64,000 nt of DNA from Maritimibacter harenae. Its GTDB lineage: Bacteria; Pseudomonadota; Alphaproteobacteria; Rhodobacterales; Rhodobacteraceae. The notes beneath the pieces were generated by a model. It did not search any database, was not told where the DNA came from, and saw nothing but the letters and a program-made list of their open reading frames with translations. Both the position numbers and the translations under genes were made by a program. Shown here one piece after another: positions 1-64,000 of this stretch (positions are counted from its first letter, which is position 1; every line of letters begins with the position of its first letter). The DNA is taken from the NCBI RefSeq assembly GCF_009882975.1, contig NZ_WTUX01000010.1, positions 418,367 to 482,366 of the forward strand, written 5' to 3'.

Positions 1-122
1 CCCTCGGTGCAATGCGGATAATGAACAAAACGCTGTGTCTCGAACTTCGATCCTGCACACTCAGCACGGGGAATCCACCCCGGAGAAGGGCCCGGGGCGG
101 ATTTTGCGGCCTGACCTATCCG

Positions 123-2009
123 TCAGGCGTAGCCCAGGCTCTCGAGCGCCTCGCGGATTTCGTCGAGGATCGCCGGATCGTCGATGGTGGCCGGCATCTT
201 GAACTGCTTGCCGTCCGCGATCGACACCATCGTGGCGCGCAGGATCTTGCCCGACCGCGTCTTGGGCAGCCGGTCAACGACCACGGCCGACTTGAAGGCG
301 GCCACCGGGCCGATCTTGTCGCGCACCAGCTTGACGCATTCCGCGACCACTTCCTTCTCGTCGCGCTCGGCCCCGGCGTTGAGGCAGAGGAAGCCCAGCG
401 GAAGCTGGCCCTTGAGCTCGTCCGTGACCCCGATCACCGCGCATTCGGCCACGTCGGGGTGGGAGGCGAGGACCTCTTCCATCGCCCCGGTGGACAGGCG
501 GTGGCCCGCCACGTTGATGACGTCATCGGTGCGCGCCATGATGTAGAGGTAGCCGTCCTCGTCCATGTAGCCCGCATCCCCCGTCTCGTAGTAGCCGGGG
601 AAGGTGTTGAGGTAAGCCTTGCGGAACCGCTCCTCCGCGTTCCAGAGCGTGGGCAGCGTGCCCGGGGGCAGGGGCAGCTTGGCGACGATCGCGCCCAGTT
701 CTCCCGGCGGCAGCTCGTTGCCGCCCTCGTCGAGGATCTTCATGTCGTAGCCCGGCATCGGCACGGCCGGCGAGCCGAGCTTCGTCTCCAGCAGCTCGAT
801 CCCCACGGGGTTGGCGACGGCCGGGAAACCCAGCTCGGTCTGCCACCAGTGGTCGATCACCGGCACGCCCAACTGGTCCTGCGTCCAGACGATCGTGTCG
901 GGGTCCGCGCGCTCGCCCGCGAGGTAGACGGTCTTGAGGCACGACAGGTCGTATTTCTTGACGAACTCACCCTTCGGATCCTCGCGCTTCACCGCGCGGA
1001 AGGCCGTGGGGGCGGTGAAGAAGGATTTCACCCCGTGCTCGGAGATCACCCGCCAGAAGGTGCCGGCATCGGGCGTGCCCACCGGCTTGCCCTCGAACAC
1101 GATGGTGGTGTTGCCGTGGATGAGCGGGGCGTAGCAGATGTAGCTGTGACCCACGACCCAGCCCACGTCGGAGGCCGCCCAGAACACGTCGCCCGGGTCG
1201 ACGTTGTAGACGTTCTTCATCGTCCAGTTCAGCGCCACCAGGTGGCCCGCGGTATCGCGGATCACGCCCTTGGGCTGACCGGTGGTCCCGGAGGTGTAGA
1301 GCACGTAGCACGGGTGGTTGCCCTCGACCGGCACGCAGTCCGCCGGCGCGGCATCGGACACATCGGTCCAGTCGAAATCGTAGCCTTCCTTCATCTCGGC
1401 CGCGAGCGCGTCGCGCTGCAGGATGACGGTGAACTCCGGCTTGTGCTTGGCGATGTCGATGGCGCCGTCGAGGAGCGGCTTGTAGGGCACGACACGTCCC
1501 GGTTCGAGTCCGCAGGACCCAGCGATGATCGCCTTGGGCTTGGCATCGTCGATCCGTGTGGCGAGCTCGGTCGAGGCGAAGCCGCCGAACACCACGGAAT
1601 GGATCGCGCCGATACGCACGGTGGCGAGCATCGCGACGAGCGCCTCGGGCACCATCGGCATGTAGATGATCACCCGGTCGCCCTTGGTCACGCCCTTGGC
1701 GGCGAGGCCCCCGGCGAGACGCGCGACCCGGTCCTGCATTTCGGCGTAGGTGATCTTGTCCTTCGCGCCCGTGATCGGGCTGTCATAGATGATCGCGACC
1801 TGGTCGCCCTTGCCTGCCGCCACGTGCCGGTCCACGGCGTTGTAGCAGGTGTTCACCATGCCATCGGAGAACCATTCGTAGAGCGGGGCGTTTTCGTCGA
1901 ACAGGGCCTTCGACGGTTTGCGGTCCCAGTCGATCGCCTCGGCGGCTTCCATCCAGAACCCTTCCGGGTCGGCCTGCCAGCGATTGTAGACGTCCTTGTA
2001 TGTCGACAT
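123..2009 (-). CDS. prpE: Propionate-CoA ligase (propionyl-CoA synthetase)
   Basis: AMP-forming acyl-CoA synthetase that activates propionate, and perhaps acetate, in the cytoplasm. The 628-residue protein has the adenylate P-loop YTSGTTGQPKG near residue 238, WWQTE near 390, YETGD near 474 and a C-terminal PKTRSGKILR whose lysine (near 589) is the usual catalytic and acetylation-sensitive residue. The length and N-terminus fit PrpE better than the longer AcsA. The ATG at 2009 is preceded by a strong GGAGGAGG. The upstream gap carries several TTTGCAAA-like sites, which fits control by a short-chain acyl-CoA-responsive regulator. Propionate versus acetate preference is inferred from the family, not proven. 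Confidence 0.93.
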   Translation of the reverse strand: MSTYKDVYNRWQADPEGFWMEAAEAIDWDRKPSKALFDENAPLYEWFSDGMVNTCYNAVDRHVAAGKGDQVAIIYDSPITGAKDKITYAEMQDRVARLAGGLAAKGVTKGDRVIIYMPMVPEALVAMLATVRIGAIHSVVFGGFASTELATRIDDAKPKAIIAGSCGLEPGRVVPYKPLLDGAIDIAKHKPEFTVILQRDALAAEMKEGYDFDWTDVSDAAPADCVPVEGNHPCYVLYTSGTTGQPKGVIRDTAGHLVALNWTMKNVYNVDPGDVFWAASDVGWVVGHSYICYAPLIHGNTTIVFEGKPVGTPDAGTFWRVISEHGVKSFFTAPTAFRAVKREDPKGEFVKKYDLSCLKTVYLAGERADPDTIVWTQDQLGVPVIDHWWQTELGFPAVANPVGIELLETKLGSPAVPMPGYDMKILDEGGNELPPGELGAIVAKLPLPPGTLPTLWNAEERFRKAYLNTFPGYYETGDAGYMDEDGYLYIMARTDDVINVAGHRLSTGAMEEVLASHPDVAECAVIGVTDELKGQLPLGFLCLNAGAERDEKEVVAECVKLVRDKIGPVAAFKSAVVVDRLPKTRSGKILRATMVSIADGKQFKMPATIDDPAILDEIREALESLGYA

Positions 2010-2104
2010 GAAAACCTCCTCCGCAATCTGTCACGCTCGGTGTTAGTGACGCGGCGTCGCCCGGGCAAGAATGTTGGCGGTAACCTGCGACCAATTGCCG
2101 GGGC

Positions 2105-2220
2105 GATTTGCAGATTTCGGCCGCGCGGACCTGCAAATTTTTGCAAACTGCGCGCGGTTTCGCAGCCCGTCCGCAAAGCCGTGCGGACTTTGCAAAGTCC
2201 CGCGGCGCAGCCTGCAAATC
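2105..2220. promoter_or_regulatory. Cluster of TTTGCAAA-like half-sites upstream of prpE
   Basis: Within 115 bp lie ATTTGCAGA (about 2106), CTGCAAA followed closely by TTTGCAAA (about 2131-2148), a fully palindromic ACTTTGCAAAGT (2188-2199) and CCTGCAAAT (2211-2219). From memory, the ScfR regulator PccR of Rhodobacter sphaeroides binds TTTGCAAA-N4-TTTGCAAA and controls propionyl-CoA assimilation. The spacing of the closest pair here is 2 bp rather than 4, so the match is to the half-site and not to the full arrangement. The gap lies directly upstream of the minus-strand prpE start. Confidence 0.5.
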
Positions 2221-2244
2221 AGCCCCGCCGCAGGGATTCGCCAC

Positions 2245-3150
2245 TCACTCCGGCGGCCAGGGGGCGGGGCCGTCGCGCGTCATGCCGTCATCGGTGAAGC
2301 GGTAGAGCACGGCGCAGGGGCCCGCGCGGTCCGCCGGGCATTCCGAGCCGTGGCGGCGAAACACCATGCCCTCCTCGACCGCGCGGAAACCTTCGGCGAT
2401 GCCGCGGAACCCCTCGACGAACCCCTCGCCCCGCGCGAGGTGGACGGCCACCTCGCAGCCCGCCCAGCCGCACCAGGCCGAGCCGATGGGGCCGCAATTG
2501 GCGGTGCCGTAGTTGATCAGCCAGTCGTCGCGCCCGTCGCCGTCGAAATCCTCGCGCCGGGCGAAGCCTTCGTTCACCACGGCCGCGCGGTTGTGGCCGT
2601 CGCGGCAATAGGCGGTCACTTCCGCGCGGGCCGCGGCTTCGGGATCGGCGCTCGCGTCTTGGCGCGACAACCAGCAGGCCGACAGCGCGTGGTCGATGGC
2701 GTCGCCCGACCCGGCAAGCGGCAGGTGGTCGCGCCACAGGTATTCGTCGGTGAAGAAGACGACGCTGCCGCGCAGGCCGGTCTGCATGGCTTCGATCCCT
2801 TCGGACCACTGCGGCCCGGACATTCCCTTGGCATAGCGCCCGTCGCCGGTGGCCATGAGCCGCAGGTCCCAGATCTCCTCGCCGTCCACCGTGATCGCCA
2901 CGCCAAGATCGCCGGGCTGGTCGAAACCGGCCACGGACGCTGTGAAGAGAAGTGGCTCGCCCGGCGTGCATTCGAAGGAGATGCAGTTGTGCCGGCCGCC
3001 TTCCGGGTTCTCGTAGGGGCAGATGCTGGCGCCGGTGACGCCCGTGATCTCGTTCTCCGGAATCACGGTCCAGCGGTCGCTGTCGGCCAGCCCCGCGGTT
3101 GTCCCCGCCAACAAGGCGAGAATGGACATGACCCCGGCGATCCTGCGCAT
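2245..3150 (-). CDS. Secreted protein of unknown function, paralogue of the divergent neighbour
   Basis: The 301-residue product starts with a signal peptide (MRRIAGVMSILALLAG, cleavage near ALA/DSDRW). The ATG at 3150 is chosen because it is preceded by GGGAGGG and begins the signal peptide. Six or more cysteines are spaced as in the gene at 3288-4226, as are the segments SGxAxAI, the DFDGDGRDD calcium-loop-like motif at residues 201-209, and WCGWAGCEV. The two proteins are clearly homologous along their whole length although encoded back to back. The Dx(F/L)DxDGxxD loop resembles EF-hand or FG-GAP loops, which suggests calcium binding in the periplasm. I do not recognise the family and assign no function. 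Confidence 0.8.
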   Translation of the reverse strand: MRRIAGVMSILALLAGTTAGLADSDRWTVIPENEITGVTGASICPYENPEGGRHNCISFECTPGEPLLFTASVAGFDQPGDLGVAITVDGEEIWDLRLMATGDGRYAKGMSGPQWSEGIEAMQTGLRGSVVFFTDEYLWRDHLPLAGSGDAIDHALSACWLSRQDASADPEAAARAEVTAYCRDGHNRAAVVNEGFARREDFDGDGRDDWLINYGTANCGPIGSAWCGWAGCEVAVHLARGEGFVEGFRGIAEGFRAVEEGMVFRRHGSECPADRAGPCAVLYRFTDDGMTRDGPAPWPPE

Positions 3151-3287
3151 GTCGCGGCCCTCCCAACGTCGACGGGGCGAGCCTATCGGCTTCGCGCCGG
3201 GTTTCAAGCATTCCGGCCCGCAACGAAGCGGTTGCCGCCGGGACGCCGGCCTTCCATGATCCGGGCGTGTCACCGAGGAGGAAACCG

Positions 3288-4226
3288 ATGCGATTCATTG
3301 CGCTGTGCCTTGCCTGTCTCGTCGCTGCATCCCCCGCGCTCGCGCAGGACGGGTGGAGCTTTCGGCAGGATGAGACGGGGACGGTGCGGGCCGCGACCTG
3401 CCCGGTGAACGACGACGAGACGGGCAATTCCCTGTGCCTGTCGCTGGGCTGCCGGCAGGGGCAGCCCCTGGGGTGGCGCGTCACGATGGCGGGGGGCGAC
3501 CTGCCCGATCCGCTCGACGTCGAGATCCTCGTCGACGGCGCGCGCGCCGGGGCGCTGACCTTGACGCAGGTGCCCTCGGAGGTGCCGTTCGATTTCGTGG
3601 CGAGCGTCGATCCGGACCGTGACGCCGACCTGATCCAGACCCTGCGCGCCGGACGCGCGGCGACCCTGCGGCTCGGGGATGGGGCGGGGCAGGTCGAGCG
3701 GCCGATGTCGCTGTCGGGCAGCGCCAACGCGATTGCGTCGGTGCAGGCGCAATGTCCTACGCGTCCCGCGCTGGTGACCGATCCCGAGGCCGAAGTCGCC
3801 GCCCGGCTCGCGGCCGAATGTGCCGAGATCGACGGCGAGCTCGAGATGCTCGACGGCTTCGCGCGGCGCGCCGACCTCGACGCGGACGGGCGCGAGGACA
3901 TGGTGCTGGAATACGGCGCGGCGCTGTGTTCGACGGCGCTGTCGCTCTACTGCGGCTCCGGCGGCTGCGCGACCGACATCTACCTTGCGCGCGACGGTGG
4001 CTATCTCCGCGCCTGGTCCGACGTGATGCGCGGCGTGGTGGACGAGCCGGGGGCGCCGCGGGTGGCGCTTTCGGTGCACGGGTCGGCCTGCGGCAGCGTC
4101 GGGGCCGATGCCTGCGTGCTGCGCGTGGACCTGTCGGGTGATGTGCCGCGCGTGGTCGAACGGGTGAGCGGGCCCGATGCGACCGCGCTGCTCGACGATC
4201 TCTACGAACAGGCGAAGACGCCCTGA
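3288..4226 (+). CDS. Secreted protein of unknown function, divergent paralogue
   Basis: The 312-residue product has a clear signal peptide (MRFIALCLACLVAASPALAQ). The ATG at 3288 follows GAGGAGG at good spacing. It shares with the 2245-3150 protein a paired-cysteine N-terminal half, SLSGSANAI near residue 141, the loop DLDADGRED at 196-204 and YCGSGGCATDIYLAR near 221. The pair is divergently transcribed from a 137-bp gap, the arrangement left by an inverted duplication. Function is unknown. The conserved cysteines imply disulfides, and the acidic loop suggests metal binding. That is inference only. Confidence 0.8.
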   Translation: MRFIALCLACLVAASPALAQDGWSFRQDETGTVRAATCPVNDDETGNSLCLSLGCRQGQPLGWRVTMAGGDLPDPLDVEILVDGARAGALTLTQVPSEVPFDFVASVDPDRDADLIQTLRAGRAATLRLGDGAGQVERPMSLSGSANAIASVQAQCPTRPALVTDPEAEVAARLAAECAEIDGELEMLDGFARRADLDADGREDMVLEYGAALCSTALSLYCGSGGCATDIYLARDGGYLRAWSDVMRGVVDEPGAPRVALSVHGSACGSVGADACVLRVDLSGDVPRVVERVSGPDATALLDDLYEQAKTP

Positions 4227-4259
4227 CGCGGAGCCCGGCGCGGCGATCTCTGCTTCAGG

Positions 4260-6542
<2,283 letters not shown>

Positions 6543-6564
6543 GGCGGGCTCCTTCCCGGAGATA

Positions 6565-6578
6565 GTTTAACGCTAAAC
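6565..6578. promoter_or_regulatory. Palindromic operator-like site upstream of maeB
   Basis: GTTTAACGCTAAAC is a near-perfect inverted repeat centred on CG, 23 bp before the malic enzyme ATG. Its CG-centred form is typical of LacI-family operators. From memory it resembles the site of CceR, the central-carbon regulator of Rhodobacter sphaeroides. The identity of the regulator is inference. Confidence 0.35.
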
Positions 6579-6697
6579 CAATTTTCCTCGCGCGGGGCTT
6601 AGCCGATCACGCGGGGTCAAGGCAAGCGTAAGCGCGATTCGCCTTGCGTGTGCAGTGCATATCTACAAACTGGACCATACGGTCAAAGGAGGCGCAG

Positions 6698-7099
6698 GTG
6701 GCGGAAAAAACGCTGATGGAACTGGCGAAAGAGGTTCGTGGCAACGCGCATGCGCCCTATTCGGGGTTCAAGGTCGGGGCCGCGCTCCGTTCGGCCAGCG
6801 GCCGGGTCCACCTCGGTGTGAATGTCGAGAACGCGGCCTACCCGGAAGGCACCTGTGCCGAAGCGGGGGCGATCGCCGCGATGATCGCGGCGGGCGACAC
6901 CGAGATCGCCGAGATCGCGGTGGTGGGCGACGCACCCGCCCCGGTCACCCCTTGCGGCGGCTGCCGCCAGAAGATCGCGGAATTCGCGCCGAAGGGCACG
7001 ACGGTCACGATGGGCACGACGGACGGGGCCGAGCTGGTCGCGACCATCGAGGAGCTCATCCCGTACGCCTTCGCCAAGGCGCAGATGGAGGGCGGATGA
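6698..7099 (+). CDS. cdd: Cytidine deaminase
   Basis: Deaminates cytidine and deoxycytidine to uridine and deoxyuridine. The 133-residue protein shows HAPYSGFKVGAAL, the catalytic NVENAAYPEGTCAE and the zinc cysteines of PCGGCRQ, the usual tetrameric CDA layout. The GTG at 6698 is chosen because AAAGGAGG lies 6 bp upstream. An ATG 54 bp earlier would add 18 residues unlike the family. It is the first gene of a salvage operon: its stop overlaps deoB by ATGA. Confidence 0.92.
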   Translation: MAEKTLMELAKEVRGNAHAPYSGFKVGAALRSASGRVHLGVNVENAAYPEGTCAEAGAIAAMIAAGDTEIAEIAVVGDAPAPVTPCGGCRQKIAEFAPKGTTVTMGTTDGAELVATIEELIPYAFAKAQMEGG

Positions 7100-8307
7100 C
7101 ACGCGCGTTTCTCGTGGTGCTGGATTCGGTCGGGATCGGCGGTGCGCCGGATGCGGCGTCTTTCTTCAACGACGGCACGCCCGATACCGGGGCCAACACC
7201 GTCGGCCACATCGCCGAAGCCTGTGCCGAGGGCCGGGCGGACGAGGGCCGCGAGGGGCCGCTGAGGCTGCCAAACCTCGACCGCCTCGGCCTGGGCATGG
7301 CGGTGAAGCTCGCCTCCGGGATGGTCGCGCCGGGCCTCGGGGCCGACCCTGGGGGCGCCTGGGGCGCGGCGACGGAGGTTTCGAAGGGCAAGGACACGCC
7401 GTCGGGCCATTGGGAGCTTGCGGGCGTCCCCGTGCCCTTCGACTGGACCTACTTCCCGGACACCGAGCCCGCCTTCCCGGAGGACGTCACGCGGGCGATC
7501 TGCAAGGCCGCCGGCACCGACGCGATCCTGGGCAACAAGCATGCGAGCGGGACCGTGATCCTCGAGGAGCTGGGCGCGGAGCATGTGCGCACCGGCCTGC
7601 CGATCTGCTACACGAGCGCCGACAGCGTGCTTCAGATCGCCGCGCATGAAGAGATCTACGGGCTTCAGCGGCTCTACGACCTGTGCGAAGCGATCGCGCC
7701 CATGCTGCACGAAATGCGCGTTGGCCGGGTGATCGCGCGGCCCTTCGTGGGGGATCCCGAAAGCGGGTTCGAGCGCACCATGAACCGTCGCGACTTCGCG
7801 CTGGCGGCCCCCGCGCCGACGCTTCTCGACTGGGTCGTGGGCGCGGGCCGACCGATGCATGCCGTGGGCAAGATCGGCGACATCTTCGCCCATCGCGGCG
7901 TGACCGACAACGCCAAGGGCGCGGACGAGGACCTGATGGAGGCGCTGGTCGCGCTGGGCGACACGGCGGAAGATGGCAGCCTCACCTTCGCGAATTTCGT
8001 GGAGTTCGACTCCAAGTATGGCCACCGGCGCAACGTGGCGGGCTATGCGCGCCACCTGGAATGGTTCGACGCGCAGCTGCATCGCTTCTTCGACAACCTG
8101 CGCGACGGGGATCTCGTGATCTTCACCGCGGACCACGGCAATGACCCGACCTGGATGGGCACCGACCACACCCGCGAACGGGTGCCGGTCCTGTGCCACG
8201 GGATCGGGACGCGCAAGCTCGGGCAAGTGGCCTTCGCCGACGTGGCCGCGAGCGTGGCCGATCACCTCGGCCTGGACGAACGCGGGGCAGGGAGCTCGTT
8301 TCTGTGA
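7096..8307 (+). CDS. deoB: Phosphopentomutase
   Basis: Interconverts ribose (deoxyribose) 1-phosphate and 5-phosphate, linking nucleoside breakdown to the pentose pool. The 403-residue protein belongs to the alkaline-phosphatase-like superfamily. It has the metal-binding start VVLDSVGIGGAPDA, GKDTPSGHWE and the C-terminal TADHGNDPTW. The start overlaps the cdd stop (ATGA) and the stop overlaps the add start (TGATG), so translation is probably coupled. Reading frame and length match the family fully. Confidence 0.95.
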   Translation: MTRAFLVVLDSVGIGGAPDAASFFNDGTPDTGANTVGHIAEACAEGRADEGREGPLRLPNLDRLGLGMAVKLASGMVAPGLGADPGGAWGAATEVSKGKDTPSGHWELAGVPVPFDWTYFPDTEPAFPEDVTRAICKAAGTDAILGNKHASGTVILEELGAEHVRTGLPICYTSADSVLQIAAHEEIYGLQRLYDLCEAIAPMLHEMRVGRVIARPFVGDPESGFERTMNRRDFALAAPAPTLLDWVVGAGRPMHAVGKIGDIFAHRGVTDNAKGADEDLMEALVALGDTAEDGSLTFANFVEFDSKYGHRRNVAGYARHLEWFDAQLHRFFDNLRDGDLVIFTADHGNDPTWMGTDHTRERVPVLCHGIGTRKLGQVAFADVAASVADHLGLDERGAGSSFL

Positions 8308-9311
8308 TGCTCGACGAAGAACTCGCCGACGCGATCCGACGCATGCCGAAGGTGGAACTGCACCACCACATCGAGGGCGCCGCGCCCCCGGCCTTCGTGC
8401 GCGGTCTGGCCTCGGAGAAGGGCTTGGACGTTTCCGATATTTTCGACCCGTCTGGCGCCTATGAATACGCGGATTTCTTGCAGTTTCTCAATGTCTACGA
8501 GCAGGCCGTGCGCCCGCTCCAGACCCCCCGCGATTACGCCCGGCTGACCCGCGCCGTGCTCGAGGAAGCCGCGGCGCACAACGTCGTCTACCTCGAGACC
8601 TTCGTCTCGCCCGACTTCTGCGGCGGCGGCGACGTGGGTGCGTGGAAGGAATACGTCCACGCGATCCGGGAGGCGGCCGCCGAGGTGCCCGAGACCGACC
8701 TGCGCATCGTCGTGACCGCCGTGCGCCATTTCGGCGCGGACAAGGCGCGCGCCGCCGCGCGCTGCGCGCAGGAGGCGGCGGGCGATTTCGTCACGGGCTT
8801 CGGGATCGGTGGCGATGAGAACGCGGGCCACCTGTCGGACTTCACCTACGCCTTCGACGCGGCGCGCGAGGCGGGGCTGCGGCTCACCGCCCATGCCGGC
8901 GAATGGGGCGGGCCGCGATCGGTGCGCGACGCGATCGAACACCTCAAGGTCGAGCGCATCGGCCACGGCGTCCGCGCCGTCGAGGATCCGAAGCTGGTCG
9001 AGTACCTGGCCGCTGCCGGCATCGTGCTCGAGGTCTGCCCGCAATCGAACGTGGCGCTGGGCGTCTATCCCTCGACCAGGGCCCACCCGATCGACAAGCT
9101 GCGCGACGCCGGCGTGACCGTCACCGTGTCCACCGACGACCCGCCCTTTTTCCACACCACCATGACGAAGGAATTCGAGGAGCTGGCAACCGCGTTCCAC
9201 TGGGGCGTTGACGATTTCCGGCGTCTCGGGCTAACCGCAGCGGATGCGGCCTTCTGCGACCCCGACACACGCGCGGCCCTCAAGAAACGACTGGAGACTT
9301 TCGATGCCTGA
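8307..9311 (+). CDS. add: Adenosine deaminase
   Basis: Hydrolytic deaminase of adenosine (possibly adenine) in purine salvage. The 334-residue TIM-barrel protein has VELHHHIEG with the metal-binding HxH near residue 15, [10 protein letters not shown], the catalytic region GHGVRAVED and VSTDDPPFF near 275. The ATG at 8307 forms a TGATG overlap with deoB, and its last bases overlap the upp start. Adenine versus adenosine preference cannot be fixed by eye, but the cdd-deoB-add-upp context favours nucleosides. Confidence 0.9.
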
Positions 9312-9936
9312 CCACCTGACCGTCGTCAAACACCCGCTGGTTCAGCACAAACTGTCGATCATGCGGGAGAAGGAAACGTCGACGGCGGTGTTCCGGCAGC
9401 TTCTCAAGGAAATCAGCCTGCTCCTGGCCTACGAGGTCACGCGCGACCTCTCGATGACCACCAAGACCATCGAGACGCCTCTGACCACGATGGAGGCCCC
9501 GATCCTCGCCGGCCGCAAGCTCGCCCTGATCTCGATCCTGCGGGCGGGCAACGGGCTTCTCGACGGGATGCTGGAACTGATCCCATCCGCCCGCGTGGGC
9601 TTCGTCGGCCTCTACCGTGACGAGGAAACGCTCAAGCCCGTGCAGTACTATTTCAAGGTCCCGGAACTCATGGGCGAGCGCACCGTGATCGCGGTCGACC
9701 CGATGCTGGCGACCGGCAACAGCTCGGCCGCGGCGATCGACCTTCTCAAGGAGGCAGGCGCCACGGACATCCGGTTCCTGTGCCTGCTGGCCGCCCCCGA
9801 AGGCGTCGCGCGGATGAAGGAAGCGCACCCGGACGTGCCGATCGTGACGGCCGCGCTCGACGAGAAGCTCAACGAAAAGGGTTACATCGTTCCGGGCCTC
9901 GGCGACGCGGGCGACCGCATGTTCGGCACGAAATAA
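9304..9936 (+). CDS. upp: Uracil phosphoribosyltransferase
   Basis: Makes UMP from uracil and PRPP. The 210-residue protein has the type I PRTase layout: an N-terminal [17 protein letters not shown], the PRPP loop [15 protein letters not shown] near residue 130 and the uracil-binding [12 protein letters not shown] at the end. The ATG at 9304 overlaps the add stop by 8 bp. It closes the salvage operon; no good terminator is seen before the next gene. Confidence 0.95.
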
Positions 9937-10039
9937 CCTGTTTCCAAGGTCTTGCGGCGATATTGCGGCGCGGCCACTGGACAGGTGAAAGCCCATCGGT
10001 CATGCTGATCCCCATATATATAGTGTTGGGGGACACTTG

Positions 10040-11266
10040 ATGAAAAAGATTAGCTTTCTGAGCGCCTTGGTCGCTGCCGCAACCCTCGCCACCAGCGCGA
10101 GTGCCATTACACTGCAACAGGGCGCCAAGCCCCGCGAAACGCCGCCGTCGGGATATTCCGGCGATGTCTACGTCGACAGCCGCGGCTGCGCCTATGCCCG
10201 CGCCAACGTGGGCCAGGCCACGAACTGGGTCCCGCGCCTGACCGCCAACCGAAAGGAGGTGGTCTGCGGACTCACGCCCACCTTCGCCGCCGGGAATGCC
10301 CGCGCGCCGCGTCCGCCGGCGCCGATCGCGCCGCCCGAGCCTGCGGAGATGGAAGTCGCCGCGGCCCCCGCGACCCCCGAAACCGCCCCCCGGGCCCCGG
10401 AGCGCGAGGTCACGACCCGACCCCGCCAGGCGGCCTTCCAGACAACCTCGCTCTTCGACGATCTGCCCACGCCCAGCCCGGCCCCGGAGCCCACGAACGT
10501 CTCCCCGGGCCACAACGACGTGGAAGAGGCGGAAGACGGCAATCGCCGCATGACCGTGACCTGCCCGGCCACCCGTGGCTCGGCCCGCGTGAAGATCGGG
10601 GGCACCACGGTGAACGTGAACTGCGGCACCTCGGCCACCCAGCCGCGCGTCTACCGTGTCCAGCACGAAGGCGGCGCGACGACCGAGATCGTGGCCTCGC
10701 CCGCCCCGGTGGTGATGGCCCAGGCGCGGCAGATCCACAGCTACGGCGACTATCGCCCCGCGGTGACGGTGGTGCGCGTGCCGCGTGATCCCAACCGCGT
10801 GGTGATCAACCACCCGACCTACGAGGTGCCCGCGGCCTCGGCGAATGGGCGCTACCTGACGACCGCGCCGCGCCTCACGATGGAAGACGCCAACATCCAG
10901 AGCACCTACCGCGTGCCGCACGCGGGCGAGAGCTACCAGGCCTACGTCGCCGACAAGGCGCGCGCGATGGAAGAGGCCGGGGTGCCCTACAACTACGGCG
11001 AAGAGCTCGAGGCGAAACCGCTGCCGTCTCCTTACGAGAACTTCCACGAGCGCCATTATCACCGCGCGCCCCGCGCGACGACGACCGAGCCCTATTCCAA
11101 TCCGCCGGCCGGTACGCCCACGGCGACGGCGGTGCCCGAGGGCTACCGCCCGGCCTGGGAAGACGGGCGGCTCAACCCCCACCGGGGGCCGCGCACGATC
11201 CAGGGGGAAGTGGACCAGAGCCTCGTCTGGACGAACACCGTCCCGCGCCGCCTGGTCTCGCAATAG
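10040..11266 (+). CDS. Secreted Pro/Ala-rich protein of unknown function
   Basis: The 408-residue product starts with a signal peptide (MKKISFLSALVAAATLATSASA). It has a cysteine-containing N-terminal part (residues 25-80), a Pro/Ala-rich linker (about 90-150) and a second cysteine pair (TCPATRG...NCGTSA). A conserved-looking C-terminus reads GYRPAWEDGRLNPHRGPRT. From memory, roseobacter genomes carry similar unnamed proteins, but I cannot name a domain. GGGGGAC precedes the ATG. A TTG just upstream is possible but less likely. It ends at a strong terminator. Confidence 0.8.
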   Translation: MKKISFLSALVAAATLATSASAITLQQGAKPRETPPSGYSGDVYVDSRGCAYARANVGQATNWVPRLTANRKEVVCGLTPTFAAGNARAPRPPAPIAPPEPAEMEVAAAPATPETAPRAPEREVTTRPRQAAFQTTSLFDDLPTPSPAPEPTNVSPGHNDVEEAEDGNRRMTVTCPATRGSARVKIGGTTVNVNCGTSATQPRVYRVQHEGGATTEIVASPAPVVMAQARQIHSYGDYRPAVTVVRVPRDPNRVVINHPTYEVPAASANGRYLTTAPRLTMEDANIQSTYRVPHAGESYQAYVADKARAMEEAGVPYNYGEELEAKPLPSPYENFHERHYHRAPRATTTEPYSNPPAGTPTATAVPEGYRPAWEDGRLNPHRGPRTIQGEVDQSLVWTNTVPRRLVSQ

Positions 11267-11295
11267 GCGCCACGCCGATACGGCACTTCGGAAAG

Positions 11296-11319
11296 ACCCC
11301 GCCCACCGGCGGGGTTTTT
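11296..11319 (+). terminator. Rho-independent terminator
   Basis: The 8-bp stem ACCCCGCC/GGCGGGGT with a CACC loop is followed by a run of T, 30 bp after the secreted-protein stop. It sits between two convergent genes and ends exactly where the minus-strand neighbour stops. Confidence 0.85.
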
Positions 11320-12341
11320 CATGTCCCGCAGATGCTTTGCAGGCTCACCCAGTCGTCATCGGGAAGAAGCGGCTCGGCCACGGCCACAGGCACCGGGTCC
11401 GCCTCGATCAGCGGCAGCGTGCGCTCGCCCGAGGCGTCCACGGCGAAGGCATAGGGGGTGGAACGGATGCGCGCGGCCTCGAACAGGGGCAGAAGGGCGG
11501 TGGGGCGGAGTTCCTCTTGCGGGGTGGTCAGAAGATGACGGGCATGGGCGTCGAGCACCGCGTCCGACAGCGTGCCGGTGGTCAGCATACGCATCGTGGC
11601 CCAGAGCCCCGCCCGGTCGAGCAGTGCCTGCATCGGGTCCGTGCGCGTGGCCCGGAGCGCCTCGGCCAGGAGGTAGCCCGCGGCCGCGTCCGGCTCGTCA
11701 TGCGACTCGATCAGCGCGGCATCGAGCAGGATGATCCGGCCCGGCAGATGCTCGGCCCCGTCCACCCCGTCCTGCAGGACGTGCAGGCGCGGCGCGTCCG
11801 GCCCCAGCACGCGCGTGCCCAGCCGGTTCAGCGCGGCACGCCCCCGCGGCGTCTCGCAGGGCGCGCCCGCAATGGTCTGGATCCGGGTGAAAAGCTGCTG
11901 GCCCACCGCCGCGCGCGTCTCGGGCGGCAGGAGCGCCGCCGTCTGCCGGGTCAGCGCCCCGGGCAGCCACGTGACGGCCAGCAGCAGGAGCACGAGCGCG
12001 ACCGTCGCGGTCAGGGCGAAACGCAACCGCCCGCTGCGTGGCCGGCGCCGGGCGATCGCCTTTCGCACCCGCTCGATCGCCGCGATCATGTCCTCGTCGG
12101 CGATCTCGAGATGCTCGGTCTCCTCGGGATCCTCGGACGGCGCGTATTCCGCGGGCCGCTGTCCGGGGTTGAGCCTGTGGACGGCGGCCAGCGACCAATG
12201 CGCCAGCGCCCGCTCGGCCATGTCGCTCAAGGTCAGCGTCGCATCCCCGATCGACACGATCACATCCACCCGCTGGGCACCGGGATCGGCGCGCCAGAGG
12301 CCGGAGGCTTCGAGCCGGTCGTATTCTGTGAGGGCCGTCAT
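11319..12341 (-). CDS. Membrane-anchored protein resembling a degenerate M48-type peptidase
   Basis: The 340-residue protein has a cytoplasmic N-terminal region (1-105), one transmembrane helix (about 107-127) and a C-terminal domain. In that domain, LHVLQDGVDGAEHLPGRI and ILLDAALIE (186-212) parallel the M48 stretch with NAFALPGGRI. Where M48 peptidases have HExxH, this protein has LLAEALR (224-230), so the zinc site is absent. The likeness to M48 is my reading of pattern and order, not a search result. The ATG at 12341 is preferred over one 75 bp upstream because the extra residues look like non-coding sequence. Function unknown. Confidence 0.7.
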   Translation of the reverse strand: MTALTEYDRLEASGLWRADPGAQRVDVIVSIGDATLTLSDMAERALAHWSLAAVHRLNPGQRPAEYAPSEDPEETEHLEIADEDMIAAIERVRKAIARRRPRSGRLRFALTATVALVLLLLAVTWLPGALTRQTAALLPPETRAAVGQQLFTRIQTIAGAPCETPRGRAALNRLGTRVLGPDAPRLHVLQDGVDGAEHLPGRIILLDAALIESHDEPDAAAGYLLAEALRATRTDPMQALLDRAGLWATMRMLTTGTLSDAVLDAHARHLLTTPQEELRPTALLPLFEAARIRSTPYAFAVDASGERTLPLIEADPVPVAVAEPLLPDDDWVSLQSICGT

Positions 12342-12659
12342 CGTGGCCAATCGCTGCTCGTCATGAATTGCGCGGCAGGATAGCCAGCGCCGGACCATTT
12401 GGAAAGACGCTGTCAAGCAGAGCGCGCGTGCCGCGCGCGCAGGTCATGCGCCGCCCCGCGTGTGCCACGCGGACCGGCGCGGGCGGGGGGCCAGCCCCCC
12501 GCGCCATGGCTTTGCGGGCAAAGCCATGCCGTCCCCCCGAGGTATTTCGAAAAACGAAGAAGGAGGGTGGGGCGCGGTCATGCCCTTCTCCGGTCGACAA
12601 ATATCCTGGAGGGGGTCCGGGGGAGGTGAAACCGCCCCCGGCGTTTCGGCCGGGCGCCT
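12342..12659. repeat. Gene-free GC-rich stretch with several hairpins
   Basis: These 318 bp hold no convincing gene. They fold strongly: GGGGGGCC/AGCCCCCC near 12485-12501, a perfect 9-bp stem ATGGCTTTG/CAAAGCCAT (12506-12527), and GC-rich arms around 12632-12660. The unpaired part (GAGGTATTTCGAAAAACGAA, near 12539) recalls intergenic repeats common in roseobacter genomes. That likeness is from memory. Part of the stretch must hold the promoter of the minus-strand gene ending at 11319. Confidence 0.45.
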
Positions 12660-13649
12660 TCAGAGGTGAAAGCGGCGTTTGACCAGGAGCAGGAGACCCG
12701 CGATCACCGCGACGAGGACGTAGTCGATCAGCGGAATGCGCGCGACTTCCTCGAGCCGGGTCCAGCCGCGCTCGGAATAGACCGCGAGCGTCGCGCCCAC
12801 GACCGCGACGCCGATGATCCAGCGCGTGGCCCGCGTGAGCCCGAGGCCGTGCATCTGGGTGATCACCACGAGGGCGGCGAAGCCGAAGGCGAACATCGGC
12901 CAGAAATCCTGGCCCGCCACCAGCGCGACGATCACGCCGTGGATCAGCACCGTGCCCTCGAGTGCGAAGGTCCACCACCGGTTGGTGTGCACGCGGGTGA
13001 AGATGAAGCTTGCCTGGATGAAGAGCAGGAACGTGTACAGGAAGCCGAGCACGTGGCCCCAGGTCGTCTCCATCGGGTGGTACCAGTAGGTGAAGGTCAC
13101 CGCCCAGGCGAAGTAGTAGCCGTGGGTGCGCACGAGGAGCGGGCGGGTGGCCGCGAACCAGCCCTTGCCGACCCCGAAGAAGAGCCCGCGCCGCGGCGCC
13201 TCCATCAGTAGGATGATCACGAGCACCAGCACGACGGAGCCCTGCGAATACATCACCGGCACGTCCTGAGCGAGCCCGTCGTAGAACAGCGCCGTCTGTG
13301 CCGCGTGGAGGGCGGCGAAAACGGCGGTGCCACCGAGCGCCACCCAGTTCAGCGGATGCATCGTCGTTCGGTCGCGCAGGCGGTCGCGGTTCTGCTGCGC
13401 CCACCAGATCAGACCCCAGAGAAAGACCTGGTGTGCCAGGTAACCGCCCCAGGCCGTGGCCCGGCTCAGCACATCCGGGTCGGGGCGCTTCCACAGGTAC
13501 CAGTTGTAGCCCTGGTCGGGCGGGAACTCTACGTGCGAAAGTGCGGGCCCCAGCGCGAAGATCGCGAGCGAGGCGGCGAAGGCGAGGAACACCGAGACGG
13601 CGAAGGGGCGGGCGATGGCGCGGGGCATTGTGGCCTGAAGCTTTTCCAT
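12660..13649 (-). CDS. Polytopic membrane protein of unknown function
   Basis: The 329-residue protein has about nine hydrophobic helices spread over its length. Conserved-looking polar positions fall in HAAQTALFYDG, RTHGYYFAWAVTFTYWYHPM and TRVHTNRWW. Histidines inside or next to membrane helices could bind metal or haem, but no known family comes to mind. The ATG at 13649 is chosen; another ATG 21 bp downstream is equally possible because neither has a strong ribosome-binding site. The neighbours give no functional hint. It is divergent from the GH63 gene. Confidence 0.75.
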   Translation of the reverse strand: MEKLQATMPRAIARPFAVSVFLAFAASLAIFALGPALSHVEFPPDQGYNWYLWKRPDPDVLSRATAWGGYLAHQVFLWGLIWWAQQNRDRLRDRTTMHPLNWVALGGTAVFAALHAAQTALFYDGLAQDVPVMYSQGSVVLVLVIILLMEAPRRGLFFGVGKGWFAATRPLLVRTHGYYFAWAVTFTYWYHPMETTWGHVLGFLYTFLLFIQASFIFTRVHTNRWWTFALEGTVLIHGVIVALVAGQDFWPMFAFGFAALVVITQMHGLGLTRATRWIIGVAVVGATLAVYSERGWTRLEEVARIPLIDYVLVAVIAGLLLLVKRRFHL

Positions 13650-13846
13650 GACTACGCCACGGCGCGCCTTCGGGATCAACCGCGGGCCCGGGTCTGCCCA
13701 AATTCCGGGCAGCGGCCTGTTTGCCCGGCATGTCCGGGCCCGGGATATTTGCGTCACGGCCCTGCCTTGCCTAGAACCGAAGCAGTCGCCTTGCCGCCCC
13801 GGGGTCGCCCCGGCAGCGTGAGGCCGGGCAGGGCGCAGGTCTGGGC

Positions 13847-15103
13847 ATGAACTACGACAAGATCGACAAGAAGGCCCGCAAGGTGCTCCAGGGCAACGAC
13901 CGGGGGCTCTACACGGTGCCGACCAAGGGGCTCTATCCCTACCAGTGGAACTGGGATTCCGCCTTCGCGGCCTGGGGCTTTTCCGTCTTCGACCCGAAAC
14001 GCGCCTGGGCCGAGCTCGAGACCCTGTTCCAGGGCCAGTGGGACACGGGGATGGTGCCCCATATCGTCTTCCACAAGCAGAGCTTCGGCTATTTCCCCGG
14101 CCCGGACGTCTGGGGCATCGACCGGGTCCCGCATACCTCGGGCATCAGCCAGCCACCGATCGCGGCCACGATGGCGCGCGCGGTCTACGAGGCGGACAAG
14201 CATTACGGCCGCGTGCACATGGAGCTTCTCTATGGCCGGCTGGTGAGCTGGCACCGCTGGTGGATGAAGAACCGGGTCGAGAACGGCATGGTCTGCATCA
14301 CCCACCCCTGGGAAAGCGGGCGCGACAACGCGCCCGACTGGGACGCGGCGCTGATCAACGTGGATACCAGCGAGGTGGGCGAATACCACCGTTCCGACAC
14401 CGATCATGTCGACCCCTCGATGCGGCCCTCCAAGCTCGACTACGACCGCTACGTGGCGCTCGTGCAGCTTGCGCGGGCTGCGAAGTGGGACGAGGCCGAG
14501 ATCGCGCGCACGAGCCCCTTCCGCGTCGCCGACTGCGGCATGACCTTCATGTTCCTGCGCGCCTGCCGCGACCTTTTGCACATCGCGGCCGAGTTCGACA
14601 TGGGCACCGAAGAGATCGAGGGATGGATCTACGATCTCAAGCAGGGGGTGAAGGCGCACTGGAACGAGGCGCGGGGGCATTACGACAGCGTCAACATGCG
14701 TACCGGGGCCTTCACCAACACGCTCAGTTCGGCGAGTTTCCTCAACTGGTACGCAGGTATCCGCGACGACCGGCAGTTGAAGCACCTGCACCGGATCCTG
14801 GACGAGGTGCAGTTCGGCATCCCCTCGCTCGACCCGAAGGACGCGAAGTTCGACAAGCTGCGGTATTGGCGCGGCCCTGTCTGGGGGATCATGAACACGC
14901 TGATCGGCCTGGGGCTGGCGGAGACCGGGCATACCGTGCTGGCCGAGCGGCTGCGCAAGGACACCCAGAAGCTCATCGCCGAGCACGGGTTCTACGAGTA
15001 TTTCTGCCCCATCGACGGCGGGTCTGCCGGGGGCGGGGCCTTCACCTGGACCGCCGCGATCTGGCTCACTTGGGCCAGCCCGCACGCCAAGGGGCGGTTC
15101 TGA
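13847..15103 (+). CDS. GH63-type (alpha/alpha)6 glycoside hydrolase, probable glycosylglycerate hydrolase
   Basis: The 418-residue protein has the GH63/trehalase-like signature blocks YQWNWDSAF near residue 30, WESGRDN near 148, ISQPPIAA near 100 and KLRYWRGPVWGIMN near 345. It lacks the N-terminal beta-domain of eukaryotic processing glucosidases, as do bacterial mannosyl/glucosylglycerate hydrolases. No signal peptide is seen, so it should act in the cytoplasm. The same window encodes a GT81-type synthase and phosphatase for such a solute (29713-31735), which supports a role in its turnover. The exact substrate is inference. Confidence 0.75.
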   Translation: MNYDKIDKKARKVLQGNDRGLYTVPTKGLYPYQWNWDSAFAAWGFSVFDPKRAWAELETLFQGQWDTGMVPHIVFHKQSFGYFPGPDVWGIDRVPHTSGISQPPIAATMARAVYEADKHYGRVHMELLYGRLVSWHRWWMKNRVENGMVCITHPWESGRDNAPDWDAALINVDTSEVGEYHRSDTDHVDPSMRPSKLDYDRYVALVQLARAAKWDEAEIARTSPFRVADCGMTFMFLRACRDLLHIAAEFDMGTEEIEGWIYDLKQGVKAHWNEARGHYDSVNMRTGAFTNTLSSASFLNWYAGIRDDRQLKHLHRILDEVQFGIPSLDPKDAKFDKLRYWRGPVWGIMNTLIGLGLAETGHTVLAERLRKDTQKLIAEHGFYEYFCPIDGGSAGGGAFTWTAAIWLTWASPHAKGRF

Positions 15104-15223
15104 GGCGTCAGGCACGTCATCATTGGCGGGTGCGCCACGGCGCCCTCACCTGCGGTTCGCGCGGGTGCGGCCGCCGTGGAGGCTCCGGATGACGATGACG
15201 GGATTAAGTCCGAGCGCTCACCC

Positions 15224-16183
15224 TCAGTCGGCGGTGAGGCAGGTTTCCACGGAGTCCGCCAGGTCCGCCATCATCCGTCCATAGAGCTCCGGCCCCGGCG
15301 TCAGCGTCACGCCGGTCATGTCGAGAACGCCGATCCTCAGGCCGGTTTCGCCCGCGATCGTGTCGAGCAGCCCGGTATCCGCCCCGGGCTCGGAAAAGGC
15401 ACAGGACACGGCGTGCTCCGCCACGATGTCCTGCAGGGCGTCGACGGCCGCTGCCGATGGCGCGGCCCCATCTCCCGCCTTCACGCTGCCGGCCACCTCG
15501 AGCCTGTAGGTATCCGCGAAATACCCGAAGGCATCGTGCAGGGTGACGATCTCGGTCCCGGCGAACGGTTCGAGCTGGGCCTCGATCCGGGCATCGAGCC
15601 GGGTGAGGTCGACGATCGCGGCTTCGGCATTGGCGGTGTAGCGTTCGGCATTTTCCGGGTCGCGCGCGGCGAGCGCCTCGGCCAAAGCACCCAGCCAACC
15701 GCGCGCGTTGTCCGGCGACAACCAGGCGTGGGGGTCGACCCCGTCGTCGCCATGCGCATGGGGGTCGTCATGGTCGTCGTCATGGTCGTCATCATGCGCA
15801 TGGGTGTCGAGGTGATCGTCCTCATTGGCCTCGTGCGGTTCCGGCGCCACCTGTACGAAATCGCGCAGGGTCGTCGCAGGATGGTCGAGCAGCGCGATGG
15901 TCTCGGCGCCCGACAGGTCCGCCAGGGCCCGGCCGAGCCAGGGGGTCAGCGCATCCCCGACCCATATCACCAGATCGGCGTTCTCGAGCGCGCGTGCCTG
16001 GCTCGGGCGAAGGGAGACCGAGTGGGGGTCGGCCACGCCGTCGAGCAGCAGGGTCGGCTCGGCCACGCCTGCCATCACCTGCGACACCAACGAATGGACC
16101 GGCGCGATATCGGTGACCACGGCCGGCGGTTCGGCCCAGGCGGGAAGCGGGGCGAGAAGGGCGGCGACAAGGGGAAGGCGCAT
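15224..16183 (-). CDS. znuA: Zinc ABC transporter substrate-binding protein
   Basis: Periplasmic zinc-binding component. The 319-residue protein has a short signal peptide (MRLPLVAALLAPLPAWA), the cluster A-1 metal-binding fold with histidines in APVHSLVSQVM and DPHAWLSPDNA, and a His/Asp-rich loop (about residues 115-150). That loop is typical of ZnuA rather than manganese-binding relatives. The ATG at 16183 begins the signal peptide, with a weak GGAG upstream. It is transcribed away from zur-znuC-znuB, with two Zur boxes in between. Confidence 0.92.
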   Translation of the reverse strand: MRLPLVAALLAPLPAWAEPPAVVTDIAPVHSLVSQVMAGVAEPTLLLDGVADPHSVSLRPSQARALENADLVIWVGDALTPWLGRALADLSGAETIALLDHPATTLRDFVQVAPEPHEANEDDHLDTHAHDDDHDDDHDDPHAHGDDGVDPHAWLSPDNARGWLGALAEALAARDPENAERYTANAEAAIVDLTRLDARIEAQLEPFAGTEIVTLHDAFGYFADTYRLEVAGSVKAGDGAAPSAAAVDALQDIVAEHAVSCAFSEPGADTGLLDTIAGETGLRIGVLDMTGVTLTPGPELYGRMMADLADSVETCLTAD

Positions 16184-16203
16184 GGCTTGTGGAGGCTCCG
16201 TTG

Positions 16204-16238
16204 ATGTAATACTATAACGCGCATGTAATATCATAACG
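16204..16238. promoter_or_regulatory. Tandem Zur boxes between znuA and zur
   Basis: ATGTAATACTATAACG (16204-16219) and ATGTAATATCATAACG (16223-16238) are direct copies 19 bp apart. Each is an imperfect palindrome of the TGTAATA-N-TATAAC type known for alphaproteobacterial Zur. They lie 20-55 bp upstream of both starts and so can shut off both directions when zinc is plentiful. Confidence 0.85.
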
Positions 16239-16254
16239 TTCCGGGGTGCAACCC

Positions 16255-16743
16255 ATGACCGCAGATCCCTCCGCGGCCTTTCACGATCACGATCACGCGG
16301 CCTGTGCCGCCACCGCGCTGTCGCGCGCCGAGGCGATCTGTGCAGACGCCGGCGTGCGCCTGACACCGGTGCGCCGCCGGGCCCTTGAAATCCTGCTCGA
16401 GGAACACCGCGCGCTTGGCGCCTACGACGTCCTTGAAAAACTGGCCGCAGACGGGTTCGGCAAGCAGCCCCCGGTGGCCTATCGCGCGCTGGATTTCTTG
16501 GTCGAGCAGGGGCTCGCCCACCGCATCCGGCGCCTGAATGCCTTCACCGCCTGCACCACGCCGGGGGATGCGCACGCGCCGGTCTTCCTGATCTGTTCGA
16601 CCTGCGACGCGGTGGCCGAAGCGCCCGGCGCGGCGGTGCGCGATGCGCTCGACGGTGCGGCCGAGAGCATCGGGTTCGCGGTCACGCGCGCGAGCGTCGA
16701 GGCGGTGGGCCTGTGCCCGGCCTGCCGCGAGGCCACGTCATGA
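16255..16743 (+). CDS. zur: Fur-family zinc uptake regulator
   Basis: DNA-binding repressor that senses zinc. The 162-residue protein has the Fur winged helix (LTPVRRRALEILLEEHRALGA, then PPVAYRALDFLVEQGLAHRI) and the structural zinc CxxC pairs CSTC and CPAC. The N-terminal HDHDHAA stretch is His-rich like its partner proteins. The ATG at 16255 is used; a GTG 9 bp upstream is in frame. The stop overlaps the znuC start (ATGA). The Zur boxes just upstream imply autoregulation. Confidence 0.92.
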   Translation: MTADPSAAFHDHDHAACAATALSRAEAICADAGVRLTPVRRRALEILLEEHRALGAYDVLEKLAADGFGKQPPVAYRALDFLVEQGLAHRIRRLNAFTACTTPGDAHAPVFLICSTCDAVAEAPGAAVRDALDGAAESIGFAVTRASVEAVGLCPACREATS

Positions 16744-17486
16744 GCCTGATCCGGGCCGACCACGTCAGCCTTGCATACGGACGCCAGACGGTGCTGAGCG
16801 ACGTGAGCCTTGCCATCGAACCCGGTGAGATCGTGACGCTCGTCGGGCCCAACGGGTCCGGAAAAAGCTCGCTCGTGAAGGTGCTGACCGGCCAGATCCG
16901 GCCGGACGCGGGCCAGGTGCGGCGCAAGCCGGAACTGCGGCTGGGCTACGTGCCGCAGAAACTGGCGATCGACCAGAGCCTGCCGATGACGGTGCTGCGT
17001 TTTCTGAACCTGCCCCGGCGCCGCGACCCGGAGGCGATCCGGCGCGCGGCGGCGGAGACCGGGATCGAGGGGTTGGAGCAGCGCCAAGTCGCGGACCTGT
17101 CGGGCGGGCAGATGCAGCGGGTGCTGCTGGCCCGCGCGCTCCTGGTGTCGCCCGAGCTCCTGATCCTCGACGAGCCGACACAGGGCCTCGACCAACCGGG
17201 GGAAGCGGCCTTCTACCGTCATCTGGAACGCCTGCGCGACTCGCTGGGCTGTGCCGTCTTCATGGTGAGCCACGACCTCCACGTCGTGATGAGCGCGAGC
17301 GACCGGGTGATCTGCCTCAACCACCACGTCTGCTGCGAGGGCACGCCGAAAGTGGTGCGCGATGCGCCGGAATACCGGGCGCTCTTCGGGCAGGGCACGC
17401 AGGGCGCGTTGGCGCTCTACCAGCACGACCACGATCATCATCACCACGACCACGAACACGACCACCAGGGCCACGACCATGCTTGA
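16740..17486 (+). CDS. znuC: Zinc ABC transporter ATP-binding protein
   Basis: The 248-residue ATPase has Walker A GPNGSGKSS near residue 37, signature LSGGQMQR near 121, Walker B LLILDEPTQGLD near 141 and the switch histidine in MVSHDLH. The last 20 residues are a run of His and Asp, a zinc-binding tail often found in this family. It overlaps zur by 4 bp and znuB by 8 bp, so the three are translated as one unit. Confidence 0.95.
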   Translation: MSLIRADHVSLAYGRQTVLSDVSLAIEPGEIVTLVGPNGSGKSSLVKVLTGQIRPDAGQVRRKPELRLGYVPQKLAIDQSLPMTVLRFLNLPRRRDPEAIRRAAAETGIEGLEQRQVADLSGGQMQRVLLARALLVSPELLILDEPTQGLDQPGEAAFYRHLERLRDSLGCAVFMVSHDLHVVMSASDRVICLNHHVCCEGTPKVVRDAPEYRALFGQGTQGALALYQHDHDHHHHDHEHDHQGHDHA

Positions 17487-18261
17487 CGATTTCCTGGTGC
17501 GCGCGGGCCTTGCGGGGATCGGCGTCGCGGTGGCGGCCGGACCCCTGGGCAGTTTCGTGGTCTGGCGCCGGATGGCCTATTTCGGCGACGCGACCGCGCA
17601 TGCCGCAATCCTGGGCGTGGCGCTGGCGCTGATCTTCTCGGTCCCCGTCACGGCGGGCACGCTGATCGTGGCTCTCGCGATGGCGACCGGGGTGAGCTGG
17701 CTGGCCACCCGTGGCCATGCGATGGACGCGACCCTCGGGGTGTTGAGCCACGCCGCGCTTGCCGCGGGTCTGGTGGCCATCAGTTTCGTGCCCGGGGTGC
17801 GCGTCGACCTCTCCGCGTTCCTGTTCGGCGACATCCTTGCCGTCGGCAAGAGCGACATCGCGGTGATCTGGGGCGGGGCCGCATTGGTCACGGCGCTGAT
17901 CGCGTGGCGCTGGTCGCCGCTTCTGACGGCGACGCTGTCCGAGGACCTCGCCGTGGCCTCGGGCATCGACCCGCGCCGCGAACGGCTGGTGCTCACCCTG
18001 GCGCTCGCCGTGGTGGTGGCGGTGGCGCTGAAGGTCGTGGGCGCGCTCCTGATCGCCGCGATGCTGATCGTTCCGGCGGCGGCGGCGCGCAGCCTGTCGC
18101 GGGTGCCGGAAGCGATGGCGTTCTGGGCAGTGGCCATCGGCGCGCTCGCGGCGCTGGGCGGGCTCGCGATGTCCTATCTCGGCGATACGCCGGCGGGGCC
18201 GTCGATCGTGGTCGTGGCGGCGGGCATGTTCCTGCTGACGACGCTGGTGCGCCGGCGCTGA
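17479..18261 (+). CDS. znuB: Zinc ABC transporter permease
   Basis: The 260-residue integral membrane protein of the ABC-3 family has about eight helices, the N-terminal GPLGSFVVWRRMAYFGDATAHAA block and the ALLIAAMLIVPAAAARSLS block. It pairs with ZnuC and receives zinc from ZnuA. The 8-bp overlap with znuC sets the start. It is last in the operon. Confidence 0.95.
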   Translation: MLDDFLVRAGLAGIGVAVAAGPLGSFVVWRRMAYFGDATAHAAILGVALALIFSVPVTAGTLIVALAMATGVSWLATRGHAMDATLGVLSHAALAAGLVAISFVPGVRVDLSAFLFGDILAVGKSDIAVIWGGAALVTALIAWRWSPLLTATLSEDLAVASGIDPRRERLVLTLALAVVVAVALKVVGALLIAAMLIVPAAAARSLSRVPEAMAFWAVAIGALAALGGLAMSYLGDTPAGPSIVVVAAGMFLLTTLVRRR

Positions 18262-18300
18262 GGCGAAATCCGGCGCGGCGTTCTGAGGGGCGGATGCGCG

Positions 18301-19230
18301 TCAGGGCAGCAGGTGCAGCCAGACCCAGACGGTGAGGATCGAACAGGCGGTCGCGACCAGCACCGTGGTCGCGTTCACCCGCTTGCTCACGCCGTACATG
18401 TTGGCGAAGAGAAAGGCGTTCACGCCGGGTGCCATCGCGGCGGTCACGACGGCCGAGCGGAACTGCGCGTCCGTCAGCCCGGTCAGCGTCCCCATCATCC
18501 AGGTCACCGACGGGTGCAGGATCAGCGACACCGCCACCATCCAGGCCACGACCCGCATGTCGCCGCGGGGGCGATAGGCGACAAGCACGCCGCCCAGGCC
18601 GAAAAGCGCCGCGGGCAGCGCCGCGCGCGCCACCAGGTCGACCGCGTCGCGCGCAGGGCCGGGCAGAGTGAGCCCCGACAGGTTCGCCGCGATCCCCAGC
18701 GCGATCCCGATCACCAGCGGGTTCTTCGCCATCGACCGAGCGACACCTGCGAGCGGCGCGGCGATGCCCGATCCGCCGGAGCGCACGATCTCCATCGCGG
18801 TGACGCCGACGACGTAGCAGAACGGCGCATGCAGCGCGATGATCGCGTAGTTCGGTCCGAGCGACTCGGCCCCGAAGGCGCGTTCCATGATGGGAAGGCC
18901 CAGGAGGACCGAGTTGGAAAAGAGCGTTGCGAAGCCGATCGCGACGCTGTCCGCCCAGGGCCGGCCGAACAGGAACCGCGCGCCCAGAAGCCCGGCGGCG
19001 AAGCCGGAGAGCGCGCCGGTGTAGAACGAGGCGAGGAGCGCGATGTCGAAATTCTCGCCCAGCTCGAGCGTGGAGAGCGCGCGGAACAGGAGCACCGGCA
19101 CCGCGAAGTTCTGTGCGAAGGTCATGAGACCCTGCACGGCGGTGTCGGCGAATTTCAGTTTCCAGCGCGCGAGGTAGCCGAACCCCAGGACGAGGAAGAC
19201 CGGCAGGATGACCTCGATCAGCGCCTGCAT
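18301..19230 (-). CDS. AEC-family transporter
   Basis: The 309-residue membrane protein has about ten helices in two five-helix halves. LGFGYLARW opens the first and NPLVIGIALGIAANLSG opens the second, with PGVNAFLFANMYGV near the end. These mark the auxin efflux carrier family, which in bacteria exports or imports organic acids such as malonate or malate. The substrate cannot be told here. The ATG overlaps the stop of the metallo-hydrolase gene (TGATG), so it is the last gene of the holB-tatD-MBL run. Confidence 0.88.
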   Translation of the reverse strand: MQALIEVILPVFLVLGFGYLARWKLKFADTAVQGLMTFAQNFAVPVLLFRALSTLELGENFDIALLASFYTGALSGFAAGLLGARFLFGRPWADSVAIGFATLFSNSVLLGLPIMERAFGAESLGPNYAIIALHAPFCYVVGVTAMEIVRSGGSGIAAPLAGVARSMAKNPLVIGIALGIAANLSGLTLPGPARDAVDLVARAALPAALFGLGGVLVAYRPRGDMRVVAWMVAVSLILHPSVTWMMGTLTGLTDAQFRSAVVTAAMAPGVNAFLFANMYGVSKRVNATTVLVATACSILTVWVWLHLLP

Positions 19231-20033
19231 CAGATCTCGTAGGTGATGGTCATCCCATCGTAGGCGGCCGAGATGTTGTCGGGCGTCTCGGCCTCGATCG
19301 TGTCGTGGTCGATGTCGATGTGCATGTTCGTCAGCACGCCGCGCCGGGTCCCCGATTGCGCCAGCCAGCCCAGGGATTTCTCGACGTGCGCATGGGTCGG
19401 GTGGGGCGTGTAGCGCAGCGCGTCCAGCACCCAGCAATCGAGATTGTCGAGCGCGCGCCAGGCCTCGGGTTTCATGTCCGACACGTCGGGCAGGTAGGCC
19501 AGGTCATGGACGCGGAACCCCAACGCGTCGATGCTGCCGTGTTCCACCTCGAAAGGCGTAAAAGTGATAGAACCGCCGGCGCCCTCGATGGTGAAATCGC
19601 TGTCGGCATCGATTGTGTGCAAGTCGAGGATGGCCGGGTAGCTCGATCCCTCGGGCTGGACGAAGGCATATCCGAACCGCGCGAGCAGTGCGTCCTGCGT
19701 CGCCCCGTCGGCCCAGACCGGCAGGCGCTGGCGCATGTTGAAGACGATCATGCGCAGGTCGTCGATACCGTGGACGTGGTCGGCATGCGAATGGGTGTAG
19801 ATCACCGCGTCGAGCGTTCCGACGCCCGCGTCGAGAAGCTGGGACCGCAGGTCGGGCGAGGTGTCGATCAGCACGCGGGTGGTCGCGTCCCCCTCGGTCC
19901 GCTCGACCAGCATGGAGCAGCGGCGGCGCGTGTTCTTGGGGTTTTCCGGATCGCAGGCCCCCCAATGCCCGCCGAGGCGCGGCACGCCGCCGGACGAGCC
20001 GCAGCCCAGGATGGTGAAGGTGAGCGTCGCCAT
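19230..20033 (-). CDS. MBL-fold metallo-hydrolase (PhnP-like)
   Basis: The 267-residue protein of the metallo-beta-lactamase fold has LGCGSSGGVPR at the start and THSHADHVHGIDD (HxHxDH) near residue 81. Late metal ligands lie in EVEHG and in NMHIDIDHD. The opening and the NTRRRCSMLV segment match the PhnP-like phosphodiesterase branch. No phn genes are nearby. The conserved order holB-tatD-MBL suggests a housekeeping role. The substrate is not known. Confidence 0.88.
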   Translation of the reverse strand: MATLTFTILGCGSSGGVPRLGGHWGACDPENPKNTRRRCSMLVERTEGDATTRVLIDTSPDLRSQLLDAGVGTLDAVIYTHSHADHVHGIDDLRMIVFNMRQRLPVWADGATQDALLARFGYAFVQPEGSSYPAILDLHTIDADSDFTIEGAGGSITFTPFEVEHGSIDALGFRVHDLAYLPDVSDMKPEAWRALDNLDCWVLDALRYTPHPTHAHVEKSLGWLAQSGTRRGVLTNMHIDIDHDTIEAETPDNISAAYDGMTITYEI

Positions 20034-20824
20034 CAGGCCGCCGCCTTCCAGAACAGGCGTTCGAAGTTTTCCTGCGTGGCGCGGGCGAAGTCCGGGTAGT
20101 CGAGGCCGAAGACCTCCGCACCCACACGCGCGGTGTGCGCGGTGAAGGCCGGTTCGTTGCGCTTGCCACGATGGGGCGGCGGGGCGAGGTAGGGGCTGTC
20201 GGTCTCCACCAGGATCCGCTCGAGCGGCGCCTGGCCGAAGATGTCGCGCAGGTCGGAGGACCGCGGGAAGGCCGCGATGCCCGACATGGAGAGGTAGAAG
20301 CCCAGGTCGAGCGCGGCCTCCGCCAGTCCCGGCCCGGACGAGAAGCAGTGCATGACGCAGGTATAGGCACCGGCGCGGTGCTCTTCCGTCAGGATGCGCG
20401 CCATGTCCTCGTCCGCGTCGCGGGCGTGGATGATGAGCGGCAGCCCGGTGCGCCGCGCGGCCTCGATATGGATGCGCAGGCTTTCCTGCTGAATGTCCTT
20501 CGAGTCGGCGGTGTAGTGGTAGTCGAGCCCCGACTCGCCGATGCCCACGAACTTCGGGTGCTCGGCCAGTTCGACCAGCTCGTCGACCGAGGCCAGCGGT
20601 TCGTCCGCCGCGCTCATCGGATGGGTGGCTGCGGCGAAGTAGATCGGGTCGTGCGCCTCGGCGATCGCGCGGACCTGCGGCACGTTGCGCAGCTTCGTGG
20701 CGATCGTGACCATGCGCGTGACACCCGCCTCGCGGGCGCGCGCCAGGACGTCGTCGATCTCGCCTTCGAAGTCGGGGAAGTCGAGGTGGCAGTGGCTGTC
20801 GGTGATCTCGGGGTTTTCGGTCAT
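20033..20824 (-). CDS. tatD: TatD-family metal-dependent DNase
   Basis: The 263-residue TIM-barrel hydrolase has the metal ligands SHCHLD (residues 10-15), GESGLDYHY near 97, IIHARDAD near 131, HCFSSG near 157 and the final ETDSPYLAPP near 207. TatD proteins are 3'-5' nucleases that act on DNA. The start overlaps the holB stop by ATGA and the stop overlaps the MBL gene by TGATG. Confidence 0.93.
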   Translation of the reverse strand: MTENPEITDSHCHLDFPDFEGEIDDVLARAREAGVTRMVTIATKLRNVPQVRAIAEAHDPIYFAAATHPMSAADEPLASVDELVELAEHPKFVGIGESGLDYHYTADSKDIQQESLRIHIEAARRTGLPLIIHARDADEDMARILTEEHRAGAYTCVMHCFSSGPGLAEAALDLGFYLSMSGIAAFPRSSDLRDIFGQAPLERILVETDSPYLAPPPHRGKRNEPAFTAHTARVGAEVFGLDYPDFARATQENFERLFWKAAA

Positions 20825-21951
20825 GCGGCCTGGGATGAAGCGGTCTCGTTGATCCTGAAGGTGATATCGAGGATGAGGGCGGCAGGGTCAAGGTTGACCG
20901 CCCGCCCGTGCGCGGCGCGTGCCGAGATCTCCTGCGCCAGTTCCGCCCAGCGGCGGGCGCGGCGCATGTCGGGGGCCAGGCGGGCGAAGAGTTCGGTCTC
21001 GCCCGGTGCCGCTTCGATCAGCGGAGGCTGGCCGGCCCCGGCGCGTGCGAGTCGCGACAGGAACAGGTCGACGAGATCGAGGATCAGCGCGAAACGCGGC
21101 GCATTGGCCGCCCCGGGCGCGCTTTGGGCCAACGAAATCGCGCGCGGCCTGTCATAGCGCGGCGCATGCGCGAAGATCGTGACGAGGTCGGAATAGATCG
21201 AAAGCCCGCCCAGTTCGGCAAGCCGCATCGCCTCGCCGACCGAACCGCCGGAAAGCTCCCCCAGCGCCTCGGCATCCGGACCGGGGGCCATCCCGGCGGC
21301 GTCGAGCGCCTGGGCCAGCTCGGGCGGGGCCAGCGGCGTGAGCCGAAGCTCGCGGCATCGTGACCGGATCGTGGGCAGAAGGCGCGATGGCTGGTGGCTG
21401 ACGAGCAGCAGCACGGCACCGCGCGGCGGCTCCTCCAGCATCTTCAGAAGAGCGTTGGCGGCCTGCGTGTTCATCTCGTCCGCCGCGTCCACGATCACCA
21501 CGCGCCGTCCGCCGCCGGAGGCCGACAGGCCGAAGAAGTCGCGCAGCTTGCGCACCTCGTTCACCCGGATGTCCGCCGACAGCTTGTCGCCCTTGTCGTT
21601 GGGACCGCGGCGCAGGAGGAACAACCCCGGTTCGGCCAGCTGCATGGAGCGGCGCATGACCGGGTGCTCGGGGTCGATGTCGAGCGTTTCGGGCGCCGGC
21701 GGCGCGCCGAAGAGTCCGTCTTCGCCCGCGGGGGGCGTGGCCAGCAGGAAGCGCGCGATGCGCCAGGCCAGCGTCGCCTTGCCCACCCCGCGCGGGCCGG
21801 TGATCAGCCAGGCGTGGTGCAGCCGGTCCGAGTTGAAGGCAGTCAGGAACGCGCGTTCGGCCGCGTCCTGCCCGACCAGCCGCGCAGTTTCGCGCGGATG
21901 CGGTGCACCCTCGATCCGGTCGGGTTCAGGAAGCTCGGTCAGGTCGGCCAT
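20821..21951 (-). CDS. holB: DNA polymerase III delta' subunit
   Basis: Clamp-loader subunit. The 376-residue AAA+ protein has LITGPRGVGKATLAW (Walker A) near residue 50, VIVDAADEMNTQAANALLKMLEEPP near 155 and the SRC sensor LLPTIRSRCREL. It is first in a run with tatD and the MBL gene. In many alphaproteobacteria tmk lies immediately upstream; here tmk is 24 kb away. Confidence 0.92.
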   Translation of the reverse strand: MADLTELPEPDRIEGAPHPRETARLVGQDAAERAFLTAFNSDRLHHAWLITGPRGVGKATLAWRIARFLLATPPAGEDGLFGAPPAPETLDIDPEHPVMRRSMQLAEPGLFLLRRGPNDKGDKLSADIRVNEVRKLRDFFGLSASGGGRRVVIVDAADEMNTQAANALLKMLEEPPRGAVLLLVSHQPSRLLPTIRSRCRELRLTPLAPPELAQALDAAGMAPGPDAEALGELSGGSVGEAMRLAELGGLSIYSDLVTIFAHAPRYDRPRAISLAQSAPGAANAPRFALILDLVDLFLSRLARAGAGQPPLIEAAPGETELFARLAPDMRRARRWAELAQEISARAAHGRAVNLDPAALILDITFRINETASSQAA

Positions 21952-22020
21952 GGCGTCACTCTAGGGAAATCCCGGGCAGGGGGAAGCGGGTCGGGGCAAA
22001 TTTCGCGGTCGTGCCGCGTG

Positions 22021-22848
22021 TCAGCGGGCAAGCTCGCGCGACAGGGCGTCGAAGCGCACGAGCGCGGTCAGCACGTCGGCCAGCTCGGCGACCGGGATCA
22101 TGTTCGGCCCGTCCGACGGCGCGTTGTCCGGATCCTGGTGGGTCTCGAGGAACACCGCCGACACGCCCACGGCGCAGGCTGCGCGCGCAAGTACCGGGGC
22201 GAAGCGCCGGTCGCCGCCCGAGGTGGTGCCTTGCCCGCCCGGTTGCTGCACCGAGTGCGTCGCGTCGAAGACGACCGGGTAGCCGGTCTCGGCCATGATC
22301 GGCAGGCCCCGGAAATCCGTGACCAGCGTGTTGTAGCCGAAGGAGGTGCCGCGGTCGCACAGCAGGATGTTCTCGTTGCCCGTCGAGGAGATCTTGGCCG
22401 CCACGTTGCCCATGTCCCAGGGGGCGAGGAACTGACCCTTCTTCACGTTGATCGCGCGACCCGTCTCGCCGGCGGCGAGAAGGAGATCTGTCTGGCGGCA
22501 CAGGAAGGCAGGGATCTGGAGCACGTCGACGGCCTGCGCGGCCGGGGCACATTGGCCGGGCTCGTGCACGTCGGTGAGCACGGGAACGCCGAACTCGTCG
22601 CGGATCTTCGACAGGATCGACAGGCCCTCGTCCATGCCGAGTCCGCGCCTGGTGGCGACCGAGGACCGGTTGGCCTTGTCGTAGCTCGACTTGAAGATGA
22701 AACGCGCCCCGGCGGCCTCGCAGGCCGCCGCGATCCGCTCGGCCATCATGCGTGCATGATCGAGGCTTTCCAGTTGGCAGGGACCGAGGATGAAGGACAC
22801 GGGCGCGTCGCCGCCCAGCGTGATGTCGCGGATCGTCACCTGGGTCAT
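22021..22848 (-). CDS. kdsA: 3-deoxy-8-phosphooctulonate synthase
   Basis: Condenses arabinose 5-phosphate with PEP to KDO 8-phosphate for lipopolysaccharide or capsule. The 275-residue TIM barrel has ILGPCQLES near 20, [12 protein letters not shown] near 52, LTDVHEP near 91, [11 protein letters not shown] near 112 and [12 protein letters not shown] near 200. The cysteine in GPCQLES is one of the residues that separate metal-dependent from metal-independent forms. The start overlaps kdsB by 4 bp. Confidence 0.95.
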
Positions 22849-23645
22849 TGTGCCATCGCCTCCAGTGCCTGTTCGATGCGCGCGGTGTCGTGCGGGTTGT
22901 TGAGCTCCCAGAACACCCGTCCGCGCGCCTCCACCTCGACGCAGCGGACCTTTTCGCCGTTGGCGAGGAACCGAAGCTGTTCGAGCCCTTCGTGTCGTTC
23001 GAGCTCGCATTCCCCCCAACCCGCATAATCCAGAAGCGTCTCGCGCCGGTAGGCATAGACGCCGACGTGGTGGAAGACCGGGATCACGTCCATCTCCGCC
23101 ACCTTCTGCGGGTCGAGCCAGGGCAGCACCTCCTTGGAGAAGTAGAGCGCGTTGCCGAAGCGGTCGCAGACGGCGGTGGTGCCGCCGACCATGCCGCGCC
23201 GCCGGTCCTCGACGAAATTGCCGTAGGTCTCGCGGTCGCAGTGGATGATCGGCGTGGCCATGCGTGCCTCGGGGTCGCGGATCATCTCGTCGATCAGCGC
23301 CTCGACGAACCACGGCGGCGTGAGGGGCGCGTCGCCCTGGAGGTTAACGACCAGGTCGGCGTCGAGCCCGGCACGCGCCACGGCATCGGCGCAGCGGGCT
23401 GTGCCGTTCTCGCATTCGCGCGCCGTCATGATGACGTCCGCCCCGAAGCGGTGGGCCGCATCCTCGATCCGCGGGTCGTCGGTCACGACGAAGACGTCGT
23501 CGATACCGGGGACCGCGCGTGCGGCCTCCCACGACATCTCGATCAGCGACTTTGTCGCGCCGTCGGGTTGGCGCACCGGGACGAGCGGCTTGCCCGGGTA
23601 GCGGGTCGAGGCATAGCGCGCCGGGATCAGGATCGCGGTCTTCAT
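22845..23645 (-). CDS. kdsB: CMP-KDO synthetase
   Basis: Activates KDO with CTP. The 266-residue nucleotidyltransferase has the N-terminal [23 protein letters not shown] near 102, and [12 protein letters not shown] near 190. It is the middle gene of kdsD-kdsB-kdsA, with 4-bp overlaps at both ends. KdsC phosphatase is not in this cluster. Confidence 0.95.
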
Positions 23646-24595
23646 TTCACGCCGAGCCGAAGCAGGTCGTGCAGGTGAATGATGCCGATGGGTTCGTTGT
23701 CGGCGTTGGTGACGAAGAGTGCCGTGACCGCGTGCTCCTCGATGATCGAGAGCGCCCGGCCGACCGGCACGTCCGTCGTCGTGGTGATCGGCGCCGTGGT
23801 CATGATGTCGCCCGCCGTGCGTTCGAACAGCCCGTCGATCTGGCGGCGCAGGTCACCGTCGGTGATGATGCCGACGAGCTTGCCGTCCTCCACGATCCCG
23901 GCCGAGCCGAAGCCCTTCTCCGAGATCGCCAGCACCGCGTCCTTCATCGGCACGTCGGGGGCGAGAAGCGGCAGCCGGTCGCCCTCGTGCATGATCTGGC
24001 CCACGCGGGTGAGCTGCGTGCCCAGCTTGCCCCCGGGGTGGAAGACGCCGAAATCGGTCGAGCTGAACCCGCGCTTGCGGATCAGCGCGGCGGCCAGCGC
24101 ATCGCCGAGGGCGAGCGTCATGGTCGTGGAACTCATCGGGGCGAGCCGGATGGGGCAAGCCTCGGGCACCTTCGGCAAGAGCAGCTCGCAGTCGGAGGCG
24201 AGCATGAGGGTCGAGCCGGGGACAGACGAGATGCCGATGATCGGGATGTCGAACCGCTTGCAGTACTCGATGATCACGAGCAGTTCGGTCGTCTCGCCGG
24301 AATTCGAAATGAGAAGCGCGGTGTCCGCTTCCTCGATCATGCCCAGGTCGCCGTGGGCGGCATCCGTGGGATGGATGAAGAAAGCGGGCGATCCGGTCGA
24401 GGACAGCGTCGCGGCCATCTTGCGCGCGATGTGTCCGGACTTGCCGACCCCGCTGACGACGACCTTGCCGGGCCGGCCGAACACCATCTCGACCGCGTGT
24501 TCGAAATCCGGCGGAAGGGCGTCGGCGAGGCGCGTGAGCGCGCCGGCCTCGGTCAGAAGCACGTCGCGGGCGGTATCGAGAATGGGTGTGGACAT
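23642..24595 (-). CDS. kdsD: Arabinose 5-phosphate isomerase (KdsD/KpsF)
   Basis: Isomerises ribulose 5-phosphate to arabinose 5-phosphate, the first step to KDO. The 317-residue protein has an N-terminal SIS domain (VVVSGVGKSGHIARKMAATLSS, HPTDAAHGDLGM, ISNSGETTEL) and a C-terminal CBS pair (about 205-317). That is the full-length form with putative nucleotide control. It heads the KDO operon. Confidence 0.93.
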   Translation of the reverse strand: MSTPILDTARDVLLTEAGALTRLADALPPDFEHAVEMVFGRPGKVVVSGVGKSGHIARKMAATLSSTGSPAFFIHPTDAAHGDLGMIEEADTALLISNSGETTELLVIIEYCKRFDIPIIGISSVPGSTLMLASDCELLLPKVPEACPIRLAPMSSTTMTLALGDALAAALIRKRGFSSTDFGVFHPGGKLGTQLTRVGQIMHEGDRLPLLAPDVPMKDAVLAISEKGFGSAGIVEDGKLVGIITDGDLRRQIDGLFERTAGDIMTTAPITTTTDVPVGRALSIIEEHAVTALFVTNADNEPIGIIHLHDLLRLGVK

Positions 24596-24971
24596 GGCCT
24601 ACTTGACGATCGGGGGCACCGCGCGGGGCCGTTGGATGCAAAAACGAGTGTCACAACAGGGCCGAGAGGTCAACGCAGGGGCGTTGGCAAGGCGCCGCCG
24701 ATGCGGCAGGAGACGATGTTTCGTCGGGGCGTTGGTACCTGGTCGATTGTCCGAAAATGGAAAGGGATCCGGCGAATTTGGCTGGTTCAAGCACATGGAA
24801 TGTTCGCCAAGTGAAGGCCGTGCGCGACGCGTCGTGACCCTGGCCCCGGCGCTTGCTTCGCGTCATGGCGCGCGTCCCGGACAATAGCGAAAGTCCCGCC
24901 GGACCCCAAGGGCCCCCTGCGGCGGACAGCGGATGCTGGCGCTCGGCGCGATTTGGCGATACTTGGTTTCC
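24596..24971. other. Intergenic region between kdsD and the DMT transporter
   Basis: These 376 bp separate divergent genes, so both promoters must lie here. I see a short direct repeat GGGGCGTTGG (24676 and 24727) and moderately AT-rich patches near 24750-24800, but no promoter or terminator I would defend. No open frame looks coding. Confidence 0.4.
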
Positions 24972-25838
24972 ATGGAAACTTTCTGGCCGGCCATCCTCTC
25001 GCTCGCCGCCGCCGCCATGTGGGGGCTGGGCAACCACGTGCAGCGGATCGCGCTGGACGACACCGACCCCCTGACCGGCGCCTTCGTCTCGGTCGCCACG
25101 ATGGCCGGGCTGTGCTGGATCGCAGCGCCGTTCCTGGTCGATGCGTCTTGGTGGTGGACGCGCAGCACGCTGATCTTCGCCATCATGGGCATCTTCTTCC
25201 CGGCGCTGGGTCAGCGCTTCCAGATCGCCTCGGTCGGGCTGGTGGGGCCCTCGCTGACCGCGTCGCTGTCGGCCTTCACGCCGGTGATCGCGGTGAGCAT
25301 CGGGGTGCTGTTCCTGGGCGAAGAGGTGGGTGCGCAGTCGCTCGTCGGGCTCGCCCTCATGGTCGCGGGGCTGGCGCTTGCCACCTGGTCGCCACGCGGC
25401 ATCAAACGCGGCTGGCCCATCTGGGCGATCCTCGTGCCGCTGAGCGCGGCGCTCGTGCGCGGGATCAGCCAACCGGGCCTGAAATGGGGGATGGAGGGCG
25501 TGCCGAGCCCGTTCTTCGCGCTCCTCGTCACCGGTACGATGTCGACCCTCGTGCTCGGCCTCATGCTCTGGCCGCGCCACCGGCAGGGGCGCACCCGGAC
25601 CGGCGCCGGCCTGCGCTGGTTCGTGGCCAACGGCGTGATCAACGGGGCTGGCATCTTCGCGCTCAACGCGGCGCTGTCGCTGGGCGCGCTCACGCTGGTT
25701 TCGCCCCTGTCGGGGACCGTGCCGCTCTGGGCGTTGGCCTTCGGTGCGATCATCTTCCGGCGCGAGACGCTGGGCCTCAAGCACCTGGCCATCGCGCTCT
25801 GCGTGGTGATCGGCGGCGCGCTGATCCTGACGCGCTGA
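24972..25838 (+). CDS. DMT-superfamily (EamA) transporter
   Basis: The 288-residue protein has ten hydrophobic helices in two EamA repeats, with FLGEEVGAQSLVGLALMVAG closing the first and FRRETLGLKHLAIALCVVIG closing the second. Such carriers export or import metabolites; nothing here sets the substrate. The start at 24972 (METFWPAIL) puts the first helix at the N-terminus. An ATG 39 bp earlier is in frame. Neither has a clear ribosome-binding site. Confidence 0.82.
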   Translation: METFWPAILSLAAAAMWGLGNHVQRIALDDTDPLTGAFVSVATMAGLCWIAAPFLVDASWWWTRSTLIFAIMGIFFPALGQRFQIASVGLVGPSLTASLSAFTPVIAVSIGVLFLGEEVGAQSLVGLALMVAGLALATWSPRGIKRGWPIWAILVPLSAALVRGISQPGLKWGMEGVPSPFFALLVTGTMSTLVLGLMLWPRHRQGRTRTGAGLRWFVANGVINGAGIFALNAALSLGALTLVSPLSGTVPLWALAFGAIIFRRETLGLKHLAIALCVVIGGALILTR

Positions 25839-25842
25839 CCGT

Positions 25843-26280
25843 TCAGCCGGCGAGGTCGACCACCGCCACGTAGCCCCCGTCGTACCCGCGGTAGAAAACC
25901 ACGTTGCCCGAAACCGCCTGGTTCACCAGCGCGTCCGCCACGACACCGGGCGACAGCGGGCAGTAGCCGATCACCCGCGCGCCCGACAGCTGCTGGCGCC
26001 TGGCGAGACTGGTAAAATACCCGTCGCGGCTGTCGTAGGCGGTGAATTTGCCGAACTTGTGGACGTTCGCCCGGTCCTGCTGAAGCACCTGGCCCGCCGT
26101 GGTCAGGCGTGCGCCGGACGAGTTGAAATGATCGAAATCGGACCAGTCGGCGGTATAGCGCACGATGACGTTGCCCGGGATACTGGCCGACCCGTCGCTT
26201 CCGAAAGCGATGCAATCCTGCGCGGCGGCCGGGGCGGCCAGGGCGCCTGCCAGCGCGAGGGTGGAGAGGAATGTCTTCAT
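25843..26280 (-). CDS. Small secreted protein of unknown function
   Basis: The 145-residue product has a clear signal peptide (MKTFLSTLALAGALAAPAAA) and an ATG preceded by AAAGGAGG at good spacing, so translation is probably strong. The mature part has two cysteines (QDCIAF, GYCPL), likely a disulfide. It reads like an adhesive or stress-related periplasmic protein, but I recognise no family. It converges on the DMT gene with only 4 bp between stops. Confidence 0.78.
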   Translation of the reverse strand: MKTFLSTLALAGALAAPAAAQDCIAFGSDGSASIPGNVIVRYTADWSDFDHFNSSGARLTTAGQVLQQDRANVHKFGKFTAYDSRDGYFTSLARRQQLSGARVIGYCPLSPGVVADALVNQAVSGNVVFYRGYDGGYVAVVDLAG

Positions 26281-26404
26281 CTGAACCTCCTTTGATGGGC
26301 CGATGCTAGGGCGCCACCCATGCCCGGGCCATGCGCCAGATCAAGCGGCCGTGCCGCATGGCAAAGCATTTCAGGGCGCGTTATGGGAGGATAAAGGAGA
26401 CGAC

Positions 26405-28588
26405 ATGACGCCCGACATTCCCCTGACCCGTGACCTCGTGCTGATCGGCGGCGGCCATTCACATGCGCTGGTGCTGCGCATGTGGGGCATGAAGCCGTTG
26501 CCGGGGGTGCGGCTCACGCTGGTGAACCCCGGGCCGACGGCGCCCTACTCTGGCATGCTTCCCGGCCACATCGCGGGGCATTACACGCGCGAGGAGCTGG
26601 ACATCGACCTCGTGCGGCTCGCGCGTTTCGCAGGCGCGCGACTGATCCTGGACGCGGCCGAGGCGATCGACCCGCAAGCGCGCCGCATCCGCGTCGGCGG
26701 GCGCGAGATCGCCTACGACGTGGCCTCGATAGACATCGGGATTCACGCCCGGATGCCCGACATCGAAGGGTTTTCCGACCATGCCGTCGGAGCCAAGCCG
26801 CTCGACCATTACGCCAGCGCGTGGGAGCGCTTCGTGGAGCGCGCGGCGGCGGGCGAGGTGGCGCCGGAGGTCGCGGTGATCGGCGGCGGCGTGGCGGGCT
26901 GCGAGCTTGCCATGGCGATGAGCCATCGGCTCCGCACGGCGGGCTGCACGCCCAAGGTCACGCTGATCGAAGCCGACGCGGCGCTCACCGGTTTCTCTGG
27001 GCGCGCGCTCTCGCGGGTGCGCCGGGCGCTGGGCCGGCTCGACGTGACGGTGAAGACCGGAACGGTTGTCGAGCGTGTCACGGCAGACGGCGTCCAGCTG
27101 GCCGGTGGGACGCATCTGCGCGCGGATTTCACGGTGGGCGCGGCGGGGGCCTTCGCCCACGGTTGGCTGGCCGACAGCCCCCTGCCCACCACCGAGGCGG
27201 GCTTCGTCCGGGTGGGCCCCACGCTCCAGGTCGAGGGGCATCCGGAGCTCTTCGCCGTCGGCGACTGCGCCCACCTGGTCGAAACGCCGCGTCCCAAGGC
27301 GGGGGTCTTCGCCGTGCGTGCCGCCCCGGTCCTGCTCCACAACCTCAAGGCGCAGCTTGCCGGCGGGACGAACCGGACCTTCCGGCCGCAGAAGGATTTC
27401 CTCAAGCTCGTCTCGCTCGGCGGCAAGTCCGCGATCGCGACGAAATGGTCGCTCGCCGCCTCCGGCCCGCTGCTGTGGCAGTGGAAGAACCGGATCGACC
27501 AGAAATTCATGGATCGCTTCCGCCACCTTCCGGAGATGAAGCCGGAGCCGCTGCCCGACCCGGTGGCCGAGGGCGTGCGCGCCGAGCTGGGGGACGCAGC
27601 GCAGATGCTCTGCGCGGGCTGCGGATCGAAGGTCGGCCCCGGCGTGCTCGGCGCGGCGCTCGAGCGGCTGGGGCATCGCGACATGCGCGACGACGTGCTG
27701 ACCGGCCCGGGTGACGATGCGGCCGTTCTGGACATCGGCGGGGTGCGGCAGGTTCTGACCACCGACCACCTCCGCGCCTTTACCGAGGATGTCGGGCTCT
27801 TCGCCCGGATCGCCACCGTCCATGCGCTGGGCGATGTCTGGGCGATGGGGGCCGAGCCGCAGGCCGCGCTCGTCTCGGTCACTCTGCCCCGGCAGTCCGA
27901 GGCGCTTCAGGCGCGCGCGATGGAAGAGATCCTCGGCGCGGTGGACGATGTGGTCTCGGGCGAGGGGGCCCAGGTCGTCGGCGGCCACAGCACGATGGGG
28001 CGCGAGACGGTGCTGGGTCTGACCGTCACCGGCCTTCTGGACCGTGACCCGATCACGGTCGAAGGCGCGAAGCCCGGCGACGTCCTGATCCTCACGCGGC
28101 CCATCGGGACCGGCACGCTGCTTGCCGGTGAGATGCAGGGCGTGGCGCGGGGCCGCGACGTGGCGGACATGCTTGAGCGGATGGCGCGCCCGCAGGGGGC
28201 GGTCGCGGCGGCGCTGGGTGCGGCGCATGCGATGACGGACGTGACCGGCTTCGGGCTTGCGGGCCACCTGGCGGCGATCTGCCGGGCCTCGGGCGTGGGG
28301 GCCGAACTGGTGCTGGACGACGTGCCGCTCTATCCCGGCGCGCGCGACCTGGCGGCTCGTGGCATCCGCTCGACCATCCACGCCGCCAACGCCGCCGCCG
28401 CGCCGGTTGCAGGGCAGGGGGACGGCGCGGCCTACGCGCTGCTTCATGATCCGCAGACCGCCGGCGGGCTGCTCGCCGCCGTGGCGCCCGGGGACGTGGC
28501 GGCGTGCCTGTCCGGCATCGCAGCGGCGGGCGAGACGGGGGCGGTGATCGGCAAGATCGTCGCGGGCCACGGCGTGCGCCTGGCCTAG
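26405..28588 (+). CDS. selD: Fusion of NADH-dehydrogenase-like FAD oxidoreductase and selenide, water dikinase
   Basis: Makes selenophosphate from selenide and ATP. The 727-residue protein starts with an FAD/NAD-binding oxidoreductase (about 1-345; LIGGGHSHALVL, VIGGGVAGCELAM, FAVGDCAHL) and ends with SelD (about 375-727; AGCGSK, GPGDDAAV, HALGDVWAMGAEP, GGHSTMG). The catalytic Cys near 405 and Lys near 408 of the GCxxK motif are kept; the second Cys of E. coli GCGCK is Ser here. The oxidoreductase half may reduce selenium compounds to selenide. The ATG at 26405 follows AAAGGAGA. It converges on mnmH with overlapping stops. Confidence 0.93.
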   Translation: MTPDIPLTRDLVLIGGGHSHALVLRMWGMKPLPGVRLTLVNPGPTAPYSGMLPGHIAGHYTREELDIDLVRLARFAGARLILDAAEAIDPQARRIRVGGREIAYDVASIDIGIHARMPDIEGFSDHAVGAKPLDHYASAWERFVERAAAGEVAPEVAVIGGGVAGCELAMAMSHRLRTAGCTPKVTLIEADAALTGFSGRALSRVRRALGRLDVTVKTGTVVERVTADGVQLAGGTHLRADFTVGAAGAFAHGWLADSPLPTTEAGFVRVGPTLQVEGHPELFAVGDCAHLVETPRPKAGVFAVRAAPVLLHNLKAQLAGGTNRTFRPQKDFLKLVSLGGKSAIATKWSLAASGPLLWQWKNRIDQKFMDRFRHLPEMKPEPLPDPVAEGVRAELGDAAQMLCAGCGSKVGPGVLGAALERLGHRDMRDDVLTGPGDDAAVLDIGGVRQVLTTDHLRAFTEDVGLFARIATVHALGDVWAMGAEPQAALVSVTLPRQSEALQARAMEEILGAVDDVVSGEGAQVVGGHSTMGRETVLGLTVTGLLDRDPITVEGAKPGDVLILTRPIGTGTLLAGEMQGVARGRDVADMLERMARPQGAVAAALGAAHAMTDVTGFGLAGHLAAICRASGVGAELVLDDVPLYPGARDLAARGIRSTIHAANAAAAPVAGQGDGAAYALLHDPQTAGGLLAAVAPGDVAACLSGIAAAGETGAVIGKIVAGHGVRLA

Positions 28589-29625
28589 CCGAACCTCGCC
28601 AGCAGGTCGCGGGCCGTCCCGGCCAGCGTATCCTCGGACAGGTCGTCGAGTTCGAGCAACGCCTTCGGCTCCGCATCCCGCCGGATACGCTTGTAGCGCG
28701 GGTCGTAGTGCAGTTCGATCAACGCCTCGGCCAGCGCGTGCCAGGCGCCGGCCCGTGCAAGGTCATGCCAGCCATCGACAACCTCGTGCCCGTGGTAGCG
28801 GCGCAGCCGGTCGAGCGTGGCGCCCAGCCGCTCGGGGTCTTCGACGATGTCCTGGTAGGTCTCCACGATATGCCCCGCCCGCGCAGCGCGCGGCGCCGTC
28901 ACCTCGGCATAGTCCGAGGCCCGCATCGCCAGCCAGAGCGATGGCGGGATCAGGAGATCGCCGATCTTGCTGCTTTCGGCCTCCACGAAGATCGGCCGGG
29001 CCGGGTCGAGCTTGGTGAGCGTCATGGCGATGGTCGACTCGAACGCCTTCTGGCTGGGCTGCGCGGCCCCCACCTGGCCGAAGAGCGACCCGCGATGCGC
29101 GGCGTAGCCTTCGAGGTCGAGGATCTGGCCCCCGGCCGCCGCGATATGGTGCAGGAGCCGCGTCTTGGCGCTGCCCGTCCCGCCGTCGATCAGCACGAAG
29201 CGCTGGTCGAGCGGGTCGCGGTGGAGCATGTCCACCACCATCCGCCGGTAGCTGCGATAGCCGCCCTCGATCACCTCGGCCCGCCAGCCGATCTGGCTCA
29301 GGATCGAGGCGAAGGAATTCGACCGCTGCCCGCCGCGCCAGCAATAGACCAGCGGGCGCCAGCCGCCGGGGCGGTCGGCCAGCGGTCCCTCGATATGCGT
29401 GGCGGCGTTGCGCGCGACCAGCGCGGCGCCGATCTTGCGCGCCTTGAACGGGTCTTCCTGGACATAGATCGTGCCGACCCGCGCCCGTTCGTCGTCATCG
29501 AGCACCGGCAGGCTGATCGCCCCCGGCACGTGGTCCTCGGCATATTCCGAGGGCGAACGCACGTCGATGACCTCGTCGAAATCGAGGGCCGCGAAGTCGG
29601 ACAGGGATGCAAGCTTGAGCGCCAT
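28585..29625 (-). CDS. mnmH: tRNA 2-selenouridine synthase
   Basis: Replaces sulfur by selenium in 2-thiouridine at the wobble position of some tRNAs, using selenophosphate. The 346-residue protein has a rhodanese domain with the catalytic cysteine in YCWRGGQRS (Cys95) and a P-loop domain with GGTGSAKT (148-155) and LDLEGYAAHRGS. The start ATG at 29625 begins MALKLASLSDF. It is the selenophosphate consumer next to the selD fusion. Confidence 0.93.
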   Translation of the reverse strand: MALKLASLSDFAALDFDEVIDVRSPSEYAEDHVPGAISLPVLDDDERARVGTIYVQEDPFKARKIGAALVARNAATHIEGPLADRPGGWRPLVYCWRGGQRSNSFASILSQIGWRAEVIEGGYRSYRRMVVDMLHRDPLDQRFVLIDGGTGSAKTRLLHHIAAAGGQILDLEGYAAHRGSLFGQVGAAQPSQKAFESTIAMTLTKLDPARPIFVEAESSKIGDLLIPPSLWLAMRASDYAEVTAPRAARAGHIVETYQDIVEDPERLGATLDRLRRYHGHEVVDGWHDLARAGAWHALAEALIELHYDPRYKRIRRDAEPKALLELDDLSEDTLAGTARDLLARFG

Positions 29626-29712
29626 GGGTGTTCCCGCAGGCCGGACCCGGTGCCCGGCCGTGCGGGTGTAACGCAGCCCCGCGGCCATGACCAGCGCCCG
29701 GGACGGGCGGGG

Positions 29713-30933
29713 TCAGGCGAACTCCACCAGGTCTTCGCGCGCGGCGATCTGGAGGTCCTTGAGGAAATGCGGATCGGCCGCGTGTACGCGGTTCCAGGTC
29801 GGGATGAAGGGGGTCTCGTGCGGGTTGTCGAGAAACACGTTCCCGGCGCGGATGATGTTCTCGGCGAAGAGCTCGATCGACTTCTCCTCACGGTGCCGGT
29901 CGATCACCAGCCCGTTCATCTTGGCGTCGTTGTAGTAGCCGTCGAGCAGGTCCAACGCCATGCGGTAATAGGTGGCCTTGAGCGTGCGGAACACGTTGGG
30001 GGTGAAGACCGTGCCATCGGCGGCGAGCTTGCGGAAGATCGCCTTGCAGATGTCCGTCGACATGCGGCTCAGCCCGGTCGAGGCATCGTCTGCCGACAGG
30101 TCCTGGTGCTTGTGGTCATAGGCGTCGGCGATCTCCACCTGGCAGACCGACTTGGGCGCGAGGTTGCGCCACGCCTCGGACAGCACCCCGATCTCGAGCC
30201 CCCAATCCGAGGGGATGCGCAGATCCGGCAGGATCGCCGTGCGCATCGCGAATTCGCCCGAGAGCGGGTAGCGGAACGAGCGCAGGTAATCGAGGTAGTC
30301 GCGGTCCCCGATCACCTTCTTCAGCGCGATGAGGAGGGGCGAGATAAGAAGCCGCGTCACGCGCCCGTTGAGCTTGCCGTCGCCCACGCGCGGGTAGAAC
30401 CCCTTGGCCACCTGGTAGGGGAAGGTCGGGTTCGCGACCGGGTAGACGAGGCGGGCCAGCATCTCGTTGTCGTAGGTGAGGATGTCGCAATCGTGGATCG
30501 CCATCACCGCGCTGTCGGCGCAGCCGATCAGGTAGCCGATGCAGGACCAGACGTTCTTGCCCTTGCCCGGCTCCTGCGGAGCAAGGCCGAGGCGTTCGAG
30601 CCGCGCCTGCATTTCCTGCATCCGGGGGCTGTCGTTCCAGATCACGATGTGGTTCTGCGGCAGGCGAGAGAAGAAGTCGCGGGCGTGGCGGTACTGCGCC
30701 TCGTCCGCGCGGTCGAGCCCGATGACGATGCGGTGGAGGTAGGGGACCTTCGAGAGCTCGTCGAGGATGTGGGGCAGGGCGGGCCCTTGCAGTTCCGAGA
30801 AGAGCGAGGGCAGGATCAGGCTGATCTTGCGGGTCTGTGCGAAGGCCGAAAGTTCGTAGTTCAGTTCCTCGACCCCGCGTGAGCGCAGGTTGTGAAGCGT
30901 GGTGATGTTTCCGTTCTGGTGAAAATCAGCCAT
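29713..30933 (-). CDS. GT81-like glucosyl-3-phosphoglycerate synthase
   Basis: Probably transfers a sugar from a nucleotide sugar to 3-phosphoglycerate, the first step to glucosylglycerate or a related compatible solute. The 406-residue GT-A protein has the metal-binding DCD (148-150) in AIHDCDILTYDNE, then KGFYPRVGDGKLNGRVTRL and YPLSGEFAM, blocks that recall GpgS. The alternative is a mannosyl enzyme of family GT55, but the DCD context fits GT81 better. It overlaps the phosphatase gene upstream by 8 bp, which is the partner expected for the second step. Confidence 0.75.
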   Translation of the reverse strand: MADFHQNGNITTLHNLRSRGVEELNYELSAFAQTRKISLILPSLFSELQGPALPHILDELSKVPYLHRIVIGLDRADEAQYRHARDFFSRLPQNHIVIWNDSPRMQEMQARLERLGLAPQEPGKGKNVWSCIGYLIGCADSAVMAIHDCDILTYDNEMLARLVYPVANPTFPYQVAKGFYPRVGDGKLNGRVTRLLISPLLIALKKVIGDRDYLDYLRSFRYPLSGEFAMRTAILPDLRIPSDWGLEIGVLSEAWRNLAPKSVCQVEIADAYDHKHQDLSADDASTGLSRMSTDICKAIFRKLAADGTVFTPNVFRTLKATYYRMALDLLDGYYNDAKMNGLVIDRHREEKSIELFAENIIRAGNVFLDNPHETPFIPTWNRVHAADPHFLKDLQIAAREDLVEFA

Positions 30934-31735
30934 GCGCAACTCCTGCCTTCGTCAATTCCAATTCATCAATCACTTGGCCCACCGCCTTGTTCCAGCCCTG
31001 CGGGCCGGGCAGGTCGATACGCCGGATGCGCCCCTCGGCTTCGCCCATGAGAGGCGGCAGCGGATGGCCGTGCGGATTGGGGATGATGATGCCGATCTCT
31101 GCGGCCTCGATCATCTCCGCGTCGTTGGGGGCGTCGCCGAGCGCCATCGTGTGGCGGGGGCGGAGTTCGTCGGTCAGATCCGCCATCGCGTCGGCCTTGG
31201 TGCGACCGAAAGACAGGGTCAGGAACCGCCCGCCGCGGCGCGCGGTTATGCGGTGTTCGGCCAGCGCTTTCGTGAAGGTCGCTTCCTGCGCCTCGGTCCC
31301 GGACCAGAGCCCCGGCTCGGAAAAGGCCCGCGTCCGCGCCTTTGCGGCCGCCTGCGGGGCAAGCCCCGTGGCCTTCGCGACATCCGCGTCGGTCATGTCG
31401 CCGAAGCCCCGGAACGCGCCGCGCAGATCGGCGGGCAAACCGTCGAGCGCTCTGCGCAGGCAGTCGTATTCCTCGCGGTCACTGTCGCCGTCGGCCCCCG
31501 GTGCAAGGATGCCTGCGCCATTCTCCACGATCGCGGGCCAGTCGGAGAGGCTCATCTCGTCGCGCAGCGTGGCCACCTCCGGCGCGGTCTTGGACGTCGC
31601 CAGCACCACCCCGCCGCCCAGCCTCAGAAGCCGTTCCAGCGCCGGGCGGGCCGGCGTCCAGTCGTAGCTCTCATGATCGAGCAGCGTGCCGTCGAGGTCG
31701 GAAAAAACCAGAAGCGGTGGCGGCTGTCGGGTCAT
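30926..31735 (-). CDS. HAD-IIB phosphatase, glycosyl-3-phosphoglycerate phosphatase type
   Basis: Removes the phosphate from the product of the adjacent synthase. The 269-residue protein has the HAD motif FSDLDGTLLDHE (Asp13, Asp15), motif II ATSKTA and motif IV GDAPNDAEMIEAA, with a C2B cap as in MpgP. The ATG at 31735 is chosen because the upstream residues are not family-like. Together with the synthase it forms a two-gene pathway. Confidence 0.82.
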   Translation of the reverse strand: MTRQPPPLLVFSDLDGTLLDHESYDWTPARPALERLLRLGGGVVLATSKTAPEVATLRDEMSLSDWPAIVENGAGILAPGADGDSDREEYDCLRRALDGLPADLRGAFRGFGDMTDADVAKATGLAPQAAAKARTRAFSEPGLWSGTEAQEATFTKALAEHRITARRGGRFLTLSFGRTKADAMADLTDELRPRHTMALGDAPNDAEMIEAAEIGIIIPNPHGHPLPPLMGEAEGRIRRIDLPGPQGWNKAVGQVIDELELTKAGVAHG

Positions 31736-31905
31736 GCCGGTCTCTCCGGGTGTGGCCTCATGCTTGAGATGATAGGACAACACACGCCGCAGCGCCGCAA
31801 CCGTCATTTCCCGCATGCGGCCAAAATGCGCGCCCGCCCTCGGTGGACCGCTGTTCCTTGCCCGCGGATCGCAGTATGCCGGCTGCAAACGGACAGGAGG
31901 TGCAG

Positions 31906-32607
31906 ATGACCCGCTATCTTTTCGACCCCGAACCCGTGGCCGCGGTTCCGATGCGGGGCAACGACGCGCTCTACCCGGTGCGCCGGATCTTCTGCGTCGG
32001 GCGCAATTACGCGGCCCATGCCGCCGAGATGGGGGGTGAGGTCGACCGGGAGGCGCCGTTCTATTTCACCAAGACGCCGTTTCACCTGTGCGCCTCGGGT
32101 CGGACACTGCCCTATCCGCCGGGGACAGGCTCCTATCACCACGAGATGGAGTTGGCGTTCACGCTGGCCCGCCCGGTCTTTCGCGCCGAGCGGGACGAAG
32201 CGGGGGCGGCGATCCATGGCTACGCCGCGGCGCTCGACATGACCCGGCGCGACCTGCAGGACGCCGCGAAGGCGGCCCGCCGGCCCTGGAGCCTGTCGAA
32301 GGACGTGGAAGGCGCCGCGATCCTGGCGCCGCTGACCCCGGCCGACGCGATGGGAGAGATCGGGCCGCAGCGCATCACCCTCACCGTGAACGGCGAGACG
32401 CGCCAGGACGCGCGCCTGTCGGAGATGATCCACGACTGCGCGGGGATCGTGGCGCACCTGTCGGGCTACTATCACCTCGGGCCCGGGGACCTCATCCTCA
32501 CCGGCACGCCCGCAGGCGTGGGCGCGGTCGCGCCGGGCGACCGCATCCGGGGCGAGATCGACGGGCTCGACCCGGTCGAGCTCACGATCGGCGCGCCGGA
32601 GGGCTGA
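31906..32607 (+). CDS. Fumarylacetoacetate hydrolase-family protein
   Basis: The 233-residue FAH-fold protein has ICVGRNYAAHAAEMG, the metal ligands of HHEMEL and ALDMTRRDLQ, SLSKD, and ILTGTPAGVG. Members of this size hydrolyse fumarylpyruvate or related acylpyruvates, or decarboxylate oxaloacetate. No aromatic pathway is nearby, so the substrate is open. ACAGGAGGTG sets the ATG at 31906. Confidence 0.88.
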   Translation: MTRYLFDPEPVAAVPMRGNDALYPVRRIFCVGRNYAAHAAEMGGEVDREAPFYFTKTPFHLCASGRTLPYPPGTGSYHHEMELAFTLARPVFRAERDEAGAAIHGYAAALDMTRRDLQDAAKAARRPWSLSKDVEGAAILAPLTPADAMGEIGPQRITLTVNGETRQDARLSEMIHDCAGIVAHLSGYYHLGPGDLILTGTPAGVGAVAPGDRIRGEIDGLDPVELTIGAPEG

Positions 32608-32616
32608 CGCCCCGCC

Positions 32617-35148
32617 TCAGGCCTTCTTCTTCTTGGCCGGGGCTTTCTTCTTGGTGCCCTTCTTCGCGGCCTTCTCGGCGATGAGCTCGACGGCCATCTC
32701 CATCGTGACGTCCTCGGGCTTCACGTCCTTGGGCAGGGTCGCGTTGACCTTTTCCCACTTCACGTAGGGCCCGTAACGCCCGTCCATCACGTTGACCGCG
32801 CCGCCCTCGTCCGGGTGATCGCCCAGTTCCTTCAACGGCTTGGCCGCCGCGCGCCGGCCGCGGCCGGGGTTGTTGCGCTTCTCGGTGATGAGCTCCACGG
32901 CGCGGTTCATGCCGATTTCGAACACCTCGTTCGGATCGGGCAGGTTGGCGTAGACGGGCTTCGCCTCGTCCGGCAGCTTGTGCATCACGTAGGGCCCGAA
33001 TCGGCCGAAATTCGCGCTGATCGTCCCGCCTTCGGGATGCTCGCCCACCTCGCGCGGCAGGCTGAGGAGCGTGAGCGCCTTCTCAAGGTCCATGTCGTCC
33101 ACGGACCAGCCCTTGGGCACGCTCGAGCGCTGCGGTTTCTTGTTGTCCTCGGTCACCTCGCCGCGCTGGACGTAGGGGCCGAACCGGCCCGAGCGCAGGC
33201 TGATCTCGTTGCCGTCTTCGTCTTCGCCCAGGATCCGGTCGCCGCCGGTTTCCTCGCCGCCGATGGGGCGGGTGTAGCGGCATTCCGGGTAGTTCGAACA
33301 ACCGATGAAACCGCCCGAACGCGAGGTCTTCAAGTGCAGGTCGCCGCTGCCACAGAGCGGGCACTTGCGCGGGTCCGACCCGTCCTCGCGCGGCGGGTAG
33401 AGCTGCGGGGCCAGCGCCTCGTCGAGCTTGTCGAGAACCTCGGAAATCCGAAGCTCGCTGGTTTCGGCGATGGCGGCCGAGAAATCGCGCCAGAACTGGG
33501 CGAGCAGCTTCTTGTAGTCCTTCTCGCCCGCCGACACCCGGTCGAGGTCTTCCTCGAGCTCCGCGGTGAATTCGTAGCCCACGTAACGGCGGAAGAAGTT
33601 GAGCAGGAACATCGTGACGATGCGCCCCTTGTCCTCGGGGAACAGCCGGTTCTTGTCCTTGCGAACGTATTCGCGGTCCTGGATCGTGGTGACGATCGAG
33701 GCATAGGTGGAGGGGCGGCCGATGCCGAGCTCTTCCATCTTCTTGACCAGCGTCGCCTCGGTATAACGCGGGGGCGGCTGGGTGAAGTGCTGCTCGGGCG
33801 TGACGCTTTCCTTGGCGGTGGCGTCCCCTTCGGACATCTGGGGCAGGCGGTTGTCGTCGTCATCCTCGATGACGTCGTCGTCGCGGCCTTCCTCGTAGAC
33901 CTTGAGGAACCCGTCGAAGAGCACGACCTGGCCGGTGGCGCGCAGGCCCACCTGGCCGTCGGCGCTTCCGATCTCGACCGTCGTGCGCTCGAGCTTGGCG
34001 CCCGCCATCTGGCAGGCGAGCGTGCGCTTCCAGATCAGGTCGTAGAGCTTGCGCTGGTCGGCTTCCAGCTTGCCCAGCTGGCCGGCATCCAGGCTCATGT
34101 CCGTGGGCCGGATGCATTCGTGCGCTTCCTGCGCGTTCTTGGCCTTGTTCTTGTAGACCCGCGGTTCGCCCGGCACGTATTCGGCCCCGTAGCGCGACTT
34201 GATCTCTTCACGCGCCGCGGTCACGGCCTCGGGCGCCATGTCGATGCCGTCGGTCCGCATGTAGGTGATGTAGCCCGCTTCATACAGGCGCTGGGCGGTC
34301 GACATCGTCTGGCGCGCGCCGAAGCCGAACTTGCGGCTGGCTTCCTGCTGCAGGGTCGAGGTCATGAAGGGGGCCGAGGGGTTGCGGCTGCCGGGCTTGG
34401 CCTCGACCGATTTCACGGCGAGATCGCGCGCCTCGATGGCCGATACGGCGAGCCCCGCTTGCTCCTCGTTCTCCAGGTCGAACCGGTCGAGCTTCTTGCC
34501 GGCGTAGTTGACCAGCCGCGCCTCGAAGCTCTGGCCGCGCGGCGTCTTGAGCTGGGCTTTCACCGACCAGTATTCGCGCGGGTTGAACGCCTCGATCTCC
34601 ATCTCGCGCTCGACGATGAGCCGGAGGCAGACCGACTGGACCCGGCCGGCCGAGCGCGCGCCGGGCAGCTTGCGCCAGAGCACCGGGCTCAGGTTGAAGC
34701 CGACGAGGTAGTCGAGCGCACGCCGCGCCAGGTAGGCCTCGACAAGGTCGTCGTCCACGTCGCGCGGGTTCTTCATCGCCTCGGTCACGGCGGACTTGGT
34801 GATCGCATTGAACACCACGCGGCTGACCGGCGTGTCCTTCTTGATCGCCCGGCGCTTGCGCAGCGCTTCCTCGAGGTGCCAGGAGATCGCTTCGCCTTCG
34901 CGGTCGGGGTCGGTGGCGAGGATCAGGTTGTTGTCCTGGGCCAGCGCGTCGGCGATCGCTTTCACATGTTTGCGACTGTCGGTCCCGACCTCCCATTTCA
35001 TGGCGAAATCGTGCTCCGGGTCGACCGAACCGTCCTTTGGCGGCAGGTCGCGCACGTGGCCGTAGGAGGCAAGCACGGTGTAATCGTTGCCAAGATACTT
35101 GTTGATTGTCTTGGCCTTGGCCGGGCTCTCCACGACGACGACTGGCAT
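32617..35148 (-). CDS. topA: DNA topoisomerase I
   Basis: Relaxes negative supercoils. The 843-residue type IA enzyme has a TOPRIM domain (VVVESPAKAKTI, ATDPDREGEAI) and the catalytic tyrosine in YITYMRTDG near residue 303. One four-cysteine zinc ribbon follows (CPLCGS...CSNYPEC, near 600), then three or so repeat modules of the FGPYV type, and a Lys-rich tail. This is the usual alphaproteobacterial layout. dprA lies just upstream. Confidence 0.96.
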   Translation of the reverse strand: MPVVVVESPAKAKTINKYLGNDYTVLASYGHVRDLPPKDGSVDPEHDFAMKWEVGTDSRKHVKAIADALAQDNNLILATDPDREGEAISWHLEEALRKRRAIKKDTPVSRVVFNAITKSAVTEAMKNPRDVDDDLVEAYLARRALDYLVGFNLSPVLWRKLPGARSAGRVQSVCLRLIVEREMEIEAFNPREYWSVKAQLKTPRGQSFEARLVNYAGKKLDRFDLENEEQAGLAVSAIEARDLAVKSVEAKPGSRNPSAPFMTSTLQQEASRKFGFGARQTMSTAQRLYEAGYITYMRTDGIDMAPEAVTAAREEIKSRYGAEYVPGEPRVYKNKAKNAQEAHECIRPTDMSLDAGQLGKLEADQRKLYDLIWKRTLACQMAGAKLERTTVEIGSADGQVGLRATGQVVLFDGFLKVYEEGRDDDVIEDDDDNRLPQMSEGDATAKESVTPEQHFTQPPPRYTEATLVKKMEELGIGRPSTYASIVTTIQDREYVRKDKNRLFPEDKGRIVTMFLLNFFRRYVGYEFTAELEEDLDRVSAGEKDYKKLLAQFWRDFSAAIAETSELRISEVLDKLDEALAPQLYPPREDGSDPRKCPLCGSGDLHLKTSRSGGFIGCSNYPECRYTRPIGGEETGGDRILGEDEDGNEISLRSGRFGPYVQRGEVTEDNKKPQRSSVPKGWSVDDMDLEKALTLLSLPREVGEHPEGGTISANFGRFGPYVMHKLPDEAKPVYANLPDPNEVFEIGMNRAVELITEKRNNPGRGRRAAAKPLKELGDHPDEGGAVNVMDGRYGPYVKWEKVNATLPKDVKPEDVTMEMAVELIAEKAAKKGTKKKAPAKKKKA

Positions 35149-35247
35149 GTATTTCCTCTCGACTCTGCGCTGGGCTTGAACGCGTTAGATGGGTCGGGGG
35201 CCGATACATTGTCAATGGCGCTTGGGTCCGGGACCGGAGCGAAAGGG

Positions 35248-36408
35248 TCAGGCGCGGCGCGCGATCATGCCGCCGGGCGCCCGTTCGATCCGCCCGTCGA
35301 GCTCCAGCGTCGTGAGCTCCGAGGCGACCGCGCCGGTGGGCAGATCGAGGTCGCGCACGAGCTGGTCTTCGGACACAGGCGAGGGACCCAGCCGGTCGAG
35401 GATCTGCTGATGCAGCGCCACGGTATCGGACAGGGTGCGTGTCTCGGGCGTCGGGGCGGGAATGTCCATCGGAAGGGCCGGATGATCGGTCGCCTCGCCG
35501 TCGGGGCCGACCTCTTCGGGCGCCGGGGCAAGCCCGTCCAGGACGTCCTGCGCCCCGCGCACCAGCGTCGCCCCGTCGCGCACCAGCCGGTTGCAGCCGG
35601 CCGCGCGGGCGTCGAACGGGTGTCCGGGCACTGCGAAAACCTCGCGTCCCTGCTCGAGAGCCTGTTCGGCGGTGATGAGCGAGCCGGACTTGCCCGCCGC
35701 CTCCACGACGACGATGGCGCGCGCGAGCCCCGAGATGATCCGGTTGCGGCGCGGGAAATGGCGCGCCTGCGGGGCAAGCCCCATCGGCGCTTCCGACAGG
35801 CGCAGCCCGCCCCGGACGATCTCCTCGCCCAGCACCGTGTTCTCGGACGGGTAGACCACGTCGACCCCGCCCGCCATGACCGCGATGGTCCCGGTGGGCA
35901 GCGCGGCGGTGTGGGCCGCGGTGTCGATCCCGCGGGCGAGCCCGGAGACCACGACCTGTCCCGCCTGCCCGAGATCGGTGGCCAGCCGGCGCGCCATCCG
36001 TGTGCCGAGCGACGATGCATTGCGGGCCCCCACGATGGCGACCGCGGGCGCGTGCAACAGAGCGACGTTCCCCATCGCCCAGAGGATCGGCGGCGGGTCC
36101 GGAATCTGGGACAGGAGCGGCGGATACGCCGCCTCGCCGAAGCACAGCATCCGCGCGCCGCAGGTCTCGGCCCAGGCCATTTCCTGTTCCACCACCGCCA
36201 GCGGGCAGACCTCGTAATCGTCCACCCCGGCCGCCTTGGCGACCCCGGGGAGCGCCTCGAGCGCGGCGGGGGCGGTATCGTGTTCGCCCAGCAGGCGGAA
36301 GAACGTGCTCACGCCGACGCGGCGTGAACGCAAGAGACGAAGCCAGGCGACCCTGTCTTCCGCACTTGGGGGAGGGGTGAGGGTGTGAAGGGAAGGGAGT
36401 GTATCCAC
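35248..36408 (-). CDS. dprA: DNA-processing protein DprA
   Basis: Loads RecA on incoming single-stranded DNA in transformation. The 386-residue protein has a short N-terminal SAM-like part, the Rossmann core (IVGARNASSLGTRMA, SGLARGIDTAAH, FPRRNRIISGLA, KSGSLITAEQALEQGREVFAVPG) and a C-terminal winged helix. The GTG at 36408 is preferred over a GTG 45 bp upstream because AGGTGG sits 7 bp before it. dprA and topA adjacency is common. Confidence 0.92.
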   Translation of the reverse strand: MDTLPSLHTLTPPPSAEDRVAWLRLLRSRRVGVSTFFRLLGEHDTAPAALEALPGVAKAAGVDDYEVCPLAVVEQEMAWAETCGARMLCFGEAAYPPLLSQIPDPPPILWAMGNVALLHAPAVAIVGARNASSLGTRMARRLATDLGQAGQVVVSGLARGIDTAAHTAALPTGTIAVMAGGVDVVYPSENTVLGEEIVRGGLRLSEAPMGLAPQARHFPRRNRIISGLARAIVVVEAAGKSGSLITAEQALEQGREVFAVPGHPFDARAAGCNRLVRDGATLVRGAQDVLDGLAPAPEEVGPDGEATDHPALPMDIPAPTPETRTLSDTVALHQQILDRLGPSPVSEDQLVRDLDLPTGAVASELTTLELDGRIERAPGGMIARRA

Positions 36409-36532
36409 GGGTCCACCTGATTCCGTCTCTTGCCCGCCCAACCTGCGACACACTGGTTAATGCGCCGTTACCAACACCGCACGGTCAACGGACCGCCCGC
36501 CCCTTCATCGTTCAGGAAATACTTCAGGAGGT

Positions 36533-36569
36533 CTGGAGGACTGGTCCTCCAGAGGCGGCGCAGCCGCCT
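36533..36569. repeat. Two adjacent hairpins between tldD and dprA
   Basis: CTGGAGGAC/GTCCTCCAG with a TG loop (36533-36552) is followed directly by AGGCGGC/GCCGCCT with a GCA loop (36553-36569). There is no T run, so this is a strong stem pair that may slow polymerase or mark a GC-rich intergenic repeat after tldD. Confidence 0.55.
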
Positions 36570-36612
36570 GCCGCCGCGCCGGGCCATGCCCGGCGCAAGC
36601 GCTGGGTCGCAC

Positions 36613-38040
36613 TCAGCTCGCCTGGCTGCCCCCCACGGTCAGCCCGCCGATCATCAGCGTCGGCTGGCCCACGCCCACCGGCACCCATTGCCCGGCCTTG
36701 CCGCAATTGCCGATGCCGGGATCGAGCGCCATGTCGTTGCCGACCGCGCGGATCTGCTTCATCGCCTTGGGCCCGTCACCGATCAGCGTCGCACCCTTCA
36801 CCGGCGCGCCGATCTTGCCGTCCTTCACGCGGTAGGCCTCGGTGCAGGAAAAGACGAACTTGCCGTTGGTGATGTCCACCTGGCCACCGCCGAAGCCCAC
36901 GGCGTAGATGCCGTCCTTGAGGTCCGCCACGATCTCTTCGGGCGACGCGTCGCCGCCTTCCATGATCGTGTTGGTCATGCGCGGCATGGGCGCATGGGCA
37001 TAGCTTTCGCGCCGGCCGTTGCCGGTCGCCTCGACCCCCATGAGGCGGGCGTTCTGGCGGTCCTGCATGTAGCCCACCAGCACCCCGTCCTCGATCAGCA
37101 CGGTGCGCGAGGAGGGCGTGCCCTCGTCGTCCACGGTGATGGAGCCGCGCCGGTCGGGGAGCGAACCGTCGTCGACCACGGTCACGCCCTTGGCGGCGAC
37201 CTGCTGGCCGATCAGGCCGGAGAAGGCGCTCGAACCCTTGCGGTTGAAGTCGCCCTCGAGCCCGTGGCCCACCGCCTCGTGCAGCAGGATGCCGGGCCAG
37301 CCGTTGCCGAGGACCACGTCCATCTGGCCCGCGGGCGCAGCTTCGGCCTCGAGATTGACCAGCGCGATGCGCAGCGCCTCGTCGACGCTGGCCTTCCAAT
37401 GCTCGGGCCGGATCAGCGCCGCCAGCCCCGCGCGTCCGCCGCCGCCGTGGCTGCCGCTTTCGCGCCGGCCGTCCTTCTCGACGATCACGCTCACGTTGAC
37501 GCGGCTCATCGGGCGGGTGTCCGATACCATCGTGCCATCGGGGCGCAGGATCACGACTTCTTGCAGGCTCGCCGCGATCGTGGCCGACACCTGGACCACC
37601 CGGCTGTCGCGTCCACGGGCGTATGCGTCAATTTCGCGCAGGGTCTCGACCTTCACCGGGAACTCGGCGTCCGCCATCGGGTCGGCATCCGTGTAGAGCC
37701 GGCGGTTCGTGGCGGCCGGGCCGTCGGCCAGCGTGCCGCCGCCCGCGCCCACGGCGAGGCGGGCGGTTTCGGCCGCGCGGGTCAGCGCGGCTTCCGAGAT
37801 GTCGGTGGAATGGGCGTAGCCGGCGGTCTCGCCGCGAACCGCCCGCAAACCAAAGCCTTCCGAGGCATCGTAGCTCGCGTTGCGCAGCCGCCCGTCGTCG
37901 AAGACGAGCGCCTCGGAGCGGCGTCGTTCGAGGAACAATTCGCCGTCATCGGCCCCGTCGGTTGCGGCGCGCAGGGTCTTCAGCGCGCGGGCGTCATCGA
38001 GCTGGTCGGCGAAGGGGCGGAACGGCGTCTGGTCGGTCAT
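36613..38040 (-). CDS. tldD: Metalloprotease TldD
   Basis: The TldD/TldE peptidase degrades unfolded or leader peptides. The 475-residue protein has the zinc motif HEAVGHGLEGD (HExxxH) near residue 255 and GSSAFSGLIGQQVA after it, with the usual C-terminal GGQVDITNGKFVFSCTEAY. The partner TldE (PmbA) is not in the window. The ATG at 38040 begins MTDQTPFRPF and is the only sensible start. Confidence 0.93.
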   Translation of the reverse strand: MTDQTPFRPFADQLDDARALKTLRAATDGADDGELFLERRRSEALVFDDGRLRNASYDASEGFGLRAVRGETAGYAHSTDISEAALTRAAETARLAVGAGGGTLADGPAATNRRLYTDADPMADAEFPVKVETLREIDAYARGRDSRVVQVSATIAASLQEVVILRPDGTMVSDTRPMSRVNVSVIVEKDGRRESGSHGGGGRAGLAALIRPEHWKASVDEALRIALVNLEAEAAPAGQMDVVLGNGWPGILLHEAVGHGLEGDFNRKGSSAFSGLIGQQVAAKGVTVVDDGSLPDRRGSITVDDEGTPSSRTVLIEDGVLVGYMQDRQNARLMGVEATGNGRRESYAHAPMPRMTNTIMEGGDASPEEIVADLKDGIYAVGFGGGQVDITNGKFVFSCTEAYRVKDGKIGAPVKGATLIGDGPKAMKQIRAVGNDMALDPGIGNCGKAGQWVPVGVGQPTLMIGGLTVGGSQAS

Positions 38041-38240
38041 GTGGTCCTTTTCTGCCTGCCATGATCTGCATCAAAAGCGTGCGAGAACGCGTCTGTATGC
38101 GACGGAATGAAGCAGGATTTATCTTGTCCGATACCCCCTAATATGGTTTGAGACGCGCGGGAGACAACGGGATTCCCGCCGCGCGTGCGGTAAACCCGGA
38201 ATTGTGGCGCGAAGGACCGCGTCGAGACAGGAAGATAGGG

Positions 38241-39110
38241 ATGCAAAGAATGACCAAGACCCTGCGGCCTCTGGCCTATCTGGCGGCACTCTTCACGGGC
38301 TTCGCGGCCCGGGCCCAGGATGTGGGCCAGGACCTTGAGGTCATCGGCAAGCCCACCCCGGGCGGCATGTCGTTTCAGCCGGCGGCAACCGACATTTCGC
38401 AGGCGACTTTCGGCCTCGACAACCTGCTGCACATCATCTCCATCGTGATCGCGGTCTTCGTGGCCCTGCTGATCGTGTGGGTGATCGTCCGCTACAACAA
38501 GGCGGCCAACAAGACGCCGGGTACCTTCACCCACAACACCGGGGTGGAAATCGCCTGGACGCTGGTGCCGATCCTGATCCTCGTCTTCATCGGCGCGCAG
38601 TCGCTGCCGGTGCTGTTCAAGCAGCAGGAGATCCCGGAAGGCGACGTGGTCATCAAGGTCACCGGCTACCAGTGGTACTGGGGCTATGAATACGTGGACG
38701 AGGACTTCCAGTTCTCCAGCTTCATGCTGGGCGAGGACGAGCTCGAGGAAAACGGCTACAGCCAAGACCTCTACAAGCTCGCCACCGACACCGCCGTCGT
38801 CGTGCCCACCGGCCAGAAGGTCGTGATGCAGGTCACCGGCGCCGACGTGATCCACTCCTGGACCATTCCCGCCTTCGGCGTGAAGCAGGACGCCGTGCCG
38901 GGTCGCCTGGCCGAGCTGTGGTTCACCGTGGAGCCGGGCATGGAAGGCGTCTACTTCGGCCAGTGTTCCGAGCTCTGCGGCAAGGACCACGCCTACATGC
39001 CGATCACGGTGAAAGCCGTGACGCCGGAAGATTACGAAGCCTGGCTCGAGGGCGCCCGCGAGGAATACGCCGGCATCCCGGCCTCCGTGAAAGTGGCCTC
39101 GGCCGAGTAA
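38241..39110 (+). CDS. coxB: Cytochrome c oxidase subunit II
   Basis: Carries the CuA centre that takes electrons from cytochrome c in the aa3 oxidase. The 289-residue precursor has a signal peptide, two transmembrane helices and a periplasmic cupredoxin domain with GYQWYWGYEY, VIHSWTIPAFGVKQD and the CuA ligands of CSELCGKDHAYM. The ATG at 38241 is preceded by AGGAAGATAGGG; an ATG 9 bp on is possible. It heads the cluster coxB-ctaB-(small)-ctaG-coxC. Subunit I is encoded elsewhere, as in Paracoccus. Confidence 0.95.
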   Translation: MQRMTKTLRPLAYLAALFTGFAARAQDVGQDLEVIGKPTPGGMSFQPAATDISQATFGLDNLLHIISIVIAVFVALLIVWVIVRYNKAANKTPGTFTHNTGVEIAWTLVPILILVFIGAQSLPVLFKQQEIPEGDVVIKVTGYQWYWGYEYVDEDFQFSSFMLGEDELEENGYSQDLYKLATDTAVVVPTGQKVVMQVTGADVIHSWTIPAFGVKQDAVPGRLAELWFTVEPGMEGVYFGQCSELCGKDHAYMPITVKAVTPEDYEAWLEGAREEYAGIPASVKVASAE

Positions 39111-39186
39111 GGCCGAGAGGGCAGGGGCCGCACGTCGGCCCCCGCACCCCGGCCCGAGGCCGGCGTGCCGTCCGAGGTAAGACATC

Positions 39187-40119
39187 ATGACCGACACGAG
39201 CATTCTCGATCAGGACCGCGACGCGGGTTTCGGCGATTACGTCGCCCTGCTCAAGCCGCGCGTGATGTCCCTCGTCGTGTTCACCGCCTTCGTCGGGCTG
39301 CTCGTGGCGCCCGGTGGGATCAATCCCTTCGTGGGCCTCTGCGCGATCCTCTTCATCGCGGTGGGCGGGGGCGCTTCTGGCGCGCTCAACATGTGGTGGG
39401 ACGCGGACATCGACGCGAAGATGCGTCGCACGCAGGGCCGTCCGATCCCGACCGGGCGGGTGCGCCCGGAAGAAGCGCTGGGACTCGGCGTGGCGCTCAC
39501 CGGTTTCTCGGTTGTCATGCTGTTCCTCGCGACCAACTGGGTCGCGGGCGGGCTCCTGGCCTTCACCATCTTCTTCTACGTCGTGATCTACACGATGTGG
39601 CTCAAGCGCTGGACGCCGCAGAACATCGTCATCGGCGGCGCCGCGGGCGCCTTTCCCCCGATGATCGGCTGGGCGGCCGTCACCGGCGACATCACGATTG
39701 AATCGATCCTGATGTTCGCGCTGACCTTCGCCTGGACGCCGCCGCATTTCTGGTCGCTCGCGCTCTTCGTGAAGAGCGACTACGCCAAGGCCGACGTGCC
39801 AATGCTGACCGTGACCCACGGACGGCGCGCCACGCGCAATCACATCCTGGCCTACACGATCGTGCTGGCCGGTGTGGCGCTGGGCCTGGGCCTCACGTCG
39901 ATCGGCGGGCCGGCCTACATGGCCGTGGCCGCGGTGCTCAACCTCTGGTTCATCAAGGGCGCGATCTCGATCTGGCGCCGGACGGACGCGGACAGCGACG
40001 CCGACAGCCACCTCGTCGAACGCAAGTTCTTCAAGTTCTCGCTGTTCTACCTGTTCATCCACTTCGGGATGCTGCTGGTCGAACATTCGCTCGCCCCCTA
40101 CGGGCTGGGAGGCTGGTAA
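39187..40119 (+). CDS. ctaB: Protohaem IX farnesyltransferase (haem O synthase)
   Basis: Adds farnesyl to haem B to make haem O, the precursor of haem A for this oxidase. The 310-residue UbiA-family protein has about nine helices, the substrate motif NMWWDADIDAKMRRTQGRPIP near 75 and FAWTPPHFWSLAL near 182. The stop shares a base with the next start (TAATG). Confidence 0.95.
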   Translation: MTDTSILDQDRDAGFGDYVALLKPRVMSLVVFTAFVGLLVAPGGINPFVGLCAILFIAVGGGASGALNMWWDADIDAKMRRTQGRPIPTGRVRPEEALGLGVALTGFSVVMLFLATNWVAGGLLAFTIFFYVVIYTMWLKRWTPQNIVIGGAAGAFPPMIGWAAVTGDITIESILMFALTFAWTPPHFWSLALFVKSDYAKADVPMLTVTHGRRATRNHILAYTIVLAGVALGLGLTSIGGPAYMAVAAVLNLWFIKGAISIWRRTDADSDADSHLVERKFFKFSLFYLFIHFGMLLVEHSLAPYGLGGW

Positions 40120-40304
40120 TGGACAAGATCCGCGCCACGCACGAACTGCATCAACGCCGCCTGTCACGCAATGTCGGGCTGGGCATCGTGCTCGTGCTCT
40201 TCATCGGCATCGTGTACGGCCTGACGATCGCCAAGGTGGGGACCGACCCCAATGACGAGCTTGGCGCCGAATGGGCCGCTGGACAGGAAAGGGCTGCGAA
40301 ATGA
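40119..40304 (+). CDS. Small one-helix protein of the oxidase cluster (CoxF-like)
   Basis: The 61-residue protein has a basic N-terminus (HELHQRRLSRN), one transmembrane helix (about 18-38) and a short acidic periplasmic tail. It sits between ctaB and ctaG with overlaps on both sides. From memory, cox clusters of this family encode a comparable small protein at this place. A role in oxidase assembly is inferred from position. Confidence 0.82.
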   Translation: MDKIRATHELHQRRLSRNVGLGIVLVLFIGIVYGLTIAKVGTDPNDELGAEWAAGQERAAK

Positions 40305-40882
40305 GTGAACGCTCGACTGCGAAGTCCGCCCTCATGCTCGTGGGCGTCGTCGTCTTCATGGGGGGCATGGCCTGGGCGGCCGTGCCGTTCTACGACTGGT
40401 TCTGCCGCGTCACCGGCTTCGGCGGGACCACGAACGCGGCCGAGGCGGGCTCGGACGTGATCCTCGACAAGACCATCAAGGTCCGCTTCGACGGTTCGAT
40501 CGAGCGCGACTTCCCGTGGGAGTTCAAGCCGGTCCAGCGCGAGATGGAAGTCAAGCTGGGCGAGACCGGGCTGGCTTTCTACGAGGCGACCAACACCGCC
40601 GACCGCCCGGTCGCGGGCACGGCGAGCTACAACGTCGCGCCCTATTCAGCGGGTGGCTACTTTACCAAGATCGACTGCTTCTGCTTCGAATTGCAGGTGC
40701 TCGAACCCGGCGAAAGCGTGATGATGCCCGTCACCTTCTACGTCGATCCAGAAATCACCGAGGACCGTGATGCCAAGTTTGCCAAGGTGATCACGCTCTC
40801 GTATACCTTCCACGAAACGGATCTGCCCGAGGAATACGCCGCGCTCGACACGGCCGCTTCCGACGAGACGGATCAAAACTAA
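40301..40882 (+). CDS. ctaG: Cytochrome c oxidase assembly protein CtaG/Cox11
   Basis: Delivers copper to the CuB site of subunit I. The 193-residue protein has one N-terminal membrane anchor and a periplasmic Ig-like domain with [20 protein letters not shown], the copper-binding CFCF motif. The ATG at 40301 overlaps the preceding stop (ATGA). Confidence 0.95.
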
Positions 40883-40898
40883 CCCAGGGATGCAAAAG

Positions 40899-41699
40899 AT
40901 GGCCCACGCCAAGAACCACGACTACCACATCCTGCCCCCTTCGATTAACCCGCTGCTCGCATCGGTCGGGGCGTTCGTCATGCTCTTCGGGGCCGTGAAA
41001 TGGATGCATGCCAGCGGCCCGTGGATCTTCCTCGTGGGTCTGCTGCTCGTCCTCTACACCATGTTCTCGTGGTGGTCGGACGTGGTGGACGAGGGCCAGA
41101 CGGGCGATCACACCCCGGTGGTGCGCATCGGCCTCAAGTACGGCTTCATCCTGTTCATCATGTCGGAAGTGATGTTCTTCGTGGCGTGGTTCTGGAGCTT
41201 CTTCAAGCACGCCATGTACCCGATGGGCCCCGAAAGCCCGGCCCGTGACGGCGTCTGGCCGCCGGCGGGGATCGAGACCTTCGATCCCTGGCACCTGCCG
41301 CTGATGAACACGCTGATCCTCCTGCTGTCGGGCGCCGCGGCGACCTGGGCGCACCACGCGCTTGTGCACGAGAACAACCGCAAGGACATGAAGACCGGCC
41401 TGACCATCGCGATCCTGCTGGGCCTGCTGTTCACCTTCTTCCAGGCCTACGAATACTCGCACGCCGCTTTCGGCCTGTCGGGCAACATCTATGGCGCCAA
41501 CTTCTTCATGGCGACGGGCTTCCACGGCTTCCACGTGATCATCGGGACGATCTTCCTGTTCGTCTGCCTGATGCGCGCCTACGCGGGCCACTTCACGCAG
41601 GAGCAACACGTGGGCTTCGAGGCGGCCGCCTGGTACTGGCACTTCGTGGACGTCGTGTGGCTGTTCCTGTTCGCCGCCGTCTACATCTGGGGCGGCTGA
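40899..41699 (+). CDS. coxC: Cytochrome c oxidase subunit III
   Basis: The 266-residue membrane protein of the aa3 oxidase has seven helices, [17 protein letters not shown] near 92, [15 protein letters not shown] near 205 and a final [14 protein letters not shown]. The ATG at 40899 is chosen because AGGGA lies about 9 bp upstream; the ATG at 40890 would abut it. A strong terminator follows. Confidence 0.95.
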
Positions 41700-41722
41700 T
41701 CCCGGCGCAGACCTGAGTTTCG

Positions 41723-41750
41723 ACGGGCGGGGGCAACCCCGCCCGTTTTC
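41723..41750 (+). terminator. Rho-independent terminator after coxC
   Basis: The 10-bp perfect stem ACGGGCGGGG/CCCCGCCCGT with a GCAA tetraloop is followed by TTTTCGTTT. It closes the coxB-coxC unit 23 bp after the stop, so SURF1 probably has its own promoter or depends on readthrough. Confidence 0.9.
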
Positions 41751-41812
41751 GTTTCAGCAAGGCCCCCGCGAGAGCGCTGGAGGCCGCCGGGCCGAGGTGA
41801 TATTTCCCCGCC

Positions 41813-42493
41813 ATGTTCAAACAGATCCTCACCGCCGTTCTGCTCGTCGCCGGTCTTGCGACCTTCGTGTCGCTGGGCGTCTGGCAGCTTCAGCGCCTGG
41901 AGTGGAAGCAGGGGGTGCTTGACGAGATCGAGGCACAGATCGCAGGCGCGGCCGAACCTCTGCCGGATGACCCGACGCCGGAGGCAGACCGCTACCGCCC
42001 GGTGGAGATCACCGGGACGATGGAGCCCGGAGAGCTGCATGTTCTTGTCTCCTCGCGCGATTTCGGCGCCGGCTTCCGCATCATCGCACCGTTCACGACC
42101 CCGGATGGGCGACGCATCCTTGTCGATCGCGGCTTCGTGCTGAACGAGGACAAGGAAACCGAGCGCACGACCGGCCCGATGACCATCGAGGGCAACCTGC
42201 ACTGGCCCGAGGAGCGCGATTCCTTCACGCCGGAGGACGAACCCGGGGGCAACTGGTGGTATGCGCGCGACGTGGCGAAGATGGCCGCGGCGCTGGACAC
42301 CGAACCGGTGCTGGTCATTGCGCGCAGCCTCAACGATCCGGGCGTGAAGCCGATGCCGGTGACGACCGAGGGCATCCCGAACGACCACCTCGAATACGCG
42401 ATGACGTGGTTTCTGTTCGCGATCACGTGGGTGGTGATGACAGGCTTCGCGCTTTGGCGTATACGGCGGCGGAACCAGATACAGGCAAGCTGA
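41813..42493 (+). CDS. SURF1-family oxidase assembly protein
   Basis: Helps insert haem A into subunit I. The 226-residue protein has one helix at each end and the SURF1 blocks LGVWQLQRLEWK near 21, DRYRPVEITGT near 59, LVDRGFVLNED near 103 and YAMTWFLFAITW near 199. It lies directly behind the oxidase cluster, which supports the call. Confidence 0.92.
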   Translation: MFKQILTAVLLVAGLATFVSLGVWQLQRLEWKQGVLDEIEAQIAGAAEPLPDDPTPEADRYRPVEITGTMEPGELHVLVSSRDFGAGFRIIAPFTTPDGRRILVDRGFVLNEDKETERTTGPMTIEGNLHWPEERDSFTPEDEPGGNWWYARDVAKMAAALDTEPVLVIARSLNDPGVKPMPVTTEGIPNDHLEYAMTWFLFAITWVVMTGFALWRIRRRNQIQAS

Positions 42494-42651
42494 CCCTTGA
42501 CGCGCACGACGCCCAACCTGCAGGGATTTTTCGCCGGGACGGCGTCCCGTGCCCGCCCCCGCATGGACACCGGGCGCGAGCTGTGCGTCATGGAGTCCGG
42601 GGCAGGGGGCCAGACGGTCGCCGGCGTCCGGAGGTACAAGGATACGAGTGC

Positions 42652-44037
42652 ATGAAATACGTCTCGACGCGCGGCACCGCGCCTGAATTGAGCTTCGAAG
42701 AGGCGATGCTGACGGGCCTGGCCCGGGACGGCGGACTCTACGTCCCTGCCGAGGTGCCGACCCTGAGCCGCGACGACATCGCGAGCCTGGCGGGCCAGAG
42801 CTATGAACAGGTCGCCTTCACCGTGATGCGCCCGTTCATCGGCGAGGAGTTCAGCGACCGCGAGCTTTCAGCCTGCATCCGCCACGCCTACGCGGGCTTC
42901 GGCCACGCGGTGCGCGCGCCGCTGGTGCAGCTGGGCGCGAACCACTTCCTGCTCGAGCTGTTCCACGGCCCCACACTCGCGTTCAAGGATTTCGCGATGC
43001 AGCTGATCGGTCAGCTGTTCCAGGCCGCCCTCGAGAAGCGGGGCCAGAAGGTCACCATCGTCGGTGCGACCTCGGGCGACACCGGGTCGGCGGCGATCGA
43101 GGCGTTCCGCGGGCTCGACAATGTCGACGTGTTCATCCTGTTCCCCGACGGCCGCGTCTCGGACGTGCAGCGCCGCCAGATGACCACGCCGGTCGAGGGC
43201 AACGTCCACGCGCTGGCCGTCGATGGCGACTTCGACGACTGCCAGGCGCGGCTCAAGGACATGTTCAACCATTTCGAGTTCCGCGACGCCGTGGGGCTGG
43301 CCGGCGTGAACTCGATCAACTGGGCACGGGTGCTGGCGCAGGTCGTCTACTACTTCACCTCCGCCGTGGCGCTGGGTGCGCCGCATCGCGAGGTCTCGTT
43401 CACCGTCCCCACCGGCAATTTCGGCGATATCTTCGCGGGCTACATCGCCAAGCAGATGGGCCTGCCGATCCGCGATCTCGTGATCGCCACGAACCAGAAC
43501 GACATTCTCCACCGGACGCTGGAGACGGGCGCATACACGAAGGCCGGGGTCACCCCGTCGATCAGCCCGTCGATGGACATCCAGGTGTCCTCGAACTTCG
43601 AACGCGCGCTCTTCGACGCCTACGGGCGCGACGGCGCGGTCGTGGCCGAACAGATGGCCGAGCTCGCCGGTGGCGGTTTCACGATCAGCCAGGGCGCCAT
43701 CGACTTCCTGCGCGGCGTGTTCAAGTCCGGCCGTGCCTCGGAACACGAGACGATGGAAACGATCAAGGAGACCTGGGAGGCGACGGGCGAAGTGATCTGT
43801 CCCCACACCGCGGTCGGCGTGAAGGTCGCGAACGAGCACCTCTCGGACGTGCCGATGATCACGCTGGCGACGGCGCACCCGGCCAAGTTCCCCGACGCCG
43901 TCAAGAAGGCCTGCGGGCGCGACGCGGCTCTGCCGCCACGCATGTCGGACCTGTTCGACCGTGAAGAGCGCGTCACCCGCGTGCCCAACGACCTGACCGC
44001 GCTGGAAACCCTCATCTTGAACGAGCGCCGCGCATGA
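42652..44037 (+). CDS. thrC: Threonine synthase
   Basis: Converts phosphohomoserine to threonine with PLP. The 461-residue protein has YVSTRGTAPELSF at the start, the PLP lysine in LAFKDFAMQ near residue 111, ATSGDTGSAAIEAF near 145 and VPTGNFGDIFAGY near 254. The length is that of the gram-negative type. The ATG at 42652 has AAGGAT 8 bp upstream. The stop overlaps the peptidase start (ATGA). Confidence 0.95.
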   Translation: MKYVSTRGTAPELSFEEAMLTGLARDGGLYVPAEVPTLSRDDIASLAGQSYEQVAFTVMRPFIGEEFSDRELSACIRHAYAGFGHAVRAPLVQLGANHFLLELFHGPTLAFKDFAMQLIGQLFQAALEKRGQKVTIVGATSGDTGSAAIEAFRGLDNVDVFILFPDGRVSDVQRRQMTTPVEGNVHALAVDGDFDDCQARLKDMFNHFEFRDAVGLAGVNSINWARVLAQVVYYFTSAVALGAPHREVSFTVPTGNFGDIFAGYIAKQMGLPIRDLVIATNQNDILHRTLETGAYTKAGVTPSISPSMDIQVSSNFERALFDAYGRDGAVVAEQMAELAGGGFTISQGAIDFLRGVFKSGRASEHETMETIKETWEATGEVICPHTAVGVKVANEHLSDVPMITLATAHPAKFPDAVKKACGRDAALPPRMSDLFDREERVTRVPNDLTALETLILNERRA

Positions 44038-45296
44038 CCATTCGCTACGACACCCTTCCCAACGGCTTCCGCGTCGTGACCGAGCACATGCCGGGCCTCG
44101 AGAGCGCGAGCCTGGGCGTCTGGATCACCGCGGGCGGCCGCCACGAGCGGATCGAGCAGAACGGGATCGCGCATTTCCTCGAGCACATGGCGTTCAAGGG
44201 CACGAAGACGCGCTCCGCCCTGCGCATCGCCGAGGAAATCGAGGACGTGGGCGGCTACCTCAACGCCTACACCGGCCGCGAGGTCACGGCGTACTACGCG
44301 CGCGTCCTGAAGGAGGACGTCGGGCTCGCCATCGACGTGATCTCGGACATCCTGATGAACCCGGTCTTCGATGAAAGCGAGATCGAGGTGGAGCGCGGCG
44401 TGATCCTGCAGGAGATCGGCCAGGCGCTCGACACCCCCGACGACGTGATCTTCGACTGGCTGCAGGAGGTGGCTTACCCGGGCCAGGCGATCGGTCGCCC
44501 GATCCTGGGCCCGGCCGAACGCGTTCAGGATTTCTCCCGCCGCGACCTCGAAGGGTTCGTGGACGAGCATTACGGGCCGGACCGGATGATCCTGGCCGCT
44601 GCCGGCGCGGTCGATCACGACGAGATCATGCGCCTGGCCGAGAAGGCGTTCGGCGGCCTGTCGCGCCCCTCCCGGACCGAATTCCAGGCGGCCGGTTTCG
44701 TGGGCGGCGAACGGCGCGAGACCCGCACGCTCGAGCAGGTGCACTTCACCCTGGGGCTGGAAGGGCCGGGATACCGCGACGAAAGCATCTACACCGCGCA
44801 GGTCTATGCCAACGCGCTCGGGGGCGGCATGTCCTCGCGCCTGTTCCAGGAAGCGCGCGAGAAGCGCGGGCTGTGCTACACCATTTTCGCCCAGGCAGGG
44901 GCGTGGTCGGACACCGGGCTGATCACGATCTACGCCGGCACATCGGCGGGCGAGATCGGCGGACTGGCCGAGCTGACCATCGACGAGCTGCGCCGGGCGA
45001 CCAGCGACATGACGCCGGCGGAAGTCGACCGGGCGCGCGCGCAGATGAAGGCCGGCATGCTCATGGGCATGGAAAGCGCCTCGGCGCGGGCCGAACGGCT
45101 GGCGCGGCAGGTGGCGATCTGGAATCGGGTCGTGCCGCTTGAGGAGACCGTCGCGCGGCTGGACGCGGTGACGCTGGACGGGGTGCGCGACTTCGCCACC
45201 CGCATCGCCGCCGATCCGCACATGGCCGTCGCGCTTTACGGGCCCGCGGAGGGCGCCCCCGGTCACGCGGCCCTGTCCGAAAGGCTCGCCGCGTAA
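44034..45296 (+). CDS. M16-family zinc peptidase (processing-peptidase type)
   Basis: The 420-residue protein has the inverted zinc motif HFLEHMAFKGT (HxxEH) near residue 45 with the distant glutamate in EIEVERGVILQEI, and the LGGGMSSRLFQEAREKRGLCY block in the second domain. It resembles the beta subunit of mitochondrial processing peptidase. The gene order thrC-M16-acetyltransferase is known to me from other Rhodobacteraceae. The start overlaps thrC by 4 bp and its stop shares a base with the next start. Confidence 0.93.
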   Translation: MTIRYDTLPNGFRVVTEHMPGLESASLGVWITAGGRHERIEQNGIAHFLEHMAFKGTKTRSALRIAEEIEDVGGYLNAYTGREVTAYYARVLKEDVGLAIDVISDILMNPVFDESEIEVERGVILQEIGQALDTPDDVIFDWLQEVAYPGQAIGRPILGPAERVQDFSRRDLEGFVDEHYGPDRMILAAAGAVDHDEIMRLAEKAFGGLSRPSRTEFQAAGFVGGERRETRTLEQVHFTLGLEGPGYRDESIYTAQVYANALGGGMSSRLFQEAREKRGLCYTIFAQAGAWSDTGLITIYAGTSAGEIGGLAELTIDELRRATSDMTPAEVDRARAQMKAGMLMGMESASARAERLARQVAIWNRVVPLEETVARLDAVTLDGVRDFATRIAADPHMAVALYGPAEGAPGHAALSERLAA

Positions 45297-45880
45297 TGTT
45301 GAGACGCCCGCGCAAGGTTCGTATCGAAACCGAACGGCTGACCTTGCGCCCGTTGACCCATGGCGACTTCAACGCCTGGTCAAGCCTGCGCGCCGAGAGC
45401 CGCGACTTCCTGGCCCCGTGGGAGCCGACCTGGGCGACCGACCACCTGACGCGCAAGGGGTTCACGAACAGGGTCTACTGGGTCAACCGCTCGGTGGCCC
45501 AGGGGTCAGCGCTGCCGCTTCTGATCGTGCGGCGCGCGGACAACACGCTGGTGGGGGCGATCACGCTGGACAATATCCGCCGCGGTCCCGCGCAATCGGC
45601 GACCTGCGGCTACTGGATCGGCCAGCGCCATGCCCGCCACGGCTACATGCGCGAGGCGCTCTCGGCCGTGGTCGATCATGCGTTCATCGAGATGGACCTG
45701 TCGCGGCTGGAGGCCGGCTGTCTGCCGGAGAACGCGCCGTCGCGCGGGGTGCTCGAGAAATGCGGCTTCAAGTACGAAGGGGTCGCGCAGAGTTATCTCC
45801 AGATCAACGGACGCTGGCGCAACCACGTGCTGTACGCGGCGCTGCGTTCGGATCGGCGCGGGCGGACCGATACCGGCTGA
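45296..45880 (+). CDS. GNAT N-acetyltransferase, RimJ-like
   Basis: The 194-residue protein has IETERLTLRPLTHGDFNAW, YWIGQRHARHGYMREAL as the acetyl-CoA loop region and AGCLPENAPSRGVLEKCGF. These mark the RimJ/RimL group that acetylates protein N-termini. The ribosomal target (S5) is inferred from relatives. It forms a TAATG junction with the M16 peptidase gene. Confidence 0.88.
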   Translation: MLRRPRKVRIETERLTLRPLTHGDFNAWSSLRAESRDFLAPWEPTWATDHLTRKGFTNRVYWVNRSVAQGSALPLLIVRRADNTLVGAITLDNIRRGPAQSATCGYWIGQRHARHGYMREALSAVVDHAFIEMDLSRLEAGCLPENAPSRGVLEKCGFKYEGVAQSYLQINGRWRNHVLYAALRSDRRGRTDTG

Positions 45881-45945
45881 GCACGGCTGAAAAGCTTTGG
45901 ATTTCCGTCGGTTGACGGGTGGGGGCTTGGCGAGTCCCGGCTTCA

Positions 45946-45993
45946 CCGGAAAACCGGAAAACCGGAAAACCGGAAAACCGGAAAACCGGAAAA
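45946..45993. repeat. Six tandem copies of the octamer CCGGAAAA
   Basis: Six perfect 8-bp units start at 45946, 45954, 45962, 45970, 45978 and 45986. They lie between the stops of two convergent genes (45880 and 46043), so slippage would not change a protein. The array could still vary between strains. Confidence 0.95.
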
Positions 45994-46042
45994 GTGAAAT
46001 TTTGCCGGAACGGGCAGGGTGGGGTGGTCGCCCCAGGATCTC

Positions 46043-46666
46043 TCAGCCCCGCAGGCGCTCCAGCGCGATCCCGGCCACGTCTGCCGCGACCGCCTCGGGC
46101 GTGCGATCGCCGTCGACGACGACGCAGCGGTCGGGTTCGGCCGCGGCAAGTTCCAGGAACCCCGTGCGCATCCGCGCTTGCAGATCCGTCCCGAAATCCT
46201 CGAACCGTTCCTCGCTGCCCTGCCGGCCCTTGGCCCGCGCATGGCCTGTCGCCGGATCCATGTCGATGATGAAGGTCAGGTCCGGTTCGCGCCCGATCAT
46301 CAGCTCGTGCAGGTCATCGACGATCTGGCGCAGCCCGGGGCCACGCAGGCCCTGGTACATCCGGGTGCTGTCGGCGAAACGGTCGCAGACCACGATGCGC
46401 CCCGCGGCAAGCGACGGGTCGATTAGGCGCTCCAGGTGGTCGCGCCGTGCCGCGGTGAAAAGCAGGATCTCGGTCTCGGCCGACCAGCGGTCCGGGTCCC
46501 CTTCGAGCACGAGGCGCCGGATCTCTTCCGCCCCCGGCGAGCCTCCCGGTTCGCGGGTCGCCACGACGTCGAAGCCGTCCTTGTCCAGCCGCTCGGCCAA
46601 CATTCGCGCCTGCGTCGACTTGCCTGAGCCGTCGATGCCCTCGAAGGTCAGAAACAGCCCCGCCAT
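46043..46666 (-). CDS. tmk: Thymidylate kinase
   Basis: Phosphorylates dTMP. The 207-residue P-loop kinase has FEGIDGSGKSTQ near residue 8, ATREPGGSPGAEEIR near 36, VCDRFADSTRMYQG near 92 and a lid with ATGHARAKGRQG. It lies 5 bp behind dacC. holB, its frequent next gene, is 24 kb away. Confidence 0.94.
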   Translation of the reverse strand: MAGLFLTFEGIDGSGKSTQARMLAERLDKDGFDVVATREPGGSPGAEEIRRLVLEGDPDRWSAETEILLFTAARRDHLERLIDPSLAAGRIVVCDRFADSTRMYQGLRGPGLRQIVDDLHELMIGREPDLTFIIDMDPATGHARAKGRQGSEERFEDFGTDLQARMRTGFLELAAAEPDRCVVVDGDRTPEAVAADVAGIALERLRG

Positions 46667-46671
46667 CCGGT

Positions 46672-47871
46672 TCAGTTCACCGCCGGGGCGTCCGCCCCGT
46701 CGTCCGCGTCCGCCCCGCCGGCAAGCATGCGCGCACGTTCGAACACCTGTCCTGCGGCGGCCGTGAAGCGGGGCAGGAAGCCCGCCTTGCCCACGTCGCT
46801 GGCTGCCATGAGCGGCACGGTCGTGTCGTTCAGACCGGGGCGGCTGATCGTGAAGCGGGCCAGCTCGGTGCCCGCCGCGATCGGCGCTTCCAGGGGCCCG
46901 GTCCAGGTCACTTCCCCCCGGATCCCCTCACGCGAGGTCACGGGCATCAGGAGCGAGATGTCCTCGGCCGGCACAAGCCCCACCGTGTCGGCGTCGCCAA
47001 GCCAGACGGGGGCCTCGGCGATCACCTCTCCGGCCTCGGCGGCCTTGCGCATGACGAACTGCCGGAAGGCGAAGTTCACGATCGCCGCCGATTCCGTCTT
47101 GCGCGCTTCCTGGCTGTCGAGCCCGGTGACCACGAAGACCACGCGGCGCTCGCCCTGCTTGGCCGAACCCACGAGCCCGTAGCCCGCCTCCTGTGTGTGA
47201 CCGGTCTTGAGCCCGTCCGCGCCGATCCCCATCGGCAGCAGCGGGTTGCGGTTGAACCGGTTGTCCGGGGCGCGGCCGTCGAAGGGGAACTCGGTCATCC
47301 CGAAATAGGTGTAGTATTCCGGGAATTCCTCGATTAGCCGGGTCGCGAGGATCGCAAGATCGTGTGCGCTCATGCGCTGGTCCGGGTCGGGCCAGCCGGA
47401 GGCATTGCCGAAGGTGGAATTCTCCATTCCCAGCGCCTTGGCCCGCTCCGTCATCATGCGCGCGAAGGCGTCCTCGGTCCCGCCCAGCCCCTCGGCCACC
47501 ACCACGCAGGCGTCGTTGCCCGAGAGCACGATGATCCCCTTGATGAGCTGCTCGACCGTGGGCCGGTCCTGGGTGTTGAGGAACATGGTCGATCCGCCCA
47601 TGTCCATCGCCCGCTGGCTCACGTTGAAGCGCGTGTCGAGCGTGACGCGCCCGTCCTCGAGCGCCTCGAACAGCATGTTGAGCGTCATCAGCTTCGACAT
47701 CGAGGCCGGCGGCAGAGGCACGTCGGCGTTCTTTTCCAGCAGGACCGTATCCGTGGTGATGTCCACCACGTAGGCCGACCCGGCCTGGGTTTCGAAGGCG
47801 ATGGCGGGAAGGGCGATGAGCCCGGCGATCAGGGTGGCGATCAGGCGGGGCAAGACGTGGCGGCGTCGCAT
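46672..47871 (-). CDS. D-alanyl-D-alanine carboxypeptidase (PBP5/6 type)
   Basis: Trims peptidoglycan pentapeptides in the periplasm. The 399-residue precursor has a signal peptide (to about AFA), the SxxK motif SMSK (57-60), SGN (117-119) and KTG (222-224), then a C-terminal beta domain and an amphipathic end that should bind the inner membrane. It is followed closely by tmk and preceded by the SPOR lipoprotein, a cell-wall set. Confidence 0.93.
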   Translation of the reverse strand: MRRRHVLPRLIATLIAGLIALPAIAFETQAGSAYVVDITTDTVLLEKNADVPLPPASMSKLMTLNMLFEALEDGRVTLDTRFNVSQRAMDMGGSTMFLNTQDRPTVEQLIKGIIVLSGNDACVVVAEGLGGTEDAFARMMTERAKALGMENSTFGNASGWPDPDQRMSAHDLAILATRLIEEFPEYYTYFGMTEFPFDGRAPDNRFNRNPLLPMGIGADGLKTGHTQEAGYGLVGSAKQGERRVVFVVTGLDSQEARKTESAAIVNFAFRQFVMRKAAEAGEVIAEAPVWLGDADTVGLVPAEDISLLMPVTSREGIRGEVTWTGPLEAPIAAGTELARFTISRPGLNDTTVPLMAASDVGKAGFLPRFTAAAGQVFERARMLAGGADADDGADAPAVN

Positions 47872-47908
47872 GAAGGTCCTCGTCTGGCCCGGGTCGCCCC
47901 GGGCGCTG

Positions 47909-48772
47909 TCAGTGGGTCACGTAATAGGCGTCGGTGAAGCCCAGTTCCTTGATCTTTTTTAAGAGCTGGGCGCGCTCGGCGCTGGTCGGGGCAGGTCCGA
48001 CGATGACTCGCCAGAAATCCTTGCCGTTCATCTTACCCGGCTTGATCGTGGGCACCATCCCCGCGCGCCGCAGGCTCTCGGAGGTGTTATTGGCGTTCCC
48101 CTGGACCGAGAAGATGCCGATCTGGATGTAGGGCTTCTCGAGCGAGGAGGCGGCCGGGCGCGGCGTCGCGGCCTGGGCGGTGCGGGCCGGTCGGGCGGGG
48201 GCCGCGGCTTCGGCCTCGTCGATGGCCGCTCCGGCGGCCGCGATCGGGTCAAGTGTTTCTTCCGCCACTTCTGGCGCGGCGGCGGCCGCCTGGGCGTCCG
48301 TCTCGGCTTCTGCCTCGGCCGGATCGTCCGCGCTCACCTCTTCGCGGCGCAGGGCCGTCACGTTCAGCTCGGCCGGCTTGCCCGCCAGCATCCCGAGCGC
48401 CTCGGCCGCGTCGGACGAGACCTGGAGCTGCGGCCCGGGCTGCGAGCGTTCGGGGCGGTAGAGCACGCCCACGACGAAATTCTCGTTCTCCGTGTTGCGG
48501 ATGATCACCCGCTCGGGCTCCTTGGCCTCGGGGTGGGCGACCCAGACGCCACCAAGGCTCGGCCGGCCGTCCCAGAGCCCCCGATCGGTGACCTGGAACA
48601 CCTCGGGCGCCTCGACATCCCGCTCGACCGTGCGCGTGGAGCGCGCCGTCGCGGTGGTTTCGCCATCCGGTGAGGATTGCAGGAAGCCCGGCATGTCCCC
48701 GTCTTCGCAGGCGGACAGCATAAGCAGCCCGCACAGCCCGATGACCAGCCGTCCTGTCGCGCGATGTCGCAT
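47909..48772 (-). CDS. SPOR-domain lipoprotein with a degenerate RlpA-like barrel
   Basis: The 287-residue precursor has a lipobox LSAC with Cys22. A mid-domain (about 55-130) reads QVTDRGLWDGRPSLGGVWVA and ends SSDAAEALGMLAGKPAELNV, like the end of an RlpA double-psi barrel. An Ala/Glu-rich linker and a C-terminal SPOR domain (about 205-287; YIQIGIFSVQGNA) follow. The catalytic Asp/His context of RlpA is not seen, so the barrel is probably inactive. SPOR domains bind stripped glycan at the septum. dacC and tmk follow. Confidence 0.85.
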   Translation of the reverse strand: MRHRATGRLVIGLCGLLMLSACEDGDMPGFLQSSPDGETTATARSTRTVERDVEAPEVFQVTDRGLWDGRPSLGGVWVAHPEAKEPERVIIRNTENENFVVGVLYRPERSQPGPQLQVSSDAAEALGMLAGKPAELNVTALRREEVSADDPAEAEAETDAQAAAAAPEVAEETLDPIAAAGAAIDEAEAAAPARPARTAQAATPRPAASSLEKPYIQIGIFSVQGNANNTSESLRRAGMVPTIKPGKMNGKDFWRVIVGPAPTSAERAQLLKKIKELGFTDAYYVTH

Positions 48773-49023
48773 TGGTATCTTGCCCCTGATTGCGGCTCCC
48801 GGCCGCGCTGCCCGCCTCGCGCCTATGTCGCGCGTTCGGGGCGAGTGTAACCGCTCGCCCGGGTCAAGAAAAGCCTGTCGCTCGATTTGCGCGGGTTCCC
48901 GCGGCTCGGCGTCCGGACGACCGCCGGCCCGTGACCCTCGAGGGCCGGAACCACAGGCCTGGAGCGCAAGCACGCGTCCTCCCTTCCAGAATCGCACGCG
49001 CCGGGCTATCGCATGCATCTGCC

Positions 49024-49113
49024 GGAGGAGTGGCAGAGTGGTCGAATGCACCGGTCTTGAAAACCGGCGTGCGTGAGAGCGTACCGTGGGTTCGAATCCC
49101 ACCTCCTCCGCCA
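49024..49113 (+). tRNA. tRNA-Ser (anticodon UGA)
   Basis: The 7-bp acceptor GGAGGAG/CTCCTCC encloses a D arm, an anticodon stem CCGGT/ACCGG with loop CTTGAAA (anticodon TGA), a long variable arm typical of serine, a T arm with GGTTCGAATCC and an encoded CCA end. The 3' end borders the integrase gene and is the likely attachment site of the element. Confidence 0.97.
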
Positions 49114-49180
49114 AATCAATCTCAATCCCCCTTTCAAAACATAGGCATGTCTTTACCGCGCTGGGCATTCGTGCTCAATG

Positions 49181-49215
49181 TGCTACACATTTTGCTACAC
49201 ATTTTGCTACACACG
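49181..49215. repeat. Triple 12-bp direct repeat in front of the integrase gene
   Basis: TGCTACACATTT begins at 49181 and 49193, and TGCTACACACGA at 49205, an exact 12-bp period. It lies between the tRNA end and the integrase start. It may be arm-type integrase sites or an operator for int. The period of about one helical turn puts all copies on nearly one face. Confidence 0.75.
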
Positions 49216-49223
49216 AGGGGAAA

Positions 49224-50501
49224 ATGATCATCTTGAGGGGCAAGACCTGGTGGCTCCGACGCCGCGTGCCGAAGCAGTATCAGGGGGTCGCGGACAGCCG
49301 CGAGGTGTGGGTCAGCCTGAAGACCGATTCGGAGAAGGTCGCGCGCCGGAAGGCCGAGGCGGTCTGGACAGAGCGCGTCGCCGGATGGGAGGCCGCGATG
49401 GGCGGAGACTTCGAGAGAGCCGAGTTGCGCTGGTCGCGCGCCCGGGAGGCGGCGCGCTCGATGGGGCTGCAATTCATCCCGTCGCGCGAGGTCGCAGAGC
49501 TGCCGGTCGAGGACATCCTTGCGCGCGCCGAGATCGCGAAGAAGGGCAAGAAGGAAGCCGACGCCGCGCTGGGCGTTGCTCCTGCGCCGCGCCTGAAGCT
49601 CGCTGACGCGCTGGACATCTACTGGAAGGTCTCGGACGACAAGACGGTCACGAAGACGCCTGACCAGCTCCGCCGCTGGCGCAACCCGCGCATCAGGGCG
49701 ATGAAGCGCCTGGTCGATGTCGTGGGCGACAAGTATCTCGACGAGCTGTCTCGCGACGACATGCTCGACTACCGCGCGCACCTCGTCGGCCGAGTGCAGG
49801 CCGGGGAGATCAGCGCCTCGACAGCGAACAAGGAAATCACCCACGCCACGTCCGTGCTCAACCGGGTGAACGAGATGCAGCGCCTCGAGCTGAGCCTCCC
49901 GACGAAGGGCCTCAGCGTGAAGGCCGGCAAGAAGAAGACCCGCGCGCCTTTCTCGGTCGAGTGGATTAGGGACAAGCTGCTTGCCCCCGGCGCGCTGGAC
50001 GGGCTGAACCAGCAGGCCAGAGAGATTTTCCTGATGATGGTGAACACGGGCGCCAGGCCGTCAGAGATCGCCGGGATCAAGGTGGTTCACCTCGATCTGG
50101 ATGGGGACATCCCGTTGGTCTGGTTTGCCGCGGATGGCCGCGAGCTGAAGAACTACCATTCCGAGCGCAAGGTGCCTCTGGCCGGGGTGTCCCTGGACGC
50201 CGCCCGGTCTGCGCTCGCTCGGGCGAAGAAGACCGGCGGAGACCTCGTCTTCCCGACCTACTTCGGGAAGGACAAGATCAGCGACACGGTGAACAAGTAT
50301 CTGCGCGAGAACAGGCTGAAGGAGCACGACGGCACGACCTTCTATTCGCTCAGGCATGCCTTCGAGGACCGCATGATCCACGCAGGGGTGCTGGACCGCG
50401 TGCGGCGCGACATCTTCGGCCATGCGCTTCAGGAGGAGCGCTACGGATACGGTGGTGGTGATGAGGTGAGGTATGAGGCGGTGAAGCGGGTCGCACTCTA
50501 G
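49224..50501 (+). CDS. int: Tyrosine recombinase (phage integrase)
   Basis: The 425-residue integrase has an N-terminal arm-binding part that opens IILRGKTWWLRRRVPKQYQG, a core-binding domain (about 160-250) and the catalytic domain with Arg in NTGARPSEIAG near 274, the box II YSLRHAFEDR near 375, GH near 400 and the tyrosine in EERYGYG near 408. The first position of box II is Tyr instead of His, a variant seen in other phage integrases. The ATG at 49224 follows GAGGGG. It is next to the tRNA and reads away from it. Confidence 0.93.
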   Translation: MIILRGKTWWLRRRVPKQYQGVADSREVWVSLKTDSEKVARRKAEAVWTERVAGWEAAMGGDFERAELRWSRAREAARSMGLQFIPSREVAELPVEDILARAEIAKKGKKEADAALGVAPAPRLKLADALDIYWKVSDDKTVTKTPDQLRRWRNPRIRAMKRLVDVVGDKYLDELSRDDMLDYRAHLVGRVQAGEISASTANKEITHATSVLNRVNEMQRLELSLPTKGLSVKAGKKKTRAPFSVEWIRDKLLAPGALDGLNQQAREIFLMMVNTGARPSEIAGIKVVHLDLDGDIPLVWFAADGRELKNYHSERKVPLAGVSLDAARSALARAKKTGGDLVFPTYFGKDKISDTVNKYLRENRLKEHDGTTFYSLRHAFEDRMIHAGVLDRVRRDIFGHALQEERYGYGGGDEVRYEAVKRVAL

Positions 50502-50674
50502 GCGCGACGCCGCTCGCGACGGTTAGTCCGCTTTTCCGCCAGCTCGAGCTCTTGATACAGCCGCTCGATGATTGGCTGGTAAAGCTTTGCCTCTGAGCTA
50601 ACATTCTCTGCCAGATCCTCTAATGCATCGAGTGCGCCATTGATGCGCTGGAGAAACGATTGGGGGTCATTCAA
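50498..50674 (-). CDS. Possible 58-residue coiled-coil protein
   Basis: A TTG-started frame gives 58 residues with a regular Leu/Ile/Ala heptad-like pattern (ALDALEDLAENV, YQPIIERLYQELELAEK) and an Arg-rich end. A TGGAG lies 11 bp upstream of the TTG. Its stop overlaps the integrase stop in the sequence CTAG. The rare start and short length make it uncertain. Confidence 0.4.
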   Translation of the reverse strand: MNDPQSFLQRINGALDALEDLAENVSSEAKLYQPIIERLYQELELAEKRTNRRERRRA

Positions 50675-50743
50675 TGGGCTGTAACTCCAAAAAAGTTCCT
50701 AGATCGAGTTCTCCCTAGCGGTCTGACGCCATCATACATTTCA

Positions 50744-51142
50744 CTAGGCGCTTAGTGCCAAATCTCGTAGCGGCTCCAATGGTCGGCCCTGTTGTCCTTG
50801 TGGACCATGTGTCGGTCCATTGGTGTGTGATTGGCTCGGCATGCTACGGGTTTTTCCTCCCAGGGGAGCGCCCAGGGTCGATATAGTGCCAACGTTGTTG
50901 CCGCCTTCTTGCCCATGGCATTTCTTGGATTGAGGCGTGGGCAGAAAAGGTGGGCGCCTTGACGACGCTCTAAACGGAGTCAGCTCCATATCCGTGGTCT
51001 CGCCTTCCTCGAATTGCAGGAACGCTGGCGCCGGGAATTCAGCGCCGAGAGTCGTCTTGCCGCGGCCGGGCATGCCGTAGAACAGGCAGCGGGGCGGGTT
51101 GGTTGCGCGGACCTTCTTCAGATTTCCGAGTGTGAGTGCCAT
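50744..51142 (-). pseudogene. Truncated RecA/Sak4-like ATP-binding protein
   Basis: The first 58 residues, opening MALTLGNLKKVRATNPPRC, with Walker A YGMPGRGKTTLG and FLQFEEG, look like the start of phage Sak4-type ATPases used in recombination. After MELTPF near 50970 the frame loses any likeness and runs into Pro/Ser/Gln-rich sequence until a stop at 50744. Full-length relatives have more than 200 residues. The start at 51142 lies 27 bp behind a TGCCA-N3-TGGCA operator. The break is probably a deletion joined to unrelated DNA. Confidence 0.65.
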
Positions 51143-51371
51143 GTGCGTCGTCTCTTGCATTCCAATAATGCCAATATGGCATAATAAATTGCGCGGTGTC
51201 AACGTGGCTATTCGAACCGGAATTTTATAGAAAAAATATTTTTTATGATGACAAAACCGGCAGTATTTGACGGCAAGTCGAAACAGCATATTATGGCATG
51301 AATAGCATAGACCCGATGGAGGTTGACAAATGAGCAGAAGTTGAGATTTATATGAAAGAAAGGACGAACCC
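51143..51371. promoter_or_regulatory. Divergent control region of the ATPase remnant and the repressor gene
   Basis: Leftward: TTGACA (near 51203), 15 bp, then the operator TGCCA-ATA-TGGCA (51169-51181) covering the -10. Rightward there are two promoters: TTGACG (51267-51272), 16 bp, TATTAT (51289-51294), with an operator half-site TGGCA (51294-51298) at its -10; and TTGACA (51323-51328), 17-18 bp, TTTATA near 51347. This is the classic layout of a lysogeny switch. Confidence 0.7.
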
Positions 51372-51980
51372 ATGAGCAACAACATCAGCATCATCCGCGA
51401 GCAGCGTGGTCTGTCGCAATCCGAACTGGCGCGTCGCATCGGCGTCACACCTTCCACCGTCAGCCGCATCGAGGGCGGGGCGCGCAAGCTTACGCAGGAT
51501 TACCTGATGCGCTTCGCGCGCGCCTTGAACTGCGCACCTGGCGAACTCGTCGATCAGCCGACCGGCAATCTCGACCGCGCCGCCCTAATCCCGGTCGTGG
51601 GCATGTGTGCCAGGAATGCGTGGCGGGTGCCGGACCTCGCCGAACCCACCGAAACAATCCCCGTGATCCCATCCCAAGACCTCGCGCAGCTCGATCACGC
51701 CGCCTATGAGGTCGTCGATGACCACGCCGCCGAGCTGGTGGGGGAGGGTGGTTACGTCATCACGGTGCCCGTAACAGGCATCCGCACAAAACCACTGCAC
51801 GGCGACTGGCTCGTGATCCGCTCGCGCGAGGGCAAAATGGAGCGCTACTCCGTCGCGAAAGCCCGCGTGGATCAGCGCGGTGCGTGGGTCACGCTCGATG
51901 GCGATGACGTCGAGGTGAACATGGACAACTGGAACGTCGGCATCGTCGTCGCCACATACCTCCCCTTGCGCCGGGGGTAA
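51372..51980 (+). CDS. CI-like repressor (XRE helix-turn-helix)
   Basis: The 202-residue protein has an XRE helix-turn-helix at about 6-60 (IIREQRGLSQSELARRIGVTPSTVSRIEGG) and a C-terminal half of about 120 residues in the place of a LexA/CI peptidase-S24 domain. The usual self-cleavage GDSM serine motif is not seen; the region reads VTVPVTGIRTKPLHGDW in outline. So the protein may be inactivated in some other way. It is the best candidate to bind the TGCCA-N3-TGGCA palindromes. AAAGGACG precedes the ATG. Confidence 0.85.
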   Translation: MSNNISIIREQRGLSQSELARRIGVTPSTVSRIEGGARKLTQDYLMRFARALNCAPGELVDQPTGNLDRAALIPVVGMCARNAWRVPDLAEPTETIPVIPSQDLAQLDHAAYEVVDDHAAELVGEGGYVITVPVTGIRTKPLHGDWLVIRSREGKMERYSVAKARVDQRGAWVTLDGDDVEVNMDNWNVGIVVATYLPLRRG

Positions 51981-52059
51981 CTCATGGAAATGCCAAGCCA
52001 GCAACGGCCCCGCGCAATGGTGTGCGGGGTCTTTTGATTCCAGCACGGTGTTGTGCTGA

Positions 52060-52127
52060 TGTCAGTAACGACTGACAATGCAAGTTGTTGAAAAGTAGGA
52101 ATATTATAGCCTGTCAGTGATTGTCAG
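52060..52127. repeat. TGTCAG repeats upstream of the primase-helicase gene
   Basis: TGTCAGTAACGACTGACA (52060-52077) is an inverted repeat with 7-bp arms and an AACG loop. It is followed by two direct TGTCAG copies at 52112 and 52122, exactly 10 bp apart. The same hexamer recurs in the large hairpin behind the gene. Such clusters resemble iterons bound by replication initiators. Confidence 0.65.
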
Positions 52128-52156
52128 AGTATTTCCTTGACCTTCTCGCTTCGCGT

Positions 52157-52169
52157 TGCCAAATTGGCA
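52157..52169. promoter_or_regulatory. Operator TGCCA-AAT-TGGCA of the primase-helicase gene
   Basis: A perfect palindrome lies 45 bp before the ATG. TTGACC lies 14 bp upstream of it (52137-52142), which puts the site over the -10. It is one of seven copies in the element. Confidence 0.75.
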
Positions 52170-52214
52170 AGCATTCCGAGCAAGACTCGGCGCAAGGCAC
52201 ATACAGGAGATAAC

Positions 52215-54965
52215 ATGAACACCTTTTCCACATACGCGAAGCGCTACCTTGAGGCCGGCTACAGCCCGATCCCGATCATGCCTGGCACCAAGCGTCCGGG
52301 CTTCCTGCGCGCTGGGCAGAATGGCGGCTTCCCGCGCTGGCAGCAATTCTGCGAAGCCCAGATGGGTGCGGACCAGGTGCATGACCTGGGCCTCGACCAT
52401 ATCGAAGCGGGCATCGGTCTCGCGCTAGGCTACAACAACGTGGTCGCGATCGACATCGACATCGAGGACGACATCATCCGCCCGGTCATCGACCAGATCG
52501 TGCCGGAGTCGCCGTTCGTGAAGCGCGGCGCCAAGGGCTTCACCGCGTTCTTCCGCACCGAGAATCCGATGCGTGCGCAGAAATTCAAGCTTCGGTTCGC
52601 GGAGGACGGCTCCCTTGAGCGCGAGAACGGCAAGCCCCAGCCCGTCGTGGAAATCCTCGCCCACGGCTCCCAGACGGTCATCCCGCCCACCATCCACCCG
52701 ACCGCGAACCAGCCCTACGTCTGGCTCGACGAGGACGAGGGCATCCTGTCCATGTGCCCCGCCCACATGCTTCCCGTCCTACCCGAAGACTTCCCGGCGC
52801 GCATGGCCGACGCTCTGCGCGTCTACGGTCACGATGAGTCTGCCCGGCGCTACAAGACCGGCGATTACGAGAAGTCGAGTGGCGAGTCTCGCGTTCTCGA
52901 GTTCATGCGCGAAATGAACGAAGAAGCGCTCGCCAGCCTGGACATGTGGGTGCCGCACCTCCACCGCGTCGAGATCGACCCGCAGCACCACGGTGAGGGA
53001 TACCGGATCATCGCGAGCTGGCGTGGCGGCGACGGCTACAACATCGGCATCCACCCGTCGGGCATTCAGGACTTCACCGGGAAGGACGGCAACAACGGCG
53101 GCATGACGGCGATCGACATCGTCGTGCTGATGAACGAGCTTCCGCCGGCCGATGCGTCGTCGTGGCTGTTCGACCACCTCAACCCCGGCCTGGATGAAGT
53201 GATTGACGACTTCGTGGAGCGCCTTGGCCGCGAGACCGAGGAGCGCCGGCAGCGTGAGCAGGAGGAGTGGGACAAGGTTCGCGCGCAGATGATGGAGGAC
53301 CACATCAGAGAGCAGCGTGACGAGGCCGAGCGCCGCAGGGTCGAGGCCGAGCTGGAAGCCCAGCGTCAAGCCGAGCTGCGGCGCCAAGAGGAGGAGGACC
53401 GCCGCGCGATCGAGCAGGCCGAGGCCAAGCGCGCCGCGCACGCCGAGGTCCTGGCCGCCGCCCAGCGCCAAGCCGAGCTGGAAGCGTTCGACGAGGTCGA
53501 GGCCGAGAACATCCAGCAGGAGGTCAAGTCGAGCCTCGATATGTTCATCGAGTCCATGCGTTCGGCAGAGACCAGCCTGACCATGCCGGACGTGATCGAC
53601 GCCTCGACGGGTATGTTCCGGGACATCGTGGAATACCTCAACAGCACGTCGGACCGCCCCTCGGACGTCGTGTCGTCTGTGGCCGCGCTGGGCGTCATCG
53701 CATCGCTGTTCGGCCGCCGTTACGGCTCCGTGCGCCGGGGCGGGCTGAACACCGGCCTGACCCATCCGAACCCCATGCTCATCGCGACCGCCGACTCCGG
53801 CTACGGCAAGACGTCCACGATGGAGACGGCGATGAAGCTCTACCGGGCAGGCGTCATGCAGGCGTTCGACGATCCAGACGTGCGCGACGCTCTCGTGGTC
53901 GAGGTCGAGAACGAGGAAACTGGCGACATGGAGCGCAAGGACGGCACCGAGCACATGATCGGTCAGGTTCTTGCCGTCATGACGGAGGTTGACTTCAAAT
54001 CCAAGGGCGGAATCTTGAACTGGCTTCGGGCGCGCCCTCTGACCACGGTGATCGTCGACGAATTCGCGGACGTCATGTCGGCCATCGTCACGAACAAGAG
54101 CGCCCCGTCGTCGTCGGACAACGCGCGCCTGTTCAAGCTCCTGACGGGCGCTGCGGACGACAAGATGACCGCCATCGCCTATGCGGACAAGAACCGGAAC
54201 ATGGCGGACGTCATCAAGCCTCACGTAGCCGTCTGCGCGCTATCTACGCCCAGCGCATTCAAGACGAGCGTGCCGGAGAAGCTGTTCACCGACGGCTTCA
54301 TGGGTCGTTTCGTGCTGCTTCAGGAAACCGAGGAAAAGCCCCTGCGTGACGAGATCATCGAGCGCACGGACCTGCGCCAGAAGATCATCGCTCAGATTGC
54401 GGCTGTCGTGAAGGACCGCCTGATGGACAAGGAAGACCTGCTCTGCGACGGGGGATATACGGGGTCCGAGACCGAGCCGCGCTTCGTGCACGTCTACCGG
54501 ACCCCGGAGGCCGAGACCGCCCTGAAGGCGTATCGCCTCAAATTCGACGAGCTGCGGGCGCAGGCAGAGAGGGCGGAGAACCCGATTGCGGCCTACTGGA
54601 ACCGCGCACTTGAGCACGTCCAGCGTCTCGCCCTCATGCACGCGCTGGGCAGGGATTGGCGTCGCCCGGTCGTCACGGAGGTCGATCTCGAGTTCGCACG
54701 CCGCATGGTTCTGATCTCCGCCGCCGAGGTCGATAAGTTGATGGAGGCAAGCGCACCGGAATCGCCTCAGAGGAAGCTCACGAACCGTGCCGTAAAGAAG
54801 ATCGCGAAAGAGGGTGGAGAGGTGGAATTCAGGACTCTCTATCGCTCCCTGTCGATCTCGAAGGCGGAGGCCATGCAGCTCATGATCGAGCTCCAACAAG
54901 AGGGTATCGCCACGCTTCACCAGCGCAACGGCAAGGAGTTTTGCACGCTCATCCAGAAACCGTAG
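52215..54965 (+). CDS. Replication protein: PrimPol domain, coiled coil and P-loop ATPase
   Basis: The 916-residue protein begins with a bifunctional primase-polymerase domain (YSPIPIMPGTKRPG, then the catalytic VAIDIDIED with Asp80, Asp82 and Asp85; about 1-200). It continues through a linker and a highly charged coiled coil (about 335-435, Glu/Arg/Gln/Ala) and ends in a P-loop ATPase with Walker A ADSGYGKTST near 527 and Walker B TVIVDEFADV near 610, like DUF3987 helicase-type proteins. It should prime and unwind the element's own DNA. AGGAGA sets the ATG at 52215. The terminator at 54998 ends the unit. Confidence 0.85.
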   Translation: MNTFSTYAKRYLEAGYSPIPIMPGTKRPGFLRAGQNGGFPRWQQFCEAQMGADQVHDLGLDHIEAGIGLALGYNNVVAIDIDIEDDIIRPVIDQIVPESPFVKRGAKGFTAFFRTENPMRAQKFKLRFAEDGSLERENGKPQPVVEILAHGSQTVIPPTIHPTANQPYVWLDEDEGILSMCPAHMLPVLPEDFPARMADALRVYGHDESARRYKTGDYEKSSGESRVLEFMREMNEEALASLDMWVPHLHRVEIDPQHHGEGYRIIASWRGGDGYNIGIHPSGIQDFTGKDGNNGGMTAIDIVVLMNELPPADASSWLFDHLNPGLDEVIDDFVERLGRETEERRQREQEEWDKVRAQMMEDHIREQRDEAERRRVEAELEAQRQAELRRQEEEDRRAIEQAEAKRAAHAEVLAAAQRQAELEAFDEVEAENIQQEVKSSLDMFIESMRSAETSLTMPDVIDASTGMFRDIVEYLNSTSDRPSDVVSSVAALGVIASLFGRRYGSVRRGGLNTGLTHPNPMLIATADSGYGKTSTMETAMKLYRAGVMQAFDDPDVRDALVVEVENEETGDMERKDGTEHMIGQVLAVMTEVDFKSKGGILNWLRARPLTTVIVDEFADVMSAIVTNKSAPSSSDNARLFKLLTGAADDKMTAIAYADKNRNMADVIKPHVAVCALSTPSAFKTSVPEKLFTDGFMGRFVLLQETEEKPLRDEIIERTDLRQKIIAQIAAVVKDRLMDKEDLLCDGGYTGSETEPRFVHVYRTPEAETALKAYRLKFDELRAQAERAENPIAAYWNRALEHVQRLALMHALGRDWRRPVVTEVDLEFARRMVLISAAEVDKLMEASAPESPQRKLTNRAVKKIAKEGGEVEFRTLYRSLSISKAEAMQLMIELQQEGIATLHQRNGKEFCTLIQKP

Positions 54966-54997
54966 ACGCCCAGCGCTGGGCACCCGAGAATCGACGA

Positions 54998-55024
54998 AGG
55001 CTCGCCTCTCCGGCGGGCCTTTTT
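54998..55024 (+). terminator. Rho-independent terminator after the primase-helicase gene
   Basis: The stem AGGCTCGCC/GGCGGGCCT (one G-T pair), with a TCTCC loop, is followed by TTTT, 33 bp behind the stop. Confidence 0.8.
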
Positions 55025-55675
55025 CGTGCCCAGGTGAGGGGGCCTGGCAGGCGGTCTGCGGGCGGTCATGACGGCCTTGCGGCGGTCCTGCGGCGGTCAA
55101 TTTCATGCTGCAATGCAGCGAGAATGCACCGTCAGTCGGCGCGCTTTAGGTCAGGGATGCTGTCTTATCTGAGGTTGATCCTAAACCTGAGTGAAATAGT
55201 ATGTAACAGTAAATAACATAGTGAAAGAGTCAGGAATTTACCTGAGCGAAATTGTCATGTATCAATCTATCACGCTGGCGTGAGTTCTCGTGATGAGATC
55301 GAGAGCGGTGCCTGATGGTCTTGGCCGACAGGCCGAGCCGTCGAATATCGGCTTTCTGACAGGTATTTGGTATTAAAAACAGGCAGTTAGAAAATCTGTC
55401 AGATTGTCAGTTGTCAGCAGTTCTAGTCAGCATACACACAAACACACAAACAAACACACACACACACACACACAATATATATAAATATTAAAGAATAAGA
55501 ATATAAGAATCGCGTTATTGTATGTGTGTGTGTGCGCGCGTATGTGCGCTGACTAGAACTGCTGACAACTGACAGGCTGACAGAGCTGACGTCTATTTCG
55601 CTGCAATGCAGAAACTCGATCCTCTTGCCGTTGGCACTGGGCTGTGCCATGCCGACACCGGAAGGAGGCACGACG
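55025..55675. other. Non-coding AT-rich region, candidate replication origin
   Basis: This 650-bp gap holds no gene. It contains TGCGGCGGTC repeats (55056-55098) and GCTGCAATGCAG at both ends (55107-55118 and 55600-55611). A 16-bp direct repeat of the form ACCTGAG(T/C)GAAAT(A/T)GT lies at 55185 and 55240. Seven TGTCAG hexamers (four on the other strand) and the large hairpin at 55395-55584 complete it. Base composition drops sharply to AT-rich between 55170 and 55530. This mix of iteron-like repeats, AT-rich DNA and a hairpin next to a replication gene suggests an origin. Confidence 0.55.
55395..55584. repeat. Giant inverted repeat with 37-bp arms
   Basis: The left arm 55395-55431 pairs with the right arm 55548-55584 at 35 of 37 positions plus one G-T pair; the inner 27 are perfect. 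Each arm has three TGTCAG units. The 116 bp between begin with a (CA)-rich run and end with a (TG)-rich run that can also pair, around an AT-only centre (about 55473-55510). The whole can form one cruciform or a long RNA hairpin. Confidence 0.9.
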
Positions 55676-56458
55676 ATGCACAACCCGGAGATCGCAGAAG
55701 CTCTGGAACGACTGGCGCAGCAGCGGGCCGAGCTGGATGCCGAGCTGGATGCCCAGCGCGAAGCCGAGGCGCGGGTCCGTGCCAAGTGGCAGGCTGAGGG
55801 GGAGGGCGTTGCGGCCAAGCAGCTTTTCGACGCGCAGACCCAGATCGACCCGAACAACGATCCCCGGAAGCTGACCTGGTGGCGCGGGTTCGAGCATCTG
55901 GTCCCGCCGAGCGACGATCCGGTCGAGCAGCTACGGGTGGCGTCCGAGTCGCTCGCCGCAGCGCTGGGCGGGTTCGACGTTGCCCTCCGGGGCGCAAATC
56001 CCGAGACCGAGCGGAACTGGCACCGGGCGGCGGACGGGTTTCGCAACGCCAGACCGGCGGCGCGGCCCCTGTGGGCGAAGCTGATGCTGGCCGGGCTTGT
56101 GGCGATCTGGGACGAATATCGGGGTCGACAAGCCGCTGGAAAGCCGCTCAGAGCCGCTGTGCTGCCCGCTGAGCGCCGTCATGGGGTCTCCGAGGGTCAG
56201 GACACCCGAGAACCCCAAGATGGCGCTGAGAGGCGCTCTCAGCCGCTCTACAGCCCAATCGCCTCGATCGAGGAGGCCGAGGCCGACTTCGATGCCAGGC
56301 AGGCGGAGGTCCGGGCGGCGCTGGAAGGGATCGGGATGCGATACGAGCCGCCTACGCCGGAGCGCCGCCGCGAGCTGATCGGGATGGCCTTCGCGCTAGA
56401 CCGGGCGGCGCGGGACGCGGCGGGTCTCGATGAGGATTTTCTCGAAGACGAAAATTAG
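55676..56458 (+). CDS. Phage protein of unknown function
   Basis: The 260-residue protein starts with a coiled-coil-like helix (ALERLAQQRAELDAELDAQREAEARV), followed by a middle part with LTWWRGFEHLVPPSDDPVEQ and RPLWAKLMLAGLVAIWDEY, and ends in an acidic helix (DRAARDAAGLDEDFLEDEN). GGAAGGAGG sets the ATG at 55676. It follows the hairpin region and precedes the nuclease gene. I do not recognise a family. Confidence 0.75.
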   Translation: MHNPEIAEALERLAQQRAELDAELDAQREAEARVRAKWQAEGEGVAAKQLFDAQTQIDPNNDPRKLTWWRGFEHLVPPSDDPVEQLRVASESLAAALGGFDVALRGANPETERNWHRAADGFRNARPAARPLWAKLMLAGLVAIWDEYRGRQAAGKPLRAAVLPAERRHGVSEGQDTREPQDGAERRSQPLYSPIASIEEAEADFDARQAEVRAALEGIGMRYEPPTPERRRELIGMAFALDRAARDAAGLDEDFLEDEN

Positions 56459-56480
56459 CGCTTGCCGCCGCCGGATGCTT

Positions 56481-56493
56481 TGCCAGAATGGCA
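56481..56493. promoter_or_regulatory. Operator TGCCA-GAA-TGGCA of the VRR-NUC unit
   Basis: A perfect palindrome ends 2 bp before the ATG of the nuclease gene. TTGCCG at 56463 and CAGAAT (inside the palindrome) can serve as -35 and -10. The message would then start at or near the ATG. Confidence 0.7.
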
Positions 56494-56495
56494 AT

Positions 56496-56949
56496 ATGAG
56501 CAAGAAAAGCCTATACCTCGAATCCACCCACCAAGCCTGCGTGATCCGTGGGCTTCGTCGCTTGGAGCGCTACGGTTACGACCTGACCTGCGCTGGCGAC
56601 ATGAACGCCGGGAAGCGCGGGAGCCGCGCGGCGGCGGAGGCCGCGATCACTGGCCTGACGCCGGGAGAGCCGGACATACGCATCTACCTCGCCGGGGGGG
56701 CGCCTGATCTCCGTCGAGATGAAAACCGAAACCGGACGTCTCTCGAAGGAGCAGAAGGACCGGCACGCGCGGCTCAAGAAGCTTGGGTTTGAGGTCTACA
56801 CGGTTCAGCACGAGCACCCGCTCGATACTGCGGAGGAAGTCGGCGAGATCATCGCCCCGATGCTCGGCGAGAAGCCGGCTATCTTTCGTGGGCACATGGC
56901 GATCGCGACGCAGGAAGTTTTGGAAGCAATCAAGGGGCAGAAACGCTGA
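56496..56949 (+). pseudogene. VRR-NUC nuclease, reading frame broken in a G7 run
   Basis: The first frame (from ATG 56496) gives about 67 residues, ending in GEPDIRIYLAGG. The catalytic continuation RLISVEMKTETGRLSKEQ and LGFEVYTVQHEH lies in another frame to 56949. Removing one G from the run 56694-56700 joins them into a protein of about 150 residues. That protein has the VRR-NUC signature: Asp in GEPD, then ExK in VEMKT. Such nucleases cut branched DNA in phages. The break separates the catalytic residues. It may be a mutation, a sequencing error or slippage. Confidence 0.85.
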
Positions 56950-57146
56950 TGGCGTATGACGAAAAGGTGTCGTTCTTGGCGACGCACAACGCTGATCCGC
57001 CAGCGGTCGAGACGGTCGAGGATTTGCTGGTAAAGACCGCGCTGGTTGAACGGCACAGGATCATCACCTATCTCCGAACGAAGAAGCAGGGCGAGGCGGC
57101 GAAGCTCGTCGAGAACCTGCCCACTCCCGAGGTCAACATCGAGTAG
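56949..57146 (+). CDS. Small phage protein of unknown function
   Basis: The 65-residue protein is mostly helical by appearance (VETVEDLLVKTALVERHRIITYLRTKKQGEAAKLVENL). The ATG shares a base with the nuclease stop (TGATG), so it is co-translated with it. No known family. Confidence 0.65.
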   Translation: MAYDEKVSFLATHNADPPAVETVEDLLVKTALVERHRIITYLRTKKQGEAAKLVENLPTPEVNIE

Positions 57147-57151
57147 AACCA

Positions 57152-57322
57152 TTGGCTTGCTCATCCTGCGCGAAGCGCCGTGAAATGCTGAAGAAGGCCG
57201 CCGCCCAGGCTAAGGCCGGGCACACCCGCCAGGCGGCGCGCACCTCGATTGCCGTTGTGCGCTCCACCGCCCGGTCTGCCCGCGCCGCCGCGTTGTCCGC
57301 TGGCCGGGTTCGCCGTCGGTAA
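57152..57322 (+). CDS. Small basic CxxC protein
   Basis: The 56-residue frame from TTG 57152 starts ACSSCAKRREMLKKAA and ends in an Arg/Ala-rich helix. The CxxC near the N-terminus followed by a basic helix is a pattern of small phage proteins. The stop overlaps the next ATG (TAATG), which supports translation. The rare TTG start lowers certainty. Confidence 0.5.
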   Translation: MACSSCAKRREMLKKAAAQAKAGHTRQAARTSIAVVRSTARSARAAALSAGRVRRR

Positions 57323-57909
57323 TGGCGCCGCGCGCCACATTCTCGGTCAGTCACAATCTGCACGAGCTCCCTGCGGCGTTTCAGGACATGTCCAAGCATT
57401 CGCGGGATCGCGTTGTGCGGATGGGCATCAACGACACGCTTCGGAGGAACGAAAATAAGGTCGTTGACCGGATACAGGAGCGCGGCCAATGGTCCGATCC
57501 TGGGCACGTCAAGAAGCGCGTGAGTTCAATACTGGCCGGCACAAAGCTGGTCGGTAAAATCCGAGCTGAACAGAACCATTACAGCCTCGCGACGCGGTTC
57601 AGCGGCGTCTCGGACGGACATGCTGGCGGGAAGTTTCGATCTGCGAAGCCGTGGGGGCAGACTCGAAACTACAAGGGCTTCCTGGTTCGCGGAAAATACA
57701 ACGATGCGTTGCTGCCCGCCGTTCGCACGGGTCGCGGCCGGAACGCCTTCAAGGTGATCTACGGCGCGAGCGTGGCGCGCGAGCTAGAGCGCGAAATGGA
57801 AGAACAGAACGGCCACCTGAAAACGACCTTGCAGCGCCAGATCGAGGCGAACATGGTGAAGCACGTTGGACTCGAGCAGCAGCGTATAAAGTCGCTCCAC
57901 GGTCTCTAG
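57322..57909 (+). CDS. Possible minor-tail (gpZ-like) phage protein
   Basis: The 195-residue protein has the order expected of minor tail protein Z: a basic N-terminal helix (VRMGINDTLRRNENKVVDRIQER), a YSLATRFSG stretch, GKYNDALLPAVRTGR, then FKVIYGASVARELEREME and a last helix LQRQIEANMVKH. This is a likeness of layout read by eye. If correct it is the only structural gene in view. The stop overlaps the pentapeptide gene's stop in CTAG. Confidence 0.55.
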   Translation: MAPRATFSVSHNLHELPAAFQDMSKHSRDRVVRMGINDTLRRNENKVVDRIQERGQWSDPGHVKKRVSSILAGTKLVGKIRAEQNHYSLATRFSGVSDGHAGGKFRSAKPWGQTRNYKGFLVRGKYNDALLPAVRTGRGRNAFKVIYGASVARELEREMEEQNGHLKTTLQRQIEANMVKHVGLEQQRIKSLHGL

Positions 57910-58472
57910 GCGGCCAAGCGCCGCGCGAGGCTCTTGGACTCGTTGATGATGTTGAGCGTCCGCGCCTGCCGGAGCACGAGGTCGGCGCCGAAGTCGATCC
58001 CGCGCACGTTGACCCGGACAATCCTCGCCTTCCGCATACGAGACGATCCGATTGACGCCCGCCCGAAGTCGGAGTCGCGAATGTCGGCCTTGAAAAGATC
58101 GCACTCGCTAAGAGACACGCCGCGCGCATCCACGTCGCGCATCTGGATGCGGTTCATGTCGCTATTGAAGAACCAGACCTTTCGGATCGACTGGTCTTGA
58201 AGCAGCGCGCCACGCATCGAACATTCCGTGAAGATTGCGCCCGCCAGCTTGCACCGCGAGAAGGTCGCGCGATCCATGTTGCATCCACGGAAGTTGACTG
58301 CGCGCAGGTCCATGCCGGTGAAGTCCACGCCGCTCAGGTCGAGGTTCTCGAATTCCGCATGGTAGCCGCCCAGGGTTCGGATGAGATACGGTTTCTTCTC
58401 GTGGTGCTTCGACTTTTCGATGGTCGTCGTTGCGAGGTATCTGCGGAATTCTTCGGTCGTCATCTTCTTCAT
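57906..58472 (-). CDS. Pentapeptide-repeat protein
   Basis: The 188-residue protein has about 20 loosely kept repeats with Leu or Phe at the centre (FENLDLSGVDFTGMDLRAVN, FRGCNMDRATFSRCKLAGA, IFTECSMRGALL). These fold into a right-handed square helix. Such proteins (Qnr, MfpA) can mimic DNA and protect gyrase, but many have other roles. AAAGGACACGAC precedes the ATG at 58472. Its operator lies 39 bp upstream. Confidence 0.85.
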   Translation of the reverse strand: MKKMTTEEFRRYLATTTIEKSKHHEKKPYLIRTLGGYHAEFENLDLSGVDFTGMDLRAVNFRGCNMDRATFSRCKLAGAIFTECSMRGALLQDQSIRKVWFFNSDMNRIQMRDVDARGVSLSECDLFKADIRDSDFGRASIGSSRMRKARIVRVNVRGIDFGADLVLRQARTLNIINESKSLARRLAA

Positions 58473-58511
58473 GTCGTGTCCTTTCCTGTTGTGGGTGTTG
58501 CTGCCCGATGA

Positions 58512-58524
58512 TGCCATCATGGCA
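58512..58524. promoter_or_regulatory. Operator TGCCA-TCA-TGGCA of the pentapeptide gene
   Basis: A perfect palindrome. On the minus strand TTGACC lies 15 bp upstream, with CGAATCA directly before the site, exactly as at 62437. Confidence 0.75.
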
Positions 58525-58601
58525 TGATTCGCTCCAAGCGGTCAATCGGCCTCGATCGTTGCCCGTTTCCGGGTCAATTCTCGTTGTGACCCAGTGCGGG
58601 G

Positions 58602-58823
58602 TCAGGCGGCGTCTTGGCGCAGGATGATTGCGATCTGACGGCCGGTCTCGGTCAGGCCGTAAGGCGTTGTCGTGTCGGTCGCGTCGATCAGCGGATCGAG
58701 CGTCACGATTCCCTTGCTGAAAAGCCGCATCCCGATCTCGTTCCAGTCGCGGAGGGTGAGCCGCCCGGCCAGCGCATCGCAGTCGCGTTGGATCAGGTCG
58801 TTGATGGTGTCGCCGATGGTCAT
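58602..58823 (-). CDS. Small protein of unknown function
   Basis: The 73-residue protein has no signal peptide (TIGDTINDLIQRDCDALAGR, then YGLTETGRQIAIIL). The last part resembles a winged-helix wing but is too short to name. The start overlaps the upstream gene's stop (ATGA). Confidence 0.65.
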   Translation of the reverse strand: MTIGDTINDLIQRDCDALAGRLTLRDWNEIGMRLFSKGIVTLDPLIDATDTTTPYGLTETGRQIAIILRQDAA

Positions 58824-59425
58824 ATCGTTACCTCGCATTCGCTGACGGTGATGGAGTCGGTCCAGCCGTTATCGAGCAGCTCGTCGTAAGCTTCTTCGAG
58901 GTCGCCGGGCATCGGGTCGTCGGTGTGGTCCATCACGCGCGCCCAGGCGTTCACGATGTATTCGCGCTTGATCTCCTCCGCCTCCTCGGCGCTCCCCACG
59001 GCGAACCCATCGGGCATCCCGCAATCGTCGTTGGTTGTTACGACCCAGACGGCGCGCCGGCGCGGGCGCTCGTGCCGCTGGATGAATTCGTCAAGATCGA
59101 AGCAGTCGACGGTGTGCCACTGGTATTCGTAGTGCTCCATGAGGCGTTGGACGTTCAGGTTCGAGTCCGCCGGGATTTCACCGGCCTCGATCCGGGCGTT
59201 GCAGTCGTCGCAGTAGCCGGTATCGCTCTCGCCCATGTCGTCGCCGCAGTGGTCGCACTCGTTGGATTCTTCGAGCAGGCATGCGGCCATTTCCAACCCG
59301 CACAGGCGCTCGGCCTCGTCGTGGTCCTTCGCCTCGACGATGGTGCCGAAGTCGCCCCCCTCGGGGTAGTCGTGCCAGTTGCGGGTGACGTAGGAGCGGC
59401 GGGTGGTTTCGGTGGTGTCGGTCAT
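58820..59425 (-). CDS. Acidic protein with a zinc ribbon
   Basis: The 201-residue, strongly acidic protein has CDHC and CDDC pairs (about residues 57-75) that can bind one zinc, and a long Asp/Glu-rich second half (EEAEEIKREYIVNAWARVMD). GGAGGACAACGAC precedes the ATG. It is second in the unit headed by 59441-59707. No family recognised. Confidence 0.72.
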   Translation of the reverse strand: MTDTTETTRRSYVTRNWHDYPEGGDFGTIVEAKDHDEAERLCGLEMAACLLEESNECDHCGDDMGESDTGYCDDCNARIEAGEIPADSNLNVQRLMEHYEYQWHTVDCFDLDEFIQRHERPRRRAVWVVTTNDDCGMPDGFAVGSAEEAEEIKREYIVNAWARVMDHTDDPMPGDLEEAYDELLDNGWTDSITVSECEVTI

Positions 59426-59440
59426 GTCGTTGTCCTCCGT

Positions 59441-59707
59441 TCAGCGGCCGTAAGGCGTTGCATAGATCAGGTATTCGCGGCCGCCGATCTCGGCGGTGCG
59501 CAGGGCGGCGTCCTCGATAAACTGGATGTCGCTGACGATCTGGTCGTATTCGTCGTTGACGGCGTGAAGTAGCAGGTCCTCGTCACGCGGCCCCTCGACC
59601 TGGATCGCGTCGAGGTGCATCGGCATCCCTTCAACCTCGATCTCGGCGAGCAGCCGGGTCTTGGGGTCCTCGCAACCAACCTCTTTCCATTCGGGCTTGA
59701 TGTTCAT
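59441..59707 (-). CDS. Small acidic protein of unknown function
   Basis: The 88-residue protein (opening MNIKPEWKEVGCEDPKTR, ending GREYLIYATPYGR) has an acidic centre. The ATG at 59707 is chosen because the shared leader GCACGAAAGGACAGCGAC lies right before it. A frame extends 19 codons further to an ATG inside the operator, but this would lie over the promoter. Confidence 0.7.
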   Translation of the reverse strand: MNIKPEWKEVGCEDPKTRLLAEIEVEGMPMHLDAIQVEGPRDEDLLLHAVNDEYDQIVSDIQFIEDAALRTAEIGGREYLIYATPYGR

Positions 59708-59758
59708 GTCGCTGTCCTTTCGTGCTGCGGGCTCTGCGCCATTGGTGTGATGTTGTGT

Positions 59759-59771
59759 TGCCATATTGGCA
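59759..59771. promoter_or_regulatory. Operator TGCCA-TAT-TGGCA
   Basis: A perfect palindrome 51 bp before the ATG at 59707, at the head of a three-gene minus-strand unit. TTGACC is only 6 bp from it, so spacing differs from the other copies. Confidence 0.72.
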
Positions 59772-59796
59772 TGACTCGGTCAATGCCAAATCCGGC

Positions 59797-60123
59797 TTAG
59801 GCAAGCGCCTTTTCGCCATGCCATTCACGCAGGGCGATCCCGGCTTGGATACCGGCCATGCCCTCAACGCGGCGCGGGCGCCAGGCGCGCGGATCGACGC
59901 CGTGCGCCTGGTGGTCGGCCCAGGATCGAGGAACGTCGCCGTCCAGATAGCCCTTGAGCATCGCGATAGCTTCCTCCGGGGGCACCTTCTCGGGGTAGCG
60001 GGGCGAAACCCACCGCTTGACCGTGCGCGGCCCCGTGTTGAGCAGGTAGGCGCACGCGAAGTCGCTAAGGTCCGCCTTGGCCTTCAGGAAGCGGAAAAGG
60101 CCCTTCAGATCAGTCTCACCCAT
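59797..60123 (-). CDS. Small putative DNA-binding protein
   Basis: The 108-residue protein has a likely helix-turn-helix (LSDFACAYLLNTGPRTVKRW, about 18-37), then PEEAIAMLKGYLDG, as in small XRE-like phage regulators. The start overlaps the preceding gene by 8 bp. It is the last gene of the unit that begins at 62395. Confidence 0.6.
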   Translation of the reverse strand: MGETDLKGLFRFLKAKADLSDFACAYLLNTGPRTVKRWVSPRYPEKVPPEEAIAMLKGYLDGDVPRSWADHQAHGVDPRAWRPRRVEGMAGIQAGIALREWHGEKALA

Positions 60124-60514
60124 GCGTCGCGCCGTCCCGGTCCAGATATTCCATGTGCTCTTGCAGGGCGTCAGCAATGCGCGTCAGACGTCCCGCCGCG
60201 CCGGAGTCGATCTCATGCCCTCGGATGAGGCCGATCAGCGCCTCCGCGTCCTCCGACGAAAGATACTGGATATTCAGCCACGGGTCATTGAGATACTTTT
60301 CGATGGGCGTGCCTTCGCCCGGCTCGGTGAAGCGGTCCAGAATGCCCACCTGACTCGGCTCGTCGAAGTCCATGTCGTCGGCGCACGTGTTGGCGATCTC
60401 GTCGCGCACCCGGTCATAGGTCAGCTTCTCGGTTGCCGCCTCGGGCGTCTCGGCCTCGACGTCGATCGTGAAATAGCAGCGAATGTTTGCGGCGATGGTG
60501 AATTTCGTTTTCAT
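60116..60514 (-). CDS. Acidic protein of unknown function
   Basis: The 132-residue protein begins with a beta-rich stretch (KFTIAANIRCYFTIDVEAET) and continues in acidic helices (SSEDAEALIGLIRGHEID). GAGGAGG lies before the ATG. It is co-transcribed with its neighbours by spacing (3 bp from the upstream gene). Confidence 0.68.
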   Translation of the reverse strand: MKTKFTIAANIRCYFTIDVEAETPEAATEKLTYDRVRDEIANTCADDMDFDEPSQVGILDRFTEPGEGTPIEKYLNDPWLNIQYLSSEDAEALIGLIRGHEIDSGAAGRLTRIADALQEHMEYLDRDGATHG

Positions 60515-60517
60515 GTG

Positions 60518-60820
60518 TCAGTCCTCCTCGTTGATTTCTGCGTCGAAGTGCATGAGCGCCGTTGCGATAAGCTGCGTGTGATCGAGGCCCTCCGCGTGCG
60601 CGACGTGGAAAAGCTGCGCCAGCGTGTCGCTGATTGCGGTCTGGGGGCCGTCTGCATCGTGCGCCGGGTCAACCCCGGTCATGGCGTGCATGAGGTCCAG
60701 GATCACCCGCCCCTCGGCCACGCGGTCGGCGTTGGTGCGTTCGCCGGAATTCAGGGCGTGGTCGATGCCCTCGCGCCCGACGCGCTGCGCGATTGCGACT
60801 CGTTTTGCTTTGCTGGTCAT
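60518..60820 (-). CDS. Small helical protein of unknown function
   Basis: The 100-residue protein is helical in appearance (VAEGRVILDLMHAMTG, LAQLFHVAHAEGLDHTQLIA) with several His residues. AGGGAGGAC precedes the ATG. No family recognised. Confidence 0.65.
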   Translation of the reverse strand: MTSKAKRVAIAQRVGREGIDHALNSGERTNADRVAEGRVILDLMHAMTGVDPAHDADGPQTAISDTLAQLFHVAHAEGLDHTQLIATALMHFDAEINEED

Positions 60821-60834
60821 GTCGTTGTCCTCCC

Positions 60835-61320
60835 TTAGCCGCGCGGCCCGACGTTGCGCGACGCGAGCGTTGCGCGATCAACGGCGATCACCTGAAAGCC
60901 CTTCCACTTCCCGGCCTCGTATTCGTCGGACAGGGCTTGCCAGATGGCGTCCGGGTCGCGGTCGAAATGCGCGCGATGCAGGCCGAAGGAGTCGGCGATC
61001 TCATCCAGCGCCTCGCCCCACGTCTGGTGAAGCGAAAACGACTCCTCCCAATCGTAATTGAACGTGCAGATGAAGAATTCGTTGGCGTCATGCGGCTCGA
61101 TCTTCGCGGCGATCTCGTTGAGGGTCGCAGCCACGGCGCGCAGCGTCGCGGCGTCGCTCGGCATTGCGACCCAGCCCTTCGACTCCTCGCCGGTGTTCGC
61201 GAGGCGCGACGCGAAGTAGGTCGTGCTCTCTTTTTCCTCGATCACGAGCGCGTCGGTGCGGAACGGGACGTTGCCGTTGCGGGATTTGCGGGTTTCGGTG
61301 AATTCGATGGTGCGGTTCAT
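60835..61320 (-). CDS. Protein of unknown function
   Basis: The 161-residue protein has a beta-rich first half (TIEFTETRKSRNGNVPFRTD) and a helical second half (WGEALDEIADSFGLHRAHFD). The ATG at 61320 follows CGAAAGGATCATCAC, the shared leader type of this block. No family recognised. Confidence 0.68.
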   Translation of the reverse strand: MNRTIEFTETRKSRNGNVPFRTDALVIEEKESTTYFASRLANTGEESKGWVAMPSDAATLRAVAATLNEIAAKIEPHDANEFFICTFNYDWEESFSLHQTWGEALDEIADSFGLHRAHFDRDPDAIWQALSDEYEAGKWKGFQVIAVDRATLASRNVGPRG

Positions 61321-61345
61321 GTGATGATCCTTTCGTTTCTGGAAT

Positions 61346-61546
61346 TCAGGGGAGGGTGATGGGGCCTGCGGCGACGAATGATTGCCCGTTGCCATTGCCG
61401 CGCGCGGCGGCGTCCCAATAGCACCACGTCGAGTCCTCCGCCTGGCATGGCGTCACGGCGGCGATCAGCATGGCGGCGATGAGGGTGGCGGCGGCGAGGG
61501 ACACGCCCAGGCCGACAACCAGGAGGGCGTTGGGGTAGCGGTTCAT
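61346..61546 (-). CDS. Small membrane or secreted protein
   Basis: The 66-residue protein has one long hydrophobic helix (ALLVVGLGVSLAAATLIAAM, near residues 7-32) and two Cys in the outside part (TPCQAED, TWCYWD). It may be a signal-anchored lysis-type or exclusion protein. The start overlaps the upstream stop by 4 bp. Confidence 0.62.
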   Translation of the reverse strand: MNRYPNALLVVGLGVSLAAATLIAAMLIAAVTPCQAEDSTWCYWDAAARGNGNGQSFVAAGPITLP

Positions 61547-62395
61547 TGGCTCACCCCCTCGAACATGTCCGGGTCCCTCGCAACGATCCTCGCGAAGACT
61601 TCCGGGAATTCCGCCTTGATCGTTGCGGCCTCGTCCGGGTCGTCGGTCGCGACGTTGTAGAGCTTTTCGACCAGCGCGGCGTTGATCGAGGCTTGCAGCT
61701 TGTCGAAGTCCATGCCCATTTCGAGCGCGTGAAAGCCCGTCTCGCCTTCGATCACGTCATACATGAGGCTATCCTCGTCAGCGTTGCACAGCTCAAGGCA
61801 GGCGATGAGTAGCGTGCCAAGCTCGTTGTGGTCCCAGTCGGCCAGCGGCTTCGCCAGCCACGCGCCCAGATCGGCGGAATAGAAGGGCGCGAACCCGGAG
61901 CACGGCGTAAACCGATCGGCGATGACGCGGGCGAGCGTCGCGTGGTCATCCGCCTTCGACATGGCGAACAGGCGCTTGCAGAACGCCGCGCTGGCATTCA
62001 CGAAAAGCCGGTCGGTCTCGAAATTGTATTCGCGGGGGCTTTCCATCGCGGCCCACGTGAAGCCGCAAGAGTCGGCGCGGTAGCGTTCCCGGCGCTGCCC
62101 TCCGCCGGTAAAGTATACCGTGCGCCACGCGGGGCGCGTCTCGCCAAGCGCCTCGCCAGCCCATGCGTCGAAGCTCTCAAGGTAGACGTTGGCGACGTGA
62201 AGGTAGGCGGCGGAGTAGTCCATCGCGTCGAAGATTTTCTCGGCCATTTCAACGTCGTTGAGCATGAGCGCGGCGGGCAGGTCGTCGTTGACGTCCTCGG
62301 CGCGTGCTTCCGACTCGTATTCTTCCGCGCTATCGACGATGTCGGAAAGCCACGTGTGATAGGAGGCCGGGGAATGGAATGTTGATCTCGGGCAT
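61543..62395 (-). CDS. Protein of unknown function, apparent frameshift near its start
   Basis: The long frame gives about 275 residues (SYHTWLSDIVDSAEEYESE, then LFVNASAAFCKRLFAMSKAD and VYLESFDAWAGEALG). The ATG that fits the shared leader (CACGAAAGGAACACACA, ATG at 62395) starts MPEINIPFP in another frame. Removing one G from the run 62369-62372 (plus strand) joins the two as MPEINIPFPASYHTW. An in-frame ATG at 62442 lies inside the operator and would need an unusual message. So either the gene is frameshifted or it starts upstream. Confidence 0.6.
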
Positions 62396-62436
62396 TGTGT
62401 GTTCCTTTCGTGTTGCGGGCACTTGCCCTTGTATAA

Positions 62437-62449
62437 TGCCACTATGGCA
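62437..62449. promoter_or_regulatory. Operator TGCCA-CTA-TGGCA
   Basis: A perfect palindrome 41 bp before the ATG at 62395, head of a six-gene minus-strand unit. TTGACC lies 15 bp upstream on the minus strand, and CATAGT inside the site fits a -10. Confidence 0.75.
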
Positions 62450-62466
62450 TGATTCGTGCCGTGCGG

Positions 62467-62943
62467 TCAATACATGTCGATTTCAGCGCCAAGGTTTGCG
62501 GCCAGCGCCTCGGCGTATAGCTCGGCGGCTTTGAGCGTCTGAAAATCGCCCTCGAATTCATCCCACGAGTCGAAGGTCTCGCCGTGCACGTTGGGGGTCT
62601 CCCAATCACGCCGGACCCAGACATTCCAGCCGTGGCAGTCGTCGGAGTCGTAATCCTCGTGCTCGATTGCCAGGCCGCTCGGATCGGGGTTTCCATCGTC
62701 GTCCAGGCGGATGAACCCGTGAAGCATGACGGTCAGCGTGACGCCGGCTCCTGGGCCTCGATTTGCCGCGAAAATGCCCGTTGCCATGTTGTATTCGAGC
62801 ACGGCGTCGCCGTCTTCGCCCTCGAATACTTCAACGTATGGCTCGCCGTTTTTGACTTGCTCGAGTCCGATCTGGGCGGCCTCCTCGGGGCTTTCCGCAA
62901 GCGTTGACGTGCTGAAAACGATGTAGAATTTGCGTTGCGTCAT
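62467..62943 (-). CDS. Acidic protein of unknown function
   Basis: The 158-residue protein is very acidic (EVFEGEDGDAVLEY, IEHEDYDSDDCHGWNVW, WDEFEGDF). It starts with a beta strand and helix (KFYIVFSTSTLAESPEEAAQ) and ends in a helix. CACGAAAGGAACAACGACC lies before the ATG. The charge could suit a DNA-mimic protein, but that is a guess. Confidence 0.7.
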   Translation of the reverse strand: MTQRKFYIVFSTSTLAESPEEAAQIGLEQVKNGEPYVEVFEGEDGDAVLEYNMATGIFAANRGPGAGVTLTVMLHGFIRLDDDGNPDPSGLAIEHEDYDSDDCHGWNVWVRRDWETPNVHGETFDSWDEFEGDFQTLKAAELYAEALAANLGAEIDMY

Positions 62944-62969
62944 GGTCGTTGTTCCTTTCGTGCGTTGGG

Positions 62970-63923
62970 TTAGGCGGCGGCTTTGGCGCGCCATTCGTCG
63001 TCGTGCTTCGCGGCGTTGAGCGCTTCCTCGATTGCGTGGGCGTGGGCGCTCTCGAACGGGAATGAATGCTGCGTGCCCTCGGGATAGAAGCCCCAGCAAG
63101 AGTCGACGTCGTGGCAGTATTCCAGCGCGTCAAGCTCATCCGGGGAAAGGTCGGCAAGCGTCGCGGCGTCGTTGGCCTCAAGCGCAAGCTCGATCTCCGC
63201 CGGGTCGATCCGCTCGACCACATAGCCGACCACGCCGCCCCAGCACCACGCGCCGAACGTGTCGGTCTCGCGTTCCAGATGGGCGGCAATGTCCGCGTCA
63301 CTGTCGCACACGTGGGCTTTCAGATAGCGGGCGGTTGCGTCGCGGTCGCGCTTGCCCTCGAAGCCCCAAGCGCGCACGGCGTCCGGGTGAGCCACGAAAA
63401 GCAGGTCAACGTGATCCCCTTGGCAGTATCCGCGCGACTGCGTTGCGAGCGCGGGAACGCCAGCCAGCATCCAAAGCGCCGCGCACGTTTCCATTTCGCC
63501 CCGGTTCATCGAAGCCGCGCGGAAGTCGCAAATCTCGGTCAGGTGGTCACGGCGCGCCTCGGCGCGGGTCATGCCGTAGTCTTCCGCGATCTCGCGAATG
63601 TGCGCCTCGAACCCGTCGAAGTCGTCCCAGATTTTGACGCCAAGGAAGCCCATGACCGCGCCGCCCAGAATGTCCACGATGGCGCGGCGGTTGCGCGTTA
63701 TGAAGTCGTCGGACATGTAGGCGATCGGTTCCAGAATGTCGCACCCCTGCGACCAATCCGCGTTGCCGCCCCGGCCGGACGTCCAGACGCACGGGGTCAT
63801 TCCGTCCCATGCTTCCCACGGGGACTCGCGGTCGTTGTCGTGGTGGAATTGAATCCGGTAGGCGTCCCCGGTTTTGGTTCCGATGAAAAGCCGGGTTTCG
63901 CTGTCAATCACGGTGCTGAACAT
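62970..63923 (-). CDS. Protein of unknown function
   Basis: The 317-residue protein opens with MFSTVIDSETRLFIGTKTGD and has RRAIVDILGGAVMGFLGVKI near the middle and an acidic C-terminal half. About a dozen Cys, His and Trp residues are spread through it. The ATG at 63923 follows AAAGGAACACGAC. It heads a unit with 62467-62943. No family recognised. Confidence 0.7.
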   Translation of the reverse strand: MFSTVIDSETRLFIGTKTGDAYRIQFHHDNDRESPWEAWDGMTPCVWTSGRGGNADWSQGCDILEPIAYMSDDFITRNRRAIVDILGGAVMGFLGVKIWDDFDGFEAHIREIAEDYGMTRAEARRDHLTEICDFRAASMNRGEMETCAALWMLAGVPALATQSRGYCQGDHVDLLFVAHPDAVRAWGFEGKRDRDATARYLKAHVCDSDADIAAHLERETDTFGAWCWGGVVGYVVERIDPAEIELALEANDAATLADLSPDELDALEYCHDVDSCWGFYPEGTQHSFPFESAHAHAIEEALNAAKHDDEWRAKAAA

Positions 63924-63973
63924 GTCGTGTTCCTTTAGGGTTGCGGGCGCTGCGCCCTCAGTGTGTTTCGGTG

Positions 63974-63986
63974 TTGCCATATTGGC
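63974..63986. promoter_or_regulatory. Operator TGCCA-TAT-TGGCA at the window edge
   Basis: A perfect palindrome 50 bp before the ATG at 63923, with CGAATCA directly before it on the minus strand, as in two other copies. The -35 would be beyond or at the window edge. Confidence 0.75.
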
Positions 63987-64000
63987 ATGATTCGGCCAAT

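Follow-up and report, generated by a model that had tools for sequence, protein, structure and literature searches.

The palindrome TGCCA-N3-TGGCA is probably the operator of an immunity repressor, and the element that carries it a decayed prophage. We base this reading on the sequence of a 64-kb window, the whole stretch of Maritimibacter harenae DNA analysed here, in which an XRE-family protein encoded at 51372-51980 is the proposed binder. The sites are restricted to the element, stand at promoters and co-occur with a homologous repressor gene in a syntenic phage.

All seven perfect copies in the window lie within the element, where 0.03 would be expected in the window, and none of 100 shuffles of the window matched that count. 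Their positions (51169, 52157, 56481, 58512, 59759, 62437 and 63975) are those of an earlier note on this DNA, which placed the last at 63974; a scan of the window allowing one mismatch added no copy to the seven. Just outside, an eighth perfect copy lies at window-equivalent position 65467, and positions 65014 and 67153 each hold a copy with one mismatch. The genome scan that the earlier note had suggested revealed no multitude of copies elsewhere: the draft genome holds nine perfect copies, eight of them in the element and the ninth within an open frame. When all 5-bp palindromes with spacers of 0-8 bp were ranked, a procedure free of the earlier note's choice of motif, TGCCA with a 3-bp spacer came first in the element with 8 copies, while in 100 random sequences whichever palindrome was most frequent never exceeded 6 copies (mean 3.0). 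Hence the element holds many near-identical, dispersed sites, in numbers well beyond chance, as in a regulon of the phage P1 C1 kind. The claim that almost every transcription unit bears the site is fair for the DNA covered (Table 1), except that no site was seen ahead of the integrase gene, the repressor has only a half-site (51294) and the 55676 ORF only a site with two mismatches (55645).

Table 1. Putative operators and genes of the element (window positions; G394 is the syntenic phage described in the text)
Feature	Position	Strand	Remarks
Putative operator, Sak4-like gene promoter	51169..51181	-	TTGACA, 18-bp spacer, CATATT; G394 counterpart 13822
Putative operator, primase promoter	52157..52169	+	TTGACC, 17, CAAATT; 45 bp upstream of ATG 52215; G394 counterpart 12925, one mismatch
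Putative operator, VRR-NUC-like gene	56481..56493	+	TTGCCG, 16, CAGAAT; 2 bp ahead of ATG; G394 counterpart 9081
Putative operator, pentapeptide-repeat gene	58512..58524	-	TTGACC, 18, CATGAT
Putative operator, 59441-59707 gene and genes after it	59759..59771	-	TTGGCA, 15, CAATAT
Putative operator, small-gene run 62395-59797	62437..62449	-	TTGACC, 18, CATAGT
Putative operator, 62970-63923 gene	63975..63987	-	weak -35; G394 counterpart 1276, one mismatch
Half-site TGGCA, repressor promoter	51294..51298	+	at/after -10 (TATTAT), in register of full sites; in G394 full site 13780 on repressor side
Degenerate site, two mismatches, ahead of 55676 ORF	55645..55657	+	perfect G394 counterpart 9719
tRNA-Ser, left end of element	49024..49113	+	
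Tyrosine integrase	49086..50501	+	PF00589; 55% identical in G394
Sak4-like ATPase, only N-terminal part recognisable	50744..51142	-	phrog_124 across residues 7-48
XRE repressor, proposed binder	51372..51980	+	PF01381, E 7e-16; G394 homologue 42% identical
Prim-Pol primase	52215..54965	+	PF09250
ORF without assigned function	55676..56458	+	G394: 33% identity across 92 aa
VRR-NUC-like nuclease, split between two reading frames	56496..56949	+	phrog_824 in one frame, phrog_93 in the other; G394: 67% identity across 67 aa
Tail-completion-like ORF	57322..57909	+	phrog_27
Pentapeptide-repeat protein	57906..58472	-	PF00805; family match with frame taken from 58490, ATG at 58472
107-aa HTH-looking protein, rival binder	59797..60120	-	conserved in G394
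Early-type gene without assigned function	62970..63923	-	42% identical in G394, 26% in Erythrobacter phages

The sites are positioned at promoters. Their central CANNNT occupies the -10 position, and they stand in a fixed register to sigma-70-like boxes: a -35 with 5 or 6 positions matching TTGACA precedes five of the eight sites (chance 1.8% each at random places), and the -35 boxes at 63975 and 65467 are weak. For 51169, 52157, 58512 and 62437 the earlier note was right to place TTGACA or TTGACC 14-15 bp ahead of the palindrome, and its distances of 2-51 bp to the start codon agree with the sequence. A start codon preceded by a Shine-Dalgarno sequence lies within 80 bp of five of the eight sites, a modest excess over the 31% of random positions. 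Separately, a leader hairpin, GGGCGCAGCGCCC, occurs in several minus-strand leaders, yet it is no commoner than chance (11 against 8.7 expected in the window at up to one mismatch); folding z-scores of six leaders range from -0.1 to -1.8, and we make no claim for it.

The strongest evidence for a pairing of site and repressor, albeit at the level of sequence, comes from IMGVR_UViG_3300001200_000014 (G394), a syntenic, distantly related phage that has the repressor, Sak4, primase and VRR-NUC genes in common with the element. It was found solely through a promoter-shaped DNA pattern, which matched at least 120 contigs, of which the 80 listed were examined. The earlier note had also proposed a scan of related elements, and here G394 yielded 12 perfect copies against none of the reversed control, TGCCA with a 3-bp spacer again heading the palindrome ranking (12 copies against a null maximum of 3). 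Sites occur at all five compared gene starts in both the element and G394, three of the five pairs being imperfect on one side by one or two mismatches. A counterpart of site 58512 was looked for in G394 and not found, and the genes downstream of sites 59759 and 62437 have no homologue there. The two repressors are identical at 21 of 28 residues in the HTH core and at 20 of 61 across residues 60-120. Three phages with some target genes in common, whose searched stretches yielded no homologue of the repressor, contain 1, 0 and 0 copies, and six loci with more distant repressors contain none; the phage-coded HTH repressor travels with the sites in the element and G394 only. Since the same word and the same repressor gene recur in a distantly related phage, the word is very probably the prophage's on/off switch. 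Taken with the restriction to the element and the overlap with the -10, these results support the single-operator regulon, most likely run by the 51372 protein, that the earlier note had put forward; SOS induction, which that note also mentions, is doubtful.

A second candidate binder is the 107-aa HTH-looking protein encoded at 59797-60120, in which case the palindrome would be the operator through which an Aca-like protein, rather than the immunity repressor, down-regulates the accessory genes. The gene closes a run headed by a palindrome, and its product is also kept in G394 (39% across 72 aa); among the matches listed, no other relative turned up with this protein or with the repressor. 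Aca-type regulators are co-transcribed with an anti-CRISPR gene, and the genes next to this one have no assigned function. We nevertheless consider this assignment unlikely. The protein has no family match and no structure match in the PDB, its helical single-sequence model (pLDDT 68) included; its putative DNA-reading helix is less conserved towards G394 than that of the repressor; and the three sites (up to one mismatch) that G394 places between repressor and Sak4 are arranged like a phage immunity region.

The base palindrome is not rare among the host's relatives, being present in 354 of 394 family genomes at 1 to 28 copies each. In several of them it is much more frequent than the reversed control (at the extreme, 28 copies to 4), an imperfect yardstick in that it differs in base order. 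Such prevalence could suggest sites bound by a host regulator, or sites marking replication, packaging or a promoter type of their own. We judge this improbable given the lone chromosomal copy outside the element, the fixed promoter register and the absence of any comparable cluster in G200, G187 and G327, the three family genomes with places listed fully or nearly; among the eight richest genomes, the cluster check covered these three and the first place in G304. Three copies in 2.1 kb of G200 fall within two open frames. Stretches fetched from G060, G122 and G140, which have distant matches to the 62970 protein, contained no perfect site.

Longer patterns and protein queries extended the search. 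TGCCAN3TGGCAACAC occurs in 20 of 295 family genomes including the host's own, a number similar to that of the reversed control, with three copies in the own genome, two in one other and one in each remaining; stretches of roughly 3 kb from the other genomes showed no second palindrome. AATCATGCCAN3TGGCA matched 39 viral contigs, with two palindromes in two of their stretches and one in each other. Counting the host's own, 129 of 295 family genomes matched the repressor query at E 1e-3, mostly over the HTH region in those listed (best other 5e-9); one Streptococcus HTH locus in genome_contigs and, at HTH level, phages and plasmids matched as well. Searches of viral_contigs returned no match to the repressor, the primase, the 62970 protein or the 59797 protein. 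Unrelated phages carry dense arrays of the palindrome upstream of promoters, in a different layout. These arrays, and the capacity of the palindrome for self-pairing, would be compatible with a small hairpin acting in RNA as a terminator or stability element; in the window and G394, however, its place is at or upstream of the predicted start of transcription, and we regard an RNA role as highly improbable.

Returning to the repressor as binder, its mode of release merits consideration. Lambda CI and LexA are self-cleaving S24 repressors with an N-terminal HTH, and the 51372 protein resembles them in having such an HTH and a C-terminal region that can be aligned with S24-matching phage repressors. 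It differs at the nucleophile: in the best S24 alignment, which is weak (28-29% identity), DDHA occupies the position of GDSM, and the G394 repressor likewise has DDHA there. Pfam Peptidase_S24 is absent among the best 25 of 26 matches at E 1. A lysine lies 45 residues after the DDHA position, and the G394 protein has a further serine about 15 residues past it; a single-sequence structure model (pLDDT 44) is usable for the HTH only. The serine of the Ser-Lys pair thus appears, though not with certainty, to be missing, and SOS induction is doubtful for that reason. An antirepressor is a likelier route of release than RecA-aided self-cleavage.

We envisage that a repressor dimer would bind the symmetric site, with its CANNNT centre at the -10, and so keep RNA polymerase off the promoters of the Sak4, primase, VRR-NUC and accessory genes together. 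These targets would be early genes, to judge by gene content. The half-site at the repressor's own promoter, a full site in G394, might allow weaker autoregulation. A broader proposition is possible, if rather doubtful as a whole: that a lysogeny repressor lineage whose hallmark is DDHAAE where the S24 serine would stand, a P1-like dispersed regulon, a symmetric operator that is also the -10 box, induction other than by SOS self-cleavage, and independent uptake of the same 10-base word by unrelated phages as paired upstream elements all hold jointly.

If operator and -10 box are indeed one, promoter strength and repressor affinity would be encoded in the same 13 bases. The analysis provides a concrete candidate pair of repressor and operator for a prophage lineage with one other member found, and may reveal a case of lysogeny control without the usual serine self-cleavage. 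As the word tags early and accessory units, it also offers a way to list early genes of unassigned function, some of them perhaps anti-defence.

The motif itself was not found described in the literature searched, in keeping with the earlier note, which knew of no description; the kind of system, however, is known. The Cluster O mycobacteriophage palindrome TGTTCGGNNNCCGAACA, with 34 copies in Corndog, similarly has a 3-bp variable centre and many copies, but about a third of them lie within genes and, as far as that account goes, no lysogens, repressor or function are known (PMC4351075). The operators and stoperators of Cluster A mycobacteriophages, as portrayed in PMC9283540, also combine many copies of one site with one repressor. 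Those 13-mers are asymmetric, follow the direction of transcription and are present within units too; the protein that reads them is a monomer with two DNA-binding domains. The element's site, in contrast, is a palindrome located at promoters and lacks the oriented asymmetry of a stoperator. The proposed regulon resembles that of the C1 repressor of phage P1, for which PMC8546580 describes 22 dispersed operators: there, as proposed here, one phage repressor addresses many near-identical operators across the genome and targets lytic genes. The P1 operators are 17-bp and asymmetric in that description, in contrast to the element's 13-bp palindrome around the -10.

The earlier note's claim of seven perfect copies of the palindrome TGCCA-N3-TGGCA in the window is borne out: all lie within 51169-63987, against a mean of 0.03 and a maximum of one in 100 dinucleotide shuffles, and a one-mismatch scan of the window adds no further site. 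Beyond the window, where the contig continues for ~6 kb before it ends, we found an eighth perfect site at window-equivalent position 65467, and two sites with a single mismatch at 65014 and 67153. When all 5-bp palindromes with spacers of 0-8 were compared, this one was the commonest in the element, with eight copies; across 100 random sequences, the top palindrome averaged 3.0 copies and never exceeded 6. Of nine perfect sites in the draft genome, which is 99.5% complete in 70 contigs, eight belong to this element. The check for chromosomal copies elsewhere yielded only C59:42580, which falls within an open frame that we read as a LytTR-type regulator. Several of 394 family genomes carry the palindrome far above a reversed control (for example, 28 versus 4 and 25 versus 4), the copies being scattered where positions were listed; composition, or another regulator using the same word, may account for this excess.

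The perfect sites sit at promoters. When each site is read in the direction of the gene behind it, its central CANNNT takes the expected place of the -10 element; the operator includes A2 and T6, the most constant -10 bases. With spacers of 15-19 allowed, the best -35 of the eight perfect sites, taken along the map, agrees with TTGACA at 6, 5, 4, 5, 5, 5, 3 and 3 positions, a score of at least 5 being reached at 1.8% of random element positions; the single-mismatch sites lack a -35 of this kind, with 1 and 3 matches. The promoter of the XRE repressor reads TTGACG, 16 bp, TATTAT, followed by GGCA, which is a half-site placed in register with the full sites. A start preceded by a Shine-Dalgarno string is found no further than 80 bp from five of the eight sites, compared with 31% of random positions. 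A hairpin of the GGGC...GCCC type and a ribosome site of the GAAAGGA type recur in the minus-strand leaders that follow operators (59708-59758, 62396-62436 and 63924-63974; 1784-1833 and 3448-3519 of L010, a stretch reaching past the window). It is as though a single cassette of promoter, operator and leader had been copied, with weak support from folding.

Scanning IMG/VR for TTGAC 16-18 bp ahead of the palindrome returned at least 120 contigs. Among the 80 listed contigs examined was IMGVR_UViG_3300001200_000014 (G394, 58.7 kb), whose integrase is 55% identical to that of the window and whose pieces L242-L244 encode homologues in the window's order (see table). This syntenic phage has 12 perfect copies and its reversed control none, 25 sites at up to one mismatch are found where 2.7 are expected, and the palindrome again ranks first (null maximum, 3). 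For nine of these 12 copies, a start with a Shine-Dalgarno string before it is no more than 80 bp away, as compared with 26-33% of random positions. At all five syntenic gene starts compared, a site is present in both genomes; on the repressor side, a full site in G394 stands against the half-site in the window. Counting against a footprint, the site at 58512 has no G394 counterpart near the pentapeptide gene at up to one mismatch, and the genes behind 59759 and 62437 have no G394 homologue at E 0.1.

Features of the element, with sites at gene starts and homologues in G394
Feature	Window	Site, window	Site, G394	Identity, window and G394
tRNA-Ser	left end of element
Tyrosine integrase (PF00589)	left end of element
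Sak4-like ATPase fragment	50744-51142 (-)	51169	13822	49% over 57 aa
XRE repressor	51372-51980 (+)	half-site	13780	42% over 196 aa (E 1e-47)
Prim-Pol primase		52157	12925, one mismatch (start read by us as ATG 12899)	33%
55676 ORF	from 55676	55645, two mismatches	9719	33% over 92 aa
VRR-NUC-like nuclease	56496-56949	56481	9081	67% over 67 aa
57322 ORF	from 57322			31%
Pentapeptide-repeat protein	(-)	58512		29% over 68 aa
59797 protein	59797-60120 (-)			39% over 72 aa
62970 protein	62970-63923 (-)	63975	1276, one mismatch	42%
Cell-wall hydrolase (PF07486)	directly beyond window (L010:3-746)

In the sequences compared, the sites accompany the repressor, the most likely candidate binder, and not the target genes. 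A Rhizobium and a Sinorhizobium phage have Sak4, primase and VRR-NUC in common with the window, and an Erythrobacter phage shares the 62970 protein with it and has a weak match to its primase; in the stretches searched (32.0 of 59.5 kb, 30.9 of 64.2 kb and the entire deposited record, respectively), neither the repressor nor the 59797 protein has a homologue at E 0.01, and the sites number 1, 0 and 0. No site occurs at six loci of the same class whose repressors are more distantly related. Between the window and G394, 21 of 28 residues are identical in the repressor's HTH core (15-42) and 8 of 11 in helix 3 (26-36), as against 20 of 61 at residues 60-120; the DNA-reading part is therefore the best preserved. 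The 107-aa 59797 protein might instead be the binder, being conserved as well (34% between window and G394), but no family or structure match was found for it. A model of it matches none of 294 other family genomes; that of the repressor has matches in 10 of 288 class genomes (own excluded) at E 1e-12, confined to the model's first 92 positions. Searching viral_contigs with two-row alignments of either protein revealed no more relatives, and the assignment to the repressor therefore draws on one genome pair.

As regards SOS control, Peptidase_S24, the self-cleaving repressor family of Pfam, does not appear among the best 25 of the 26 families that the repressor matches at E 1. Three phage repressors align with the window protein at 28-29% identity, of which two match S24 above cut-off and one weakly. 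GDSM of Microcystis phage Mae-JY35 aligns to DDHA in the window repressor and GNHA in the Mae-JY30 protein; the G394 repressor likewise has DDHAAE. K163 lies 45 residues after the histidine, and the Ser-Lys distance in lambda CI is close to this. The S24 serine is likely, though not certainly, missing, because GDSM of the Pseudomonas phage PS-1 protein aligns at a different place and the G394 repressor has a further serine downstream (QLSAARR). The alphaproteobacterial LexA motif, GTTC-N7-GTTC, occurs once in the 70 kb, at 64680, away from the repressor.

The element is a prophage and looks decayed. G+C drops at its left end from about 0.69 to 0.59-0.64, and the integrase is followed by the Sak4-like fragment, repressor, primase, 55676 ORF, VRR-NUC-like nuclease, a tail-completion-like ORF and a minus-strand run of small genes, in which the pentapeptide-repeat protein alone exceeds a Pfam family cut-off. 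Beyond the hydrolase come frames that we read as transposase-like, up to the contig end. Querying the genome with the 121 bases that surround the tRNA 3' end gave no second copy. Several features point to decay: the VRR-NUC-like gene is split across two frames, Sak4 is recognisable at its N-terminus only, at 62355-62442 the ATG (62395) does not share the reading frame of the long 61543 frame, and the hydrolase frame continues through operator 63975 into the next gene. Ahead of the 55676 ORF, a CA/TG-rich low-complexity tract with inverted TGTCAG/CTGACA repeats (55420-55570) is possibly a phage replication origin.

The same palindrome recurs in A+T-richer phage records (G395-G399; L246-L250, L194, L195) with 16 to 51 copies: 45 in the 39.9 kb of G395, 51 in the 34.0 kb of G397, 18 in G396, and 16 each in G398 and G399. 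These arrays, mostly CTGCCA-N3-TGGCAG and often spaced 29 bp in pairs, are a different use of the palindrome: across five stretches and 40 consensus-like promoters, copies are placed ahead of the -35 (-7 to -68), and none falls between 0 and +60. Neither homologues of window proteins nor an XRE-like string were found in the array-record stretches searched, and the arrays are most simply independent of the window system. A 9-kb viral contig, G401 (L163/L245), has three copies (885, 1778, 2184), two of them directly after TTGAC, between -35 and -10, perhaps a third, separate operator use.

The string TGCCANNNTGGCA does not occur in the papers searched, and a keyword search returned three papers, unrelated by their titles. 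Cluster O phages carry a 7-N3-7 palindrome, present 34 times in Corndog, to which no use is ascribed (PMC4351075); in Cluster A mycobacteriophages, a monomer reads asymmetric sites (PMC9283540); and phage P1 C1 represses lytic genes via 22 dispersed operators (PMC8546580). By its anatomy, the system described here would work like that of P1 C1, with dispersed operators and the repressor as their putative binder.
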